A stretch of DNA of 64,000 bases from Natranaerofaba carboxydovora (GTDB lineage: Bacteria; Bacillota; Natranaerobiia; Natranaerobiales; Natranaerofabaceae): positions 1,304,501 through 1,368,500 of the forward strand of contig NZ_CP054394.1 in the NCBI RefSeq assembly GCF_022539405.1, in the 5' to 3' direction. The position numbers and the translations under genes were made by a program. Below, in pieces: positions 1 through 64,000 of the stretch (its first letter is position 1; each line of letters opens with the position of its first letter). The notes below the pieces were generated by a model. The model was not told where the DNA came from. It worked only from the letters and a program-made list of their open reading frames with translations, and searched no databases.

Positions 1-2338
1 GACTTAAAGAATCCAGCCAAGCCGTGGGATCGTACTCCACATCTTCTGGAGGTTCTATCCTTAGAACATAGCGTAAAAAATAAGCAAAGGGACAGCTAGC
101 TAAGAACTCAAGTCTCGTAGGAGAGATAACGGATTTTGTGTTTTTATCTTGCTTACCTTCTAGCTTACTTTTCAGATCGTTTCCCGGGGCTAAGGTTTCC
201 TGTGAACTAATAATATTGCCATCATAAGGGGTGAAAGCCTCAGACAGTCTATTTTCTTCTGCTTTGATTCCCCTTTGCCAGTGGGGATAGTGATCCCAAA
301 TACTTTGACTGGCTCTTTGACTGATACTTTGACTTGTCCTGTATAGATAAAGCCACAGGTCCTTTGCGGCAAATATTTCGCTTAGCTCCCCGGGGGAAGG
401 GTCTTGTCTTTTGTTAGAGTTCAAATATTCTTCCAGGCGGCTATAGTCTGCCCAGGGCTCATCGAAGACCTCTCTATATATACTCAAGATTAGAGAAGAG
501 GGAAATTTTTCCCTGTGCTCTATAGTATCAAATGAAGAATAACTTATATTGAGACTGGTGAAAGGATTTTGCAGTGTCAATAGCCTCTTCATCTCCAGGT
601 GGTTTTTATCTATTATTTGCTTTTGCAGGGGTAACTTATCCGACAGGTTCTTTCGCTCTTCGTCTAGTAGTACAGGGTCTTCGCTCTTTTGGCCTGGGAA
701 CCTGTCTCCGTCAAGGCCCATCAGGAATAGATGATCCCTTAGTTTATAGCGCCCGTTAAGGTAGTGGTCTATGTGTATATGCCCGGGTCTAGGGCTATCT
801 TTATTTACTCTTGCGTTAGAGATATTTTCCTCGATTAAATCCAGGCCATCTCCGAGTTCTAGGTAGTTATCACCCACGCTTTGGGTAACTTCTAGTTCTT
901 CTAAGAGTTTTTCTCTGGCTTCTTTGTCTGCCGGGGAGAATATCCTAGAATAGCTCTTTATAATTTCTTTTAGCCCTTGAGAGAGCTTTGAAAGCTTTAT
1001 TTTTTTTGTGTAGCCATCATCATCTACTTCAAATTCAGGCAGTAAAGATAACAACCCTTCAAGCCATTTATAAAGGACTTGGTAGCTTTTAAGCTCCTTT
1101 TTAATATATTTTGATTCTTGGTCCTTTTCTTTAAGGGAGTTTATCTTTGCTTCTAACATATCAAGATATCTCTCCTTGGACCAGCCTACTCCTGCTTCTC
1201 TTAGCATACGTCGCACCTTTAGTGGAGATAGCTCTTCTTTAGATAGTTCATCTTGCTTCAGGTCAAAGATACTTTCACTCATGATCCGGGCAAATTCTAA
1301 AACCTGAAAATCACTTCTGATCCATTCGATTAACATATAGGAGAGCTTGCCGGGCCTTGTGTGATATATGGATATTCCCTCACCAAAGGTACAGGGAAGG
1401 TCGTAGTTATCCATGAATTGATAAAAAAGTTCCACATAGGGAGATGAGGAGGTATATAGTACTGTTACCCTGTCAAAAGAAAGTTCTTCTTTTTTGATCT
1501 TGGAAAAGATCCATTTGATTTCTGCAGTATCCCCGTAGGCTTTGCAAAAATCGTAATCTAAATTTTTTTGCCGGTTAGATAAATAAAAGTCTATTTTCCG
1601 GGGGTTTATATGATAACCCCCTCCATACTCACCATGTTTTTCATAAGATCCTGGCTTTAAAGGATCTGATAAAAAGTATAAGTTTTCTTCTGGTAGGGTA
1701 TTTAAAAGTTCTTTCTCTAAATGTGTTAGGTCATTATAAAAGTCAGTGTTAATGAAATAAATCGGGTGAGTTATATTAGCCGTGGTGTTATTTGTAATAT
1801 TATTTATCTTTTCTTTGGCCAGGGAAAAAACAGATGGCTCATCTAGCCAATCATTTTCCTCTAGAAATTTACAATATTCGTGATATATTCTGGCTATGTC
1901 TTTTTCTTTGGCAGAAGAGACAAGCTTTATATTATTAATATCAATTTGTGCCATCCTAAGTTCATATATAGCGTTATAAATCATGCTGCTTATTGTTATA
2001 GTGGGCTTTAGCCTGTGAAAATATTTGAGCTCTTCTTCTTCCTGAAGCCTTTGTAAAATAGTAAAGATCACCTGGTGGGACTTTTGGGCAGATATTATCT
2101 CTTTCTCTCCGGGATCATTTGCGTTATGCTCTATATCAGTATGGATAACGTTCGTATGTATCAAATTTTTTGCTAGCTCAAATAAGGTCATATGCTTAAT
2201 ATTAAAGAGGGAGTAGCCTTGTTTGGCAGCCATCCTCAAAAAAGAAGTTCCTTCCCCGTGGTAGGGCACTAGCAGGACCTTCTCGTGAAAAAGATAATCC
2301 CTGCAAATTTCATTAAGTTCTTTAAAGGGACTTGTCAA
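1..2338 (-). CDS. AddB-like PD-(D/E)XK exonuclease/helicase subunit (5' part; runs off the window)
   Basis: One uninterrupted minus-strand frame stays open from about 2338 to base 1, with no stop before the window edge, so at least 779 residues are present and the C terminus is missing. The last residues in the window read SPTRLEFLASCPFAYFLRYV followed by LRIEPPED, which is the entry to the RecB/AddB-type PD-(D/E)XK nuclease domain (S-x-S/T-R-LE...CPF-x-YFL-x-YVL). The N-terminal 700 residues resemble the inactive helicase-like body of AddB/RexB proteins, but I do not see a good Walker A at the N terminus. The proposed start is TTG at 2338 behind a GGCAGG-like ribosome site; the frame is open further upstream, so the start is uncertain. 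The family processes double-strand DNA ends together with AddA; an alternative is an orphan nuclease of the same fold. Confidence 0.7.
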   Translation of the reverse strand, partial: MTSPFKELNEICRDYLFHEKVLLVPYHGEGTSFLRMAAKQGYSLFNIKHMTLFELAKNLIHTNVIHTDIEHNANDPGEKEIISAQKSHQVIFTILQRLQEEEELKYFHRLKPTITISSMIYNAIYELRMAQIDINNIKLVSSAKEKDIARIYHEYCKFLEENDWLDEPSVFSLAKEKINNITNNTTANITHPIYFINTDFYNDLTHLEKELLNTLPEENLYFLSDPLKPGSYEKHGEYGGGYHINPRKIDFYLSNRQKNLDYDFCKAYGDTAEIKWIFSKIKKEELSFDRVTVLYTSSSPYVELFYQFMDNYDLPCTFGEGISIYHTRPGKLSYMLIEWIRSDFQVLEFARIMSESIFDLKQDELSKEELSPLKVRRMLREAGVGWSKERYLDMLEAKINSLKEKDQESKYIKKELKSYQVLYKWLEGLLSLLPEFEVDDDGYTKKIKLSKLSQGLKEIIKSYSRIFSPADKEAREKLLEELEVTQSVGDNYLELGDGLDLIEENISNARVNKDSPRPGHIHIDHYLNGRYKLRDHLFLMGLDGDRFPGQKSEDPVLLDEERKNLSDKLPLQKQIIDKNHLEMKRLLTLQNPFTSLNISYSSFDTIEHREKFPSSLILSIYREVFDEPWADYSRLEEYLNSNKRQDPSPGELSEIFAAKDLWLYLYRTSQSISQRASQSIWDHYPHWQRGIKAEENRLSEAFTPYDGNIISSQETLAPGNDLKSKLEGKQDKNTKSVISPTRLEFLASCPFAYFLRYVLRIEPPEDVEYDPTAWLDSLS

Positions 2339-2745
2339 ATGAAATAACCTGCCTTTCCTTTGTAAAATAAGCGATATATGCCAAAAATTATAATTGTTCT
2401 ATAAATTCTTTATATATTAACAAAATCCTCTAATATAAAACATGTTTGTTAAAAAAGCATTAGAAGCAAAGAAAAGATGGAAAAAAAGATTGTCTTGCCA
2501 ATGATTGCATAATTTCATTTCATGTCATGCAGGCCACAACGATTAATGGTGCCCCCCCAAAAAAGAATTTAGTGACAAAAATGGTATGTAATAGAAAAAG
2601 TTACTTGAATTTCTCATAAAAACTCCCCAATAAGAAGGAATGTTTTATCTGGCATAGAAATTTTAATTAACGAATAATTTAAGATTAACCAAATTTGAAT
2701 ATAACTTTTTTAAATAAAAATTTATAACAGAAAGGTGTGATATTA
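2339..2745. other. Intergenic region without a recognisable gene
   Basis: About 400 A+T-rich bases separate the divergent AddB-like gene and the SDR gene. I see no open frame with a ribosome site, no RNA gene and no strong hairpin. Promoters for both flanking genes must lie here, but no -35/-10 pair is convincing. Confidence 0.5.
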
Positions 2746-3498
2746 TTGTACAATAAGGGTTATTTAAATGATAAAGTAGCTGTTGTAACAGGTGGTTCAA
2801 AGGGTATAGGCGCTTCTATTACTGAAGAGTTAGCTCAAGAAGGTGCTATCGTAATTGCAAATTATAACAAGGACTTAAAAAAAGCGGAAGAATTAGTAGA
2901 AAAGGTAAAAGAATTTGGTGGTTATGTGTCATGTTTGCCAGGTGATGTGACCGACGAAGAACACATGTTGAGACTAGCAGAAACAGTAAAATCAAGATTT
3001 GGAAGAATAGATATATTAGTTAATAATGCAGGTATAACTCAGGACAAAATATTTAGTAAAATGGAAGCAAATGATTGGAATAAAGTTATAGATACTAATT
3101 TAAATGGAATTTATAATAGTACTCATTCTGTTTTACCTATAATGAAAGAACAAAAAGAAGGCAGTATAGTAAATATTAGTTCGATTATAGGTCAGATGGG
3201 TGCTGTTGGTCAGGTAAATTATTCAGCGGCAAAAGCAGGTGTAATTGGTTTTACAAAATCTTTGGCTCATGAAATGGCAAGGTATAATATAAGAGTTAAT
3301 GCGGTTTGTCCAGGTTTTGTAAATACTGCTATGACAGAAAAAATTCCAGAAAATATTAAAGAAAAGTTAGTAAGTAAAATACCGATGGGTAGGTTTGCCG
3401 AAAAAGAGGAAGTGGCTAAAACGGTTCGCTTTCTTGTAACAGAGGGAACTTATATAACAGGTCAGGAGATAAATGTTAATGGTGGTATGTATATGTAG
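2746..3498 (+). CDS. fabG: SDR-family 3-oxoacyl-ACP / acetoacetyl-CoA reductase
   Basis: Classical short-chain dehydrogenase of 250 residues, the usual FabG/PhaB length. The Rossmann motif TGGSKGIG lies at residues 15-22, NNAG follows near 93, and the catalytic triad is Ser146, Tyr159 (YSAAK) and Lys163; PG near 190 is typical of the family. It should reduce a 3-oxoacyl thioester with NADPH in the cytoplasm. I chose TTG at 2746 because AAAGGTG (2731-2737) sits 8 bases upstream; the GTG at 2737 would overlap that ribosome site. It is a single-gene unit with no fatty-acid genes beside it, so a role in polyhydroxybutyrate or another ketoreduction is as possible as fatty acid synthesis. The family is large and the substrate cannot be told from sequence. 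Confidence 0.85.
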   Translation: MYNKGYLNDKVAVVTGGSKGIGASITEELAQEGAIVIANYNKDLKKAEELVEKVKEFGGYVSCLPGDVTDEEHMLRLAETVKSRFGRIDILVNNAGITQDKIFSKMEANDWNKVIDTNLNGIYNSTHSVLPIMKEQKEGSIVNISSIIGQMGAVGQVNYSAAKAGVIGFTKSLAHEMARYNIRVNAVCPGFVNTAMTEKIPENIKEKLVSKIPMGRFAEKEEVAKTVRFLVTEGTYITGQEINVNGGMYM

Positions 3499-3730
3499 GT
3501 TAAACTTTTTAATTCATTCCCTATCATCCTCTTATATATGAACACCGAATTGATGTTTTTTACTATTCTTTCCTGTATAATCATACCATGTAATTGATGA
3601 ATGAGCAACGAAATAACAAATAAACAATAAATATTCTATTAATTTATTGTTCACAATAAAACTAAGAGTAATTAATTTTTCTTTTACGAGTAAATAAGTC
3701 TATAAATCATCCTAAGGGAGGTACTTAATC

Positions 3731-3883
3731 ATGTCTCAGATTAGATGCAGGGTAGAAGAATGCTACTATAATGAGTATCAAATGTGTGCAGCCCCCGAAA
3801 TTGAAGTTAAATCTAGTACTACGAACAACGTTGTTAATAATACTGACGAAACTGCATGTGAAACTTTTATACCGGAAGGATAA
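3731..3883 (+). CDS. DUF1540 small cysteine protein (50 aa)
   Basis: A 50-codon gene preceded by AAGGGAGG 8-10 bases before its ATG. The protein begins MSQIRCRVEECYYNEYQMC and ends TACETFIPEG. The spacing C-x-V-x-x-C-x-Y-N...C-x-A...C-x-TF is the pattern of the DUF1540 family, short four-cysteine proteins common in anaerobic and spore-forming Firmicutes. The cysteines suggest metal binding; the function is unknown. It is monocistronic and followed directly by a strong hairpin terminator. Confidence 0.85.
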   Translation: MSQIRCRVEECYYNEYQMCAAPEIEVKSSTTNNVVNNTDETACETFIPEG

Positions 3884-3904
3884 TAGCCTCTTTAAAACAA
3901 GCCA

Positions 3905-3934
3905 AGCCAGGAGTAAATCTCCTGGCTTTTACTT
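3905..3934. terminator. Rho-independent terminator, probably bidirectional
   Basis: AGCCAGGAG and CTCCTGGCT form a perfect 9-bp stem around a TAAAT loop, followed on the plus strand by TTTTACTTTTT. It lies between the DUF1540 gene (+) and the convergent GYF_2 gene (-), so it probably serves both. Confidence 0.8.
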
Positions 3935-3954
3935 TTTGTTTAGTGGATTAAGTC

Positions 3955-5133
3955 TTAAAATAGGTTTTCTATTGTGTTTGCCTCTACCCATTGGGGCAAA
4001 TCTGAATTCCAAACTAAGTCTTCTTTTTTTAGTTCTCCTTCTTTCACTGACTGTTTTAGCTGCTGCCAGGAAAATTCGCCCAACTGTTCCCCGTCCTTTA
4101 TCATATACCAGGCTTTATGATTATCATTAGATGTAACTTCAGGGCTAACATCAGGCCCAGCATCAGAAGAACTCCTAAATATAATATTGTCTAATATCAG
4201 CTCCAAATCACCAGGCAAAAGACTTGACATAGACGCTTCAGCGCCACTCATTAAAAATAAATTCAAATCAAAGGAGGAACGGGTGAACAAGAGCACATCG
4301 TGGGCAAGCTCCCCGTTTCTCGTGCTGCAGGTCTTAGAGAGGACCATGCGGCTAGCTGCTTGTTTTTCTCCTTCAGCTAATACTTTTCCTGCCTCGGTCA
4401 ATTCAAAGGCAGTGGCTTCTTCATCAACGGGCTCTATCAAGCCTTTTTCTATCAGTTCTAATAATGAAGAACGGGGATCCTCGCAGACGGACATCTCTGC
4501 TACCGGGATGGGCAGCAATTTGTCCGTGAAGGGTAGTGCCCAGCGAAAATCTTCAACAGCTGCTTCTTCAAGGCGCTCTTTTACATCTGATAGAGAAAAA
4601 AGGGTAACAGGTTCTAAATGCCGGACAAGAGATATAATCCAGGCCCGGCGGTACTGATCTAGAATCCCCAGAAAAGCCAGAGCTGCTTCAGTCGAAAGGT
4701 CGCAGCCGATCTGTGTAGAGCGAACTGTAGTGTCATCAGAGAGCACACGACTGATCAGATGGTGAAGTTCCGTCTCTGTACGAAAACTAACTCTCTGGGT
4801 GTCTCCGGTTGTGGCCAGAGTAACCCACAACCCTGGCATCTCTTGGGACATGGCTAGGATAGAACGAGAAACCGTTGTATCAGCCAGGTTATAGTGCATC
4901 TGTACGACCTGCTCGGGATCTGCCAGGACAGAGAGACAACTTTCTAATAGTCGCAGCTGATCTGGATCTTGATCAAGCTCTTTTTTATCTATCAATTCAA
5001 ATTCCGATTCAAAATCAATCTCTTTTTGGCTCTTTGGGAGTACATCTAAGGATCCTCTTTTTTTACCGGTTTGTTCAAAATAAGCTATAAATTCTTCGGC
5101 TTTCCCAATCCATTCACCGTTTTGACTTTTCAT
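3955..5133 (-). CDS. Protein with C-terminal GYF_2 domain (392 aa)
   Basis: Residues 340-392 form a GYF_2 (DUF4339-like) domain: AWYMIKDGEQLGEFSWQQL, then EDLVWNSDLPQW. The usual GPY is changed to GEF here. The first 330 residues are acidic and helical, with an internal winged-helix-like stretch around LLELIEKGLIEPVDEE...FELTEAG; I recognise no family for them. There is no signal peptide or membrane segment, so the protein is probably cytoplasmic. It follows the 999-residue secreted protein gene by 43 bases and is probably its operon partner. Base composition is visibly more GC-rich than in the flanking genes, as in its neighbour, hinting at common and perhaps foreign origin. A chaperone or adaptor role for the neighbouring exported protein is only a guess. 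Confidence 0.7.
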   Translation of the reverse strand: MKSQNGEWIGKAEEFIAYFEQTGKKRGSLDVLPKSQKEIDFESEFELIDKKELDQDPDQLRLLESCLSVLADPEQVVQMHYNLADTTVSRSILAMSQEMPGLWVTLATTGDTQRVSFRTETELHHLISRVLSDDTTVRSTQIGCDLSTEAALAFLGILDQYRRAWIISLVRHLEPVTLFSLSDVKERLEEAAVEDFRWALPFTDKLLPIPVAEMSVCEDPRSSLLELIEKGLIEPVDEEATAFELTEAGKVLAEGEKQAASRMVLSKTCSTRNGELAHDVLLFTRSSFDLNLFLMSGAEASMSSLLPGDLELILDNIIFRSSSDAGPDVSPEVTSNDNHKAWYMIKDGEQLGEFSWQQLKQSVKEGELKKEDLVWNSDLPQWVEANTIENLF

Positions 5134-5176
5134 TTAATATCCCTCCAGATGTAGTGATAGCAAATCCAGTATGAAC

Positions 5177-8176
5177 TTAAAGATTACGGGAATATTCTGT
5201 GATCGCATTTCGACCGATTTCGTTAAAAGCTTCGATGCTGCTTAATCCGTATGTCTCTATGACTTCGTTTAAACGTCCCGGGTTCTGGTTGATCTCATTT
5301 GCTGCTCGTATAAGATCTGGATTATTAAGACTCTGCTGTAACACATTAGCCCCTTTTTCCGCTCGACCGAGGGCTTTGGCGACTACGAGAGGATCATTAG
5401 GGTTTGTAGTAACGCTTCTAATCTGCTGGTTTAGCACGGACTTGACCTCCTCAGGGGTAAAGGCCGTTGGGTTATCAGTGATACGACCCGTACCGTACTG
5501 GGCATTATTGAGCTGGTTGGCATCTACAGCTGCCTGACCAGATGTTCGATAAGGGCTCTGGACTGACCCGTCTGCGTTCACCCTGTACACTTCAGCTGTA
5601 CCAGATGTAGCCTGGCGGGCATTGGTGAAGCCTTCTGCATAGGAATCCGCTTGGCCCGCCCCCTTACCTATTCGGTCATAAGATTTGTAATCAACGTTTT
5701 GTGCGCTTAAGCCTCGACTTTGTAGGGATTGATCAACGTTTCTGGCGTGATATTCGGTAAATCGCCGTGAAAGTTCTTCATAAGCTTCTTCAGGGCTGAT
5801 ATTATTTCTGTGTGCATATTTGTTTAAGTCAGACTTATTAAACCGTGGGATTACCGTGCGATCCGCATCTGTCCGTAACCTGGGGGCAGCTCCTCTGGCA
5901 CTAGACCCACTGTCTGCAACGATAACCTCTTGAACTCGTACATGGGTACTGTTCTGGGTATCAATGATGGCACCGCGAGTCCCTTGGCGCACGGATTCAT
6001 TTACCTGGTTACCTAATATTCTATTACACTCCTGGGCAGCTTCCCTGCTAATGGCTCCTTTTCGCTGCAAAGCATCTAAATCTCGCATCCCGCCATTTCT
6101 ATAGAGCTTGGATACCCTGTCAGGATCCCCAGAGCGGACAGCATCGTCAAACTGTTGTAGTTTTGACTGTTCTGTTGGAGTTAACTTTACTTTGGAGGAG
6201 CTACCTGTAATATTTTCAGCTAGTTCAGAAAGGCTTCTCGGGCCTGTGTAACCCTCCCGTCCACTAAGAATATTACCGATCCGGCTAGCACCCTGGCTGA
6301 CGCTTTGGGTAAGCCGACGGCCGGTCGCTTCCCAGGCTCTTCTGCTGAAAAGGTCCGAGGCCTGGCCCAGCAAGTCGGCCCCTGACTCTTTCAAGCTTCC
6401 CCAGCCACCTCTTAATCCACCTCTGACAGCCCCGCCTGCACCTTCTCCAAGACTACCGTATGCGCCACTTAGGGCACCACCCGTCGCTCTAACGGCTCCA
6501 CCGATAGCCCGGCCAAAGAGGTCCTGAACCAGGGTCTGTTTTATCCCCTGGTAAGTGGCACTTAGCCCACTTTCTCCCCGGTCTATCGCGTCTTTAATGG
6601 TATAATTACTACCGATGGGGGTAAAAACCCACTCAGAACTACCGCCCGTCAAAGCACCAATCCCAATCCGCCCCACTAGGCCAGGCCAGGAGGTAGTGCC
6701 ATTACTATTGGTAGCAGTAGTGATGTTGCGTCCTGTTTCACCAAGGGAGTCCACCATGCTGTCAACATCGGTCCACCAGGGGTTTTCGGGTGCTGGCACG
6801 TCATTTGGACCCAGGGTAGCACCGCTGATCCGACCTCCGATATGATCCCGGATACGCTTGACCTGCTCCGGGTCTGGAGCTTTGCCTTCATTGACGAGAT
6901 CGTCAATTAGCTGGCAGATCCTGCCGTGAGTATCATCTTTCCCGCTTAACATCCCTCTATTAAAGGCTGTTCGCTCCATCTGCTGTAGCCGATCTAACAT
7001 CTCTTCCTGTTCCTTAATCTCCTGAAAAGCATCTTTAAGATGCTGATCGCTATTAGGGCTGGTCTCGGCTCTATCAAGCTCCTTTTGGCGCTGTTCTTCT
7101 AGATTAGACTGACGCCTTCTGGCATCCTCAGGTCTAAACCAGGCACCATCCTGATAGATATGACCTTGTTCTATATGACTTCTTTCTATCTCATAATCCT
7201 TAGCCGAAATCCAAAAAGGCTTATCCGATGCATCTGTTGGAGAAGTTGTATAAATATATTCTTCCCCGTCAGCAGCAATAACTCGGTCATTGATATTAGG
7301 CGCTTCTACAATTTCTTCATAAGTACGCGAATTTGAGATGACTTTTTCTCCCAATGCTGAAGCTGTGACGTTACCTCCTTTACGTCCGATATAATCAAGA
7401 CCTATAGCCATAAGACCAGGTATCAAAATACCAGCAGCCGCTTGAACACCATTTTCAGGGAAAGGAACCTTGCCTATACCTCCCCAGATGGAGCCTTCAC
7501 CTTGTCCTTGGTTAGAAGGCTCTCCTCCTCCCATGAAGCCCTCATGCCAACTGCGAAAATCTTCCGGAGAGTCTGGTGCAAATGAAGAATCATCAGATGT
7601 GCCTTCTGCTCCTACAGCTTCAGTACCTGAACTTGAATCCACTTGACCTTCGAAACTCACTGAATGAGTAAGTTTAGTGACATGTTCATAGTCGGGATAA
7701 GTAGTATATTCTATATCACCTTTGTAGACCCGTATTGTTCCTTTAATGCTGTTATCACTATACTTTGCATCCACCTCGCGAAAATGAATAGGATAGCTGT
7801 CTCTAGCAAAACTTATAAATCTACCTTCTAACATTCCATCTGAGTAAAATAAATACGGTGGGCGTACTAACTCTAAACTAGAAGTAGTTGCAAGAGCCGC
7901 CCTGCCGTCTCTTTCATTATTTAGCGGGGGTCCACTTAAATAGACTCTAGATGATTCCAAAACTATCTCACAGGCACCTGGGTTAGTATAGTCGACATTC
8001 CACATTCCTCCTAAAGGCTCTGGCGCCTGCATACTAGCTGAAGAGTCAACTTCTTCTACTCTAAATCCAGTAATCTGATAAGTTCGTTTTTCCCCCTCCT
8101 GTATATTGGCATAAACAAAAGAACCCGGAGTTAAGAAGAGAAAAGTAAATAAAACAAGATATATTAATGCTTTCAT
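5177..8176 (-). CDS. Large secreted protein of unknown function (999 aa)
   Basis: The first 23 residues are a clear Sec signal peptide (MKALIYLVLFTFLFLTPGSF then VYA). An acidic, probably beta-rich region runs to about residue 190. It is followed by a Gly/Ser linker, a hydrophobic stretch near 240-260, a charged helical segment around 345-430 and a Gly-rich segment around 560-640. The C-terminal 350 residues are rich in Asn, Gln, Arg and Ala and resemble the helical bodies of polymorphic-toxin or surface proteins; no known toxin motif is evident. The gene shares its raised GC content with the downstream GYF_2 gene and lies a few kilobases from the RHS gene. Surface-toxin or adhesion roles would fit the context but are inference. 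The start has GGAGG about ten bases upstream. Confidence 0.65.
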   Translation of the reverse strand: MKALIYLVLFTFLFLTPGSFVYANIQEGEKRTYQITGFRVEEVDSSASMQAPEPLGGMWNVDYTNPGACEIVLESSRVYLSGPPLNNERDGRAALATTSSLELVRPPYLFYSDGMLEGRFISFARDSYPIHFREVDAKYSDNSIKGTIRVYKGDIEYTTYPDYEHVTKLTHSVSFEGQVDSSSGTEAVGAEGTSDDSSFAPDSPEDFRSWHEGFMGGGEPSNQGQGEGSIWGGIGKVPFPENGVQAAAGILIPGLMAIGLDYIGRKGGNVTASALGEKVISNSRTYEEIVEAPNINDRVIAADGEEYIYTTSPTDASDKPFWISAKDYEIERSHIEQGHIYQDGAWFRPEDARRRQSNLEEQRQKELDRAETSPNSDQHLKDAFQEIKEQEEMLDRLQQMERTAFNRGMLSGKDDTHGRICQLIDDLVNEGKAPDPEQVKRIRDHIGGRISGATLGPNDVPAPENPWWTDVDSMVDSLGETGRNITTATNSNGTTSWPGLVGRIGIGALTGGSSEWVFTPIGSNYTIKDAIDRGESGLSATYQGIKQTLVQDLFGRAIGGAVRATGGALSGAYGSLGEGAGGAVRGGLRGGWGSLKESGADLLGQASDLFSRRAWEATGRRLTQSVSQGASRIGNILSGREGYTGPRSLSELAENITGSSSKVKLTPTEQSKLQQFDDAVRSGDPDRVSKLYRNGGMRDLDALQRKGAISREAAQECNRILGNQVNESVRQGTRGAIIDTQNSTHVRVQEVIVADSGSSARGAAPRLRTDADRTVIPRFNKSDLNKYAHRNNISPEEAYEELSRRFTEYHARNVDQSLQSRGLSAQNVDYKSYDRIGKGAGQADSYAEGFTNARQATSGTAEVYRVNADGSVQSPYRTSGQAAVDANQLNNAQYGTGRITDNPTAFTPEEVKSVLNQQIRSVTTNPNDPLVVAKALGRAEKGANVLQQSLNNPDLIRAANEINQNPGRLNEVIETYGLSSIEAFNEIGRNAITEYSRNL

Positions 8177-8257
8177 ATTTTTGTTTTACCTCCATTCTTG
8201 ATTGCTCCATTATTGACTGATCTAAATTAAATTAATTGATCTAAGATGATACAGTTG

Positions 8258-9025
8258 CTACCAAATAAACCAGGACCAACCCATAAAGATCATACATCCA
8301 AAGAAAACAGAAATTAGAAGGCTTACTATTCTTTTGCCACCAGTCATTTCTTTAAGTGTTGCCATCATGGGTCTAGTAGCCCAAAGAATACCAGGGATTC
8401 CAAAGGTCAAAGCCGTATTCCACCCCAAAAAGATATTAAACAATAGCCCACTTGTCGTATACACCAAAGCTGGGGAATACCCCAGCCCAAAAGCTTTAAC
8501 AGTCCATTTAGCAGTATGATGATTGCCCCAAACCTTGACTATTAGCCAGGCCATCATGGCAAATAAGAAAACTCCTAAAGTGCCGTAAAGAAAACCAAGT
8601 ATGGCAATAAAAATACCGGAAATTGTAAATATACCTCCTTCTCCATAAGTCCCTCTATATATATCCGAGCTTGTTTGAACAAAAAATAACATAAAGGCAA
8701 GTCCAGAAACAGAAAGAGCCCACTGCCATGAATAACTCTGTAGATGTGATTTAAGCAAAATCCCCGGATTTAATACCATTAAAAACATACCCCAAAAACG
8801 TGAAAACTTGTTAGTCTGTTTGCTTGTTTCACTACTAGTAAAAATTTCTCTAATGGGTTTCCACTCATTTGACGAAGTATCATAGACCAAGTCATTAATA
8901 GCAATCTCTTTTTTTGATATGTTGTTTAGGATTTGCTGCTTACTATAAGGCCCACGAACTTCTCCCTGACGGCTGATATAACAACTATCAAGATTTGTGA
9001 TGGAAGTATTCTTTAATTCTCTCAA
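8258..9025 (-). CDS. GYF_2 domain - Yip1-like membrane protein
   Basis: The N-terminal 50 residues are a GYF_2 domain (CYISRQGEVRGPYSKQQIL ... DLVYDTSSNEW). The remainder, from about residue 75, has five or six hydrophobic segments typical of Yip1-family membrane proteins, including a GYSPALVY stretch. The protein should sit in the cytoplasmic membrane with the GYF_2 domain in the cytosol. Two in-frame TTG codons compete as start: 9034 abuts the AGGGAGG ribosome site, while 9025 lies 9 bases after it, so 9025 is preferred. A TATCACC/GGTGATA palindrome lies 56 bases upstream. It belongs to the GYF_2 group spread over 4-18 kb; GYF_2 domains are thought to mediate protein contacts with Pro-rich partners. 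Confidence 0.8.
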   Translation of the reverse strand: MRELKNTSITNLDSCYISRQGEVRGPYSKQQILNNISKKEIAINDLVYDTSSNEWKPIREIFTSSETSKQTNKFSRFWGMFLMVLNPGILLKSHLQSYSWQWALSVSGLAFMLFFVQTSSDIYRGTYGEGGIFTISGIFIAILGFLYGTLGVFLFAMMAWLIVKVWGNHHTAKWTVKAFGLGYSPALVYTTSGLLFNIFLGWNTALTFGIPGILWATRPMMATLKEMTGGKRIVSLLISVFFGCMIFMGWSWFIW

Positions 9026-9080
9026 GATTTTCAACCTCCCTTCTAAGTTAATAAGAATATATCACTATAAGTAATAAAAA

Positions 9081-9104
9081 AATATCACCCTTATAGGTGA
9101 TATT
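9081..9104. promoter_or_regulatory. Palindrome a: AATATCACC-N6-GGTGATATT
   Basis: Perfect 9-bp inverted repeat with loop CTTATA, 56 bases upstream of the GYF_2-Yip1 gene and 27 bases after the preceding gene's stop. On the minus strand it runs into T7, so it could also terminate transcription. The same element recurs at four other places in this window, which favours an operator or a dispersed repeat over a simple terminator. Confidence 0.6.
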
Positions 9105-9130
9105 TGAAATTTGCATAAATTTGTTTTAAA

Positions 9131-9577
9131 TCAAAGTATATCTTCTGCTTTAACCCAGCTAGTTTGGCTTTCGTTCCAGACCAAATCATTAGATGCTACT
9201 CTGCCTTCATCTTTCAGAGCTTTGAACTCTTCCCATGTATAAGGGCCATAAGGTTCGTTTTCTCGAAGTACATACCAACTTTGTTCTTTGGAATCATTTC
9301 CTTGCTCATTGACTTGTTCTTTTTTTGAATCAACTTTTGTAACAGAACTAGTTTCTTTTTTGTCTTTTTGAGGTTGTCTTTTGCCTTTGTAACAAGCTAT
9401 AAGGTTATCAGCTCTATCATAAACATAATTAATTTCCCCATCTACCAAACTATTTATATCTATATCTAAATTAATACCATTACAATCACCGTTTTTATCT
9501 TCAAAACTAATTTTTCTCAATCGGTTTAATTCATCATATTCATAACATAACTCACGTTTTACTTTTTTCATAACCAA
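9131..9577 (-). CDS. Orphan RHS/YD-type fragment fused to a GYF_2 domain (148 aa)
   Basis: The first 65 residues carry two YD-like units (CYEYDELNRLRKISFED and INYVYDRADNLIACYKGK) similar to the YD repeats of the RHS protein just upstream. After a charged linker, residues 97-148 form a GYF_2 domain (SWYVLRENEPYGPYTWEEF ... NDLVWNESQTSW). There is no signal peptide. The gene follows the RHS gene by 26 bases on the same strand and is probably cotranscribed. The combination of displaced YD repeats and GYF_2 suggests a recombined RHS tip or a partner protein that binds the RHS product; neither is proven. Confidence 0.7.
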   Translation of the reverse strand: MVMKKVKRELCYEYDELNRLRKISFEDKNGDCNGINLDIDINSLVDGEINYVYDRADNLIACYKGKRQPQKDKKETSSVTKVDSKKEQVNEQGNDSKEQSWYVLRENEPYGPYTWEEFKALKDEGRVASNDLVWNESQTSWVKAEDIL

Positions 9578-9603
9578 GCACCTCTCCTTTGCCTGCTAAT
9601 TAA

Positions 9604-12600
9604 TTAATCTCCTGGCATACCACAGACAAGCTTCACCGCTTCTCCAGGTAATCCTGCCGGAGTACTATATGCTTCTATAGTTGTCCTTCCTGCAAATTCG
9701 CCGCCTCTTTGTGCAGTCTGATTATAGCTTTCTGCATACCTATCCCTTGCGTTGTAAGCAGCTTGTGGATCTCCTCTTCTAATAGCATCATAATATGAAT
9801 CTCTTTTTCTTGCAGTTTCTTCTGCCGATTCTCTATACCTATTAAATGTTCTACCTACCCCGTATGCAGTGGCTGCACCTGCTGCCACTGTACCTACTGT
9901 CAGTACGACACCTAAAGTTACAACAAAGGTTCCCTCTGGATCAATATATAGAAGTGGATTGTTGTCTGCATAGGCATAAAAATTTATGCCACCTTTTAAG
10001 CCAATAGGGTCTTTTTGAATGAATCTACCGGTAGATGCCTGGTAGTAACGGGTTTTCATAAAGAAAAGGCCATTTCCTTCATCCATAACTCCAAATGCAC
10101 CAACATAGGTGAACGGATTTTCTATCTTATCTTTTTCGTCTTTTTTATCCTGCTCTTTTACCACTGTCCCATATGGAGAATAAGCATAAGCCTGTTTTAT
10201 TTCACCGTTTTTGTCTGTAAGAGCAAGGGTATTACCTGTCTTGTCAAAATGATAGAATAATACTTGGTCAGAATAATTTTCAGTGTTACTTTCTTCATCA
10301 AGTTGTCTTAGTGAAGCAGCTAGGAAGTGATTACAGTAGAGATAGAGTACTAGCTCAGCTTTTTCATTTTTTTCAAAAAGAACTCGACCTTGCTGATCAC
10401 AGAAAAATCGTTTTCTGTTGTTACCAGTAACCGATTCAAAACGGTGCCCAAGGCCATCGTACTTATGAGTTGTTTTTTCCCCGTTAATGCTACACTCAAC
10501 AAGCTGATTTTCTTGATTGTATGCATTTGATGAGTCCTCCCCCCAGGATATAAGATTACCGTCATCATCAAAGATACATTTTTCATTATTAACTACAGCT
10601 GCTTGGTTAGCCTCGTTTGTTTCTATATCAAAAGACTCTTCTTTTGCAAGGGCTAGGAGAGGATCTACAGGATATGTTCCTTTTTCTTCAATAATATTAC
10701 CGGCCAAATCCCTGAGGTAGTTTATCTCACAAAACACTTCTTCAGATGAGCTGTGTTTTAGACCTGTAAGCCTGTGGGCTTTATCATAATCATAAGTGGT
10801 TATTGTATTATTAGAACGAGTTTCTACAAGAAGGTTGCCTACACTATCATACTTATATTCTACTTTGTTCTCGCCAAAAGCCATGCTGGTGATGCGATTA
10901 CGGCTATCATAGGTATACTCTATCTTAACTTCACCTGGATACGTTATAGAAGTAATATTACCTGCTGGATCATAAGAGTATTTAACCTGATATCCATCCG
11001 GGTAGTTTATAGCTGTCATGTTACCCCTGCTGTCATATTCATAAGAAGTAACGCCGGCTTGATCTTTTATTTCAGTCAAATTACCATTAGCATCGTGTTT
11101 AAACGCAGCGACCTCTTCTCCGTCATAATATTTGGCAGAATTTCTTCCTTCACTATCCCATTTCAAAGCAACATTGTTTCCCCTAGCATTTGTCATCTCT
11201 TTTATTCTACTTCTATAATCTATTTGCTTAGTAACAGTGTTTGATAGCCCATCAGTAACTTTTTCTGGTTCATAATCGGGAGTATAAGTAAAGTTGTTTT
11301 GATTTCCTGCCTTGTCAACTAGTCCTACCAGGTTGCCCAGTCGATCGTACTGGTACTTTAGTTCACTTCCGGCAGAATCCTGAACTTTTGATAATCTACC
11401 TAAAGTATCATAATTTTGAATTATTTTGTTTCCAAGGGCATCTGTTTTTTCGACCAAATTATTGTTATCATCATAGACATACTTTTCTTCTGCCATTAAA
11501 GGGTCAATTTCACTTATGATATTTAGCAGGGGATCTAGTTCTAATCCATAATTCCCCCCGACCTCATCCGTTGTTACCAAAGCAGCACAGCAATCATAGA
11601 TATGACTTCTAAAAGTATCATCAGAATGAGTAATTTTTGTAACTCTGTCGTTCTCATCATACTCATAATAAGTGGTATTGCCATTTGCGTCAGTAGTTGA
11701 TAGCAATTGATAGCCCCACTCGTCATAAGAATAACAAGTAGAATGACCTATTTGGTCAGTCTTTTTTGTTAGATTTCCATAATCATCATAATAGAACATT
11801 AGTTTCTCTCCGATGTGATCGATTAATGAGATTACCTCACCCTTATCGTTATATTCCTGGGTCATTTCGTTGCCCGATGGGGATATGGCTTTGATAAGGT
11901 TTTTATTGTTGTCATATTCATAACTCCATCTATCTCCAGAAGGTGAAGTTATGCCAATCAAGTTATCATTATTATCGTACTCAAAAGCTCTTACATATCC
12001 GCTAGGGCTAATCTCTTCAATTTTATTTCCCCTGGTATCATACTTTATGCGGCTAATATTTTCGTTTTCGTCCTTGAATGAAACTCTCAAACCGTTTTCA
12101 TAAGAGTATTCTTTGCTGTTTCCTAAGTGATCAATAACTTTTTTGGTTAAGCCTGTTTCACTCTCGTAGGTGGTAGTGTTTCCCCCAGGGTAAATAGTTT
12201 TTACTTGAGCTGGAGACAAGGAAATAAGCTCATATTTAGTAATTTTCCCTCTAGCATCAGTAACACAGTCAATATGGTAATACCCGTTTGTCTCTTTGTA
12301 GCCAAAAATTGTTGTTTTTTTCTTTCTTCCAATAGTCATTTTGTTAATCAGATTTTCTCCAGGGTGATATTCATAACAGGTTATAACACCCAAGAAGTCT
12401 ACTGCCTCGGTCAAATTGTTATATTCATCATATTTGAAGGTAGCACTTCTACCATCAGATATAGAAAAACCACTGCAAACACCTGGCATATTATTCGGAG
12501 TATCTTCAGCATATTCGAAGGTTATCTCACGACTAGAAGCGTCTTTTAAGCGAGATAGATTGCCATTGTTATCATATTCAAGGATTACTTTATTGCCGTT

Positions 12601-14415
12601 GTAATCCATTATAGATAGTAAGGAGTTTTTTTCGCCTTCATTGTTTAGCTGATAATAGTAAATATAAGAGGTGCTTTTCTCAATATATAACCAGTGGTCC
12701 TGATACAATAGCAAACGATCAAAATTTCCTGGAGAGGGAATCAATTCGATAGGAGAATGATCTGGAATATAAGCAAAAGTTTGAGAAGAAGCATGAGAAC
12801 CGTCCCCTATTTGCCCTATTTGCCAAATTAATTCTTGCCCAGAGCCGCGGCGTAAGGTGGCCTTGTTGTTCTCAAAATAAATATATGAATCATAGGCAAA
12901 AGACCATCCATTGCCAAACATGCCGCTTGTCTTGGTATCATTGCTGTTATATGTGATAGTTAAGTCAATCTTTGGTCCTGCACCGTTATAAGAATAGATA
13001 GTATCCTGAATAACAAGTCCCAGGTTAGAAGTATTGATATAATAATTGGGAAGTCCATTAATACTACATCTAGAGGGGCCATTACCTCCAGAGTACTCAA
13101 TATTGGGGTTATCTCCGGGGCCTCCATTAAATATAGGACTATTTAGCTCACCAAGATCTATAGAGTAATCAGATACCTCTGTAGATGAAACATCCTGGGC
13201 TAAAGGCTCGCTTACCTGTATATCACCTTGCCCAACAATTGATGATCCTGCAAGTCCAGGTGATATAGCTGATGTAAGACCACCTAAAATACCACCAAGA
13301 AAAGTAGACCCAGCAGGCAGCAAACCAAGCTGTCTTACAAGATCTGCATTCTCACTTCCCCACCAATCAGACCAGCTCCCAGCCTGGCTGTAACTACCTC
13401 CTTCACAGTATGCCATAGCCTGCTGCTCCAAGAACAATAACCCTCCACCGAGAAAGATAATACTAAGAGCAAATCTTTGATGTTCCTTGTTTTTCAAAAA
13501 AACTACAGCTCCAATAGAAAGCAAACAAGCTACAAACAATAATATTGCCCCGGCTCGCATCAGCCCTGCCAGCAAAAACCCTCCAGCCATACCCGTGATT
13601 ACAAGAAATATACTGTCATATTCTTCTCCTAGTATCATAAATCTTTTGCCAGATAACCTTTGAAGGTCTCCCAAAAGAACTTTTAACACCATGATCTCAA
13701 GGCTTTTGAAATGGGCAGTAAGTATCAACAACATTCCAAGTGCCATAACCCCACTGAACATGAAATTCCTATAAAGTAAACTGATAAATAAAGCAATAAA
13801 AACTCCAATAACTATCCTGCTAAAGCCTTTTTCCTGGTTTTTTTGAATAGAATTTTGGATGTTATTAGGCGTCTGCTTTATATTTTCCAACCAATTATTA
13901 AATCCCATTGAACGTGCCCTGACGATAAAACTGCTGATAAAATAAGCTAACAACCCCCAAAAAGCATTAACCCCAGCAAAATGTGTGTCCTGCAGATGGA
14001 CTATTGAATTAACCGTTACCATATCAGGTCTATACATCAAACCGTCGTTTACTCTTGCAACAAGATAGGTATGAGAGACCCAGGTAATAAAAGACATTAT
14101 CAGTCCAAGCATTATTATTCTAGGAATACTACTACCAACGCCTTTTACTAAAACTATCAAAAGCTGAAATAAGGTCTCTGGATTTTTACCTGTAGAGTTG
14201 GTGAAGTTGTGGATTTTTTTCTCAGTTGCAGAATTTATTACCTTCTCCCTTTCCATCCATGTGCCTGTGGAAGCATCTATCCTCCACGTCTTACCATCAG
14301 GTGTTTCTACCAGTAATTCGTCTAATTGACTATCAAACTCTTGGTAAGATATGGCCCCGCTATCTAACTGTTCTCTTAAAACTAAATACCTCCTACCAGC
14401 CTGTTCAAAAGTCAC
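9604..14415 (-). CDS. Membrane-anchored RHS/YD-repeat protein (1603 aa)
   Basis: Residues 5-55 contain a short SHOCT-like helical segment and a DGKTWRIDASTGTW motif. From about 85 to 345 there are six or more hydrophobic helices, an unusual N terminus for an RHS protein. Residues 400-1450 hold the RHS shell, with many YD repeats (for example SYEYDNNKNLIKAISPSG), ending in the conserved core GRFIQKDPIGLKGGINFYAY near 1470, followed by YIDPEG. The roughly 110-residue C-terminal tip starts with a Gly/Ala-rich hydrophobic stretch and ends EAVKLVCGMPGD; it matches no toxin I know. RHS proteins encapsulate and release toxic tips or mediate contact. Here the small genes downstream (YD/GYF_2 and GYF_2-Yip1) are candidate immunity or anchoring partners. 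The start has GAGGGG upstream. Confidence 0.85.
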   Translation of the reverse strand: MTFEQAGRRYLVLREQLDSGAISYQEFDSQLDELLVETPDGKTWRIDASTGTWMEREKVINSATEKKIHNFTNSTGKNPETLFQLLIVLVKGVGSSIPRIIMLGLIMSFITWVSHTYLVARVNDGLMYRPDMVTVNSIVHLQDTHFAGVNAFWGLLAYFISSFIVRARSMGFNNWLENIKQTPNNIQNSIQKNQEKGFSRIVIGVFIALFISLLYRNFMFSGVMALGMLLILTAHFKSLEIMVLKVLLGDLQRLSGKRFMILGEEYDSIFLVITGMAGGFLLAGLMRAGAILLFVACLLSIGAVVFLKNKEHQRFALSIIFLGGGLLFLEQQAMAYCEGGSYSQAGSWSDWWGSENADLVRQLGLLPAGSTFLGGILGGLTSAISPGLAGSSIVGQGDIQVSEPLAQDVSSTEVSDYSIDLGELNSPIFNGGPGDNPNIEYSGGNGPSRCSINGLPNYYINTSNLGLVIQDTIYSYNGAGPKIDLTITYNSNDTKTSGMFGNGWSFAYDSYIYFENNKATLRRGSGQELIWQIGQIGDGSHASSQTFAYIPDHSPIELIPSPGNFDRLLLYQDHWLYIEKSTSYIYYYQLNNEGEKNSLLSIMDYNGNKVILEYDNNGNLSRLKDASSREITFEYAEDTPNNMPGVCSGFSISDGRSATFKYDEYNNLTEAVDFLGVITCYEYHPGENLINKMTIGRKKKTTIFGYKETNGYYHIDCVTDARGKITKYELISLSPAQVKTIYPGGNTTTYESETGLTKKVIDHLGNSKEYSYENGLRVSFKDENENISRIKYDTRGNKIEEISPSGYVRAFEYDNNDNLIGITSPSGDRWSYEYDNNKNLIKAISPSGNEMTQEYNDKGEVISLIDHIGEKLMFYYDDYGNLTKKTDQIGHSTCYSYDEWGYQLLSTTDANGNTTYYEYDENDRVTKITHSDDTFRSHIYDCCAALVTTDEVGGNYGLELDPLLNIISEIDPLMAEEKYVYDDNNNLVEKTDALGNKIIQNYDTLGRLSKVQDSAGSELKYQYDRLGNLVGLVDKAGNQNNFTYTPDYEPEKVTDGLSNTVTKQIDYRSRIKEMTNARGNNVALKWDSEGRNSAKYYDGEEVAAFKHDANGNLTEIKDQAGVTSYEYDSRGNMTAINYPDGYQVKYSYDPAGNITSITYPGEVKIEYTYDSRNRITSMAFGENKVEYKYDSVGNLLVETRSNNTITTYDYDKAHRLTGLKHSSSEEVFCEINYLRDLAGNIIEEKGTYPVDPLLALAKEESFDIETNEANQAAVVNNEKCIFDDDGNLISWGEDSSNAYNQENQLVECSINGEKTTHKYDGLGHRFESVTGNNRKRFFCDQQGRVLFEKNEKAELVLYLYCNHFLAASLRQLDEESNTENYSDQVLFYHFDKTGNTLALTDKNGEIKQAYAYSPYGTVVKEQDKKDEKDKIENPFTYVGAFGVMDEGNGLFFMKTRYYQASTGRFIQKDPIGLKGGINFYAYADNNPLLYIDPEGTFVVTLGVVLTVGTVAAGAATAYGVGRTFNRYRESAEETARKRDSYYDAIRRGDPQAAYNARDRYAESYNQTAQRGGEFAGRTTIEAYSTPAGLPGEAVKLVCGMPGD

Positions 14416-14466
14416 GATTTTCCCCTCCCAATATCTAGATTCTGACTAACATCACAAGTAAATTCT

Positions 14467-14495
14467 TGATTCCATTGCAAAAGTTATATGAACAA
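14467..14495 (-). promoter_or_regulatory. Upstream motif shared by the RHS and GYF_2 genes, copy 1
   Basis: The minus strand reads TTGTTCATATAACTTTTGCA then ATGGAATC, ending about 50 bases before the RHS start codon. Nearly the same sequence occurs upstream of the GYF_2 gene at 16627. It may be a regulatory site or part of a promoter. Confidence 0.4.
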
Positions 14496-14525
14496 GAGCC
14501 TATTATGCCTGGCTATAAGTAGATT

Positions 14526-15789
14526 TTATCTAATTAGCCTGGTCGAGTTTAGAACTACCATTGTCGAGCCCACATTATGAACAATCGCTCCACCAAGGGG
14601 GCTTAGATAACCAAAAGCTGCCAACATAAAACCAGCCAAATTATATATAATTGCAAAAACTATAATATTTTGTTTGATTATTTTCCTGGTGTTTCGAGCA
14701 ATATCTAAGAACATAGACAGCTTACTGAAATCTCCATCTAATAAAACAACAGAACCAGCATCAAGGATTACAGACGAAGTTGTATCTCCCATGGCTATAC
14801 CTATATCTGCTTTTGCAAGAAGGGGTGCATCATTTATCCCATCACCAACTGCTGCTACTGTATTTCCCTGGTTTTTTAATTCATCTAGAACCTTAACCTT
14901 ATCTTCTGGCAAAAGCCCAGCCTTGAATTCATTTATCCCAGTTTCTCTAGATATCTGGTAAGCAGTATGGTAATTGTCACCTGTTAGTAAGATTGATTTT
15001 GGTATAAGTTTGTTAATTTTTATTAAACTCTTCAGAATATCTTCTCTTAAAATATCTTCCATTGAGATAATTCCGACTAAGTACTAGGGGTGTAAACCAG
15101 GCAGCAAATCTATCAGCAAGCCTGATAGTAGGCGTCTTTCCCTTAAGGGCTTTTTCTGTTAGTTCCACCATTTTGCCAAGGATGGTTTTATCACCTTGTC
15201 TTGAAGTCTTTATCAGTAGTGCTCCTTCATAATTAAGTGAGCCAGCATAGACCATGTCACCTGTTCTCTTTGGTACGGGGCTACTTTCTCCTGTGATACT
15301 TGCTTCGCTTAGAAGGGTTGATCCTTTTGTTATCGTTCCATCCACTGGGATGTCTTCTCCGGGTTTGACAATTATTATGTCTCCAGGCTTTATATCATCG
15401 ATAGATACTATCTTTGATTCTTCTGATGATATTTTTAACCGTACATTTTGTGGAATTAAGGATTTTAGGTCTGTAATAGCCTTTTTACTCTTATCTATTA
15501 CCCTCTCTTCTAGATACCCACCGATAGTCATTATGAAGGCAACTTCTGCTGCTACTAGGTATTCTCCAATTGACAGTGATGCGATTATTGCTATTGTCAC
15601 AAGTTCTGCAACATTTAATTCACCTTTTATCACACCTCTTAGGGCACCTATCACCATATCCTTGCCGCAAATGATTGTAACTACAATGGCTGTAATATCA
15701 GCAAGCAAATAAGTCCTTGGAAAACGATAAAAGATAATGCTTAATATTATTAAAATTAAGCCAACTACAGTCTTTTGAAGTTTGGTCAA
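14526..15789 (-). pseudogene. P1B-type heavy-metal ATPase with internal deletion
   Basis: Two overlapping minus-strand frames encode the two ends of a ZntA/CadA-like ATPase. The N-terminal part (15013-15789) has the transmembrane start and the actuator domain with TGES (ITGESSPVPK). It stops making sense after RFAAWFTPLVL and runs off-frame to a stop. The C-terminal part (14526-15062) resumes at GIISMEDILRED in another frame, with TGDN, the hinge GDGINDAP and a final HNVGSTMVVLN. The stretch between, which should hold the CPC/SPC metal-binding helix and the DKTGT phosphorylation site, is absent. The missing phosphorylation site makes an active pump impossible. The relic sits within the GYF_2/RHS island and is probably a deletion remnant. 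Confidence 0.85.
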
Positions 15790-15805
15790 ATTATTTGGCT
15801 CCCCT

Positions 15806-16627
15806 CTAGTGCTCTATATACCTCATTGGCACCCACTCGTTATAAGTGTCATCCCACTCCAATACTAACCCGAATGAATAGGGAGGGTCACTGAAAAGTA
15901 GCTCAATATATACTTCTAGCGTTTCACCTTGCGCGTATTCAGTATCATAGTAATACCCATAAAAAGGCAAGTCTCCATATACTGAACGCAGTTCATCCAT
16001 ACTCATATTAAATGAATCAATGGTATCAAAAGAAAAAACATAAAAACTTTCACTCTTTAGAACATCTGTCAAATACCAGACAAGGGCTTCTTTAACTAGA
16101 TGATTACTATATATTCCAGTATTACTTTCGCTTGTATTACTACCAACTGATATTTCCCCGTTTGACTCTCTTTCAATAGTATTCTCTTGATTAACTTGCT
16201 CACTAGCAGTCTGTCCACTTGTTTTTTCATATTCTTCATTCGGCTCATTTGTTTCTCCACTTACTATTTCTTCTACTAGATTATCATTTGTATCAACAAA
16301 CTCAGAGCCGTTATTGTCATCTCCACCAAAAAATGAGCTAACACCCCACCAACCAAGTCCAATAACTCCAACAAATACAACTAAAACTCCAGCAATAACG
16401 AACAGCATTTTATTATTACCTGTCTTAGTACTGTTCTTTTGAGGAGCAGGTGCAGAATATAAAGCTAATTCTTCAACATGTTTTATTTGGCTCCAATTAG
16501 ACATATTTTCATTCCAGATATAATCTTCTCCAGTTACAAAATTAGATCTCAGTTGTTCTTTTATTTCACCTAGCGTATAAGGACCTAACTGCTTTCCATT
16601 TTTGTGAACAAACCAGTTTTGTGCCAT
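15806..16627 (-). CDS. GYF_2 domain protein with one membrane segment and extracytoplasmic domain (273 aa)
   Basis: Residues 3-52 are a GYF_2 domain (NWFVHKNGKQLGPYTLGEI ... DYIWNENMSNW). A single membrane helix (LFVIAGVLVVFVGVIGLGWW) spans about 75-95. Then follow an acidic Ser/Asn/Glu-rich linker (about 100-180) and a 90-residue C-terminal domain, presumably outside the cell, that I do not recognise. The topology puts GYF_2 in the cytoplasm as a docking domain for the exported part. Upstream lie the motif at 16651-16679 and palindrome b, so it seems controlled together with other members of the island. The low-complexity acidic linker fits a salt-adapted surface protein. Confidence 0.75.
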   Translation of the reverse strand: MAQNWFVHKNGKQLGPYTLGEIKEQLRSNFVTGEDYIWNENMSNWSQIKHVEELALYSAPAPQKNSTKTGNNKMLFVIAGVLVVFVGVIGLGWWGVSSFFGGDDNNGSEFVDTNDNLVEEIVSGETNEPNEEYEKTSGQTASEQVNQENTIERESNGEISVGSNTSESNTGIYSNHLVKEALVWYLTDVLKSESFYVFSFDTIDSFNMSMDELRSVYGDLPFYGYYYDTEYAQGETLEVYIELLFSDPPYSFGLVLEWDDTYNEWVPMRYIEH

Positions 16628-16650
16628 CTTTTTTCACCCTTTCAATATAT

Positions 16651-16679
16651 GATTCAGGTGCAAAAAGTCATATGAACAA
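16651..16679 (-). promoter_or_regulatory. Upstream motif shared by the RHS and GYF_2 genes, copy 2
   Basis: The minus strand reads TTGTTCATATGACTTTTTGC then ACCTGAATC, matching the copy upstream of the RHS gene apart from one extra T, one transition and three bases in the variable spacer. It lies 24-52 bases upstream of the start codon at 16627. Confidence 0.4.
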
Positions 16680-16761
16680 ATTGCACAGGAATCAAATATA
16701 AATATGTAAATAAAAACACTAACTGCATAGTCAAACACTACCACGGCTAAATAATTAATAC

Positions 16762-16779
16762 ATCACCTTAAAGGGTGAT
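16762..16779. promoter_or_regulatory. Palindrome b: ATCACC-TTAAAG-GGTGAT
   Basis: Six-base inverted repeat, 135 bases upstream of the GYF_2 gene ending at 15806; it reads ATCACCTTAAAGGGTGATAT with its right flank. It is the least extended copy of the family. Confidence 0.5.
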
Positions 16780-16803
16780 ATTAAAAATCTTTTTAAAACA
16801 CAA

Positions 16804-16836
16804 TAAAAAAACACCTTCAATCAATATTGAAAGTGT
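16804..16836 (-). terminator. Rho-independent terminator
   Basis: On the minus strand ACACTTTCAAT and ATTGAAGGTGT form an 11-bp stem with one G-T pair, followed by TTTTTTT. It terminates the gene at 16902-17477. Confidence 0.75.
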
Positions 16837-16901
16837 CGCATGCGTCGCATGATTCTTCTACATTGACTTATATTATTTTTTGCTTATACTTTCAGTCTTG
16901 T

Positions 16902-17477
16902 TTATATTGTCAGAGTTTCTTGATTTAATTCTTTGTTGATACATTCTTCAACCCTTTTTGTGATTTCTAATTGGTAACTAGCTGTGCTTATTTTTATAGA
17001 AGTAAAGTTAACTTTTTCCCTTGGTTTTCCTCCATTGTGATACCAGTCCTTTAACTCTTTAACTGCTTGCCTGTGGGCACTATTTAATATATTTTTGTTT
17101 TCTTGGGACAATTTTCGATTATTCTTATAATTACCAAAACCATTATCTATAGACTCTTTGGCTACGGCATAAAAACTTCTAAGTTGTTCCTTCGAACCAT
17201 TCTGGACATTTGCTGTGTTATTAGTGTTATTAATGTTGTTTGTGTTGCTGCTATTATTATACAAATCACTAACAAAATTTATAATATCTTCAGTTAAGGA
17301 CCTAGCTTTCCATGAATGAATACTTATCTCTAGTTGATCTATCTGAAAAGATTGTATTTTTTTGACAACACTTCTAGCATCTTGGCTATTATTTGTATTT
17401 TTGGTATTCTTAGTTATTAAATTACCTCTTATGTTCAAAGAATTGTAATTTATATAAGTATTTGTTAACTTAATCAC
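16902..17477 (-). CDS. Hypothetical Asn-rich protein (191 aa)
   Basis: I do not recognise this protein. It has no signal peptide or membrane helix. A central run of Asn and Thr (NNSSNTNNINNTNNTANVQN, about residues 74-93) separates an N-terminal part containing LEISIHSWKARSLTEDIINF from a basic helical C-terminal half (REKVNFTSIKISTASYQLEI). Arg/Lys-rich helices suggest nucleic-acid or protein binding without naming a function. It is divergent from the GYF_2 gene at 17676, with palindrome c in the shared promoter region, and has its own terminator. The ribosome site GGGGAGG lies upstream of the start. Confidence 0.6.
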   Translation of the reverse strand: MIKLTNTYINYNSLNIRGNLITKNTKNTNNSQDARSVVKKIQSFQIDQLEISIHSWKARSLTEDIINFVSDLYNNSSNTNNINNTNNTANVQNGSKEQLRSFYAVAKESIDNGFGNYKNNRKLSQENKNILNSAHRQAVKELKDWYHNGGKPREKVNFTSIKISTASYQLEITKRVEECINKELNQETLTI

Positions 17478-17608
17478 TTTACCTCCCCTCCTTTCCGCCT
17501 CGAAGTTTGTTTTACTTTTGTTCTCTTATTATCTTATTTCGGAAGCTTATTAAAACAATTTATACTTTTTCTTCTCAATTTTCTGCCCAAGATACCATCA
17601 GCTTCTAA

Positions 17609-17628
17609 TATCACCCTTTAGGGTGATA
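17609..17628. promoter_or_regulatory. Palindrome c: TATCACCC-TTTA-GGGTGATA
   Basis: Perfect 8-bp inverted repeat in the divergent region between the Asn-rich gene (-) and the GYF_2 gene (+), 48 bases upstream of the latter. No T-run follows on either strand, so it is not a terminator; an operator fits better. Confidence 0.6.
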
Positions 17629-17675
17629 GACACTGCCTTAATTATTTTTAATCTAAATATATATGTGTTTAGAAG

Positions 17676-17933
17676 GTGGTGTCTAATATGCAAAATTGGT
17701 ATATAGCACAAGGAGAAAATGTTTATGGCCCTTATACCTGGGAGAGTATCGAGAGCATATTAGAACAGGGTTATTTGAATAACTCTGACTATATATGGGA
17801 TCCAAACCTTTCAAAGTGGTTGACTATAAATGAATTAAATCAATCAATATATATGGCAGAAAAAAACAAGAAAAACCATCTTCTAACATTAAGAAGAAGA
17901 AAAGGCATTCTCGTTTGTTTCGTTTTAGTTTGA
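17676..17933 (+). CDS. GYF_2 domain protein, C-terminal part frameshifted (85 aa)
   Basis: Residues 5-53 are a GYF_2 domain (NWYIAQGENVYGPYTWESI ... DYIWDPNLSKW). The frame then ends RRRKGILVCFVLV. In another frame the same bases read KKRHSRLFRFSLIAGTLLLT then SIVVF and stop at 17974: a basic stretch followed by a hydrophobic helix, just what other GYF_2 proteins here have after the domain. The shift is probably in the AAGAAGAAGAAAAGG tract near 17890-17905. So the original gene probably encoded a membrane-anchored GYF_2 protein that is now truncated. The start has GAAGGTGG upstream. The degenerate A+T-rich stretch 17975-18100 that follows holds no gene. Confidence 0.65.
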   Translation: MVSNMQNWYIAQGENVYGPYTWESIESILEQGYLNNSDYIWDPNLSKWLTINELNQSIYMAEKNKKNHLLTLRRRKGILVCFVLV

Positions 17934-18116
17934 TAGCAGGAACATTATTATTAACTTCTATTGTTGTTTTTTAATTTATCCTTATATAGCAATTTGGTTT
18001 TTAATAGTTGCTTTTTACAATCAAAGGAACTTGAGTATATCATCCATTGATAATATTTCTAATTTACTGTATAATTCTATATTAAATAATAACTAAAATT
18101 ATTAAGGAGGCACATA

Positions 18117-18569
18117 ATGTCATTAAATATTGGCGATCAAGTGCAAAATTTTACTCTTAAGGATCATAACGGAGAAGAGTTTAAACTAGAAGATTTTAAA
18201 GGGAAAAAAGTTTTAATCTCGGCCCATCCTCTTGCCTGGACTAAAGTTTGTGCTATGCAGATGAAGGCAATTGATGATAATAGTGAAGAATTTGAAAAGT
18301 TTAACACCAAGGTAGTTGGTTTCAGCATAGATACAGTTCCTACCAAAAAGGCCTGGGCAGAACATCTTGGAATTGAAAAAACACCTCTTTTATCTGACTT
18401 TTGGCCTCATGGCAAAGTTGCTAAACAACTAGGTATTTTTAGGGAAGAAGAAGGCTTTTCAGAAAGAGCAAACATCCTTCTAGATGAAGACCATAAAGTT
18501 ATCTTCATAAAAGTATATCCTATAAAGGAAAATCCTGACCTTGAAGAAGTTTTGGAACAGCTTAAGTAG
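18117..18569 (+). CDS. Peroxiredoxin (AhpC/TSA family, 150 aa)
   Basis: Thioredoxin-fold peroxidase of normal length. The peroxidatic cysteine is Cys45 in HPLAWTKVCAMQM (P-x-x-x-T-x-x-C). The N terminus GDQVQNFTLKDHNGEEF is typical of the family. No clear resolving cysteine is present, so it may work as a 1-Cys enzyme or use an external thiol. It should reduce hydroperoxides in the cytoplasm, useful for an anaerobe exposed to oxygen. The start has AAGGAGG 7 bases upstream. It is monocistronic and convergent to the DUF1850 gene, with which it shares a hairpin terminator. A decayed copy of its 3' end lies near 36.1 kb. Confidence 0.9.
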   Translation: MSLNIGDQVQNFTLKDHNGEEFKLEDFKGKKVLISAHPLAWTKVCAMQMKAIDDNSEEFEKFNTKVVGFSIDTVPTKKAWAEHLGIEKTPLLSDFWPHGKVAKQLGIFREEEGFSERANILLDEDHKVIFIKVYPIKENPDLEEVLEQLK

Positions 18570-18591
18570 TAGCAAAAAATTTATTGCAAAT

Positions 18592-18636
18592 AAAACACCT
18601 TTCTGATTATATTTTTTATTATCAGAAAGGTGTTTT
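18592..18636. terminator. Bidirectional terminator
   Basis: AAAACACCTTTCTGAT and ATCAGAAAGGTGTTTT form a perfect 16-bp stem around a T-rich loop, with A/T runs on both sides. It overlaps the stop codon of the DUF1850 gene and serves both convergent genes. Confidence 0.85.
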
Positions 18637-19113
18637 GACTGTTTGTAAAAATAGCTTTAGTCTCTGAAAATCTTTTGATTTTTCTTTAGTTATTATAGTA
18701 TTGCCATTTAGCTCTACTTTTTCTAAAGCAATTTGTGAAGAAAGCCATTCATATTTTTGGTACGCTTTATTTATTTCTGTAAACAAAATTTTGCCATCTC
18801 TTATTTCATAATTATTACCTAAATTATGAGGTACACCTGCACCAAAATCTTGTATTACTACCTTATTTAATTTTAACTCTTGATTATCTGTTACTTCGAA
18901 ATATTCCATCCATGGTAATTTGTCAATTGAATGTATCCAAGTAAACTTTAATTGATCCTCTAATTCTACCTCATTACTAAATAGTATTTCCCCTGTCTCA
19001 ACATTTTTAAGTATTACTTTTGTAGTATCTTTAGTATTCGATAAAACAATTGTTGTTGTAGCAAAAATTAAAACCATTATAAGGATTAGAAATTTACTTT
19101 TTATTTTATTCAT
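18622..19113 (-). CDS. DUF1850 protein of TAXI-TRAP systems (163 aa)
   Basis: DUF1850 proteins are found almost only beside TAXI-type TRAP transporters. After an N-terminal membrane segment (FLILIMVLIFATTTIVL) the protein has FTWIHSIDKLPWMEYFEV, the family's conserved HS...P-x-x-E-x-F/Y core, and DFGAGVPHN. Its role is unknown; a periplasm-facing accessory to transport is likely. The gene overlaps the binding-protein gene by 8 bases and ends the transport operon. Confidence 0.85.
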   Translation of the reverse strand: MNKIKSKFLILIMVLIFATTTIVLSNTKDTTKVILKNVETGEILFSNEVELEDQLKFTWIHSIDKLPWMEYFEVTDNQELKLNKVVIQDFGAGVPHNLGNNYEIRDGKILFTEINKAYQKYEWLSSQIALEKVELNGNTIITKEKSKDFQRLKLFLQTVKTPF

Positions 19114-20134
19114 CCTCTAGTAGTCCTTTTTCTTTAAAATATTGTTTTGCACCTGGATGAAATGGTACAACCATGTTTGAAGTTAGGTTTTCTTTAGTGA
19201 CATATTTTTCTGCTGATTCATGGCTTTGTTGTATATATTGGATATTTTCTACTATACTTTTGGTTACATTGTACACTTTATCATCTGACAAATTCTTATT
19301 TACTAACAATAGATTTTTGATAGTTGCAGTTGTAATCTCATCATGATTATTGTATGTTCCCTCGGGTATAACATTCTCTGTAAAAAAAGGATAACTTTCT
19401 TTAAGATTTTCCATTCCCTCTCCCTCAATTGGTATTATCAAAACATCATGAGAATCTATTAAATCTTTTACAGTAGGATTAGGTATACCGCTGGTAACAA
19501 AAGCAGCATCTATTTGGCCACTTCTTAAATATTCTATGGCTTCACCATAATCCAAATATTTTTCTTCAATATTATAGTAGTTCATACCATGAGCTCCTAA
19601 CACCAGTCTTGCGTTTAATTCAACCCCCGAACCAGGAGCACCAACTCCTACTTTTTTGCCTTCCAAATCTTCAAAGTTTTTAACTTCCGAATCCTCTAAA
19701 GTAAGAACTTGTACAAAATTAGGATATAATGAAGCTATACCTCTAAGGTCTCTTTTTGGCTCTTGTTCGTAGTAAGCTCCAAAGCCTTCGTATGCTTGTC
19801 TTACGGCATCCCCCATTGTAATAGACAGTTCAATTTTATCATCTAGCATTAAGTCGATATTTTCTGCTGAAGCTCCTGTAGAAAGAACGGATATATCATA
19901 ATCTAAACTTTTCTCAATAGCATCAGAAACTCCAATGCCAATTGGATAATATATACCCGATAATGGGCCGGCGGCAATTGTGATCATTTCTTCTAATTCA
20001 TAATTTCCTTGAAATTTATCTTTGATTTCTTTTTCCTTGGGGTCATCATCATCACATCCATAACCTATTGTTATCACAAGTGTTATCAATAGAGCTAATA
20101 ACATCATTAAAGTTAAATTAAAATTTTTTGCCAC
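19106..20134 (-). CDS. TAXI-family TRAP solute-binding protein (342 aa)
   Basis: Lipoprotein-like leader (LALLITLVITIGYGCDD, Cys about 28) followed by a TAXI domain: IAAGPLSGIYYPIGIGVSDA is the conserved ligand-site start (T/AAGPxxGxYYPxG), and EGKKVGVGAPGSGVELNARL is the second signature. It binds an organic acid outside the membrane and delivers it to the TRAP permease. It is a different paralogue from the duplicated 359-residue proteins nearby, so this cluster holds at least two binding-protein types for one permease. A hairpin terminator precedes it, so it may be transcribed at a lower level than the permease. Confidence 0.9.
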   Translation of the reverse strand: MAKNFNLTLMMLLALLITLVITIGYGCDDDDPKEKEIKDKFQGNYELEEMITIAAGPLSGIYYPIGIGVSDAIEKSLDYDISVLSTGASAENIDLMLDDKIELSITMGDAVRQAYEGFGAYYEQEPKRDLRGIASLYPNFVQVLTLEDSEVKNFEDLEGKKVGVGAPGSGVELNARLVLGAHGMNYYNIEEKYLDYGEAIEYLRSGQIDAAFVTSGIPNPTVKDLIDSHDVLIIPIEGEGMENLKESYPFFTENVIPEGTYNNHDEITTATIKNLLLVNKNLSDDKVYNVTKSIVENIQYIQQSHESAEKYVTKENLTSNMVVPFHPGAKQYFKEKGLLEDE

Positions 20135-20177
20135 CTTTATTCCCTCCCGCTATAACCTATATTGAATATTATTTAAT

Positions 20178-20217
20178 TAAAAAAAGAACCATACCCTTAT
20201 ATTAGATATGGTTCTCT
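20178..20217 (-). terminator. Terminator/attenuator between permease and binding protein
   Basis: On the minus strand AGAACCATA and TATGGTTCT form a 9-bp stem followed by TTTTTTT, 24 bases past the permease stop and before the downstream TAXI gene. It could partially uncouple the two. Confidence 0.75.
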
Positions 20218-20238
20218 TTAATATGCTTTTTCTCCTCT

Positions 20239-21915
20239 TTATGAGACTTCGATTTCTTCTCTTTCTTCTCTGATATTAGCTATTCTTTCGATTTCACCCT
20301 TATTTACCTGCATTAATCCATATATTACGAATCCTATTATTGGCACAGCAGTAATAGTTCCGATCAATATACTTGGGTGGAATAAAGTTAGCAAAGCAAG
20401 GACTAACAATAATAGTTTTATAGCAATATCAGGCTTTTTATCTTTGTGAAAATGACAGTGCATTGAGAAAACAATTCCTAAAGTTCCCATTAGTACTACA
20501 AAGAAACCATAAATCTGCTGTGTTCCAATCTCAACAACAAGTTCTGGTCTAGTAAAGATTGCAAATATAAGGATTATCAAAGGAATACATGATTCTAGTG
20601 ATCTCAATATAGTCTTAGTATAATCGGATTCTGCAATTTTGGCAGTTACGGCTGCCGTAAGGGATGTAGGTGGTGACAAATGTCCAAAAACACCCATAAA
20701 GAAAGCAAAGAAATGTATCACCCAATTCTCTATCCCTAGTTGTAACATAGTTGGTGCAATTGCAAGAACTACAATAATATATACAGGAGCCGGGGGTAGT
20801 CCCATCCCCATTAGATAACCGAATAAAAAAGCAATCAATACAACTGCTACTATGTGAAATGATGCTGCCTGTACCAATAAAGTTCCTATTTTTGTTGGAA
20901 TACCTGTAATTGTAAATATACCTGTTAATATACCAAGCAGTGACAGCAAAATAACCACATCTGAAACAATCGTTGCAAACGTATCTAACGAACGCACATA
21001 TGGAGCAGTGACTTCTTTAAAAGTTTGTTTAGAAAATACTTGCTTTTCCTGTTCCTTCTTCTCCTTTATATATTTTGATATAAAGAAGATTGACAAGAAT
21101 ATGATAAGCCCTGTAAAAACTCTCAAAGCAGACATCATAGCACTCATTCTAAAATACCCAAGTAAAACGATTAAAACACTAATAACTCCAGCAAAAGCTA
21201 ATAAGTTTACTTTATCATAAAAGTTGATTTTTGTTACCTCTAAGTTAACAGCTTGGGTTTGATACTTAGCAGTCAAAAGATAAACTGAAGCTGCAACACC
21301 AAAAAAGTATACAAAAGCGGGTCCAAAGCCTCGAGCTACAACATCGAAATAACCAACTCCCAAAAATTCAACCATCAAAAATGCTGTCACGCCCATTACC
21401 GGTGGCATCAATTGCCCTCCAAGGGATGAAGCAGTCTCTATAGCAGCAGCATTTTCACTAGGAAAGCCAGCTTTTTTTAGAGCAGGTATAGTAGCTGCCC
21501 CTGTAGTTGCCGCATTAGCAGGTCCACTACCGCTTACAGTAGCTACTGCAAAGGAACCTATAACTGCAGCTTGAGGTAGGGCAAAACTTGATTTTTTCGC
21601 CAACCTCTGAGCAAATTTCAAAATTGAATCAATACAGCCAAAACCTCTTAGAACCGCTAAAACCAAGAAAAAAGCACCTATCAAGGTAAGGCCTAGCTGA
21701 GTAAGGTCAGAATAAACTCCTGTGCTCATCTCAACACCCATAGAAGTTATTATCCTGTACCAACTAAGACCAGGGTGGCTAAACATTCCTGGAACAATAT
21801 ATCCATAGACTGCATAAAGAATTAAAACTATATTTAAGACAAAGATAGGAAAAAATTTTCTTCTTGCATATTCTAATACTAATAAAATAGTTGTAAGACT
21901 TGCAAATATGTCCAT
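20239..21915 (-). CDS. TRAP transporter fused permease, main (DctM-like) part
   Basis: 558 residues with about 12 to 14 hydrophobic segments. Signatures include VSGSGPANAATTGAATIPAL, AIETASSLGGQLMPPVMG and FGYLMGMGLPPAPVYI, all typical of TAXI fused permeases that combine DctQ and DctM. The frame extends upstream of this ATG through KAQLVLAILYISLSIFSSLY and meets the shorter upstream gene at an A_AAA_AAG heptamer, so the true protein is probably one chain of about 670 residues made by a -1 shift or carried by an unbroken ancestral gene. Na+ or H+-driven import of an organic acid, with the TAXI proteins as partners, is expected. Confidence 0.9.
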   Translation of the reverse strand: MDIFASLTTILLVLEYARRKFFPIFVLNIVLILYAVYGYIVPGMFSHPGLSWYRIITSMGVEMSTGVYSDLTQLGLTLIGAFFLVLAVLRGFGCIDSILKFAQRLAKKSSFALPQAAVIGSFAVATVSGSGPANAATTGAATIPALKKAGFPSENAAAIETASSLGGQLMPPVMGVTAFLMVEFLGVGYFDVVARGFGPAFVYFFGVAASVYLLTAKYQTQAVNLEVTKINFYDKVNLLAFAGVISVLIVLLGYFRMSAMMSALRVFTGLIIFLSIFFISKYIKEKKEQEKQVFSKQTFKEVTAPYVRSLDTFATIVSDVVILLSLLGILTGIFTITGIPTKIGTLLVQAASFHIVAVVLIAFLFGYLMGMGLPPAPVYIIVVLAIAPTMLQLGIENWVIHFFAFFMGVFGHLSPPTSLTAAVTAKIAESDYTKTILRSLESCIPLIILIFAIFTRPELVVEIGTQQIYGFFVVLMGTLGIVFSMHCHFHKDKKPDIAIKLLLLVLALLTLFHPSILIGTITAVPIIGFVIYGLMQVNKGEIERIANIREEREEIEVS

Positions 21916-22016
21916 ATTCGACCATCTACCTAATCTTTCAAATCGAATTGCTTCAAATTGCGATGTTAAATATAGTGATGAGAATATTGACAGTGAAATA
22001 TATAATATTGCTAAAA

Positions 22017-22247
22017 CTAGTTGTGCTTTGTCTGGTAGGCTGGGATAGAACTCTTTTTTCTAATTGAGTCAAGAGTTGCCAAGATATAAGCCACTGGTAG
22101 CAAACTTACTGCTAAAAGAGTAGGACCTCCTGCGCCAGTTTGGTAGTAGCCAACTACTATTACAAAATATATCGCTGCAAATATTAATAATAATGGGTTG
22201 GCTAATATTACCATTTTATCTTGTAAACTCTTATTTTCACCAGTCAA
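22017..22247 (-). CDS. TRAP fused permease, N-terminal piece (76 aa)
   Basis: The first 60 residues contain two membrane helices (NPLLLIFAAIYFVIVVGYYQ and TLLAVSLLPVAYILAT) that belong to the small-subunit-like N terminus of TAXI fused permeases. After DSIRKK the zero frame reads 10 unrelated residues to a stop. A -1 shift on AAAAAAG gives EFYPSLPDKAQLVL and joins the long permease frame seamlessly. It follows the TAXI binding-protein gene by 55 bases. Confidence 0.7.
   Translation of the reverse strand: MTGENKSLQDKMVILANPLLLIFAAIYFVIVVGYYQTGAGGPTLLAVSLLPVAYILATLDSIRKKSSIPAYQTKHN
22053..22059 (-). promoter_or_regulatory. A_AAA_AAG slippery heptamer at the permease frame break
   Basis: In the zero frame the codons are AGA AAA AAG, so the six A plus G form A_AAA_AAG in the phase required for -1 slippage. 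Slipping there continues GAG TTC TAT into the downstream frame. An inverted repeat AACTCTT/AAGAGTT spans the site. A one-base insertion in the A-run explains it equally well. Confidence 0.5.
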
Positions 22248-22302
22248 ATATGTTTCCCCCTTTACTTAATATATTTGTCAGCAGAACTTGTAACGAATTT
22301 GA

Positions 22303-23382
22303 CTACTCAGCAACACTGTCGTCCCAATCTGAGTTCCAAGCATCATGGTCTTCCAAGAACATTTGTAAACCTGGATGAATATCTACATGGTCAACTGAAG
22401 ATTCAATGCCTCTTACCTGAATCTCTACCATATCTTCGTTAATCTGGGCAAATGACTCGTCTTGCTGTGCAAGTTCATCAGAATATTCATGGATTACATT
22501 TAACATTTCATAGACATCTTCCGCCGCAACCTCAGGTCCCATATGAAAACCGTAGAAGAAAGGAATCCTTTTTACAGTATCCACATCCATGTCGGATTCA
22601 AACACATCTGCATCAATCTCTACAATTTCATATCCAGCTTCATTTAATATTTCTATCTCTTCATCACTAGGGTTTAAAACTTGAATATCAGTTGCTAGCT
22701 CTGCCTCCAAAAGCCATCCCGGCACAGTACTTTCACTTGAAGTATAAGCATTGATACCAGCAATGTGACCTGCATCCAAAGAAGATGCAACCATATCTAA
22801 GTCAATTTCGTTATATTCGTAGTCCATTTCAAGAGCATCCTGTAGAGGTATTCTAAGTGCTGCTCTTACATCCCAAGCAGCCGGACCGGTAAATAAAACT
22901 TCTCCCTCTAGATCTCTCCATTCATCATAATCATCATAATCATTACCATGTACTGCAAGACCTACTTCCAAAGTATATCCCCAAAATGTTTGAACTAGCT
23001 CTCTCTCTGCGCCTTCATAATCAAAGTCTTCAAATCGATCACGTTCTTCGCCGTACTCTAAGAATGCAACATCTGCGCCATAAAAACCATCCATTTCACC
23101 TTCTGCATACTGACTCATACTGTATACAGCGCCTGGTGTTGGCAGTACAGTATAGTTGTAACCATCCATCTCCCTATTCAAGATTGTAGTTAACGCTGTT
23201 AGTGCTGCATGCCCGGTTGATCCAGTGTCAGAGGTTCCCCATCTAAATTCCGTAGGTGATGCTCCATCTCCATCTTCATCTACATCTCCATTTCCTCCAC
23301 ATCCTACCAACGCTACTACACTACCGATAAGAACAATAGACATTAATAAGGCTAACATTTTAAATTTTTTGAACTTTTCCAT
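22303..23382 (-). CDS. TAXI-family TRAP solute-binding lipoprotein, copy 1
   Basis: Start ATG at 23382, chosen because AAGGGGG lies 8 bases upstream and an upstream ATG at 23427 would lie at the very start of the predicted sigma-54 transcript. The leader FKMLALLMSIVLIGSVVALV ends in the lipobox VGC. The mature protein is very acidic and starts its TAXI domain at FRWGTSDTGSTGHAALTALT; Trp and Ser/Gly replace the usual AAG. It is 359 residues long and identical in sequence to the protein at 28491. It should be tethered outside the membrane and feed the permease directly downstream. Unusual residues at the ligand entry, compared with the paralogue at 19106, suggest a different substrate. Confidence 0.88.
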   Translation of the reverse strand: MEKFKKFKMLALLMSIVLIGSVVALVGCGGNGDVDEDGDGASPTEFRWGTSDTGSTGHAALTALTTILNREMDGYNYTVLPTPGAVYSMSQYAEGEMDGFYGADVAFLEYGEERDRFEDFDYEGAERELVQTFWGYTLEVGLAVHGNDYDDYDEWRDLEGEVLFTGPAAWDVRAALRIPLQDALEMDYEYNEIDLDMVASSLDAGHIAGINAYTSSESTVPGWLLEAELATDIQVLNPSDEEIEILNEAGYEIVEIDADVFESDMDVDTVKRIPFFYGFHMGPEVAAEDVYEMLNVIHEYSDELAQQDESFAQINEDMVEIQVRGIESSVDHVDIHPGLQMFLEDHDAWNSDWDDSVAE

Positions 23383-23443
23383 TAAATGTACCCCCTTTTT
23401 AAAATTATAAATCATATAATTTTTCAATCTATTTATATAATTC

Positions 23444-23458
23444 GCAAATATCGTGCCA
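23444..23458 (-). promoter_or_regulatory. Sigma-54 (-24/-12) promoter of TAXI copy 1
   Basis: The minus strand reads TGGCACGATATTTGC, an exact match to TGGCACG-N4-TTGC. Transcription should start near 23432, about 50 bases before the ATG. An imperfect inverted repeat (TAAGG-GTATAA-CCTTA) lies about 30 bases upstream and could bind the activator. Confidence 0.85.
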
Positions 23459-23516
23459 AGTTTCTTATTTAAATAGATAAGGGTATAACCTTAAAAGTTG
23501 GAGCTATATAAACTAA

Positions 23517-23561
23517 AAAAAGGGGAAGTAAATTCCGATGCGGAAGTTACTTCCCCTTTTT
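23517..23561. terminator. Bidirectional terminator after sucD
   Basis: AAAAAGGGGAAGTAA and TTACTTCCCCTTTTT form a 15-bp stem, with ATTCC/GGAAG extending it, ten bases after the sucD stop. It separates the kor-suc operon from the TAXI-permease operon. Confidence 0.85.
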
Positions 23562-23570
23562 GAACATTGG

Positions 23571-24446
23571 TTATTTAATGCTTAAATCCTTTTTTAACAT
23601 ATCAACTAACTGCCACGGCATTTGGGCTACTTGAACTCCAGCTTCTTCAAGAGAAGTCACTTTAGATTCAAATGTACCTCTATTACCTTCAATAATTGCT
23701 CCTGCGTGCCCCATTCGCTTACCTGCCGGAGCACTTTTTCCTGCTATATATGCAAATACAGGTTTAGTCATTTCTTCTTTGATATATTTTGCCGCTGCTT
23801 CTTCTCTTGAGCCGCCAATTTCACCTATCATAACAATTGCTCTGGTATTTGGCTCTTCTTCAAATAGTTCAAGCATATCGGTGAAATCACATCCGACTAC
23901 TCTATCTCCACCAAGTCCAACAACTGTACTTTGACCTATCCCGTTTAGTGTCATATCCCCTACTATCTGATAGCTAAGGGTCCCACTTCTTGCAACTACT
24001 CCTACTTCACCTGGTTTGTAATAACGGTTAGGCATAATGCCTACTTTGCACTGCCCTGGTGTGATAACCCCAAAGGTATTAGGACCAACTATTGTAGAGC
24101 CTCTTTCCCTGGCAAAAGCCATTATCTCCATTGCGTCCTGAACTGGGATATGCTCGGATATCAATACAACAAGTTCAATTCCAGCATCTATCGCTTCAAA
24201 GGCTGCGTCTTTACAGAAAGGGGCAGGAACAAATATAATCGAAGCATTGCATGCTGTTTCCTGTCTAGCTTTTGCTACTGTATTGAAAACAGGAACGCCT
24301 TCTACTTCTTTTCCTCCTTTACCAGGAGAAACTCCAGCTACGATTTTGGTGCCATAGTCTTTCATTTGGCCTCGGTGAAAGCTGCCCTGATGGCCTGTAA
24401 TTCCCTGTATACATAGCCTTGTGTCTGCATTAACCAATATTGCCAT
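23571..24446 (-). CDS. sucD: Succinyl-CoA synthetase alpha subunit
   Basis: 291 residues, the normal alpha-subunit length. CoA-binding N terminus (CIQGITGHQGSFH), then VGPNTFGVITPGQCKVGIMP, and the phosphohistidine loop KRMGHAGAII with His near 245. With SucC it makes ATP (or GTP) from succinyl-CoA. It overlaps sucC by 17 bases. Placement after the 2-oxoacid:ferredoxin oxidoreductase genes means the succinyl-CoA made there is converted to succinate with substrate-level phosphorylation. A related acyl-CoA synthetase specificity cannot be excluded. Confidence 0.93.
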   Translation of the reverse strand: MAILVNADTRLCIQGITGHQGSFHRGQMKDYGTKIVAGVSPGKGGKEVEGVPVFNTVAKARQETACNASIIFVPAPFCKDAAFEAIDAGIELVVLISEHIPVQDAMEIMAFARERGSTIVGPNTFGVITPGQCKVGIMPNRYYKPGEVGVVARSGTLSYQIVGDMTLNGIGQSTVVGLGGDRVVGCDFTDMLELFEEEPNTRAIVMIGEIGGSREEAAAKYIKEEMTKPVFAYIAGKSAPAGKRMGHAGAIIEGNRGTFESKVTSLEEAGVQVAQMPWQLVDMLKKDLSIK

Positions 24447-25566
24447 CTACATCAGCCCCTTCCTTTGCAAGCTCAACTACTTTTTTGGCCGCTTCATCCA
24501 TCATCCTATAAGCAGTTATTCCGTTATCTTTTAGCATTTGAACCCCTTTTTCATCGTTTGTACCCATCAATCTAATCACAAGTGGAACAGGGATTCCCGT
24601 CTCATTTTTGACCTGTATTAGTGCGCTTGCTACATCATCACACCTGGTTATTCCACCAAAGATATTGATTAACACTGCATTAGGGTTAGTGGATAGAAGT
24701 ACTTCTAAGGCCTGCTTGGTTAGTTCTACACTTGCTCCACCACCAGCATCCAAAAAGTTTGCTGCACTACCGCCAAAGTAACTGATTACATCCAAGGTGG
24801 TCATAGCCATACCTGCTCCATTAGCCATAATTGCTATGTCACCATCTAGTTCAACAAAGGAAAGCCCCATCTCTTCTACTTTCTTTTCAAGTTCTGTTTT
24901 GTCGCTTATCTTTGGCAGGTCTTTATGGCGAAATAGCGCATCCTCATCAATGTTTATCTTCGCATCTGCCGCAACGACTTTTTCTCCGGAAACAACTAGT
25001 GGATTTATCTCAACTAGTTCAGCATCATAATTTTTAAATAGGTCATAAATTTTCTTCATAATCTTTGTAACCTGTTTACTAACAATTTGGTCTAGCTCTA
25101 ATTCGTCTAATATTTCTCTTGAAACATAGGGGTCTACCCCCCATTTTGGGTCCACATATCTTTTTACTATTTTGTCTTCAGGAACTTCTTCTATATCCAC
25201 GCCACCTTCTTTTGATGCTATAACAACAGGCTTTTTATTAACTGGATCTATTGCTATGCTTAGATATAGTTCCTGGTCAATTCGTATTTTTTCTTCTATT
25301 AAGATAGTGTCTACTTTATAACCTTTGATTTTCATATCAAGAAGTTCTTCGGCAGCTTCAGATACTTCTTCTGGCTTTTCGGCGAATTTTATGCCTCCAG
25401 CCTTACCTCGTCCTCCTGATAAAACCTGACTTTTGATTGCAACAGGCGTGTCCATTTCTTCTGTCTTTTGTTTTGCTTCACTTGTGGAGCCTGCCACCTC
25501 TCCTCTTGGTACAGGGATTCCATTTTTACCTAGTAATTCTTTGGCCATGTATTCGTAAAGTTTCAT
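24430..25566 (-). CDS. sucC: Succinyl-CoA synthetase beta subunit
   Basis: 378 residues. N-terminal ATP-grasp (MKLYEYMAKELLGKNGIPVP, VAIKSQVLSGGRGKAGGIKF) and C-terminal ligase domain with DAGGGASVELTKQALEVL and INIFGGITRCDDVA, the classical SucC signatures. Forms the nucleotide-binding half of the enzyme with SucD. It starts 56 bases after korC and overlaps sucD, so it is part of the korDABC-sucCD operon. Confidence 0.93.
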   Translation of the reverse strand: MKLYEYMAKELLGKNGIPVPRGEVAGSTSEAKQKTEEMDTPVAIKSQVLSGGRGKAGGIKFAEKPEEVSEAAEELLDMKIKGYKVDTILIEEKIRIDQELYLSIAIDPVNKKPVVIASKEGGVDIEEVPEDKIVKRYVDPKWGVDPYVSREILDELELDQIVSKQVTKIMKKIYDLFKNYDAELVEINPLVVSGEKVVAADAKINIDEDALFRHKDLPKISDKTELEKKVEEMGLSFVELDGDIAIMANGAGMAMTTLDVISYFGGSAANFLDAGGGASVELTKQALEVLLSTNPNAVLINIFGGITRCDDVASALIQVKNETGIPVPLVIRLMGTNDEKGVQMLKDNGITAYRMMDEAAKKVVELAKEGADVDGNIG

Positions 25567-25622
25567 TAATCTTCCCCCTTGTAAAACTCATAGTGCTTAA
25601 CAAACTAAAATCTAATTCTCTT

Positions 25623-26162
25623 TTATTGATTCTTTTCCCCAAGCTCGTACCCACTCTCAAAAGCTTTGCAGTTAAGATCTTCAGTACCGGGAGGCACATT
25701 TTCTTTTATCGCTTCCTTAGTAGCATCAGGAGATGTCACATCACTGCACGCCACAATGGCGCCAAGAGCTACCATGTTAGCTACTATAGGTTTAAGTTTT
25801 TCTTTAGCAGTACTTAATATAGGAACGCTGTACAAGTTCTTTACTTTTGAATCTACCCCGTCACAGTCCACACTGTCGTCAACTATAACCATTCCATCTT
25901 CCTTAATGTCAGTTATATATTTGTTTAGAGCCTCTTCTGTTAGAGCTAATAAAAAATCCGGCTCTGTTACTTTTGGATAATCAATTCTCTCATCACTTAT
26001 CAATACTTCTGATTTACTAGCTCCGCCTCTGGCCTCAGGGCCATAGCTTTGGGTCTGAACTACGTTCTTACCTTCTTTAGTTGCTGCTGCTCCCAAAATT
26101 ATCCCGGCAAGAATTAGACCCTGACCACCTGATCCACTAAGTCTCATTTCAAATTTTTTCAT
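25623..26162 (-). CDS. korC: 2-oxoacid:ferredoxin oxidoreductase gamma subunit
   Basis: 179 residues with the gamma-family start MRLSGSGGQGLILAGIILGA and QTQSYGPEARGGASKSEVLI. Overlaps korB by 4 bases. In this enzyme class the gamma subunit completes the alpha-beta-gamma-delta complex that oxidises a 2-oxoacid with CoA and reduces ferredoxin. Together with sucCD downstream, 2-oxoglutarate is the likely substrate. Confidence 0.92.
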   Translation of the reverse strand: MKKFEMRLSGSGGQGLILAGIILGAAATKEGKNVVQTQSYGPEARGGASKSEVLISDERIDYPKVTEPDFLLALTEEALNKYITDIKEDGMVIVDDSVDCDGVDSKVKNLYSVPILSTAKEKLKPIVANMVALGAIVACSDVTSPDATKEAIKENVPPGTEDLNCKAFESGYELGEKNQ

Positions 26163-26992
26163 CCTGTTGTCCCCTCCTTCTTACTGACCTTTTCGATAAC
26201 TTTTTCGTATTCTTCTACGTATTCAGGTCTATCTGCAACTTTGTGAAGCTCTCCGATCATTATCTTCTCTTGTTGTTCTTCTGGTGATAGCTTCTCGGCA
26301 GCCTTCTTTTTGATAGTTACATCCTTTTGCCACTGTAACATGTCTACTGCTGTCTTTAGGTTATTCCTTCTACCATAATAAGTAGGACATTGGCTAATAC
26401 CTTCAACAAAAGAAAATCCTTTGTGATCTAAAGCAGAAGTTATCAAAGTGGTTAGCTGTTTTGCATGATAGGTTGCACCACGTCCAACGTAAGATGCTCC
26501 AGAAGAAATCATAAGATCACATAAATCAAATGCCTGGTCAACATTTCCGTATGGAGCAGTTGTACCATAGGCACCCTTTGGTGTAAGGGGTGAGTACTGG
26601 CCGCTGGTCATGCCATATATGTTGTTATTAAATACAACTGTTGTTATATCTATATTCCTTCTAGCTGCATGGATCAGGTGGTTACCTCCAATTGCTGCAC
26701 TGTCACCATCACCTGAGAGTACAATTACATTTAAGTCAGGGTTACCTAACTTAACACCTGTGGCAAATGCCATTGCCCTACCATGGGTAGTGTGAAGAGT
26801 ATTAAAGTTTAGATAACCTGTTGCTCTAGAAGAACAACCTATTCCAGATACTACTACAGTCTTTTCCTGATCTAAGCCCACTTCATCTATAGCTCTTATC
26901 AGACTATTCAATATTATCCCATGCCCGCATCCGGGGCACCATATATGAGGTAATTTATTAAGACGCAAGTATTTTCTCAAATGAACTGCCAT
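26159..26992 (-). CDS. korB: 2-oxoacid:ferredoxin oxidoreductase beta subunit
   Basis: 277 residues. Thiamine-diphosphate site: WCPGCGHG, SGIGCSSRATGYLNFNTLHT and GDGDSAAIGGNHLIHAARRN, then NNNIYGMTSGQ. This catalyses decarboxylation of the 2-oxoacid. It lacks the cysteine-rich tail of some pyruvate enzymes. One base separates it from korA. Confidence 0.93.
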   Translation of the reverse strand: MAVHLRKYLRLNKLPHIWCPGCGHGIILNSLIRAIDEVGLDQEKTVVVSGIGCSSRATGYLNFNTLHTTHGRAMAFATGVKLGNPDLNVIVLSGDGDSAAIGGNHLIHAARRNIDITTVVFNNNIYGMTSGQYSPLTPKGAYGTTAPYGNVDQAFDLCDLMISSGASYVGRGATYHAKQLTTLITSALDHKGFSFVEGISQCPTYYGRRNNLKTAVDMLQWQKDVTIKKKAAEKLSPEEQQEKIMIGELHKVADRPEYVEEYEKVIEKVSKKEGTTG

Positions 26993-26993
26993 T

Positions 26994-28136
26994 TTAGGAT
27001 TCCTCCTTAACGATAGCTTCTAAAATTTCTGCTGGGGTTATAAGCTCCCCGTCTACTCTATTTACACCTACTATATTTTGAGATAGGTTGATACAGTTCT
27101 TTATTTCACCTTTTATTTGACCAAGGTTCATTTCTGGAACAACTACAGTTTTTACATCTTTTAGTAGGTCAGTTAGTATTTCTTCAGGGAATGGCCAAAT
27201 GGTTTTCAGGGTAATAAGGCCAGTTTTTATCCCTTTTTCTCTGGCTTGATCCATGGCAGTAGCTGCAGTCCTAGCTGCTGAACCGTATGCAACAATTACT
27301 ACTTCTGCATCATCTAAGTTCTCTGTACTATATTCAACAATATCATCTTTGTTATCTTCTACTTTATTTACTAGCCTTTCTGTTAGGCCTCCAATTACAT
27401 CTGGGTTTTTTAGGTCGGGAAATCCTGTTTCATCGTGAGATAGACCTGTTACATGGAATAGATACCCTTCTCCATAATTTGCCATGGGAGGAATCATATC
27501 GTCATCTGCTTTGTAAGGTAGGTAATTATCAAGATCTTTTGCAGGTTTTTTCCTTTCTACAATCTCTAGTTCATCCTGTGTTGGTAAAACTACATTTTCT
27601 CTCATATGACCTATTACTTCATCTATTAGTAATACAACAGGAGTTCTGTATTTTTCTGAAAGATTTATCGCCCTTACTGTTAAGTCAAAAGTCTCCCTAA
27701 CAGAAGCTGGGCACAAAGCTATAGCCGGATGATCTCCATGGGTACCCCATTTGGCCTGCATCATGTCACCCTGTGATGGCAGCGTAGGCGCACCTGTACT
27801 TGGGCCACCTCTTTGAACGTTAACTACAACACAGGGCACTTCAGCCATGGCAGCAAAACCTAGATTCTCCTGTTTCAAAGAAAAACCCGGGCCACTTGTT
27901 GCCGTCATACTCTTTGCCCCGGCTAAAGAACCACCTATTATCGCCCCCATGCTTGCGATTTCATCTTCCATTTGTATGAATCTACCACTTACCTTTGGAA
28001 GCTCTTCTGCTAATCCTTCGGCTATTTCACTTGATGGGGTTATGGGATAACCTGCAAAAAATTTAATACCTGCTGCAATTGCAGCTTTTACACAAGCTTC
28101 ATTTCCTTGGATTAATTGTGGCTTTTTTTCACTCAT
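26994..28136 (-). CDS. korA: 2-oxoacid:ferredoxin oxidoreductase alpha subunit
   Basis: 380 residues. GNEACVKAAIAAGIKFFAGY and PITPSSEIAE open the pyrimidine domain; SGPGFSLKQENLGFAAMAEV and NVQRGGPSTGAPTLPSQGDM are hallmark stretches of the 2-oxoglutarate/2-oxoisovalerate-type alpha chain. With KorB it binds thiamine diphosphate. It overlaps the ferredoxin-subunit gene by 8 bases. Specificity for 2-oxoglutarate is inferred from the adjoining sucCD. Confidence 0.93.
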   Translation of the reverse strand: MSEKKPQLIQGNEACVKAAIAAGIKFFAGYPITPSSEIAEGLAEELPKVSGRFIQMEDEIASMGAIIGGSLAGAKSMTATSGPGFSLKQENLGFAAMAEVPCVVVNVQRGGPSTGAPTLPSQGDMMQAKWGTHGDHPAIALCPASVRETFDLTVRAINLSEKYRTPVVLLIDEVIGHMRENVVLPTQDELEIVERKKPAKDLDNYLPYKADDDMIPPMANYGEGYLFHVTGLSHDETGFPDLKNPDVIGGLTERLVNKVEDNKDDIVEYSTENLDDAEVVIVAYGSAARTAATAMDQAREKGIKTGLITLKTIWPFPEEILTDLLKDVKTVVVPEMNLGQIKGEIKNCINLSQNIVGVNRVDGELITPAEILEAIVKEES

Positions 28137-28347
28137 TATCTTTCTCCCCCTTTTTTACAACAATCGCAAAATCCGGGCAGCGAAGTTCACATTGTTGACA
28201 TTTATTACAATCCTCTGGGTTTTTGACATAAGATTTACCCTTGGAATCAAAGTCTAATACTTTCTTGGGACAAAATTCTATGCATATTCCACAGCCTTTG
28301 CACCATTTGCCTGCGATAACTACTGAACTAATATTATCATTATCCAT
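28129..28347 (-). CDS. korD: 2-oxoacid:ferredoxin oxidoreductase delta (2[4Fe-4S]) subunit
   Basis: 72 residues with two ferredoxin motifs, CKGCGICIEFCP and CNKCQQCELRCPD, each ligating a [4Fe-4S] cluster. It passes electrons from the catalytic subunits to soluble ferredoxin. First enzyme gene of the operon, with GAAGGAGG 7 bases before the ATG, and preceded by a large hairpin that separates it from TAXI copy 2. Confidence 0.92.
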   Translation of the reverse strand: MDNDNISSVVIAGKWCKGCGICIEFCPKKVLDFDSKGKSYVKNPEDCNKCQQCELRCPDFAIVVKKGEKDNE

Positions 28348-28419
28348 ATTTAATCCTCCTTCTTGGTCATTGCGCTTACATAGATTCTATTTGTTCGGTT
28401 TTGGTCAATGTTATTTCTT

Positions 28420-28472
28420 AACATAGTTATGTTGGGGAGACCCTAAACAAAGGGGTCCCCCATAACTATGTT
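28420..28472 (-). other. Intercistronic hairpin between TAXI copy 2 and korD
   Basis: AACATAGTTATG and CATAACTATGTT form a perfect 12-bp outer stem, extended by G/C-rich GGGGA..GACCC against GGGGTCCCC with small bulges. No T-run follows on the minus strand, so it is more likely a stability or processing structure than a terminator; the kor-suc operon could then be read from the sigma-54 promoter upstream. Confidence 0.6.
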
Positions 28473-28490
28473 AAAAGTTATGCTAAAACA

Positions 28491-29570
28491 TTACTCAGCA
28501 ACACTGTCGTCCCAATCTGAGTTCCAAGCATCATGGTCTTCCAAGAACATTTGTAAACCTGGATGAATATCTACATGGTCAACTGAAGATTCAATGCCTC
28601 TTACCTGAATCTCTACCATATCTTCGTTAATCTGGGCAAATGACTCGTCTTGCTGTGCAAGTTCATCAGAATATTCATGGATTACATTTAACATTTCATA
28701 GACATCTTCCGCCGCAACTTCAGGTCCCATATGAAAACCGTAGAAGAAAGGAATCCTTTTTACAGTATCCACATCCATGTCGGATTCAAACACATCTGCA
28801 TCAATCTCTACAATTTCATATCCAGCTTCATTTAATATTTCTATCTCTTCATCACTAGGGTTTAAAACTTGAATATCAGTTGCTAGCTCTGCCTCCAAAA
28901 GCCATCCCGGCACAGTACTTTCACTTGAAGTATAAGCATTGATACCAGCAATGTGACCTGCATCCAAAGAAGATGCAACCATATCTAAGTCAATTTCGTT
29001 ATATTCGTAGTCCATTTCAAGAGCATCCTGTAGAGGTATTCTAAGTGCTGCTCTTACATCCCAAGCAGCCGGACCGGTAAATAAAACTTCTCCCTCTAGA
29101 TCTCTCCATTCATCATAATCATCATAATCATTACCATGTACTGCAAGACCTACTTCCAAAGTATATCCCCAAAATGTTTGAACTAGCTCTCTCTCTGCGC
29201 CTTCATAATCAAAGTCTTCAAATCGATCACGTTCTTCGCCGTACTCTAAGAATGCAACATCTGCGCCATAAAAACCATCCATTTCACCTTCTGCATACTG
29301 ACTCATACTGTATACAGCGCCTGGTGTTGGCAGTACAGTATAGTTGTAACCATCCATCTCCCTATTCAAGATTGTAGTTAACGCTGTTAGTGCTGCATGC
29401 CCGGTTGATCCAGTGTCAGAGGTTCCCCATCTAAATTCCGTAGGTGATGCTCCATCTCCATCTTCATCTACATCTCCATTTCCTCCACATCCTACCAACG
29501 CTACTACACTACCGATAAGAACAATAGACATTAATAAGGCTAACATTTTAAATTTTTTGAACTTTTCCAT
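28491..29570 (-). CDS. TAXI-family TRAP solute-binding lipoprotein, copy 2
   Basis: 359 residues from ATG 29570, identical to the product of 22303-23382, including lipobox and ribosome site. No permease gene follows this copy; the kor-suc operon does. It therefore must share the permease at 20239-22247, or act with the kinase at 31169 as a signalling partner. Identity at the DNA level shows that the duplication is recent or kept uniform by gene conversion. Confidence 0.88.
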   Translation of the reverse strand: MEKFKKFKMLALLMSIVLIGSVVALVGCGGNGDVDEDGDGASPTEFRWGTSDTGSTGHAALTALTTILNREMDGYNYTVLPTPGAVYSMSQYAEGEMDGFYGADVAFLEYGEERDRFEDFDYEGAERELVQTFWGYTLEVGLAVHGNDYDDYDEWRDLEGEVLFTGPAAWDVRAALRIPLQDALEMDYEYNEIDLDMVASSLDAGHIAGINAYTSSESTVPGWLLEAELATDIQVLNPSDEEIEILNEAGYEIVEIDADVFESDMDVDTVKRIPFFYGFHMGPEVAAEDVYEMLNVIHEYSDELAQQDESFAQINEDMVEIQVRGIESSVDHVDIHPGLQMFLEDHDAWNSDWDDSVAE

Positions 29571-29631
29571 TAAATGTACCCCCTTTTTAAAATTATAAAT
29601 CATATAATTTTTCAATCTATTTATATAATTC

Positions 29632-29646
29632 GCAAATATCGTGCCA
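29632..29646 (-). promoter_or_regulatory. Sigma-54 (-24/-12) promoter of TAXI copy 2
   Basis: TGGCACGATATTTGC on the minus strand, identical to the promoter at 23444-23458. It is the best candidate to drive TAXI copy 2 and, by read-through of the 28420 hairpin, korDABC-sucCD. Confidence 0.85.
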
Positions 29647-29704
29647 AGTTTCTTATTTAAATAGATAAGGGTATAACCTTAAAAGTTGGAGCTATATATA
29701 CTAA

Positions 29705-29749
29705 AAAAAGGGGAAGTAAATTCCGATGCGGAAGTTACTTCCCCTTTTT
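29705..29749. terminator. Bidirectional terminator, second copy
   Basis: Same 15-bp stem (AAAAAGGGGAAGTAA/TTACTTCCCCTTTTT) as at 23517-23561. It ends the two-component operon lying upstream. Confidence 0.8.
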
Positions 29750-29805
29750 CTTAAACTTTTCTTAAATCCTTCTTAAACATTTTTTAAATATTTTAATATA
29801 AGCTT

Positions 29806-31176
29806 CTATTCATCAGTATCAATATTATATCTCTTAATTTTATTTCTCAAACCTTTTTCACTTAAGCCTAACATTTCAGCAGTTTTTTTCCTATGACCTT
29901 GGTTTTGCTTAAGGGTTAATTTTATAAAATATTTTTCTACTTCTTCTAAGTTTTTGCCTATTAACTCTGACATATTTTCTTTCTTCTTAGCAAAACTTGC
30001 TGCATCAGAACCTGCTATAATGCCCTCAGGAAGATGGAACCAATCGATATATTCATCCTCTGAGACTACCATAGCCGCTTCTATTATATTTTCTAGCTCT
30101 CTAACATTACCTTGATAATCATATCCAAGCAAGTATTTTCTTGCCTCTGAGGTAATACCTTTTATATTTTTATCAAATTCCTTGTTATATTTTTCCATAA
30201 AGTATTTTATAAGGAAGGATATATCCTTACGTCTTTCCCTTAATGGTGGTATATTAATCTCTACCACTTTCAAACGATAATACAAATCATCTCTAAAAGT
30301 ACCATTTTTAACCTCTTCTTTTAAATCCCTATTTGAAGCACTTATAACTCTAACATCCAATTTAACTGGTTTTGTTTCACCCAAAGGAGTAATTTCTCTT
30401 TGTTGAAGAACCCGTAAAAGCTTTGATTGAAGAGGCATAGGCATTTCACCAACCTCATCCAAAAAAATGGTCCCTTTGTCAGCTAACTTAAATTTACCTG
30501 CCTTATCCGATAGGGCTCCGGTAAAAGAACCTTTCTTGTGGCCAAAGAGTTCGCTTTCTAACAAATTTTCCGGAATTGCGGCACAATTTACTATCTCTAA
30601 AGGACCTTCTTTTCGTTTCCCAGAATAATGAATTGCTCTAGCAACTAACTCTTTGCCTGTTCCACTCTCCCCGGAAATTAAGACATTTGTATTAACATCC
30701 TTAACTTTTTCAATCATTTTGAAAACATTTTTCATTTTGGGGGACTGACCAATTATTCCATTAAAATTATGTTTATTTATATTATCGTCCTCTGTATTGT
30801 TATTAAGGCAAAAAAACTCTTGATCCTTTAGAGCCTGTTCGACTTGTTCTAATAGATTATTGGTATTAAGAGGCTTTGTCAAATATGTGTAAGCCCCTTT
30901 TTTAACAGCTTCTACTGATGATGGAATGCTTCCGTAAGCTGTCATTATAATTATTACTAGTTCACTATCAATTTTTTTTAACTCTTCTAATACGTATATG
31001 CCATCTACATCTCCTAACTTTAAGTCAAGAAGGACCAGGTTTATATTGTTGTCTTGAGCAAGCCTAACTCCCTCCATAGGGTCTGTAGTAGTTATTACAG
31101 CGTATTTATCTTCAAGGGCGAATTTTAGAGAAGAACAAATAGCAGCTTCATCATCAATCACCAATATTTTAGTCAT
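29806..31176 (-). CDS. NtrC-family sigma-54-dependent response regulator
   Basis: 456 residues. Receiver domain 1-120 with phospho-acceptor Asp51 (LVLLDLKLGD); AAA+ domain about 140-370 with Walker A GESGTGKE, the sigma-54 contact loop GSFTGALSDKAG (a GAFTGA variant) and FLDEVGEMP; Fis-type helix-turn-helix at the end (HRKKTAEMLGLSEKGLRNKI). It activates sigma-54 RNA polymerase when phosphorylated. The kinase gene overlaps it by 8 bases, and two consensus sigma-54 promoters stand immediately downstream, so TAXI transport and the kor-suc operon are the obvious targets. Confidence 0.93.
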   Translation of the reverse strand: MTKILVIDDEAAICSSLKFALEDKYAVITTTDPMEGVRLAQDNNINLVLLDLKLGDVDGIYVLEELKKIDSELVIIIMTAYGSIPSSVEAVKKGAYTYLTKPLNTNNLLEQVEQALKDQEFFCLNNNTEDDNINKHNFNGIIGQSPKMKNVFKMIEKVKDVNTNVLISGESGTGKELVARAIHYSGKRKEGPLEIVNCAAIPENLLESELFGHKKGSFTGALSDKAGKFKLADKGTIFLDEVGEMPMPLQSKLLRVLQQREITPLGETKPVKLDVRVISASNRDLKEEVKNGTFRDDLYYRLKVVEINIPPLRERRKDISFLIKYFMEKYNKEFDKNIKGITSEARKYLLGYDYQGNVRELENIIEAAMVVSEDEYIDWFHLPEGIIAGSDAASFAKKKENMSELIGKNLEEVEKYFIKLTLKQNQGHRKKTAEMLGLSEKGLRNKIKRYNIDTDE

Positions 31177-33208
31177 GCCCCTTTTCCTCCTTAATCGGAA
31201 ATTCTAAATAAACTATTGTATAAAGTCCCCGAACACTATCTATTTTTAACTTTCCACTATTTTCTTCAACGTACTGCTTTGAAAGGGCAAGACCTAACCC
31301 AGTTCCAACCTTTTTTGTCGTATAAAAAGGTTCAACGGCCTTTTTAAGTTCTTCGGGGGTCATTCCTCGACCAGTATCTTTAACACTAATTACCGCTTTA
31401 TTATTTCTTCTCTTACCTTTTATAACTATTTTCCTTTCTTTTTCGCTATCATTAATACTTGATTTATCATCTGCATCTACATGCTCAAACTCGGCTGTTA
31501 TAGCAGATACAGCGTTTAACGTTAAATTTAACATAACTTGCTTTAACTGGTTTTTTTCCACTTCGATTTTTACATCTTCTTCAATATTAACTTCCATTTT
31601 AATTCCATTTTGATTTATCAAATGTTTGCATAATACTACGCATGAATCAATTATATCTGTTAAGCATACTACTTCTTTAGTTTGGGTTTTAGGTTTAGCA
31701 TAATCAAACAGATTTTCAATTAAGTTACTTAATCTATCCATTTCACTAGGTACATAAGTTGATAATTCTTTTCTGAATTCGGGGTCTTCATATTTTAGGG
31801 GAAGAAGTTCTGTGAAAGTTTTTACAGAGGTTATTGGATTTCGGATTTCATGACAAATACCTGCCACTACCCTATTTAAAGCAGAACTTTTTTCCCTATC
31901 ATACATTTCTTCGCGTATTTTCTTCTCTTCTGTAATATCCTCAAAGGATAAGATGGTACCTATCTTTTCTTTTTGATAATCATATAAGGGATACACATTA
32001 TATCTAATAGTTAACTCTTTGTTCTGCTTGTTTTGCCAATTGATCTCTTGACCTATAAATTCTTCTACATTTTCATAATCAGAAGACTCTTTTAAATTTT
32101 TATGATGATTTTCTAGGATTTTATTAAATAAATCTATCTCTGTTACATTCATCCCCTCAAGGTGCTCTTTACACTCAGCTATTTCAGCACTTCTGCTATT
32201 GTAACTAGTTATAACACCGTTTAAATCAAAAGCTAATACTCCTCTTGGACTACTTTCTAGCACCTGATTTTTCATCTGATAGGTGTTTATTAAATCTTTA
32301 GTTTTCTTATCCACTTCTTTTTGAAGTTGCTTATTCCATCTATAACCAATTGCTATAAAGAAAGCGAAACCTGTTAATACCACACTCATTGCTATAACTA
32401 GAGTTCTTAAAAACCTATCTATAGCTGATCTTTCATCAACAAACCAGTTTTGATATATTTCATTATATATACCTTCTCTTCTGAGATCTGAAAGACTGCT
32501 ATTAAGCATGCCAAGAAGCTCTCTATCTTCTAAACTCACCGCCATAGAGTATTCTATAGGTGCTACATAACTAGATACTAACTTAAATTCTTCACCCATA
32601 TTAGTTTCTTCCAAAAAATAATTTTGTGTATATCTTTCTCCTACATAAGCTTCCGCCCTATCTTTTGCTAGCAGCTCTAAAGCCAATACTTGATTATTGG
32701 TAACATTATAGTTAATTCTTCTTAAATTTTTGAGAAAATTATATTCCACTGTACCGTATTGAAGAGCTACTAGTGTATTAGTAAGGTCACTTACATTTTC
32801 AATCCTTTCATTACTTTGGGATACTACAAGCCCAGCAGACGAAGTAAAATAACTTTCGGTAAAGTTCACTTTATCATCTAATTCCTGGGTATAATTTATA
32901 CCCAGGATTATATCAATTTCATTGTTTTGTAATGCTACTCTGCTCTCTTTAAGGGATAAAGGAATATATTTAATTGAAAAATCATTTTCTTTAGCAATCT
33001 TTTCTATAATATCCACACTAAAGCCTTTTGCTTTTCCTTCATCATCTTTGTACTGAATAGGAGGTAAATAGGGATCATATGCCACAACTAAAGGATCTCT
33101 GTCTACTGCTAATCCTGTTGATATGGATGCTTGACATGAGATAGATAGAGCTATCAACATGACTAAAAGCACAACAGGATTTTTTAGTAGCTTCCACCTT
33201 TCCAACAT
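31169..33208 (-). CDS. Sensor histidine kinase with periplasmic-binding-protein sensor domain
   Basis: About 679 residues from ATG 33208, chosen because AGGTGG lies 8 bases upstream; the GTG at 33220 falls inside that site. A hydrophobic leader is followed by an SBP_bac_3 domain outside the membrane (about 35-260: VVAYDPYLPPIQYKDDEGKA, QNNEIDIILG). Then come one membrane helix (about 270-292), a PAS domain (about 310-425), HisKA with the phospho-His in GICHEIRNPITSVKTF (about 455) and HATPase (DTGRGM, GTGLGLALSKQY). It senses a small ligand directly or through a binding protein and phosphorylates the NtrC-like partner. Confidence 0.92.
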   Translation of the reverse strand: MLERWKLLKNPVVLLVMLIALSISCQASISTGLAVDRDPLVVAYDPYLPPIQYKDDEGKAKGFSVDIIEKIAKENDFSIKYIPLSLKESRVALQNNEIDIILGINYTQELDDKVNFTESYFTSSAGLVVSQSNERIENVSDLTNTLVALQYGTVEYNFLKNLRRINYNVTNNQVLALELLAKDRAEAYVGERYTQNYFLEETNMGEEFKLVSSYVAPIEYSMAVSLEDRELLGMLNSSLSDLRREGIYNEIYQNWFVDERSAIDRFLRTLVIAMSVVLTGFAFFIAIGYRWNKQLQKEVDKKTKDLINTYQMKNQVLESSPRGVLAFDLNGVITSYNSRSAEIAECKEHLEGMNVTEIDLFNKILENHHKNLKESSDYENVEEFIGQEINWQNKQNKELTIRYNVYPLYDYQKEKIGTILSFEDITEEKKIREEMYDREKSSALNRVVAGICHEIRNPITSVKTFTELLPLKYEDPEFRKELSTYVPSEMDRLSNLIENLFDYAKPKTQTKEVVCLTDIIDSCVVLCKHLINQNGIKMEVNIEEDVKIEVEKNQLKQVMLNLTLNAVSAITAEFEHVDADDKSSINDSEKERKIVIKGKRRNNKAVISVKDTGRGMTPEELKKAVEPFYTTKKVGTGLGLALSKQYVEENSGKLKIDSVRGLYTIVYLEFPIKEEKGHD

Positions 33209-33338
33209 AATGATTACCACCTAATAATGAATTCTATTATAAGTCATTTAATACTGTATCACAATTTTCGACAAAAAAAATATATTACCTGCTGTATTTT
33301 ATTTAGTTAATATGGAAAGAGGTTAAAGAGAGAAAGTG

Positions 33339-34079
33339 TTAAAAAGCGAAAAATCTAATAGCCATTAAAACAAATACTATAGCTATGACTATTTTTACAG
33401 CTTTATCACCTTTTTTCACAGAAACTTTAACAGATAAAAAGGCACCTATAGCAGTTCCTAAAGCTAATGCTATAGCATACTTCGCAAGTATATTTCCTGT
33501 AAATCCAAATATCAAAAGTACTGGAACAGTATATGTTAAGACTATATATACCTTATGCATGTTAATCTGTACTAAACTTATTTGCAACAAATTTTTTAAA
33601 ACAAATATGATCAAAAGTCCTACTCCAGCTTGGATAAATCCTCCATACAACCCTATTCCAAACATACCTAAATAGAGCAATACTTTATTTGGTTCTTTTG
33701 AAGTTTTTAATAATTTTTCAGTGGGTATAAATATGGATATTATTAAAAAAAGTATTACAAAGGAAAGAATATTCTCAAATAAAGAATCGCTTACTATAAC
33801 AGCTAGATAAGATCCTAGTAAGGCTCCTGGCACTGTTAATAATCCCAAATAAAGACTTTTTTTGGTATCATTTTTAGTTTCATAGGAATATGTAACTGCT
33901 CCGGATATATTCTGAACTAACAAGCCAATTCTATTAGTACCATTAGCAACTGAAGCATCAAGCCCTAATAACATTAATGTACCAAGAGTTATGGCAGAAC
34001 CACCTCCAGCCATAACGTTGACAAAACTTCCTGCGACGCCTCCGAGAAAAGTTATTATAAGTTTTAATATTTCGTCCAA
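33339..34079 (-). CDS. TauE/SafE-family membrane transporter
   Basis: 246 residues, eight hydrophobic segments. GGVAGSFVNVMAGGGSAITL and NGTNRIGLLVQNISGA near the N terminus and GGFIQAGVGLLIIFVL in the second half are the repeated TauE/SafE signatures. Members export sulfite, sulfoacetate or related anions. It stands alone between the kinase gene and the channel gene; no sulfur genes are near, so the substrate is unknown. Confidence 0.88.
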   Translation of the reverse strand: MDEILKLIITFLGGVAGSFVNVMAGGGSAITLGTLMLLGLDASVANGTNRIGLLVQNISGAVTYSYETKNDTKKSLYLGLLTVPGALLGSYLAVIVSDSLFENILSFVILFLIISIFIPTEKLLKTSKEPNKVLLYLGMFGIGLYGGFIQAGVGLLIIFVLKNLLQISLVQINMHKVYIVLTYTVPVLLIFGFTGNILAKYAIALALGTAIGAFLSVKVSVKKGDKAVKIVIAIVFVLMAIRFFAF

Positions 34080-34116
34080 AGATTTCTCCTCCGTTTATTT
34101 AATCTTGTATTACACA

Positions 34117-34178
34117 AAAATCTCTTATGTCAAAGCTAAAATAGCAGGGCCTGAAGTTTCAGTGATATCACCCATTCA
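34117..34178 (-). pseudogene. Relic resembling part of the nucleoside hydrolase gene
   Basis: Bases 34117-34178 match the interior of the nucleoside hydrolase gene near 36730-36795: AAATCTCTTA, TCAAAGCTAAA and TTTCAGTGATATCACCCATTC are shared in order and spacing, with a diverged middle. Read on the minus strand it gives MGDITE, as in the intact gene, and then reaches a stop. It looks like a decayed duplicate. Confidence 0.5.
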
Positions 34179-34192
34179 AAAAAACCTCTTCT

Positions 34193-35908
34193 TTAATAGC
34201 ATAAATCTGCTAGCTCTTTAATTTCTTCAAAGCTTCCCAAAGCTACAATAAGATCGTTTTTGTTTAAAGCTAACTCCGCTGATGGCTCCAAAACCTTGTT
34301 TTCTCTTACTATACAGATTATTTTAGCATCAACTTTGTTTCTTTCAGTTAAATCTCTTAATTTTGTAGGCTCCCTATTCCACTTAATCTCACGAATCAAA
34401 TAATTACTAAGCTTGGGTAGTACCCCCATATCAACCATAGCAACCTGCAAAAGCTGAAAGCCCATTATTGTTTCTGATAGAACGTGGTTAACGCCTGCTT
34501 GATGTAATCTGTCGACCACGTCTGTACTAACAGCTCTAGATACAATATCTATATTGGGATTTAGTTTTTTACAATTAAGTGCAGTAAAGATATTTATACT
34601 GTCATCATTAATGGTTAAAATCAACGTATCAGCCTCTTCAATTTTTGCTTTCTGAAGAACAGAAGTTTTTGTCGAATCACCAGTTATAAGGTTTCCCTTA
34701 AAGTATAAAGGCCGTTCTTTAATATCTATAACATCAGGATAGATACCAGCATAATTTAGCATTTTGCCGGCCTCTTGCCCCACTCTTCCAGCGCCAACCA
34801 AAACTACATGTCCACCCGGACCAGGTCCACCCATAAATGTTGCAAGGTGATCAACATTGTCTTGAGGCCCAAGGACTATAAGAGTAGAATTATCCAATAT
34901 AGTCTTAGCAGATGGTGCTGTAACTGTTCCATCCTCATTCCATATAGCTACTACCGTAGCTCCAGTAGCACTTCTTATCCTAATATCACCGATAGTTTGT
35001 TTGTTAAATTTATCATGTGACCCAATATGAATAATACTTGGCTTTAGCTGTTTTATTATGTCAGTAGAGACTTCTACATTGATTAGTTTTAGAAACTCTG
35101 TTGGACTTGCATTAGCAAGTATTAAATCAACTAGCTGTTGACCGAGGGTTTCTTCAAGACTGACAACATGTTTAGCACCAGCATTATAAGCAAGCTCTGC
35201 CCTTGTTTTGTTCTCCATCATTGCAAGAACAGGGGTATTACTCATAGTAGAGATGCCTAAAGTTATATTTATATTTACTGTATCATCATTTGTAACTACT
35301 ACAAGACGAGCTTTTTCAATATTTAGGTTTTTTAACCCTTCGTCATACCTTGGGTTAACGCATATTGTGTTTATTCCCTTTCTCATAAGTGTAACAGCGT
35401 CAGATTGTTCTTCTGAGGCCACAACATAAGGGATATTATTTCGTTCTAATAATTTTATTGTTTGGGCAACAGAACTGTTGAAAGCTGTAAAGACAACATG
35501 TCCGGTTATTTCAGTATGATTTGGTGCTTTTGGAGTTATACGTTTTTCGATCAAAGTAGCCATAAGAGTTCCGGCTATCATAAATATAATGAAAACACCA
35601 GAAACCATCAAAAATATTGATAAAGCTATCATTGGATAAGAATCAAATGGCAAAAGTTCCCCATATCCAGTGGTTGTTAAGGTTTGCATTATAAAGACTA
35701 TTGCCTGGCCTGTAGTAATTTCTCGTCCCTCAAAAGTAGCCATTAGATACCTTACGATAGGTATGAGTAAAATAATCAGAAATAGACCAATAAAAAACAC
35801 TCTAAAAAGTAACCACATACTGTAATCTGTAACTTTATTAAAACCTACTAATAACTCATTATTTGATTTGCTATTTTTGTTTGGGAAAAGGTTTTTGATT
35901 AATTTCAT
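34193..35908 (-). CDS. Potassium channel with two RCK (TrkA) regulatory domains
   Basis: 571 residues. Two membrane helices (about 30-60 and 90-115) enclose the selectivity filter TTTGYGELLPFD. The first RCK domain (about 125-245) lacks the GxGxxG nucleotide motif, whereas the second (about 355-480) has HVVLVGAGRVGQEAGKMLNY; TrkA_C segments follow each. It is a ligand-gated K+ channel or channel-like efflux unit in the membrane, useful for K+ and pH homeostasis in salt. The start is ATG at 35908. Remnants of other genes lie on both sides, so the locus has been rearranged. Confidence 0.9.
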   Translation of the reverse strand: MKLIKNLFPNKNSKSNNELLVGFNKVTDYSMWLLFRVFFIGLFLIILLIPIVRYLMATFEGREITTGQAIVFIMQTLTTTGYGELLPFDSYPMIALSIFLMVSGVFIIFMIAGTLMATLIEKRITPKAPNHTEITGHVVFTAFNSSVAQTIKLLERNNIPYVVASEEQSDAVTLMRKGINTICVNPRYDEGLKNLNIEKARLVVVTNDDTVNINITLGISTMSNTPVLAMMENKTRAELAYNAGAKHVVSLEETLGQQLVDLILANASPTEFLKLINVEVSTDIIKQLKPSIIHIGSHDKFNKQTIGDIRIRSATGATVVAIWNEDGTVTAPSAKTILDNSTLIVLGPQDNVDHLATFMGGPGPGGHVVLVGAGRVGQEAGKMLNYAGIYPDVIDIKERPLYFKGNLITGDSTKTSVLQKAKIEEADTLILTINDDSINIFTALNCKKLNPNIDIVSRAVSTDVVDRLHQAGVNHVLSETIMGFQLLQVAMVDMGVLPKLSNYLIREIKWNREPTKLRDLTERNKVDAKIICIVRENKVLEPSAELALNKNDLIVALGSFEEIKELADLCY

Positions 35909-36091
35909 GTTATTATTATACCACCAAGTATTTAGAATTTAATCAATTTTCAATTTATGATCAATAATTTTCTTTCATCTTCTGTATCATTTTTTCAAAG
36001 TTAGTTACAAATTTTGCTTTCTAAAGTAAGTTATTTCGACAAAAATAATATTACGACCTTCTATTCATTAGACTTAGATTATAGCTGATAT

Positions 36092-36187
36092 AGAAGAAGT
36101 TTTGGAGCAGCTAAGATAATATCAAAAATACTTTTTACAAATAAAACACCTTCCTGATATTAAATTTATAATCAGCAAGGTGTTTTC
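36092..36187 (+). pseudogene. Decayed 3' end of a peroxiredoxin gene with its terminator
   Basis: GAAGAAGTTTTGGAGCAGCTAAG and the following 70 bases match the end of the peroxiredoxin gene at 18541-18636 at roughly 80 % identity, including the hairpin AAAACACCTT-CTGAT/ATCAG-AAGGTGTTTT (about 36141-36187). The rest of the gene is gone. The hairpin still serves as a terminator for the convergent nucleoside hydrolase gene. Confidence 0.75.
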
Positions 36188-37052
36188 AAACGATTTTGAT
36201 TTCATTGATATCTACGTCTACAGCTAGTTGGTCCCTGTCCCCTTGATTAATTTTTAGTTTTGTTTTTTCCAAAGTTAATTTACCCTTTTTGTAAGTGAAG
36301 ATATCTGGATAAAGAAGCGATAATGCAGCCACTAGGTCATGGGCAACTGCAACAAAAACGCCTCGCTTTCTTGCTAGCTCTAAGTACCTTTTACAAAATT
36401 CAAATAGTAAGCTATCGCCGTTTGAATAATTATTGAAATGATTAAACTGTATAATATCTGAGGTTATTTTTAGTTTTTCGGTTACATCCAAAGGAACAAC
36501 CTTTAGCCTACATTCGGTGTTAGAAAAAACTTTCTCAACTGAGGATGGATCCATACCAAAATTAAACTCATGGCCGTTTTTGTAATTACCTTTTCTTTTA
36601 TAAGCTCCTCCCATAATAGTTATAATTTCAGGCTTATTAGTTATTTTAGATTCTAAAAACTTTAACAGCATAGTACAAGGACCAAGAGACAAAATCTCAT
36701 AGCTTTCATCTGTAATAGCTTGTATATCTCCAAAATCTCTTACATCAAAGCTAAAGTTCCCAAGTTCTATTCTTTCAGTGATGTCACCCATTCCATCCTT
36801 TCCGTGGATAGAAGATAATATATTATAGTTTTGCGAATAATTTAATGTAGAGAATATAGGAATATGACTAAGATTTAGCATTGACAAAAGTTTTTTTGTA
36901 TTTCGATGTGTTTGTTTTGGGTTATGATTACCGGCGACTGGTACAATTCCTTTTATGTTAATCTGCTTTTGTTTGGCTAACCAGATTAAAGCAATAGCAT
37001 CATCCATACCGGGATCTGTAAATATTATTATGTTTTTTTGTTCATTTCTCAT
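36186..37052 (-). CDS. Inosine-uridine preferring nucleoside hydrolase family protein
   Basis: 288 residues from ATG 37052, which has AAGGTG 7 bases upstream. The Ca2+-binding N-terminal cluster is FTDPGMDDAIAL (Asp13, Asp17, Asp18), where the usual DTDPG has Phe for the first Asp. GMDPSSVEKVF and a late HDLVAALSLLYPDIF are further family signatures. It should hydrolyse the N-glycosidic bond of ribonucleosides for salvage. The missing first Asp may alter metal binding. Stop overlaps the relic terminator at 36187. Confidence 0.85.
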   Translation of the reverse strand: MRNEQKNIIIFTDPGMDDAIALIWLAKQKQINIKGIVPVAGNHNPKQTHRNTKKLLSMLNLSHIPIFSTLNYSQNYNILSSIHGKDGMGDITERIELGNFSFDVRDFGDIQAITDESYEILSLGPCTMLLKFLESKITNKPEIITIMGGAYKRKGNYKNGHEFNFGMDPSSVEKVFSNTECRLKVVPLDVTEKLKITSDIIQFNHFNNYSNGDSLLFEFCKRYLELARKRGVFVAVAHDLVAALSLLYPDIFTYKKGKLTLEKTKLKINQGDRDQLAVDVDINEIKIV

Positions 37053-37072
37053 GTAATACACCTTCCCTAGAG

Positions 37073-37219
37073 CTACCAAAGCCAATCGATCATATCGATC
37101 TTCCTAACCTGGTCTTTATAGGGAGACCAACTGTCAAAAAATCTTTCTCTAACCTCTTTAATATTATTTCTGATTCCCTCTTCTATCCGGTCGTCTAGTT
37201 TATAAATTTTTTTAATTTT
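37073..37219 (-). other. Open in-frame stretch after the 45-aa gene (no start codon)
   Basis: Directly after the stop of the small basic protein the same frame stays open for 48 codons and reads KLDDRIEEGIRNNIKEVRER then FFDSWSPYKDQVRKID, ending MIDWLW. The amphipathic, charged sequence looks protein-like, but there is no ATG, GTG or TTG start at its head. It may be a gene relic or a read-through tail. Confidence 0.3.
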
Positions 37220-37357
37220 TTACTTAAACAAATTTCTTAGCAGTTTACCAGTAGCTCTACCAGCTACCCTTCTCTTCACCCTTTGATTAACTCTGCCCTT
37301 CTTAACAGCGTTAAAATCCCCCAATAATCTTGCTAAAGTATAAAGAAAACTCCTCAT
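37220..37357 (-). CDS. Small basic conserved protein (45 aa)
   Basis: Preceded by an ideal AGGAGGTG ribosome site 5 bases from ATG. The product begins MRSFLYTLARLLGDFNAVKK and ends GKLLRNLFK, strongly basic after a short hydrophobic start. Similar uncharacterised 40-50-residue proteins are widespread in Firmicutes, to my recollection; the function is unknown. An extended -10 promoter lies about 115 bases upstream. Confidence 0.75.
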   Translation of the reverse strand: MRSFLYTLARLLGDFNAVKKGRVNQRVKRRVAGRATGKLLRNLFK

Positions 37358-37468
37358 CTTGACACCTCCTATTTTTCTTTAGATTCATTTTAACAGATTA
37401 ATTTGACTATTAGCTGTCATAATATTTACAGTTTTAATCCTTGCCACATCAAAATCTAACTTAACCTA

Positions 37469-37477
37469 ATTATAACA
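37469..37477 (-). promoter_or_regulatory. Extended -10 promoter of the 45-aa gene
   Basis: TGTTATAAT on the minus strand is a TGnTATAAT extended -10 box; a TTGCAA lies 19 bases further up as a weak -35. Transcription would start near 37462, giving a 105-base leader. Confidence 0.4.
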
Positions 37478-37533
37478 TGGCATCTGTAATAAATTGCAAG
37501 TTATTTTGCAACTTTTGTTTTATTGGTTCGCTA

Positions 37534-37553
37534 TATCACCTTTAAGGGTGATA
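37534..37553. promoter_or_regulatory. Palindrome d: TATCACC-TTTAAG-GGTGATA
   Basis: Seven-base inverted repeat 78 bases upstream of the membrane-protein start at 37631 and between it and the divergent promoter at 37469. Same family as the elements at 9.1, 16.8, 17.6 and 39.6 kb. Confidence 0.6.
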
Positions 37554-37630
37554 CAATTTTGCCTTTGTTATCTTATAATATATTACATGAAGTTAAGTTC
37601 AAACTCCCAGATAGCAAGGAGATGATATTT

Positions 37631-38260
37631 ATGAACTTTTATACATGTGATTCTGAGTTTTACAAATGCGAGGACGGAGTAATAAGGTGGATTTATGAGC
37701 TAAGTTTGTGGAAAAACCCAACTATTATTATCAGTTTATTAAAAGTATTTTTGCTTGCCTCTTTTTTCCCGGTTACTATAGTAGGTTTAATCACCTTATT
37801 TGAAAGTGGATTTGTAGAAGCTTTTAAAGCTTCATTAACTGTATTTGGTATTATTTTGCCTATCATGTTAGCATTGTTAGCTTTGTCTTATCCAATTGTA
37901 GCAATTTTGTATGGTGGCAAATATTGTGTCTTATTTGAAATGGATGAAGTAGGTGTTAAGCACAATCAATTAGATAAAAATATAAAGAAAAGTCAAGCAA
38001 TTAATATTCTAGGTATAGCAGCAGGTATAGTTAGTTCTAACCCAACTATAGTAGGCGCTGGAGTTTTATCTTATTTCAAAAAAAGTTCTTATTCCGAGTT
38101 CTCAAAAGTTAGAAAAATTGTAACAAAAAAAAGACGCAGTGTTATATACCTTAATGAATTTTTGGAAAGAAATCAAGTTTATGTTCCAAGTGAAAATTTC
38201 GACATGGTATTAGATTATATTGTCAGCAGGTGCAATGGTGCAGTTGTTAAAAAAGGTTAA
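37631..38260 (+). CDS. Membrane protein of unknown function (209 aa)
   Basis: Start ATG 37631 has AAGGAG 9 bases upstream; the frame is open further up but there it would translate the palindrome, so that is rejected. Two strong membrane segments (about 33-57 and 67-95: VFLLASFFPVTIVGLITLF, IILPIMLALLALSYPIVAIL) follow a short N-terminal domain. A cytoplasmic domain follows: KYCVLFEMDEVGVKHNQLDK, then a glycine-rich hydrophobic stretch (ILGIAAGIVSSNPTIVGAGV) and a basic tail. I recognise no family. Control by palindrome d links it to the GYF_2 genes. Confidence 0.7.
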   Translation: MNFYTCDSEFYKCEDGVIRWIYELSLWKNPTIIISLLKVFLLASFFPVTIVGLITLFESGFVEAFKASLTVFGIILPIMLALLALSYPIVAILYGGKYCVLFEMDEVGVKHNQLDKNIKKSQAINILGIAAGIVSSNPTIVGAGVLSYFKKSSYSEFSKVRKIVTKKRRSVIYLNEFLERNQVYVPSENFDMVLDYIVSRCNGAVVKKG

Positions 38261-38284
38261 CATTTAAATTTATTAATATGCACC

Positions 38285-38776
38285 CTACCTCAAACCAGGA
38301 GCCGCTATGCCGGTAGTTTCTACCCATTCCCCTTTCTCCTTATCATAGACTTCAACTATTCTAAACTCATCAAATCCAACATCCTCCACGGTGAGATCCC
38401 CGTCTCCGTATTCCTCCACAGGTATATAGTACTGCCGATGCTTCGACAGTCCAGGATACTTATAGCTCTTATAATAGGTAACCACATCGCGTCCCAGGTT
38501 CTCACAATAATAAGAATGATAGTCCCTTCCTACATACCTAACACTCGTTGTTGTAACTTCATTCCCCGTATCTGGTTCTGTCCATGTATTTTCCATCGGT
38601 TCCGTCATGTCTTGTGCGGCTTCATCTTCCCCTTCTTCTCTTTCTTGAGGCTCACCTTCTTCGAAAAGGTCATCACAAAAACAGCCGGGAATAAAGGGCG
38701 GCGTCAACGAGATCAACATGACCAACACCAACAGTAACCATTTACGCATCTTCATGCGATCTATTTTTCGATTCAT
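38285..38776 (-). CDS. Exported acidic protein, probable lipoprotein (163 aa)
   Basis: Hydrophobic leader KWLLLVLVMLISLTPPFIPG ends at Cys32 or Cys34, a possible lipobox. A Glu/Asp-rich linker follows (EEGEPQEREEGEDEAAQDM) and then a 100-residue domain rich in Tyr and beta-strand residues (YVGRDYHSYYCENLGRDVVT). Family unknown. It follows the next exported-protein gene by 39 bases, and both are more GC-rich than their surroundings. Confidence 0.65.
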   Translation of the reverse strand: MNRKIDRMKMRKWLLLVLVMLISLTPPFIPGCFCDDLFEEGEPQEREEGEDEAAQDMTEPMENTWTEPDTGNEVTTTSVRYVGRDYHSYYCENLGRDVVTYYKSYKYPGLSKHRQYYIPVEEYGDGDLTVEDVGFDEFRIVEVYDKEKGEWVETTGIAAPGLR

Positions 38777-38815
38777 AAATTATTCCTCCTTTTTGAAAGT
38801 CCATTTTTGAACTGA

Positions 38816-39562
38816 TTACCAGTGGGGTGACCACGAAGGCAACTCACCATCATACCTCAATTCGCCATCTTGAACGTCCAGGCGTGTCACAGAGACCTGA
38901 GGCATTTTGGCGATCCCATCGGTCAAGTAAACATCTATATCATGCTCGTAGCGGTTGGCCAGAGCAGTCAAAGGAGCGCGCCCTAGTTCTACTCTAGATA
39001 TCTGCAGGTCGACCTGGTTGTTGACCACCGCTCCTTGTGCACGAGCATAGAAAGGCATATCCCTGTTCAAAATCAAATCGGTCGCGAAGTTGTCAAAAGC
39101 CTCAGCGGAAATGCCCGTTCGAACTGCAAACCCACGTAATTTATCCGCATCAACCATGCCGGAAACTTCGGCGCTGCCGTCAGGATTAAAGCGCGTCTGC
39201 ACATCGTATAGGGGCCAGTTATACCAGCTGCCTGTTTGCAGTAAACTGGTAAACTCTTCCGAGGAAAATCCAGTGTTTACGGCAACCGGCTCAAAATTTA
39301 TGGTACTTAGCCTTTCCCAGGCTTCTTGTTCATTCTCACTGGTCAGTATGATGTCTGCTGGGTTTTCTAACCTCATCCCAGATAGCTTCCCCCGGACGCT
39401 CTGCAAATTCTCGTAGTATTCCGGACGCACCCCTAAGTCCCGCGGGCGGTTACTGCCTAGTATATCGGATACACCCGGGATTATGCCTATATAACCTAGT
39501 AATAAAACCGGCACAATTATTATGAAAAGCAAAAGAATCAGCAGTTTGCGCAATACAATCAC
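38816..39562 (-). CDS. Exported or membrane-anchored protein of unknown function (248 aa)
   Basis: An N-terminal anchor (KLLILLLFIIIVPVLLLGYI) is followed by a soluble acidic domain with FSSEEFTSLLQTGSWYNWPL and several beta-strand stretches up to ...GELPSWSPHW. No cysteine pattern or catalytic motif is visible. It begins an exported pair with 38285-38776. Palindrome e lies 44 bases upstream. Higher GC than neighbours, like 3955-8176. Confidence 0.65.
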   Translation of the reverse strand: MIVLRKLLILLLFIIIVPVLLLGYIGIIPGVSDILGSNRPRDLGVRPEYYENLQSVRGKLSGMRLENPADIILTSENEQEAWERLSTINFEPVAVNTGFSSEEFTSLLQTGSWYNWPLYDVQTRFNPDGSAEVSGMVDADKLRGFAVRTGISAEAFDNFATDLILNRDMPFYARAQGAVVNNQVDLQISRVELGRAPLTALANRYEHDIDVYLTDGIAKMPQVSVTRLDVQDGELRYDGELPSWSPHW

Positions 39563-39605
39563 TCCCCTGTTAGTTTGTACTTATTTTACCAGCAATGGCA
39601 CAAAA

Positions 39606-39631
39606 AAATATCACCCAAAAGGGTGATATTT
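39606..39631. promoter_or_regulatory. Palindrome e: AAATATCACCC-AAAA-GGGTGATATTT
   Basis: Perfect 11-bp inverted repeat, the longest copy in the window, 44 bases upstream of the exported-protein gene. On the minus strand it continues into T-rich sequence, so it may also end transcription of the DUF488 gene. Confidence 0.65.
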
Positions 39632-39702
39632 GATAATTCATTAAAAAAGAAGAAAAAAGTCTGCAACATTTTTGTAGCTTAGATCAATCATCTACTTAGC
39701 GA

Positions 39703-40251
39703 TCAAAACATTTTTTTATGCTTAGTTTTTATTCTTTTTTTAAACGCTTCTTGAATAAGTTCGGACCTATTGTTATCAAATAAGGAAATCTGTTTATATT
39801 CGGGACAAAATTCTTCAAGCATCTTTTCTTCTAAATCTTGATGAGAGATCAAGTCACCACTGGCTAGAATGTGGTAAATATTTATACCTCGTCTAACAAA
39901 AAAAGGACTTAAGAGAAAACTTCTGTGACACCTGGTGGGGTCTTTTTCAGCACATAACAAAGCTACATTTTTCCCCATTTCAGTCTCATTATAAATCCTT
40001 TTAAACCCTTTATCTATATTAAGCGAATCATTAGGACTTCGCTTTCCTCCCATTATATCTCCTAAAAAAATATATTCATATTCTTCATTTTCTAGATTCT
40101 TTTTTAAACTTTCTCGATTATACTGTTTAACAAATTTGCTAAAAGGATTTCTTCTTACATCTGCTACTACTTGGATATTATGTAATTTTAATAATTCTAT
40201 TAAATTTTCAGTAGGATGATTTGAGTGACCTAAGGTATAAATAAACTTAAT
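39703..40251 (-). CDS. DUF488 family protein, apparently with a non-AUG (ATT) start
   Basis: The conserved DUF488 opening IKFIYTLGHSNHPTENLIEL and VVADVRRNPFSKFVKQYN is encoded upstream of the first ATG (40053), which lies inside the domain at MGGKR. No ATG, GTG or TTG exists in frame before it; a strong AAGGAAGGAG ends 8 bases before ATT 40251. So either ATT is the start, as in infC, or a former ATG has mutated. The rest contains ALLCAEKDPTRCHRSFLLSP, the family's C-x-E...CHR motif. DUF488 proteins often lie in defence or mobile regions; function is unknown. It lies just downstream of the pPIWI_RE operon. Confidence 0.75.
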   Translation of the reverse strand: MKFIYTLGHSNHPTENLIELLKLHNIQVVADVRRNPFSKFVKQYNRESLKKNLENEEYEYIFLGDIMGGKRSPNDSLNIDKGFKRIYNETEMGKNVALLCAEKDPTRCHRSFLLSPFFVRRGINIYHILASGDLISHQDLEEKMLEEFCPEYKQISLFDNNRSELIQEAFKKRIKTKHKKMF

Positions 40252-40365
40252 AATTATTACTCCTTCCTTTTTAGTTTAAATCATGTCATTTGGAACTTTT
40301 ACTAGAAAGGTTTTACCTCAACTGGTAATAGACATGTCTTTTAACCTTCAATATATCAGTCACTT

Positions 40366-42915
40366 TTATAATAAATACTCTTCTGCCTTTTTCGCCAAAT
40401 GTAAAGGTGCAGGTAAAGTAGTAGAATCTTCATAATGTACTGACATAGCCCTTAACCTGTGTATTACAGTACTCCATTCTAGAGAACTGTCTTCTGGTGA
40501 TATAATAGCGGGTAGAATCTCTAGTATCTTATTAGCCTGAAAAGTCTTTTGAGGGCTTTTAATTTTAGAAATTTTACCAGATATCCCTTTTTGGGTCTTT
40601 CCTTTTGGGGGTATACTCCAATATATTCCTTTGTTTACCTCAAATACGCCAGAGGTAAAGCCAGTTTCTCTATTATTGTTTTCACCATACCACGTTGGTG
40701 TTTCTTTGCCAGCACGCACTCGAATTATTCTAAGATCTGGGCAATCATTCTTTGACTTTAGATGTTTTGGGTTATCAAAATAAAGCTCATTTGACCTTAT
40801 GTTTTTATCTTGTACCCATTTCCAATACCGTCTTATGTTAGATGCCTCAATTAAAACAAGAGAAGGGCCAGCATTAACTGCATCATTGTTAATAACTTTG
40901 CTTATAAATTCGATTATTTTTTTATCATCTAACTTTTTATCAGCTTTATATTTAGCTAGATCAATTAAACCTTCACGATAATTTTTCCAGCCTTCAGAAC
41001 CGGGGTAGCTTATTTTCACTTCAGTTTTTCCAGTATGCATATATACTGCTACTGGAATTTTTGCACTTTCACCTTTCTTTCCTTTTCTTCTATTTAGATT
41101 TATTAGGCAAATAGCAAATATTGAATATTCTTCAGGCAACTTACTATCATTAGATTTTAACATAACATGAGGTGGTGATATCAAAACCCCTAGTTGCCTT
41201 ATCAAGTCTAAAACTGCATTTTCGCTTCTTTCTATTAAATTATTTTTTTTATCTTCAGCTTCTCTATATTCAGGAGTAATAAACTGAGAAACCCTTTTGG
41301 TTTTAGCTAACCCTTTACGCAAAGCAGATTTTGGATCACTTTTGCCAAAGTAATCTTTATCATCTAACTCAATTAGTGTTCCTGTAGGCACTTGAGGAAA
41401 GGAGGCCTTTTTAGTTATTTTATTTATTCTCTCAGTTTCTGATTTCTTAAAGGAATTTTTGTCTAACTTATCAGCCCAATCTCCGATTTCCCTTTTATTT
41501 ATAAATACTTTAATTTCCGGAGTTTTATAAACTCCATTTATATCTGTTTGATAATCTTTAAGTCCTAAAATTGAAATAATAGATTTTTCAAGGGCATTTT
41601 TAGTAACATCAGTCTGGTGTAAAATTTCAAAATTTAATTCACCACCTATATTATCTGCTAATTCCTGTCTAAGCTCACTATGCTTAGGCTCGACTCTTTT
41701 ACTGCTATCTTTTTTATAGTTATCTTCATCCTCGAATTCTTTTGTACTCAAATTTTTAGGTGCAATCCTTAAAGGTGTAGAGCTAGTTACTATTTTTCGT
41801 CTATTTAACTCAAAATTTTCTTTGAATGATTCTAATTCAGAAAACACATTATCTATTTGCTCAAAAATTTCTTTTTTATCCTTTAAACTCAAACCTGTTC
41901 CAACTCTATGCTTTATTTCAGTTAAAGCATTGCCATAAACGATAGCAGCAGTAGGATCATTATTATACAAGTAATGACCAGGGTCTCTAATTAACTCATT
42001 TGGCTCTGGCAATTTAGTATTCAAGGTGAGGTTTGATAGAATTTTATTGATTTTATTCCCCCAACTCACTTTCCCTTCACCGTAGTTTTCTAGATATAAG
42101 CTTGTTTCAGTAAAACCTGGCGACTGTTTTTCATCATACCAATAAGCGGAAGACTTCAAATAAGTTGTTATATGTTCTTTAGAAGGTAATTTAATATACC
42201 CGTTATTTTGAAGACTAGTAGTAACCCATCTTTTAATACCTGGGTTAACTAAAATAACTGGTTTTTCATAATAAGGAATTGTTTCTACAGAAAATGTCAA
42301 AAAGAACGAATAAGAAAACTCATTCTTGCTACTTTTATAAATGATCGGTGGCCAGGAAACTAGTGTCGATGGGTCACACTGTTCAAAATTGAGAATTTTA
42401 TCATTCAGATACAATTTTTGGCCTATTAATTTGTTGCACAAATATGATGGGACACTTTTGAAATAATAAGATCTTGGATTTGCAGTACCATTTTCATGAG
42501 TATTTGTGTTAAATAGGCTTGTATATTCTTTTTCCCAGTTTAATTCAGTTGTATCAATAAGTTCATGAATAATTTTAACCCTGTCTGGCTTAGTATTATT
42601 AAATTCTGCATTAATCCATGCTTTAATGACTTCACGAAATCGCTCTAAGTTTATCTCACGACTTGAGATAATCCAATAATTATCTTTTTTAAAAGCATTT
42701 TTATTCACATCAATTATCTCAGGGAATAATGCTCTGATAACAGAGTTTAAGGATTTTATTGGTATATTATAATCTTTTCCAGTTTCTAGCTGATATATGG
42801 ATTTTAGCTTTTCTTTCCATTTTTCAGGTAGGAATAAAACATAAAAATCTATATAAACATCAGCATCTTTTGATGGAACAAATGATAAAGGAATTAATTT
42901 GTTACCACTACTCAT
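40366..42915 (-). CDS. pPIWI_RE protein (PIWI/RNase H-like nuclease of the three-gene module)
   Basis: 849 residues. Length, order and context match pPIWI_RE proteins: an N-terminal pPIWI_RE_X region (about 1-400), a charged middle, and a C-terminal RNase H-fold PIWI-like domain (about 560-849). Visible in the latter are FAICLINLNRRKG (about 602), IPVAVYMHTG, LVLIEASNIRRYWKWVQD (about 690), LRIIRVRAGKETPTWYG and the Argonaute-like end LPAPLHLAKKAEEYLL. I cannot assign catalytic carboxylates with certainty. The family was predicted by comparative genomics to act with guide RNA or on RNA-DNA hybrids in defence. It overlaps the helicase gene by 8 bases. Confidence 0.8.
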   Translation of the reverse strand: MSSGNKLIPLSFVPSKDADVYIDFYVLFLPEKWKEKLKSIYQLETGKDYNIPIKSLNSVIRALFPEIIDVNKNAFKKDNYWIISSREINLERFREVIKAWINAEFNNTKPDRVKIIHELIDTTELNWEKEYTSLFNTNTHENGTANPRSYYFKSVPSYLCNKLIGQKLYLNDKILNFEQCDPSTLVSWPPIIYKSSKNEFSYSFFLTFSVETIPYYEKPVILVNPGIKRWVTTSLQNNGYIKLPSKEHITTYLKSSAYWYDEKQSPGFTETSLYLENYGEGKVSWGNKINKILSNLTLNTKLPEPNELIRDPGHYLYNNDPTAAIVYGNALTEIKHRVGTGLSLKDKKEIFEQIDNVFSELESFKENFELNRRKIVTSSTPLRIAPKNLSTKEFEDEDNYKKDSSKRVEPKHSELRQELADNIGGELNFEILHQTDVTKNALEKSIISILGLKDYQTDINGVYKTPEIKVFINKREIGDWADKLDKNSFKKSETERINKITKKASFPQVPTGTLIELDDKDYFGKSDPKSALRKGLAKTKRVSQFITPEYREAEDKKNNLIERSENAVLDLIRQLGVLISPPHVMLKSNDSKLPEEYSIFAICLINLNRRKGKKGESAKIPVAVYMHTGKTEVKISYPGSEGWKNYREGLIDLAKYKADKKLDDKKIIEFISKVINNDAVNAGPSLVLIEASNIRRYWKWVQDKNIRSNELYFDNPKHLKSKNDCPDLRIIRVRAGKETPTWYGENNNRETGFTSGVFEVNKGIYWSIPPKGKTQKGISGKISKIKSPQKTFQANKILEILPAIISPEDSSLEWSTVIHRLRAMSVHYEDSTTLPAPLHLAKKAEEYLL

Positions 42916-45900
42916 CTTTTATCCCCCTCATATTTTCAAGTGCCTCAGCCAAAGGATCATACAAGGCATTAGCAATCTTTATTTCATATTGACTGATATT
43001 ATCTTCTTTAGCATATTTACCTAGATATGGTCGTAATACCTCTTTGATTCCTACAAGTAAACTGGTTTCAGAGGTGTCTTTCCCCTCTTCTTTTGCCGTG
43101 TTTGGAGCAAAAGATGCATCACTGAAATAAACTTTAGCTGGCTGACCTCCTCTAATTAACCTGCCTATAACCTGCCAAATAAGGACTAATTGAGTCCAGC
43201 ATAAAGCTTCACGATCATTCTTAGACAAAGACTTAAAATCTTTATATTTACTTAAACGCGTTTGCCATATCTTAGTTGCCTCACGTCTGAATTCTTTTCC
43301 AACATTTCCAACGTTATATATTTCCCATTTGTTTTGAGTTTGTCTTCTATTTATTGCCCAGTGGTTAAGATACAAAACATCTTGCATAATGTCAGTAGGA
43401 ACAGGCATTGGACGTACTAAAAAATAAGCTGTCCCAAAGGCTGCTACATTATCCTTATTCAATATGTTATGACCTCTTTCAAGAGCCAGCAACGGAGCTA
43501 CCAAGATTTTTGCTTCATAGGTTGCAAATTTATCAACTTCTCCTCTTCTAATTACTGTCCCATCAAAATCTACCTGATCATCCTTTATCAGTTTGCAAAT
43601 TTTATCTTCAGACCAGATGCGAGTAGCATCAAGTTGTTTTTTGACTATACTAGCTTCTTCATAGCTTCCAACCAATAATAATATTCTCTTTCTATCTTCA
43701 TCCAAGTTATCTAGTTCCTCTTCTAATTTGCATTTATTATTTAATGATTGATCTGTAAGATAGTTGATTAACCTTTCAAGGTTATTTTCCCGTTCAATCC
43801 CTGATTTTCCTGAAACACTTATAGGCTCGCCATCTTGAGTACAACCAGGTTCAAAAATAAAGTTACTCTTTTTGATAGCTTCTAATTCTTCATTAGGTGA
43901 TTTTAATATACCGTTTGGTTTAATTTGCACATGATAAGCAGGTGATTTTGGCGCCCAGCTAGTTCCAGACATTAAAAGTGTATGAGGACCATATATCTCT
44001 TCTGATTTAACAAACAGGTTATGAAAATTTAGTAACAGTTCTCTCCCAACTCCCATAGCTCTAAATGCTAACAATTTCCCTACTTTTTTGTTTTTATTAT
44101 CGAATTGGGGGCCATTATCGAAATATTTAAAGCCAAAAACATTTCCTTGTGGAGCTTCTGGAACTAAAGGTATGTAATCCCATAATGTATTTTTAAAGAA
44201 CTCTAAGTTTTCAGCAACCAAATTGAACTCTTCTTCTGCTAAATCCCAGTCCCTTAAAATTGTCCAAAGCGATCTCTCTAATACAGCTAAAGTAATTATA
44301 AACTTTAATTTGGTCAGGATAGAATAGAAATTTTCTTTATTAATATTAGCACTAGTTATATCATACATAGTCAACCAATCAACAAACTTATGTTGTAAAA
44401 GGTTTGAGTTAGTACCAAGAAAGGTAAAAGCAGCAGTTTCATTAAGTAAACCTGGATTTTCAACTCTCTCTCCAAAGGGGTCTCTTCTAAAACTTTCGAG
44501 CTGAGCTTCCATATTTTCAGTATTAGCATTAAAATCATTTTGTTCTTTTTCAAGCTTTATTTCTTCTATAAACTTCTCTATTAACCACTGTGTAGTAAAA
44601 AATTCCCCCCGCACCCATTTTTTTAGAGTAACGTTATCATTAAGCATGGTATGAACATTATTAACAGCGCCTTGAATATTTTGGTGATTACGATACCAAT
44701 TATTAATATCTCTGTGAAGTAGTTGAGCTCTACCATAGGTATAAAACGATGTTTCAACTTCATTGCCTAGCTGGTTTAACCATGAAATGCGAGTTTCATC
44801 TGCTAACATTTGTTCTGATGTAAAAAAACTATCTAGCTGTAATTGTACTCTGTCAGCCTCATCAAATACAACTACGTCTGATTTTCTATATACCGCTTCC
44901 AAAAAACGCAACCGGCGACTATCAATTTGCCATGGTAATCTAGTATAAATAAGGCTAGCAGGAGTAGCAACCCAAATATTTGCTATGTTTAGAGATCGAC
45001 TACTCTTATGAGTAGGGCAATTATAAAAAGCCGGACAACTTTTCTTCTTTTGTTTTATATCTTCTTCGTTTGGGTTTTCTTCTAACAATTGATGACAAGG
45101 TTCTCTTCCAGGTTCAAGATAATAAGTAGTGTTGCTACTCAATCCATTTAAAGGACAACTTGTACTCAGCCAGTCAAAAACATCTAAACTTTCTTCTTGC
45201 CATGGGTCCAAACTATTAACTTTATTATTTTGGTGTACTTTTTTAAGCTGCTCTGTTTTATTTGAAGAGCCTAAAATAGGAGCAGCATTAATATTAAGTT
45301 TTCTCATAACCTCTACAAAATTTACTACAGAGACAATAGTATCCAAAACTATAGTGATATGTAAGTTGTTTTTTGCAGCCCAAACTGCTAGAACTTCCAT
45401 TAATGTTGACTTACCAGAACTAACCATTCCTACAAGATGAAATGCACCATCTAAAGTTAAAGTTTTATCCTCGGAATCTATATCTTGTTTGTCATTATCT
45501 AGTAGGATTTCTAAATCAGTTCTTTCTAAGCGAGAATACCAACTTTTATCCCCGGGAAATTTGTCATCCATCCATCTAGCAGTTTCATATAGCTCTTTTA
45601 ACTTTACACTTATAGCGGATCTTGTTTTTTTGTCAGGATAATTCAACCTATAATCTTGCGAATTTTTAAGCTGTTCCCATGATGAAGGTATTATAGCAGA
45701 GTTTAATTTGCGGTCATTCCAAAAGTAGACCTCTTTTCCTGTTTTGATCCATTGTCTATCTTCAACCTTGTGCCTCGGGCATGTTCTAATTGTAGTTTCA
45801 TACAAATGAGGCCTAGTTGATAAAACACCTGGATTTTTTCTCTCTAGCATTCCTTCATCATCAATATTATAAAGTCTGATCCTATCAGTTATCTCTTTGT

Positions 45901-46198
45901 ATTTATCAATACATTCTTCCCAAAATCTTCTAGATTTATAATTTTGCAAGTAAAACCTTAGGTTGGATATTTTTTTTCTTTGCTCGACTGTCAATTCATT
46001 ATAAGAATCTGTGTTAAAGTTATATCCTGCTAATATTACCCATAGGTCTTTGCAATTTTCTTTTGGAGCAAGTTGTTCCCATAAAAATAGACCAAGCTCA
46101 ATATCCAATATTCGCTTTGAGTACAAAGGTGAATTATCATCTAAAATCCTTTTAAGCTCATTAGCAGCTTTCTTTTTCCAGGAAGATATGTCTCTCAT
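42908..46198 (-). CDS. pPIWI_RE-associated DinG/XPD-like superfamily 2 helicase
   Basis: 1096 residues. An N-terminal pPIWI_RE_Z-like part (about 1-230, with TCPRHKVEDRQW) precedes the helicase core: Walker A GMVSSGKST (about 259), DEAD box VVFDEADRVQ (about 444) and motif VI QVIGRLIRGG (about 1010). Four cysteines between motifs I and II (SCPLNG, PCHQ, SCPAFYNCPTH, about 349-393) fit the [4Fe-4S] cluster of DinG/XPD helicases. It would unwind DNA or R-loops for the PIWI nuclease. The start A is shared with the upstream gene's TAA (TAATG), indicating translational coupling. Confidence 0.85.
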   Translation of the reverse strand: MRDISSWKKKAANELKRILDDNSPLYSKRILDIELGLFLWEQLAPKENCKDLWVILAGYNFNTDSYNELTVEQRKKISNLRFYLQNYKSRRFWEECIDKYKEITDRIRLYNIDDEGMLERKNPGVLSTRPHLYETTIRTCPRHKVEDRQWIKTGKEVYFWNDRKLNSAIIPSSWEQLKNSQDYRLNYPDKKTRSAISVKLKELYETARWMDDKFPGDKSWYSRLERTDLEILLDNDKQDIDSEDKTLTLDGAFHLVGMVSSGKSTLMEVLAVWAAKNNLHITIVLDTIVSVVNFVEVMRKLNINAAPILGSSNKTEQLKKVHQNNKVNSLDPWQEESLDVFDWLSTSCPLNGLSSNTTYYLEPGREPCHQLLEENPNEEDIKQKKKSCPAFYNCPTHKSSRSLNIANIWVATPASLIYTRLPWQIDSRRLRFLEAVYRKSDVVVFDEADRVQLQLDSFFTSEQMLADETRISWLNQLGNEVETSFYTYGRAQLLHRDINNWYRNHQNIQGAVNNVHTMLNDNVTLKKWVRGEFFTTQWLIEKFIEEIKLEKEQNDFNANTENMEAQLESFRRDPFGERVENPGLLNETAAFTFLGTNSNLLQHKFVDWLTMYDITSANINKENFYSILTKLKFIITLAVLERSLWTILRDWDLAEEEFNLVAENLEFFKNTLWDYIPLVPEAPQGNVFGFKYFDNGPQFDNKNKKVGKLLAFRAMGVGRELLLNFHNLFVKSEEIYGPHTLLMSGTSWAPKSPAYHVQIKPNGILKSPNEELEAIKKSNFIFEPGCTQDGEPISVSGKSGIERENNLERLINYLTDQSLNNKCKLEEELDNLDEDRKRILLLVGSYEEASIVKKQLDATRIWSEDKICKLIKDDQVDFDGTVIRRGEVDKFATYEAKILVAPLLALERGHNILNKDNVAAFGTAYFLVRPMPVPTDIMQDVLYLNHWAINRRQTQNKWEIYNVGNVGKEFRREATKIWQTRLSKYKDFKSLSKNDREALCWTQLVLIWQVIGRLIRGGQPAKVYFSDASFAPNTAKEEGKDTSETSLLVGIKEVLRPYLGKYAKEDNISQYEIKIANALYDPLAEALENMRGIKDE

Positions 46199-47289
46199 TA
46201 GTTTCCTTCCTTTCCTAGCTCTTTTACTCTTTTGATAAATTCATTATCAAAATCAAAACTTACTCCTGTTTGATTGTTACTATGATTAATAAAAATTTGT
46301 TTATAGTTTGGAAACGAATCTTTTCTATACTTTGGAACAACTATAAATGCCTTATCCCAGTAAGGTGTATCAGGTATAGTTGCGTTTTTAGCTAATAAGT
46401 ATGGATTTGACCAGTCTTTTACATCTACAGCCCACACTGTTTCATCTGGGAAGGTTATACGTAGGTCATATTTATCAAAATCAGGCCAAAGTTCTATTTT
46501 TAAATTTAATTTTTGCAGTTTATTTGCTAGCTCTAATTCCCATCTACCAGGACGGGCAATAAATCGCTGAATTCCCCTTTTTAATCGTTGATACATTTTG
46601 GGGGTTTCTAAAACTTCTGGCTCTGGGTCGTTAAATTGATTAGTATAGTATGAACATAAATTACTATCACAAGCCGGTCTGTTATTTTTCCATTCAATAA
46701 TCCAACCACAATTACTGCATTTATACACTTTCCCATTAAAAAAGGCAGACGCAGGTATATCTTCATAAGCTTCACTTATGTATTCTGCAGCACAACCGCT
46801 ATCAGGATTGTTCTTAAAATCTATAAGCTTTTTTTTCTTGATTGTAGGGTGTTTTATAATGAATTCTCTAAATATTACATAGTCGATTGGTGCATCTTCC
46901 AAATTGCAAACATCTCTAACTTTTAAAAGCAGTCTTTGGGTTAACTCAGCCTCTATATCCCCTGTCTGGACAGCCAGTTGATTACATGTTTCAGTAGGTA
47001 TACCATCTTCTAATAAAGCTTCATCACTAAATATTTTTTTATCATCTAATATCCCCCAATTTGAAATTGGTTTATGAAAAAATTCCAGCAAATCCTTAAG
47101 GTTTTCTGGAAATGAAATGCTATGATTAATACAATAAGCAGCCAACCTGTCCCAACCAACCTTAATCTCTTCAGGATATGGATAGAATTTATTTTCTTCA
47201 CATAACTTAAAGTCCCATTTAACAAAACCAGTAGCTAAATAACTAATGATCTTTTCAGGAAAATCTTTGTTAAAAGCCGTAGTATCCAT
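46198..47289 (-). CDS. pPIWI_RE-associated restriction endonuclease-fold protein
   Basis: 363 residues. N-terminal helical region (pPIWI_RE_Y-like), then a zinc ribbon (YKCSNCGWIIEW about 193 and ACDSNLCSYY about 207). The C-terminal PD-(D/E)XK nuclease has ELELANKLQKL (about 250), DLRITFP (Asp about 273) and AVDVKDW (D-x-K about 288). It is the first gene of the three-gene operon REase-helicase-pPIWI_RE. It should cut DNA once the complex recognises its target. All catalytic positions look intact. Confidence 0.82.
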   Translation of the reverse strand: MDTTAFNKDFPEKIISYLATGFVKWDFKLCEENKFYPYPEEIKVGWDRLAAYCINHSISFPENLKDLLEFFHKPISNWGILDDKKIFSDEALLEDGIPTETCNQLAVQTGDIEAELTQRLLLKVRDVCNLEDAPIDYVIFREFIIKHPTIKKKKLIDFKNNPDSGCAAEYISEAYEDIPASAFFNGKVYKCSNCGWIIEWKNNRPACDSNLCSYYTNQFNDPEPEVLETPKMYQRLKRGIQRFIARPGRWELELANKLQKLNLKIELWPDFDKYDLRITFPDETVWAVDVKDWSNPYLLAKNATIPDTPYWDKAFIVVPKYRKDSFPNYKQIFINHSNNQTGVSFDFDNEFIKRVKELGKEGN

Positions 47290-47437
47290 ATAGGAGCTTT
47301 CCTTTCATAAGAATAGAATTTACTTTGCAATAATATTTTAACAATATGTTTTGCCAACTGTTTGTCAGGAAAATAGATAAACCAGGAAAAATTATAACCT
47401 GGTCTTTCGGCTACATTATTTTTATACTCATTCTAAA

Positions 47438-47707
47438 CTATTTTAACCTTCCCTCAACAACAACTTCACCTTGCCACTGATTATAAAACCGATCATATAT
47501 TGGTGTGCAGACTTCCATGTCAACCTCATATTCTTCTAGTAAGGGTAATTGGGTTTTTAAATGAGAACCTTCGAATACAGAAATAGCTACTTTTAAGCCT
47601 TTGTACTTCTTTAAAACTTCCTTATTTACTTGATACAACTTTTGCAGGTCCTGCCAACCGTTTGCTCTTCTATCTAATACAATCGCAGCTGCAGTACTTG
47701 GTGAGCT
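47438..47707 (-). pseudogene. DUF4357 domain fragment
   Basis: The frame reads SSPSTAAAIVLDRRANGWQD then LQKLYQVNKEVLKKYKG and ends in VVVEGRLK. SPSxAAAxVLxRxANGWxxW is the DUF4357 signature, a C-terminal domain of larger nucleases and restriction-associated proteins. A TAG directly precedes it and no longer frame lies upstream, so only the tail of a gene is left. A TTG at 47638 could start a shorter ORF. Confidence 0.65.
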
Positions 47708-47761
47708 CTACGGTGTAAAAATTAAAATAAAGTTGAGATTTTTACAATTAGTGTATAAGCA

Positions 47762-49024
47762 CTATTTAAAAAAATATTCAATGAGATTTTCTTTATATTC
47801 ACTTATAATTGTACTCCCATCATGACTAATACTTTCTATTAATTCTTCTAAAGGTAGCCCCATCAATGTTATATATATTGCTTTTCCATCAGGAAGTGTT
47901 AATCTAAGAGTATCATTTTTATCTTTCTCTTTTTTCCTATTATCCTTATCTGAAGGGTAATAGATTACTGCTTTACTGAAATTACCTACCATAGAATACA
48001 CAGTCAACTGATACAGGTCACTTTGACTGACTCTTATTTCATCATATAGCTTATATTTGGCATCAGCTATGAAAAGTTCTGTGTTTTCCTTATACACCTG
48101 ATAATCTGGGTACATAGTACTTGCTTTTTTATTTGAAGAGTTATAATAGTAACTGCCTATACTTTTTTGATAGTAAATATCTACTTCTTTTGGAGCAACT
48201 TCTTGAAGAGCTTTTGCTATAAATCTTTCAAACAGCTGATTCATATCAATTAAAAAGGAAGGGTGTAATGATTTGGTGCTACCTTCATATTCAAACATAA
48301 GACCATTATAGATTAAATAACAAAGCTCAAAAGCCTTTTCATAATAACCTGCAAGACGGTCTTTATTTCTATTAAGTTCATCAAACATCTCTTTAGATAA
48401 TAAACAATGAGATACTTCTTTTGATAACATATCTTTGACAAATTGAGTTTTATGTTTAAGTGGCGCAGAACTAATAAGCGGCAAAACCTGGTTTAAAGTA
48501 GCAAGCAAGATTCGGTTTTCTAAAATATTAATCGTTAAGTCCTCATATCTGCAGGGTAAGGCCATTGAAGCCTTGGCATATTGTCCTGCCATCCTAGAGA
48601 ATTGAACCTTTCCCCTTATAAATGATACATTCTCCTCCCTTTCTCTGTATCGTTTTAGTAATCCTTTTTGGATCAAAGCTTCTATTTCCTTAATAAGACA
48701 TGCTACCAGAAGGTCCGTCACCAGTCCTTCATTTAGGTTACTCTCAAGATACTTCTCATAGGTCAATATATCTTCTAATTCTAAAGTATAGGATATTAGT
48801 TTTAGAAGCTTTTTGTTGTTATTAATCTTCGGATATATTACAAGCTGAAAATTATCAAAAGATACAGTACCTATAAATGAAGTAGATTCTACTTGGATTC
48901 CACTTGAGAAGGAATTAATATAGACACTGCCTCTTTTAGCTAAGTCCATTATATGTAGTTCATCCCGGGGCGAGAGATGATACCCCGGGAAAAATTTCTT
49001 TGACCATTCTTTAATCTTTATCAA
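47762..49024 (-). CDS. mcrC: McrC-type subunit of McrBC restriction system
   Basis: 421 residues from TTG 49024, which follows GAGGTGG by 6 bases and overlaps the end of mcrB. N-terminal domain with IGTVSFDNFQLVIYPKI, VSFIRGKVQFSRM in the middle, and a C-terminal PD-(D/E)XK nuclease with YPDYQVYKENTELFIADAKY (Asp and D-A-K). It supplies the cleavage activity for the GTPase McrB on modified DNA. McrC seems intact, but mcrB is frameshifted. Confidence 0.88.
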   Translation of the reverse strand: MIKIKEWSKKFFPGYHLSPRDELHIMDLAKRGSVYINSFSSGIQVESTSFIGTVSFDNFQLVIYPKINNNKKLLKLISYTLELEDILTYEKYLESNLNEGLVTDLLVACLIKEIEALIQKGLLKRYREREENVSFIRGKVQFSRMAGQYAKASMALPCRYEDLTINILENRILLATLNQVLPLISSAPLKHKTQFVKDMLSKEVSHCLLSKEMFDELNRNKDRLAGYYEKAFELCYLIYNGLMFEYEGSTKSLHPSFLIDMNQLFERFIAKALQEVAPKEVDIYYQKSIGSYYYNSSNKKASTMYPDYQVYKENTELFIADAKYKLYDEIRVSQSDLYQLTVYSMVGNFSKAVIYYPSDKDNRKKEKDKNDTLRLTLPDGKAIYITLMGLPLEELIESISHDGSTIISEYKENLIEYFFK

Positions 49025-49964
49025 CTTGATCCACCTCAGTAAAACTTTTAAGTGCATCGATTAGACGTTCTTTATTTTTGGGCAGGAAGATCTCCTGTTT
49101 GAAGGATTGGCTTTCTACATCTACAAAAGATGATCCCAAAATTCTAGATAGGCGAGAATAATCATCATAACAATACTCCTGTAGAAGTGGAAGAATCTTG
49201 TCTTTAAAACAATTGGAAAACTCTTCAATATATTTTATTGGTCTTTCTCGTTCCATGAAATATGAATGCCCGATCTGAAAGTTCCTTCCTACTTCCTTTG
49301 CAATACGGCTGTTAATCTCCTCCAAAAAACTTCCTAAATTAATTCCTTCTACTTCTTCACCTTCTAATAGCTCAGAAGTAGGCATTAGTTCAAAAAATCC
49401 AAACCTTCTTCTAAGGGCAACATCTAACAAAGCTATACTTCTATCTGCTGAGTTCATAGTACCAATGACCAAAACATTATCCGGCACATAGAAAGGTTCA
49501 GAAGACATAGGTAGTACAACGCCTACACCTTTATTATCTTCATCCCTATAACGCTTGTCCTTTTCAAGTAAGGTTATTAATTCTCCAAAGATTCGAGGAA
49601 TATTTCCCCTGTTTATCTCATCGATAATCAATACAAAGGTTTTGTCTAGATTTGCCATGGCTTTTTGGCACATTTTTTTAAAAATGCCTTCCTGTAGAAC
49701 AAATTCAGGGCTTCCCTTCTCCCCTGGTTTTGGCCTATATCCTTCAATGAATTCTTCATAACCAAAAGCAGGATGAAAAGTACAGAAGTAAAGATAGTTT
49801 TCAGAAGCCTGTTCCAAATCTAAGTATTGTCTTTCTGATTTTGTAAGCTCATGGTAACTTTTTTCAAAGTTATTTTGGGCAATTATTTCCCTTGCAAACT
49901 TTAGCGCATAATAAGTTTTGCCTGTACCTGGAGGTCCTACAGTATTATTTGCTTTTGCCTCCAT
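49011..49964 (-). CDS. mcrB: McrB AAA+ GTPase, C-terminal part (frameshifted gene)
   Basis: 317 residues covering the whole motor domain: Walker A GPPGTGKT at its start, FVLIIDEINRGNIPRIFGEL (Walker B), and GTMNSADRSIALLDVALRRR (sensor region, McrB signature). The first nine residues MEAKANNTV are an out-of-frame reading: in the upstream frame the same bases read QKQIIL and lack one base before GGA, where McrB proteins have Y/GPPGTGKT. So this ATG is fortuitous and the gene was once continuous with 49937-50437. Confidence 0.85.
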   Translation of the reverse strand: MEAKANNTVGPPGTGKTYYALKFAREIIAQNNFEKSYHELTKSERQYLDLEQASENYLYFCTFHPAFGYEEFIEGYRPKPGEKGSPEFVLQEGIFKKMCQKAMANLDKTFVLIIDEINRGNIPRIFGELITLLEKDKRYRDEDNKGVGVVLPMSSEPFYVPDNVLVIGTMNSADRSIALLDVALRRRFGFFELMPTSELLEGEEVEGINLGSFLEEINSRIAKEVGRNFQIGHSYFMERERPIKYIEEFSNCFKDKILPLLQEYCYDDYSRLSRILGSSFVDVESQSFKQEIFLPKNKERLIDALKSFTEVDQVDKD

Positions 49965-50437
49965 AAGAGGCTAAATAGTTCATCGAGCTGTGGATCTTCT
50001 TCCACGGGATCTTCAGTATCGTTCTCCTCATTATCCGTTTTATCTTTTTCAGGTCCATCCTGCTGTTTTTTGCCAGGTTTAGTTTCTTTCCACTGCTTAA
50101 ATATCTCTGGCAGATAAAAATTAAAATATGTGTCTGGATAGTCTTCTTCGAAACTCTGTCTAATCTGGAATAACTGTTCTTCTATGTCTTTATCTCTATC
50201 TTCTTTTGAGATACGCTCTTTAAAAGTATCTGCAATCTGTTCTTTATGTTTAGTCGATATAATGGGTTCATAATTATCTGGAAAAGCCATGTGCAAGATA
50301 GCATGTCTCATATCCCATGCCCTGTCGGATTTATTCTCTAAACTATATAATATGTCATCAAGTATTTTTTCTAATTGCTTATCATTTATCAAGCCATTTT
50401 TTTCATTTCTAAAAAACTCCATTAATTGTTTATTCAT
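49937..50437 (-). CDS. mcrB: McrB N-terminal part (frameshifted gene)
   Basis: 166 residues with MRHAILHMAFPDNYEPIIST followed by KHKEQI, a pattern found upstream of the GTPase domain in many McrB proteins, and an acidic linker. It ends LLWRQKQIIL at a TAG created by loss of one base in the codon just before GPPGTGKT (near 49938). Restoring one base gives a single McrB of about 475 residues. It overlaps the peptidase gene by 4 bases. Confidence 0.7.
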   Translation of the reverse strand: MNKQLMEFFRNEKNGLINDKQLEKILDDILYSLENKSDRAWDMRHAILHMAFPDNYEPIISTKHKEQIADTFKERISKEDRDKDIEEQLFQIRQSFEEDYPDTYFNFYLPEIFKQWKETKPGKKQQDGPEKDKTDNEENDTEDPVEEDPQLDELFSLLWRQKQIIL

Positions 50438-51117
50438 AACTCCAAACTAGCCCCATTCTCTCTCAACCAATCCTTTCTTTTTATATAATCAGGTAAAATT
50501 TTATCAACGGTATTCCAGAACGCATCCGTATGATTTTTGTATATAAAGTGAGTTAATTCATGTACCACTATATAATCAATAACTGTTATGGGGACCATTA
50601 CAACTTTCCAGTGGAAGTTAACAGTACCATTGTCTGAGCATGAAGCCCAACGGTTTTTTAGTTCCATAATTTTAACACACGATGGATTAACTCCAAGCTT
50701 GTCTTTGTAATAATCCACCCTTTCTGAAATCTTCTTGTGCCCTTTTTCCCTATAAAAATCTTTAAAGATTTCTCTGGCATTGTCTACATCTTTTCTTCTC
50801 AAATAAAAGTACCCCCGGTATAATTTTAAGGGTACATCTTGGTCTTCTACTAATTTAAGGCGATAAGACCTGCCCAGGTATAAAAAACCTTCTCCATTTA
50901 CAAACTGCCGATTTCTTTTCTTCCTGTTTAATTCTCGCCATTCTTCTAAGTTAGAATATATCCAGTATCTTTTTTGTTCAATTACCTCCTCGACTTCTTC
51001 TATTGAAAGCTTTTCAGGAGCCAAAACTTTTACTGTACCATCTCTTTCTATATAAATACTCATAGTTTTTCTTTTTCTTTTTTCAAGTTCGTAGCTGATA
51101 TCTTTATACTGCCTCAA
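50434..51117 (-). CDS. YgjP-like M48-type metallopeptidase (DUF45)
   Basis: 227 residues. The zinc site is HELTHFIYKNHTDAFW (H-E-x-x-H near 187, third His six residues after). Upstream are the typical FLYLGRSYRLKLVED and MELKNRWASCSDNGTVNFHW stretches. YgjP-like peptidases are very often encoded beside type I restriction genes, as here, one base after hsdR, but their role is unclear. All metal ligands are present. Confidence 0.88.
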   Translation of the reverse strand: MRQYKDISYELEKRKRKTMSIYIERDGTVKVLAPEKLSIEEVEEVIEQKRYWIYSNLEEWRELNRKKRNRQFVNGEGFLYLGRSYRLKLVEDQDVPLKLYRGYFYLRRKDVDNAREIFKDFYREKGHKKISERVDYYKDKLGVNPSCVKIMELKNRWASCSDNGTVNFHWKVVMVPITVIDYIVVHELTHFIYKNHTDAFWNTVDKILPDYIKRKDWLRENGASLEL

Positions 51118-51118
51118 T

Positions 51119-53464
51119 TTATTTCACCAACTTGTTATGTTTGTTTTTTGCAAGCTCTAGGAAATCAACAGCTAGCTGGTCTTGACATGCAATAACTTCA
51201 TCTATCCCTGTACACACAAGTAAATCATCAATTTCAGCCATAAGCCTGTTTTGTTCTACTCCTTTGTTCCAAAAGTCTACAATCTTGATATGGCTCTTTA
51301 TAGCTTCAACTATTTCTTTAGTTACCTGTTTTAGATTTTCTTTGGTAGCTTCAGGGATATCCTCTTTATTATTAAAGGCTTTTGTTAACATCAAATCATA
51401 AAAAGGTGCTTCTGTTTCCTGGTCTAAACCTTTTGTTTCTTCATCTTCCTGCCTACCTTCTTGTAGTTCCTCAAAGAGCATTTTAAGCTGGCGATATTTT
51501 TCTTCAATATCATTTTCATAGGCTTCAATTATCTTTTCAAGTTTTTCACTGAACCTTTCATAAAGGGCCGGATCTTCCTCAAAGTTTACCTTGCAGTGCT
51601 TTCTAATGGCGTGTTCCATTTCGCTAGCCTTGGCTTTTTGAGTTTTGTTCTGATCTAAAGAGTCTTTAAAATCAGTTGACATTAATTCTACAGGTGGAAC
51701 TTTGGGGTCTATTCCAAGAGAAACTAAGTGTTCATTGATTAATTTTTTAACTTTATTGCCCACACCCATTAAGTTGGTAGTATTATCTTTATAGCGGTGT
51801 CTAACCCTATTTTGTATATGTCCAAAGGCTTTCATAGGAGCCATATAATCATCTGCTGCCGGGTTTGGTAAAATTATGTCCATACTCTGTAAAAACTTCT
51901 TGTAATAAACATCAAAACTTGCCCGCAGATGAACATCTTCTAAAAGTTCAACACAGGATTCTAATACTTCTAGCTGTTTTTCTGGATCTTGGATCTGATA
52001 CTCCACGTATTCTTGGATTTTGTCAATGCCCCTTGATTTAAACAGATCTAGCAGTCTGTAATAGCGATCTCTTAAGATAGGAAGCTCAGAATTAATATCT
52101 TTCATGGCACCATAAACGTCTTCTTTTTCTTCATCTCCATAAATCTGTAGGGCTTCATGCAGGTGATTTCCTATACCAATGTAATCAACTATATACCCTC
52201 TGGTTTTACCCTTAGCTCTACGGTTTACCCTGGCTATAGCTTGAAGGAGGGTGTGTTCTACCATCTTTTTATCTATATACATTATCTGTTCTATTGGAGC
52301 ATCAAAACCTGTTAGAAGCATATCACAGACTATTAAAAAAGCTATCCCGGTGTTTTCTTTTTCATAATCAAACTTCTTCTTGAAGTTTTCAATAGCATCC
52401 ATTTTCATTGCTTCTTTTCTAACCTTGGTCACTTCAGGGTCTTCATTAGTACCTTCAGAAGAAATCACTACTGCAGTCTTTAAAAATTTTAGCTTTTTTA
52501 TAAATTCTAGGTCAGCATTAGATTTTGTTTCTTCTTTTTCTATTCGTTCTTTAAGGGCCTTTTCAATAGCTTTTTGATATCTTATAGCAGCCCGTTTTGA
52601 GCTAGATACCACCTGAGCTTTAAAACCATTTGGTAGAATATTATCAATGTAATGGTTGACTATATCTTTGGCGATAGCTTCTATTCTTTTTTCTGCTTCC
52701 AAGATATCGCCCATTGTACCGTACTTTTTCTTGATTTTAAGTATTTCGTCATAGCTTCTTTCTTTAAATAGATCTTCAAATTTTCTATCAAACTCTGCTT
52801 TTTCATTTATGGCAGTATCAGCAGTTTTACCTTCATAAAGGATAGGTACAGTAGCACCATCTTCTACAGCATCCTGGAGCTTGTAGGTATCAATATAGGA
52901 TCCGAATGTCTCATGGGTTCTTCTGGTATGTCTTTTAGTTATTAAAGGTGTACCGGTAAAAGCTATTTTAGTGGAATTGGGAAAAGCTTTGAACATATTC
53001 ATACTTAAAGTACTAGACTGGGTTCTATGGGCCTCATCAATTAGAGCCAGGATTTTTTCAGATTCATTAATGGTTCCTAAAGTATTATATTCAGGTAAAA
53101 GTTTATCTTCAGCAACTGCTAGAGCTTTTTGAAGTTCTTCAGGTTTTTTGCCATGGTCTCTTTCTAGAAATTTATGGATCATTATCATTAGTATATTTGA
53201 TGTTGTAGTTGCCCCTTTTTCTTTTAGTTCCTCTGTGCTGTTTGCATAATCTACTTTTTCATTTGTAAGTTCCATGGTTTCTCCAAGTTGTTCTTCTAGA
53301 TCTCTTCTATCATTTATCACCAAAACTTTAAAGTCTTTTAAATCTTCCATACTTCTTATTCTCCTTACTAAAAAGACCATGGTAAGAGATTTACCCGAGC
53401 CCTGGGTATGCCAGATAACACCTGAACGTTCTTTGTTGTCTTTTCCCGTCCTGAGTCTGTGGAT
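51119..53464 (-). pseudogene. hsdR: Type I restriction enzyme HsdR, C-terminal fragment
   Basis: Separated from its N-terminal part by the intron/IS66 insertion. It holds most of the helicase: LVINDRRDLEEQL, LIDEAHRTQSS (DEAH), IAFTGTPLI, LIVCDMLLTGFDAPIEQIMY and LLQAIARVNRRAKG, then the C-terminal helical region. The Walker A GSGKSLT is in the 95-bp repeat and so exists in both fragments. Joined to the 57851-58857 fragment the protein would be about 1085 residues. No functional HsdR is expected unless a rare deletion between the repeats restores it; that would do so exactly. Confidence 0.9.
53370..53464. repeat. 95-bp direct repeat of hsdR, left copy
   Basis: Identical to 57851-57945 and includes the HsdR Walker A coding region. 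The copies stand exactly at the two ends of the IS66/intron composite. Confidence 0.95.
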
Positions 53465-53584
53465 GGTCGAGTAGAAGTGCGCCTCTCTACCTTAGGAACA
53501 GGTTTGTTTTCCCCGTTGCTCTCTGTCTCCTTTGAGAGTGTCACAATATTTGTTCCTTAGTGGATTGAGCGCACAACCCTCTTA

Positions 53585-53617
53585 GAACCGTGCTTGCGCT
53601 ATTAACGCACACGGCTC
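53585..53617 (-). ncRNA. Group II intron domain V
   Basis: The minus strand starts GAGCCGTGTGCG and ends GCAAGCACGGTTC: GAGCCGTG pairs with CACGGTTC (one G-T pair) around an internal bulge, as in the catalytic hairpin of group II introns. It lies 13 bases after the maturase stop codon. Confidence 0.85.
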
Positions 53618-53630
53618 CTCATAACATCAT

Positions 53631-54956
53631 TCACGTTACATTGCCAATTATATCTTCCGTATCATATATATTTACATATACTTTAGGTTTAAGAACTTCG
53701 TGCTTCGTCAAGAATAAGTTAAATTTATCCCAGTCAAAACTTGATTTTTGGCTTCTTCTATTCAGCCACTTAAACAAAAGAAGTTTAGTATCATTGTTGA
53801 AATTGCTTATCCTTGAGTTGTCTGTAATACCATAAAACTGGTAATGTCCACGTAGTTTGGCATTTAGTTCTTTCATCAGCTTGGGCGTTGGTGTCGTCCT
53901 GTTGTTTCTGATCCATTCCTTCATGTTTAATAGGGCTGTTTTGTACTTCTTACGGCTTGTCCTTCTTTTTACTCGGAATTTCCCTCGCTGGCTTTTGCTG
54001 CAATAGTGAGTAAAACCTAAAAAGTCGAATGTTTCTGGTTTCTTTCTACCTTCCCTGCCACATTTTTCTTCTGCAAATCTACCAAAAGTTATTATCTTGG
54101 TTTTTTCAGTAGATACACTTAGATTGAATTTATTAAGTCTTTTTTGCAAAGCTCCGTAGAATTTGTTAGCATCATTTTTGTACTGAAAGCAGCACACAAA
54201 ATCATCGGCATACCGAACCATGTAGGCTTGCCCTTTACATTTCGGTTTTACTGCTTTTTCAAACCAGACATCTAAAGCGTAATGTAGATATAAGTTAGCT
54301 AGTATTGGTGATATTAGTCCCCCCTGAGTAGTTCCTTCCTCTGTTTTGTGCATAATTTCATGTTCCATATACCCGGCTTTGAGGGTCCTTTTTATCAACT
54401 GTTTTAAACTAGGGTCAGATATTCGATGGGCTATAAACTCCATTATCCACTCATGGCCTACATTGTCGAAAAATCCTTCAATATCTGCATCTACTACATA
54501 GTTGGTTTTCCTATGTTCGAGGATGATGTTTAGGTGTTTTAACGCACCATGACAGTTTCTGTTAGGTCTAAAACCATAGGAAAAGTCAAGAAAGTCTTGT
54601 TCATAGATTGAATTTAATATCTTTGCAATCCCTCGTTGTAGTAGTTTGTCTTCATAGGCAAGTACACCCAGTGGTCGTGTTTTATTAGTCCCGGGTTTAG
54701 GTATGTTGACTCTTTTAGCCGGCTGTGGACGGTATGATTTGCTTTTGAGTTTTGTTACTAACGCTTTAACATTGCTTTTAAGTTCTTCTCCATACTTAGC
54801 TTTAGTCACTTTGTCAATTCCAGTTGCTTTATTTCCACTTATTTCATTGTGGCATTGGATTAACATTTCTTCATTGATCAGATGTGCCAGCGATGTAAAC
54901 TTTTCTTTGGGTTCTTTCTTGGCAATTTCCGCTATCCTATCCAGTTTCGTTTTCAT
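53631..54956 (-). CDS. ltrA: Group II intron-encoded reverse transcriptase/maturase (441 aa)
   Basis: RT domains: GIDKVTKAKYGEELKSNVKA, NKTRPLGVLAYEDKLLQRGI, FSYGFRPNRNCHGALKHLN, EEGTTQGGLISPILANLYLH and the active-site YADD (MVRYADDFVCC, about 249). The maturase X domain follows (about 330-430). There is no C-terminal HNH endonuclease, so mobility would depend on endonuclease-independent insertion. The protein splices its host RNA and reverse-transcribes it at new sites. Intact and full length for the endonuclease-lacking class. Confidence 0.92.
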   Translation of the reverse strand: MKTKLDRIAEIAKKEPKEKFTSLAHLINEEMLIQCHNEISGNKATGIDKVTKAKYGEELKSNVKALVTKLKSKSYRPQPAKRVNIPKPGTNKTRPLGVLAYEDKLLQRGIAKILNSIYEQDFLDFSYGFRPNRNCHGALKHLNIILEHRKTNYVVDADIEGFFDNVGHEWIMEFIAHRISDPSLKQLIKRTLKAGYMEHEIMHKTEEGTTQGGLISPILANLYLHYALDVWFEKAVKPKCKGQAYMVRYADDFVCCFQYKNDANKFYGALQKRLNKFNLSVSTEKTKIITFGRFAEEKCGREGRKKPETFDFLGFTHYCSKSQRGKFRVKRRTSRKKYKTALLNMKEWIRNNRTTPTPKLMKELNAKLRGHYQFYGITDNSRISNFNNDTKLLLFKWLNRRSQKSSFDWDKFNLFLTKHEVLKPKVYVNIYDTEDIIGNVT

Positions 54957-55534
54957 TCTTTACCACCTCTGCGTGTGTCGAATGTGTCCCTTTTTAGGGA
55001 ATGTTATGTTACTGCCTTTCCTCCTGCAAGAGTTACCCTGCTTCATCGGTACTACGCAGTAATCCGATTCCCTGCCAGTCATTTGGCTTTCTCACTTTGT
55101 TATCGCTTGTACACCATACTCCTTTCGGAGAACTAGCAGGGCCTCCCGGGTTGCCGTGTTATATTAATGTCCAACGTGCCAAGGTCTCCGACCCCGGAGA
55201 AGCCAAAGCGGTCTCACCATTTCGTCCACTTTGGTATTGCCTTCTGCCCGCTTAACAGCATCGGCCTTCTCATTGTTTATTTCAGGGCTCAATCCCTTCA
55301 GCTTTCGCTTTTGGCCCGTTGTCTCGCTATCCTACGCTTAAGCTTAGCTGTTACCAGTTAAGCTCCAAGGACTTGCTACTGGTTGCTGGTTAGGCATTAC
55401 CAGATGGGGTTCACACCCACTATATATTCACGGCCTAGCCCGGCCGCACTAAGCGTCAAACAGTACCCACCTAGATTTTCTTCATACAATATGCCATAAT
55501 CTTCCCCAAATAACCACGAAGGGGATGATTTTTT

Positions 55535-55843
55535 ATGGCAAAAACAAATGAACAGTTAAGAGCTGAGTGGAAAGAGAGAGTCTCAGCATTTCGGGCCAGC
55601 GGCCAAACAGCAAAAGATTGGGCCAAGGCTAATGGTGTTAAACTCAATCGATTACGCTACTGGTGTAGAAAATACAAAGAAGATGCTCCTTCCAAAGAAA
55701 CTAAATGGTCACCAGTAGAAGTAGACTATTCAGATGAAAGTAATATTACAGTAAAAGTAGGTAAAGCCTCAATAGAAGTAAAACCTGGCTATGATAAAAG
55801 TCTTTTAAAAGACTTAGTTAATACATTGTCTGGACTATGTTAA
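55535..55843 (+). CDS. IS66 family accessory protein TnpA (Orf1)
   Basis: 102 residues. Helix-turn-helix-like EWKERVSAFRASGQTAKDWA followed by KLNRLRYWCRKYK, typical of the IS66 first ORF. It overlaps the next ORF by 7 bases. Its exact role in transposition is not known. Confidence 0.88.
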   Translation: MAKTNEQLRAEWKERVSAFRASGQTAKDWAKANGVKLNRLRYWCRKYKEDAPSKETKWSPVEVDYSDESNITVKVGKASIEVKPGYDKSLLKDLVNTLSGLC

Positions 55844-56193
55844 ATGAAGCTACCATAGAACGAGTTTACCTGGCAAGGGGCAAAACGGATCTTAGAAAAT
55901 CAATTGATGGCTTAGCAGTAATTGTAAAAGAATCCTTTGATTTAGATCCCTTCTCTCCCTGCCTTTTTGTCTTTTGCAACAGGAAAAAAGATAAATTAAA
56001 AATACTCCACTGGTCAAACAACGGTTTTTGGCTATATTATAAGCGTTTAGAAGAAGGCAAGTTTAAATGGCCAGATGAAGGTTCTCCTGTTCCTATGAAA
56101 ATAACCTACCGCCAGCTACGCTGGCTGTTGGATGGCCTCTCCCTTGATCAGGGTGATGCCCATAAAGAAGTAAAGGCAAGAACAATATTATAA
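55837..56193 (+). CDS. IS66 family accessory protein TnpB (Orf2)
   Basis: 118 residues with the family block IERVYLARGKTDLRKSIDGL, VFCNRKKDKLKILHWSNNGF and WLYYKRLEEGKFKWP. Essential for IS66 transposition by unknown means. Complete. Confidence 0.92.
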   Translation: MLNEATIERVYLARGKTDLRKSIDGLAVIVKESFDLDPFSPCLFVFCNRKKDKLKILHWSNNGFWLYYKRLEEGKFKWPDEGSPVPMKITYRQLRWLLDGLSLDQGDAHKEVKARTIL

Positions 56194-56205
56194 ATTTTTT
56201 TCTCC

Positions 56206-56233
56206 AAAAAGCCCTGATATTAAAGGGCTTTTT
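56206..56233 (+). terminator. Terminator-like hairpin between IS66 orf2 and transposase
   Basis: AAAAAGCCC and GGGCTTTTT form a 9-bp stem with a T-run, 26 bases before the transposase start. It would keep transposase expression low. Confidence 0.75.
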
Positions 56234-56258
56234 ACCATTTAAGTAGAATTAATTAAAT

Positions 56259-57815
56259 ATGGAAAATAAATCAGAAACCATTAACCAATTAAAAAATAGA
56301 TGTGACCAACTGGAACGCCAAAATGCTGATTTAAAAGAACAAAACGACTGGCTAAAGGAACAGTTTCGTCTTAAGCAAAAAAAGCAGTTTGGAAGTTCTA
56401 GTGAAGCCACCCCTCCAGATCAGCTGCAGTTCTTTAACGAAGCTGAAAAAGAATCTGATTCTAATTCTAAAGAACCCGAACTGGAGGAAATTACATACAA
56501 GCGCCGTAAAAGTAAAGGGCACCGTGAAGACCAGCTTGACGGTTTGCCTGAAGAGACTATCGAGCACCGCCTTTCCCCCGAGGAGCAGGTGTGTTCCTGC
56601 TGTGGTGACGAGCTTCATGAAATGAGTACAGAAGAGAGAAAAGAACTAAAGATCATTCCTGCTAAGGCAAGCGTAGTTAAACATGTACGCTATGTTTATG
56701 CTTGTCGCCGCTGTGATAAGGAAGGCACTGAGAACTCCATAATTACAGCTTCCATGCCTAACCCGGTTTTACCCGGCAGTGTAGCATCCTCTTCTGCCGT
56801 AGCTCATATCATGAACCAAAAATACGTAGATGCTCTGCCCCTTTATCGTCAGGAACAACAGTTATCTCGTTTGGGTATAAAACTGTCAAGACAGACTATG
56901 GCTAACTGGATGATAGAATGCTCAAATCGCTGGCTCACTCCTTTATACAATAGATTACATGAACTATTAGTTGAAAAAGACATTTTGCATGCTGATGAGA
57001 GCAATCTTCAGGTACTTCGTGAAGATGGTAGGTCTGCAAAGAATAAATCATTTCTTTGGCTTTACCGTACCGGACGAGAAGATGAACCAATAATACTTTA
57101 TGACTACAGAACCACCAGGGCAAGTAAGCACCCCCGAAAGTTCTTGGCTGATTTTGAAGGATTCTTACAGGTTGATGGCTACTCAGGGTACAATGATTTA
57201 TCTGATATCAGCCTTGTTGGGTGTTTAGCTCACGCTAGGCGTAAATTTGATGAAGCATTAAAAGCGCTCCCAAAAGACCAACAAAATGCTCAAGTAAGTG
57301 CTAAGAAAGGACTGGAGTTTTGCAACCAACTCTTTGCCATAGAACATGACCTTCGGGATAAAACGCCCGAAGAGCGTCACAAAATTCGGCACGAGCGTAG
57401 TTTGCCGGTATTAGAAGAGTTCTACGCATGGCTTAAAGAACAAAAACCTAAAGTTCTTCCTAAAAGTGCCTTTGGTAAGGCTATCAACTACTGTTTAAAT
57501 CAGTGGCCTAAACTTGTGAAGTTTTTAGAAGATGGTCGCTTAGAGTTAGATAACAACAGAGCTGAGCGTTCCATCAAGCCTTTTGTAGTGGGTCGAAAAA
57601 ACTGGTTGTTTGCCAATACTCCTAAGGGTGCTAAGGCCAGTGCTACAATTTACAGTATTGTAGAAACAGCCAAAGAAAACGGTTTGAAACCATTTGAATA
57701 CCTCAAATTCCTGTTTGAAAACCTTCCTAATATTGATCTTCAAGACCAAGAAGCTATTGATGAGTTACTACCATGGTCTGATGCTATCCCTTCAGAGTGT
57801 AAAATCCAAAAGTAA
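56259..57815 (+). CDS. IS66 family transposase TnpC
   Basis: 518 residues: leucine-zipper-like N terminus, the zinc-finger-like CSCCGDELHEM, a DDE core with ILHADESNLQVL, FLQVDGYSGYNDLS, VGCLAHARRKF and LDNNRAERSIKPFVVGRKNW, ending in the IS66 C-terminal tail (NLPNIDLQDQEAIDELLPW). Catalytic residues appear complete, so the element may still be active. No clear ribosome site precedes its ATG and a hairpin terminator lies just upstream, suggesting tight limitation. Confidence 0.93.
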   Translation: MENKSETINQLKNRCDQLERQNADLKEQNDWLKEQFRLKQKKQFGSSSEATPPDQLQFFNEAEKESDSNSKEPELEEITYKRRKSKGHREDQLDGLPEETIEHRLSPEEQVCSCCGDELHEMSTEERKELKIIPAKASVVKHVRYVYACRRCDKEGTENSIITASMPNPVLPGSVASSSAVAHIMNQKYVDALPLYRQEQQLSRLGIKLSRQTMANWMIECSNRWLTPLYNRLHELLVEKDILHADESNLQVLREDGRSAKNKSFLWLYRTGREDEPIILYDYRTTRASKHPRKFLADFEGFLQVDGYSGYNDLSDISLVGCLAHARRKFDEALKALPKDQQNAQVSAKKGLEFCNQLFAIEHDLRDKTPEERHKIRHERSLPVLEEFYAWLKEQKPKVLPKSAFGKAINYCLNQWPKLVKFLEDGRLELDNNRAERSIKPFVVGRKNWLFANTPKGAKASATIYSIVETAKENGLKPFEYLKFLFENLPNIDLQDQEAIDELLPWSDAIPSECKIQK

Positions 57816-57850
57816 TCTTTATTTCAAGGTGGGCGCTATTTGACGCTCAC

Positions 57851-57945
57851 AAAAAGACCATGGTAAGAGATTTACCCGAGCCCTGGGTATGCCAGATAAC
57901 ACCTGAACGTTCTTTGTTGTCTTTTCCCGTCCTGAGTCTGTGGAT
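57851..57945. repeat. 95-bp direct repeat of hsdR, right copy
   Basis: Identical to 53370-53464; begins immediately after the last base of the IS66 right inverted repeat and continues without break into the hsdR N-terminal part. Confidence 0.95.
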
Positions 57946-58857
57946 AGATTTATGAACAGCTCTATATTGCTGGTAACGACCGACTATTTTGATGGTTTTA
58001 CCGGCTTCTTGCTTGTACACGGTAAAATGACGCATGATATCTAGTAGGGTTTCTGGTGGTAGCATGCCTTGTATTAGCTTTTCCTGAGAGCGTATTTCAC
58101 CTATAGGTGGAGTGAAGTTTTGATACTCTGGAGGATAAATATCCTTCCACTCAAGATAATGTTCATAGGAAGAAGTGACTGTGCCAAAACTTGCTTCATC
58201 TCCGTAGGTTGCTATCATAAGCTGATTGAAGTGAAAGAGTCGTTCTTCTCCTTCTTTTTCTGAAACTCCCTCTACATCTTGTCTTTGATTGCTGTATCTA
58301 AGCAGCTGTCTAATTCCTTCTTCTAGAGGATTAGATTGATAGCTACTGGTGTATTTACATTCTATAACTACCAGGGGGATTCCGTTGACAAATAAGACAA
58401 TGTCAGGGATGATATAATTTTTCTGAGTACCAGGGGTATCCACTCGGAATTGGTTAATAGCAAGGAAATGATTATTATCTATATTATCAAAATCAATAAG
58501 TTTAACCACAGGGTCTTCTTCTCCTGTGACATTATTAATATCGGCATTTGTATTTTCTGTTAGGATTTTAAAAACAGCTTCATTAGCTTCTACTAGTGAT
58601 TTAAATGGATGATCGGACAATTCTGTTAAGATATCATCTGCCTGGGAATCTGTAAGCCATGTTGTACCATCTTGTAGTTTGTTGATTTTTTTAATTTGAT
58701 CTTTGAAGACTTCTTTTAGTACAACTTCTTTGAAATTACTGCGTAGGCTAACAGATGGATCTTGTGGTATTTCTGTTTGAGGTTGTCTTATGACTTTCCA
58801 ACCCAGTTGTTCTAGCTGGGTTAGAAAGGGGTTTTCAACATAATTATATTCACTCAC
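57851..58857 (-). pseudogene. hsdR: Type I restriction enzyme HsdR, N-terminal fragment
   Basis: 336 codons before the frame runs into the IS66 end and stops. Contains the endonuclease domain (IIPDIVLFVNGIPLVVIECK: the D...E-x-K nuclease motif) and reaches the helicase Walker A, GVIWHTQGSGKSLTMVFL. Its continuation is the fragment at 51119-53464. A truncated protein with nuclease domain but no motor might still be made, yet should not restrict DNA. Confidence 0.9.
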
Positions 58858-58870
58858 GTAAATATCCCCC

Positions 58871-60112
58871 TTAGACCTTGACTCTTACTTTACCTGTGAG
58901 CAGGTCTTGCATGAGACCTTGTTTGAGTTTTTTGAGTTTATTTAAGTACTTAATCTCATTTTGAATTGTTTTATCTTCTAAATCTAGTACTTTTATAGAA
59001 AGTGATTGTTCTAAATTATTCTGAGGCATTGGAATTTTTAATCTACTGAATTTATCTTTATTAACAATAGGTACAGCCTGTAACCCTGCTTCAACATTAA
59101 GTTGTTTTTTTAAATAATATTGTATTAGATAATATAATAATTTATATATGGTTGTATCATGTGGAATAAGGGTATTTATTTGTTGATTGGTAGCACATGG
59201 TTCAGAAGTTATAGCTATTTTACCTATAGTTGAGCCAATACACGTTACACATATTGATTTTTCTGGGACAACTCGTGTCTGTTTAAGTCCTAAAGTAGTA
59301 AGTGTTTTATCAGTACTATTAACAAAAATAGTGTTCTCATTTATATCATAAGGAGAAATAAACAAATAATCACCTTTGTAATATTCAGGGTTATCAGTTG
59401 AAGGAGTATTTCCAGTGATAATCTCACCGTGTTCATTTAAAGAAGTTAATTTCCAATTCTTCGGAATCATCCCTAGTTCAGTTTCTTTATACAAATGAGG
59501 TGCTTCTTCATAACTTGGACGAAGATTTCCGTTTTCATCAATTCCTCTGGTAAATAGGTTCTGCATCATCCCTTCTTTAACTTTTTTGTACTTTTCTATA
59601 AATTGTTCTGTTTTTTCAATGATGTTGTCAACTGTGGTAAGAATTTCAGCGATTTTTTGTTGTTCAATTAATTTTGGAGTAAAGATTTTTAGATTTCCAA
59701 CTAGTGTTGTATTTAAGTTAACTTGCGTACCTTGTTGCCCATATGATTTTAATTTTTCTTCTGAAAATTGTAGGGAATAATAAAGATAGTTCTTATCTAC
59801 ACCATTTAAATCATAAAATTTTACAAAGCCGTCATGAATACATGCAGGAATGTCAGCTATAACTGGCTTGCCAACAGTACCACATATTGACATAATAAGT
59901 TGACCTTTCTCTACTTTTACACTGTTCTTTTCACCTAATTTAGAAACATAATCTTCTGTTTTTCTTAAGTATTTGTTTGAACGTGTTACATCTATAATTC
60001 TTACCCAACCAACATTTCCCCCGAAATACTTAGGGTCAGAAATAGGTCTTGGAGATGCCCCCCTGCAAACATTACATAATTCTTGTAATTTCCTATTTTC
60101 TTTAGTCTTCAT
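58871..60112 (-). CDS. hsdS: Type I restriction-modification specificity subunit
   Basis: 413 residues in the usual two-fold layout: target-recognition domain 1 ([20 protein letters not shown] ...), a helical spacer with [20 protein letters not shown], domain 2 ([20 protein letters not shown] ...), and a final helix [20 protein letters not shown] matching the central one. It binds the bipartite target and the HsdM subunits. It overlaps hsdM by 4 bases and precedes the hsdR N-terminal piece by 13 bases. Confidence 0.92.
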
Positions 60113-62673
60113 TTAATATACCCCAATTCCTTCATGAAATTTTCTAATTTATCTGCTTCAGCATCACGCTCACGTTCAATGTCTCTAATAGTAACTTTAT
60201 ATTTATCCCAAAGTTTCTCAATGTATGAAATTATCTCTAACAGGTGATTTTTAATGTAACGATTTAACTCAGCTTCTAAAACTACATAAAACTTCTTCAT
60301 TATTAGTTTCTTTGCTTCATCATCCGTAATCTTTTCACGGGCTTTATCAGCCAATTCTTCTTTTTGTTTCTCAATTGATTTCAATTCTGCTCTTAAGTCT
60401 TTCATTTCATTTTCTAATTTTTGGTGTTCTTCTAATTTTGTATCTATAGAAGATATTTCACTTTGGTAATCATCTATTTTATTTTTGATTTTTTTAATTT
60501 TATTTTCTAATTCTTCTTTGCTGTAGTCAGTGTTTACAGTGCCTGCTTTTTTAACCTCTTTTAATGTATCTTCCAAAGGCTTTAATTCATTTTTCTTTAA
60601 AGTTTTTATCTCGTTATTTAAGTTTTTCTTTTTTTCTTTTAATTCATTTACTAGCACTTTAGGTAAGATTCCTGGGAGTTCTTCCTCTTCAATATCTTCT
60701 ATTTCTTTAGTTTCAGCTTCGGCAAACATTCCCTCAAGTACTTGAAGTCTATCTTCGTTTTTCCTTTGCCTCTTAATCACTTCAGGAAATTGGCTATCTA
60801 TTAATTCTTCATCAGGGATTAATGATGGTGTCCATCCTGAAGCCGCAATAGACTTTAGATCAGCTTTTAGCTGTTCCCAGAAGTTCACGAAGGCTCCTTC
60901 AACTTCATGTAAGCTAAGCATATTATATTCAGAAAAAGTATTTACAAACGAGTCCATAAAATCTTGTCTTATACAAAATACATCCTTGTTTTTAGGCAAA
61001 GCTTCCAGCCTATTTTGGTTTTCCTTCCACCAGTTATTAAGCTCATTTAAAATTTCTTCTTCTTTTTCTCTCACTCCATTATCATTTTCTATAAAAGTTT
61101 TTATTTCTTCTTTTTCCTTTAACTCAGAAGAAAACTCAAAGTAATCTCCATTTTTTTCTCCAAACAGCTTGTATATATCAAGACCATGAGCACTAAGCAT
61201 ATCTTTTTTTTCATCTACTTCTTTTTTTGGCACTCCACCAACAATATGAGCTCTTACATCATGAGGCTCTGGTTCAGGAGTGTTGTCTACATATCTTCTA
61301 ATATTAAGGTTAAAATCATTTTCTTTTAATTCATCTATGGAAACAAGCTGTGAATACTTATTTATTTCTAGCTTTTGTTTATAAACGTGAGTTATTTTTT
61401 CTATATCTTCAGGTCTTAGGTGATTTTGATTTCTTCCTTCCTTGTATTCTCTGTCGGCATTTATAAAAAGAACTTTGTCTCTATCTCTAGTGCCGTTTTT
61501 GTTGATTACAAGGATACATGCAGGTATACCAGTGCCATAAAAAAGATTTTCAGGCAGGCCGATCACTGCTTCTAAAATACCATCTTTAATGATACCTTCA
61601 CGGATATCTTTTTCTTTTCCACCTCTAAATAAAACCCCGTGGGGCATTATAGTGGCCATTTTCCCGTCTTCTTTAAGGGAAGCTATCATGTGCTGAACAA
61701 ACATTAAATCGCCTTTTTTGCCAGATTCCGGGCAAAAACCATACTTGAACCTTTCTTTAAATTTCATACCCTGTTTGTTGTAGTTCTGTGAAAAAGGTGG
61801 ATTTGTAACGATTCTATCAAAGCGTTTTAATTCACCGTCTTTTTCAAGATGTAAGGGGTCTTTAATAGAATCCCCGTTATAAATATCGGCTGACATAATA
61901 TCGTGTAGAATCATGTTCATCTTACACATGGCCCAGGTGCTTCCTGCAAGTTCCTGACCATAAAAACCCATATCTCTGGTATCTCCACCTGATTCTTCTA
62001 CATATTCTTTCGCCTGGATAAGCATACCACCACTACCAACACATGGGTCATAAACGGTCATACCCTGTTTGGGTTCCACTATATTTACAACTAAACGCAC
62101 TACCTCTGGAGGTGTGAAAAACTCTCCGCCTTTTTTGCCGGCACTATCGGCAAAGTATTTGATTAAGTATTCATAAGCAGCACCCATTAAATCGGGAAAC
62201 TCAAAGTCTTCATCTTTCATGGGTATGTTATCGAAATGCTGTATAAATTCTACTAATGTTGCATCATCTAAAGAGCTTTGTCCAACTCTTCTGTTAAAGT
62301 TTATACCCTTTAAAACATCTTCAAGGGTGTTAGGGTTATTATCCTCAAGAGTACCTAATGCCTTGTTGAGACTATCACCTACATCTTTTTTTAAGTGTCT
62401 GATGTTTTCCCAACGGGCTTCTTCTGGGACGAAGAAACTATAATGATGGGGGTTATTAAGCTGTTTTTGTATCAACTCTTCTTTTATTCCTTTTTCTTCA
62501 TATTTCTTTCTAAGATCTTTTCTTTCTTCTTCAAATTTATCTGAAAGTCGTTTTAAGAAAATCATTCCAAAAACAAACTCTTTATATTCATTGGCTTCCA
62601 TTCTGCCTCGGAGAATGTCACATGCTTGAAGTAATAGTGATTCAAGGCGTGATAAGGTAATTTTTTCGGTCAT
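60109..62673 (-). CDS. hsdM: Type I restriction-modification N6-adenine methyltransferase
   Basis: 854 residues, longer than the common 500-550. The N-terminal helical domain ([20 protein letters not shown]) is followed by the SAM site [12 protein letters not shown] and the catalytic NPPFSQNY (N-P-P-F). From about residue 640 a coiled coil rich in Glu and Lys extends to about 790, then a final helical domain. With HsdS it methylates adenine at the target. Since it and hsdS are intact while hsdR is broken, methylation may persist without restriction. Confidence 0.92.
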
Positions 62674-62915
62674 TATTTAATTTCGGCCTCCTTGTTACAA
62701 TATTAATAATACAACAAAATCATTTTACATGTTTTCTAAATGTACTTCGCTTTTGATTAAATATTATCCTTGTCTATCCGTTAAATAAGGTTTTATAAGC
62801 AATCGTAACAATTAAGTGTATATGTTCCTCATAATTCATAAGTGAAAAAACTGTCCTTGCAATATATTTGCGTGGAATAGGATATTAGATAGATATATTT
62901 CAGGTAACCGGGTTT

Positions 62916-63866
62916 TCAAGCAAGATATACATTTTCATTGTGCCATCTTAAAAATTTTTCAGAGGGTTTTTCTTGTTGTTTTTCTGGTAAGGTTTTTAAA
63001 TTTTTTCCATGATAAGCATAATAATTACGACCATTGCCATAGAGGTCTTTTAATTTTCTACTAACTTCGATCTTTAAGTCCTCATTCACCGTAATATATC
63101 CCCGATCAAACAAGGTGTGTAGATCACTTCTTAGGAGTAATCCGTTATTGGGTCTGTGGGGGCCATTTTTGGAATAAGGTTTAATATGAGAGGCTTCAAG
63201 GACAGGTAATGCTTTTTCGCCTGTAACAGCACAGCGACGCTTATATGCTTCAGTTACAATGACTCTAAATGCTCCCTGCCCTAGCCTTGGGGTGACAATT
63301 TGTTCTGTTCCATATCTATTATCTAAGTTATTTGTTTCATAGATATAATTTTCTTGGATATTTAGGTCCAATACTTCTTGTATCTTTTTATATAGTTTTT
63401 CTCCTATCACACTACTTGTATCGTATGTTTTACCTTGAACAATATTTGGACTCCAATCTTCAGGAACTTCAATCCAGTTATTTTCATTAAAGAAAAAAGG
63501 AGAAGCAAGAATTATACACCCTATTACCGGGTCCGGGTCAGCCTGTCTATTAGTTCTTCGATAACTTAGAATGCGTTCTAGCAAACTATAATAATCTGGC
63601 ATTCCATTTTTATCACCAAAGGCTTCCCAAGCTAGTGAAACAGGTAGAAAAGAAAATCTAACAAAAAATCCTCCCCCTACAATATAATTATATGGGCTAT
63701 GTAATTTAAACAAAAAAAGGTCACCTTCATTAAGGGCTTTAAAGCCCTGTTTTCCCCCGGGACGCCAAAAGTTAACCTCATTAGGTTGTTTTTTTGATAG
63801 GTAGTTAAACCAGTTGTAATCTGTTACTCCAACATAGAATTTGATTGGGGCCACCCCCATTTTCAT
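62916..63866 (-). CDS. HNH endonuclease family protein (316 aa)
   Basis: N-terminal recognition-like domain (IKFYVGVTDYNWFNYLSKKQ, FKALNEGDLFLFKL) and a C-terminal HNH nuclease: RRCAVTGEKALPVLEASHIK, NGPHRPNNGLLLRSDLHTLF. The family contains putative restriction endonucleases. It begins the minus-strand defence block; about 240 bases without a gene lie between it and hsdM. The Cys of the zinc knuckle appears only once (CAVTG), so the Zn site may be absent. Confidence 0.88.
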   Translation of the reverse strand: MKMGVAPIKFYVGVTDYNWFNYLSKKQPNEVNFWRPGGKQGFKALNEGDLFLFKLHSPYNYIVGGGFFVRFSFLPVSLAWEAFGDKNGMPDYYSLLERILSYRRTNRQADPDPVIGCIILASPFFFNENNWIEVPEDWSPNIVQGKTYDTSSVIGEKLYKKIQEVLDLNIQENYIYETNNLDNRYGTEQIVTPRLGQGAFRVIVTEAYKRRCAVTGEKALPVLEASHIKPYSKNGPHRPNNGLLLRSDLHTLFDRGYITVNEDLKIEVSRKLKDLYGNGRNYYAYHGKNLKTLPEKQQEKPSEKFLRWHNENVYLA

Positions 63867-64000
63867 GACTTATCCTTTACTTTATTATTTTCGACAATAA
63901 TCAGACTATTACCTGCAAGTATTTTCCATACGTTTTAGGATTAATGCAATAAAATTTTGCTTACAACTTTATAATTACCTTTGCCTAATCTTTTGACCAT

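What the first reader, a model, noticed from the sequence alone, without database searches (positions are those of the whole stretch)
40366..47289. Complete three-gene pPIWI_RE system
Three overlapping minus-strand genes encode a PD-(D/E)XK nuclease with zinc ribbon, a DinG-like helicase with an Fe-S cysteine set, and an RNase H/PIWI-like protein. This matches the pPIWI_RE module predicted by comparative genomics to act against invading DNA through RNA-DNA hybrids. Experimental knowledge of this family is thin, to my knowledge, and all three genes appear intact here, directly beside a DUF488 gene and McrBC.
Basis: partly seen in the sequence, partly recalled or inferred. Interest (0 to 1): 0.8.

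Follow-up and report, generated by a model that had tools for sequence, protein, structure and literature searches.

The report
Intact three-gene bacterial pPIWI_RE system
Three overlapping genes encode a known but little-studied bacterial module (an Argonaute-like protein that probably cannot cut, a DNA helicase and a DNA-cutting enzyme), which most likely finds and destroys invading DNA; this is a clean new copy of a known system, not a new kind.

Summary
The finding is correct. Window 40366-47289 (minus strand) holds three overlapping, uninterrupted genes in the order REase, DinG-like helicase, pPIWI_RE. All pPIWI_RE-specific Pfam domains score above their curated cut-offs, and the full-length PADLOC models score 146, 654 and 474 bits. 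The family's defining Arg and Glu are present (R732, E799). Strand 1 has no acidic residue and strand 4 ends in Glu, so the PIWI part probably binds but does not cut. The REase and helicase motifs are complete. The best mechanism (inferred) is a non-cutting, guide- or hybrid-binding PIWI sensor that brings in a helicase and a PD-(D/E)XK nuclease to destroy invading DNA. DdmDE and ApsAB, which eliminate plasmids, work this way, and the REase model's top PDB match is DdmD. That link is suggestive only (E=0.0026, no sequence match). A scan found 334 relatives and PADLOC already lists the system: a new member of a known kind. Nearby mcrB is frameshifted and hsdR is split, while the triad is intact.

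The parts
46198..47289 (-). Gene 1: REase protein (363 aa): Y domain, zinc ribbon, PD-(D/E)XK nuclease (PprRE)
   Evidence: Pfam PF18154 1.5e-33 and PF18156 1.8e-13; PADLOC PprRE 146 bits; model pLDDT 89
46840..47190 (-). Y domain (residues 34-150) with the family's invariant Arg (R141, 92 of 92 sequences)
46654..46719 (-). Zinc ribbon, C191-C194-C207-C212 (all four Cys in 90 of 92 sequences)
46207..46548 (-). PD-(D/E)XK nuclease domain (residues 248-361); E251, D275, D289-V-K291 (this set complete in 84 of 92 sequences)
42908..46198 (-). Gene 2: Z domain + DinG-like SF2 helicase (1096 aa, PprDinG)
   Evidence: Pfam PF18155 3.3e-28; PADLOC PprDinG 654 bits
45659..46117 (-). pPIWI_RE_Z domain (residues 28-180)
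45404..45415 (-). Walker A, G262-K263-S-T (GK in 92 of 93 sequences)
45017..45157 (-). Fe-S cysteine set C348, C368, C388, C394 (93 of 93 sequences)
44852..44863 (-). DEAD box, residues 446-449 (93 of 93 at D446, E447, D449)
43151..43174 (-). Helicase motif VI Q1009xxGRxxR1016 (92 of 93 sequences)
40366..42915 (-). Gene 3: pPIWI_RE protein (849 aa, PprPIWI), Argonaute-like fold
   Evidence: Pfam and PADLOC; model pLDDT 87, PDB matches to MpAgo, RsAgo, KmAgo, Piwi
41725..42882 (-). pPIWI_RE_X N-terminal domain (residues 12-397)
41167..41448 (-). MID domain (residues 490-583) with nearly invariant D527-P-K529, R533, Q544, D570, G576; likely pocket for a guide 5' end (inferred)
40372..41124 (-). 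RNase H/PIWI domain (residues 598-848), first strand to C-terminus
41098..41124 (-). RNase H strand 1 (SIFAICLIN): no acidic residue, canonical first catalytic Asp missing
40846..40848 (-). E690 at the end of RNase H strand 4, where Asp is canonical (relatives: His 46, Asp 23, Glu 10 of 86)
40720..40722 (-). R732, the defining Arg of pPIWI_RE (81 of 86)
40519..40521 (-). E799, the defining Glu of pPIWI_RE (79 of 86)

Best explanation
This is a complete three-gene pPIWI_RE system that probably destroys invading DNA (plasmid, phage or other mobile element). Shown by sequence and models: an intact operon-like arrangement; an Argonaute-like protein with an apparently dead RNase H site; a helicase with complete ATPase motifs and an Fe-S cysteine set; a PD-(D/E)XK nuclease with complete metal-binding motif and zinc ribbon. 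Inferred: the MID domain holds the 5' end of a short guide, or the protein holds an RNA-DNA hybrid such as an R-loop. Recognition of foreign DNA then recruits the helicase, which opens and travels along the DNA, and the nuclease cuts it. Sensor and cutter would be separate proteins, as in DdmDE and ApsAB, rather than one slicing Argonaute. The nature of the guide is not known.
For: Domains and full-length system models. REase-DinG-PIWI order seen in nearly all loci examined. Helicase motifs and Fe-S Cys conserved in 92-93 of 93; REase site complete in 84 of 92; PIWI strand 1 lacks the canonical Asp in all 86 aligned, so the conserved catalysis sits in the partners. Argonaute fold over the whole protein. 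REase model's best PDB matches are DdmD chains. Related loci lie beside other defence genes: hsdS/hsdR at L019, gajB and pglZ at L047, mcrBC and hsdMSR here. Patchy distribution: absent from two genomes of the same order and above cut-off only in this genome among 398 of the phylum, while the nearest relative found is a Peptococcaceae MAG at 41-42%; relatives sit on many plasmids.
Against: No three-gene member has been shown to block a plasmid or phage. The only biochemical study, on P. stutzeri PIWI-RE, reports guided cleavage by the PIWI protein itself and a ciprofloxacin-sensitivity phenotype (PMC10991935). The DdmD match is weak (E=0.0026, TM 0.30) and no DdmD sequence match appears in profile searches. 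Eight of 92 relatives' REase proteins fail the motif test.
Confidence: 0.55

Rival explanations
1. Abortive infection: recognition of foreign DNA switches on the nuclease, which degrades DNA indiscriminately and kills the cell, as in the long-B pAgo-nuclease (BPAN) system.
For: BPAN pairs a catalytically inactive long pAgo with a PD-(D/E)XK DNase and kills by collateral DNA degradation (PMC10620215). Here too the Argonaute looks inactive and the partner is PD-(D/E)XK.
Against: BPAN has no helicase; here a large helicase with strictly conserved motifs sits between sensor and nuclease, which suggests processive action on the target itself.
Confidence: 0.2
2. A housekeeping role: the system resolves RNA-DNA hybrids or stalled replication forks in the host genome rather than defending it.
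For: Deletion of piwi-re in P. stutzeri gives ciprofloxacin sensitivity and filaments (PMC10991935). DinG-like helicases act on R-loops (PMC3702460).
Against: Patchy distribution even among close genomes, presence on plasmids and location beside defence genes are unlike housekeeping genes.
Confidence: 0.15
3. The PIWI protein is itself an active guided nuclease, as reported for P. stutzeri, using residues other than the canonical RNase H set.
For: PsPIWI-RE is reported to cut DNA with RNA guides, dependent on D525 and D610 (PMC10991935). Strand 4 here ends in Glu (E690), which could hold a metal.
Against: Strand 1 of the model has no Asp or Glu (residues 598-606), and no relative has an acid at residue 603, the aligned site. 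Burroughs et al. state that only a subset retains catalytic residues.
Confidence: 0.1

Closest known systems
pPIWI_RE three-gene system (Burroughs et al. 2013, PMC3702460; PADLOC PprRE/PprDinG/PprPIWI)
   Same: All domains, gene order, overlapping genes, the Arg/Glu signature, Fe-S cysteines, zinc ribbon.
   Different: Nothing that would set it apart. No HTH domain was detected at the REase N-terminus (fused in some members).
P. stutzeri PIWI-RE (PMC10991935)
   Same: Same family; also in an operon after dinG.
   Different: Reported to use catalytic D525 and D610; the window protein lacks an acidic residue on RNase H strand 1. The two sequences could not be aligned here.
DdmDE and ApsAB plasmid-elimination systems
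   Same: Argonaute-like, non-cutting sensor plus SF2 helicase plus PD-(D/E)XK nuclease. ApsA has the motifs QxxGR and D...DVK; the window has QVIGR and D...DVK.
   Different: Helicase and nuclease are one protein there and two here; no sequence similarity detected; the fold match is weak.
BPAN (long-B pAgo with bAgaN nuclease, PMC10620215)
   Same: Catalytically inactive Argonaute-like protein with a PD-(D/E)XK partner.
   Different: No helicase partner; classical long-B pAgo rather than pPIWI_RE.

Membership tests
pPIWI_RE three-gene system | RNase H/PIWI domain with X and MID N-terminal to it | tested here: met
   PF13032, PF18157, PF13111 all above cut-off; Argonaute fold
pPIWI_RE three-gene system | Conserved Arg and Glu on the RNase H sheet extension | tested here: met
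   R732 and E799, on strands 728-734 and 798-804
pPIWI_RE three-gene system | Extra helix after the first three strands of the RNase H fold | tested here: met
   Strands 598-606, 619-627, 632-636, then helices 646-654 and 664-682, then strand 685-690
pPIWI_RE three-gene system | Gene order REase, DinG, pPIWI_RE with overlapping or close ends | tested here: met
   Overlaps of 1 and 8 bases; same order in the relatives
pPIWI_RE three-gene system | DinG-type helicase with Fe-S cysteine region | tested here: met
   C348, C368, C388, C394, conserved in 93 of 93
pPIWI_RE three-gene system | Large helical insertion between helix 4 and strand 5 of the helicase | not tested
pPIWI_RE three-gene system | REase protein with Y domain (conserved Arg), zinc ribbon and REase fold | tested here: met
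   R141 in 92 of 92, four Cys, E-D-D-K site, PD-(D/E)XK topology
pPIWI_RE three-gene system | RNA-dependent restriction of invading DNA (predicted function) | not testable with these tools
   Needs expression and plasmid or phage assays
Catalytically active PIWI nucleases | Acidic catalytic residues on RNase H strands 1 and 4 | tested here: not met
   No acid on strand 1; Glu on strand 4
DdmDE/ApsAB | Helicase and PD-(D/E)XK nuclease fused in one protein | tested here: not met
   Separate genes here
DdmDE/ApsAB | Nuclease region homologous to DdmD | tested here: inconclusive
   Top Foldseek matches are DdmD (E=0.0026, prob 0.99, TM 0.30), but the sequence profile finds no DdmD
BPAN | Two-component: inactive long-B pAgo plus PD-(D/E)XK nuclease, no helicase | tested here: not met
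   A 1096-aa helicase is the middle gene

The most novel reading that the evidence does not exclude
The three-gene pPIWI_RE system and DdmDE/ApsAB are branches of one family of plasmid-destroying systems: in pPIWI_RE the helicase and nuclease are separate genes, in DdmD/ApsA they are fused, and in both a non-cutting Argonaute-like protein aims them.
Probability: 0.2. Interest if true: 0.65.

Novelty: new member of a known kind. Interest (0 to 1): 0.36.

Why it matters
The three-gene pPIWI_RE system was predicted in 2013 and is in defence-system catalogues, but no plasmid- or phage-exclusion test of it was found in the library searched. This copy is intact, about 7 kb and easy to clone. The near-total loss of the PIWI active site across relatives, with helicase and nuclease motifs kept, gives a clear prediction: the PIWI protein finds, the partners destroy. 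Confirming that would extend the DdmDE/ApsAB logic to a much wider set of bacteria.

Tried and rejected
Close-relative scan of genome contigs and viral contigs with the PIWI protein alone found nothing; the helicase alignment A1 then found 334 relatives in genomes and none in viral contigs. No phage record matches. Solved-structure sequence searches found no homologue for any of the three proteins. DUF488 as a fourth component: rejected, no DUF488 homologue near the triad in the relatives' loci. Obtaining ApsA/DdmD sequences with a degenerate motif-VI pattern in cyanobacteria: five of the six matches were the same small ORF, which looks like riboflavin synthase (my reading, not profiled), and the sixth lay in no long ORF, so a profile-profile test with DdmD was not possible. 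P. stutzeri PIWI-RE could not be fetched, so its D525/D610 could not be mapped. Promoter matches upstream are no more than chance (33 found, 38.8 expected).

Full report
Observation. The three minus-strand ORFs lie exactly at the stated coordinates: 46198-47289 (363 aa), 42908-46198 (1096 aa) and 40366-42915 (849 aa), overlapping by 1 and 8 bases, with no internal stop. PADLOC, a catalogue of defence systems, has full-length models for all three (PprPIWI 474 bits, PprDinG 654 bits, PprRE 146 bits). The genome has one copy. This is far beyond chance.

Relatives. Plasmid searches found relatives in Nostoc, Calothrix, Streptomyces, Azospirillum, Bradyrhizobium, Cupriavidus and Hymenobacter. A nine-sequence helicase alignment then found 334 relatives in 84,980 bacterial and archaeal genomes, of which the best 80 were kept. 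Across these loci the REase-DinG-PIWI order is nearly universal; the exceptions are mostly short or end-truncated contigs. The nearest relative found is a Peptococcaceae MAG (41-42% identity). By contrast, two other genomes of the same order lack the gene, and of 398 genomes of the phylum only this one has a match above the cut-off. Such patchiness suggests horizontal spread, as the 2013 authors noted.

Anatomy. REase: invariant Arg R141 (92 of 92), zinc ribbon C191/C194/C207/C212 (90 of 92), and E251-D275-D289-x-K291 (84 of 92). The model is confident (pLDDT 89) and shows a helical N-terminal half, a zinc-ribbon region and a PD-(D/E)XK-type helix-strand order. Helicase: GK of Walker A in 92 of 93, four Fe-S Cys in 93 of 93, DExD in 93 of 93, motif VI in 92 of 93. 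PIWI: the defining Arg and Glu are R732 (81 of 86) and E799 (79 of 86). The model (pLDDT 87) gives strands 598-606, 619-627, 632-636, helices 646-654 and 664-682, strand 685-690, which matches the described RNase H core with the extra helix typical of the family. Foldseek against the PDB returns Argonautes only among the top 50: MpAgo, RsAgo, KmAgo, Piwi, human Ago (E down to 5.8e-14).

The RNase H active site is degenerate. Strand 1 (SIFAICLIN) has no acidic residue, and residue 603, which I align with the canonical first Asp, is not acidic in any of 86 aligned relatives. Eleven relatives have Asp or Glu three residues further on (606), at the strand's end, which is not the canonical place. 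Residue 690 at the end of strand 4 is Glu here and His, Asp or Glu in most relatives. A stand-alone-type Streptomyces homologue also lacks an acid at the strand 1 site. Burroughs et al. wrote that only a subset keeps catalytic residues; this protein is outside that subset. P. stutzeri PIWI-RE was reported active with D525 and D610; I could not fetch that sequence to align it. That catalysis sits in the partners is an inference from conservation.

Mechanism. The best reading is a non-cutting, nucleic-acid-holding PIWI sensor that recruits a helicase and a separate nuclease against invading DNA. Three lines point to defence: patchy distribution, occurrence on plasmids, and neighbours. In this window the triad sits between a DUF488 gene and mcrBC and hsdMSR-type genes. 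The nearest relative lies by hsdS and hsdR, and L047 by gajB and pglZ. Whether the PIWI protein carries a guide or senses R-loops, as first proposed, is open; the MID domain keeps K529, R533 and Q544, consistent with binding a 5' end, but that is inference.

A lead beyond the known. The REase model's best PDB matches are five DdmD chains among the top 15, the helicase-nuclease of the DdmDE plasmid-elimination system (best E=0.0026, prob 0.99). DdmE is a catalytically inactive, guide-using Argonaute that recruits DdmD, an SF2 helicase with a C-terminal PD-(D/E)XK nuclease (PMC12409362). The E. coli ApsAB system has the same parts, with motifs QAVGRVER and D...DVK (PMC11096173); the window has QVIGRLIR and D...DVK. 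The parts list is thus alike, but fused differently. The fold match is weak (TM 0.30, rmsd 17.9), profile searches find no DdmD sequence, and an attempt to fetch ApsA relatives failed. I treat shared mechanism as plausible and shared ancestry as unproven.

DUF488. Its reading frame is full length (39703-40254, Pfam 66 bits) if translation starts at ATT after the strong ribosome-binding site AGGAAGGAG. A terminator-like hairpin follows it at 39631-39606 and none was found on the minus strand between it and the PIWI gene, so it may share the transcript, but no relative's locus has it.

Verdict. It is a good experimental candidate rather than a surprise.

Noticed in passing
window 51119-53380, 57847-58857, with 53465-57850 between: hsdR is split in two by an insertion holding an IS66-type transposase set (55535-57815) and a group II intron (RT 53631-54956; Rfam intron match 55182-55413, minus strand). 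The two breakpoints carry a perfect 95-bp direct repeat of hsdR sequence (53370-53464 and 57851-57945), much longer than the short target duplication expected of IS66; how it arose, and whether recombination between the repeats can restore hsdR, is unexplained.
   Followed up: partly
window 49011-50437: mcrB is broken into two ORFs by an apparent one-base deletion just before the Walker A motif; mcrC (47762-49057) looks intact.
   Followed up: partly
window 39703-40254: DUF488 gene apparently starting at ATT after a strong ribosome-binding site; ORF callers limited to ATG, GTG and TTG see only its last 116 codons.
   Followed up: yes
L102:289-9627 and L103:4308-14078: Giant pPIWI_RE fusion proteins of 3112 and 3256 aa in Bradyrhizobium and Azospirillum plasmids; Pfam was run on the Azospirillum one only, and its C-terminal two thirds carry just a weak AAA_22 match.
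   Followed up: partly
L017, L014, L012: WYL-domain genes are divergently placed just upstream of the REase gene in several proteobacterial plasmid copies, suggesting a regulator.
   Followed up: no
L060, L061, L086, L088, L092, L093, L036, L078: Some actinobacterial REase proteins do not keep the full E-D-D-K site; possibly degenerate or misaligned.
   Followed up: no
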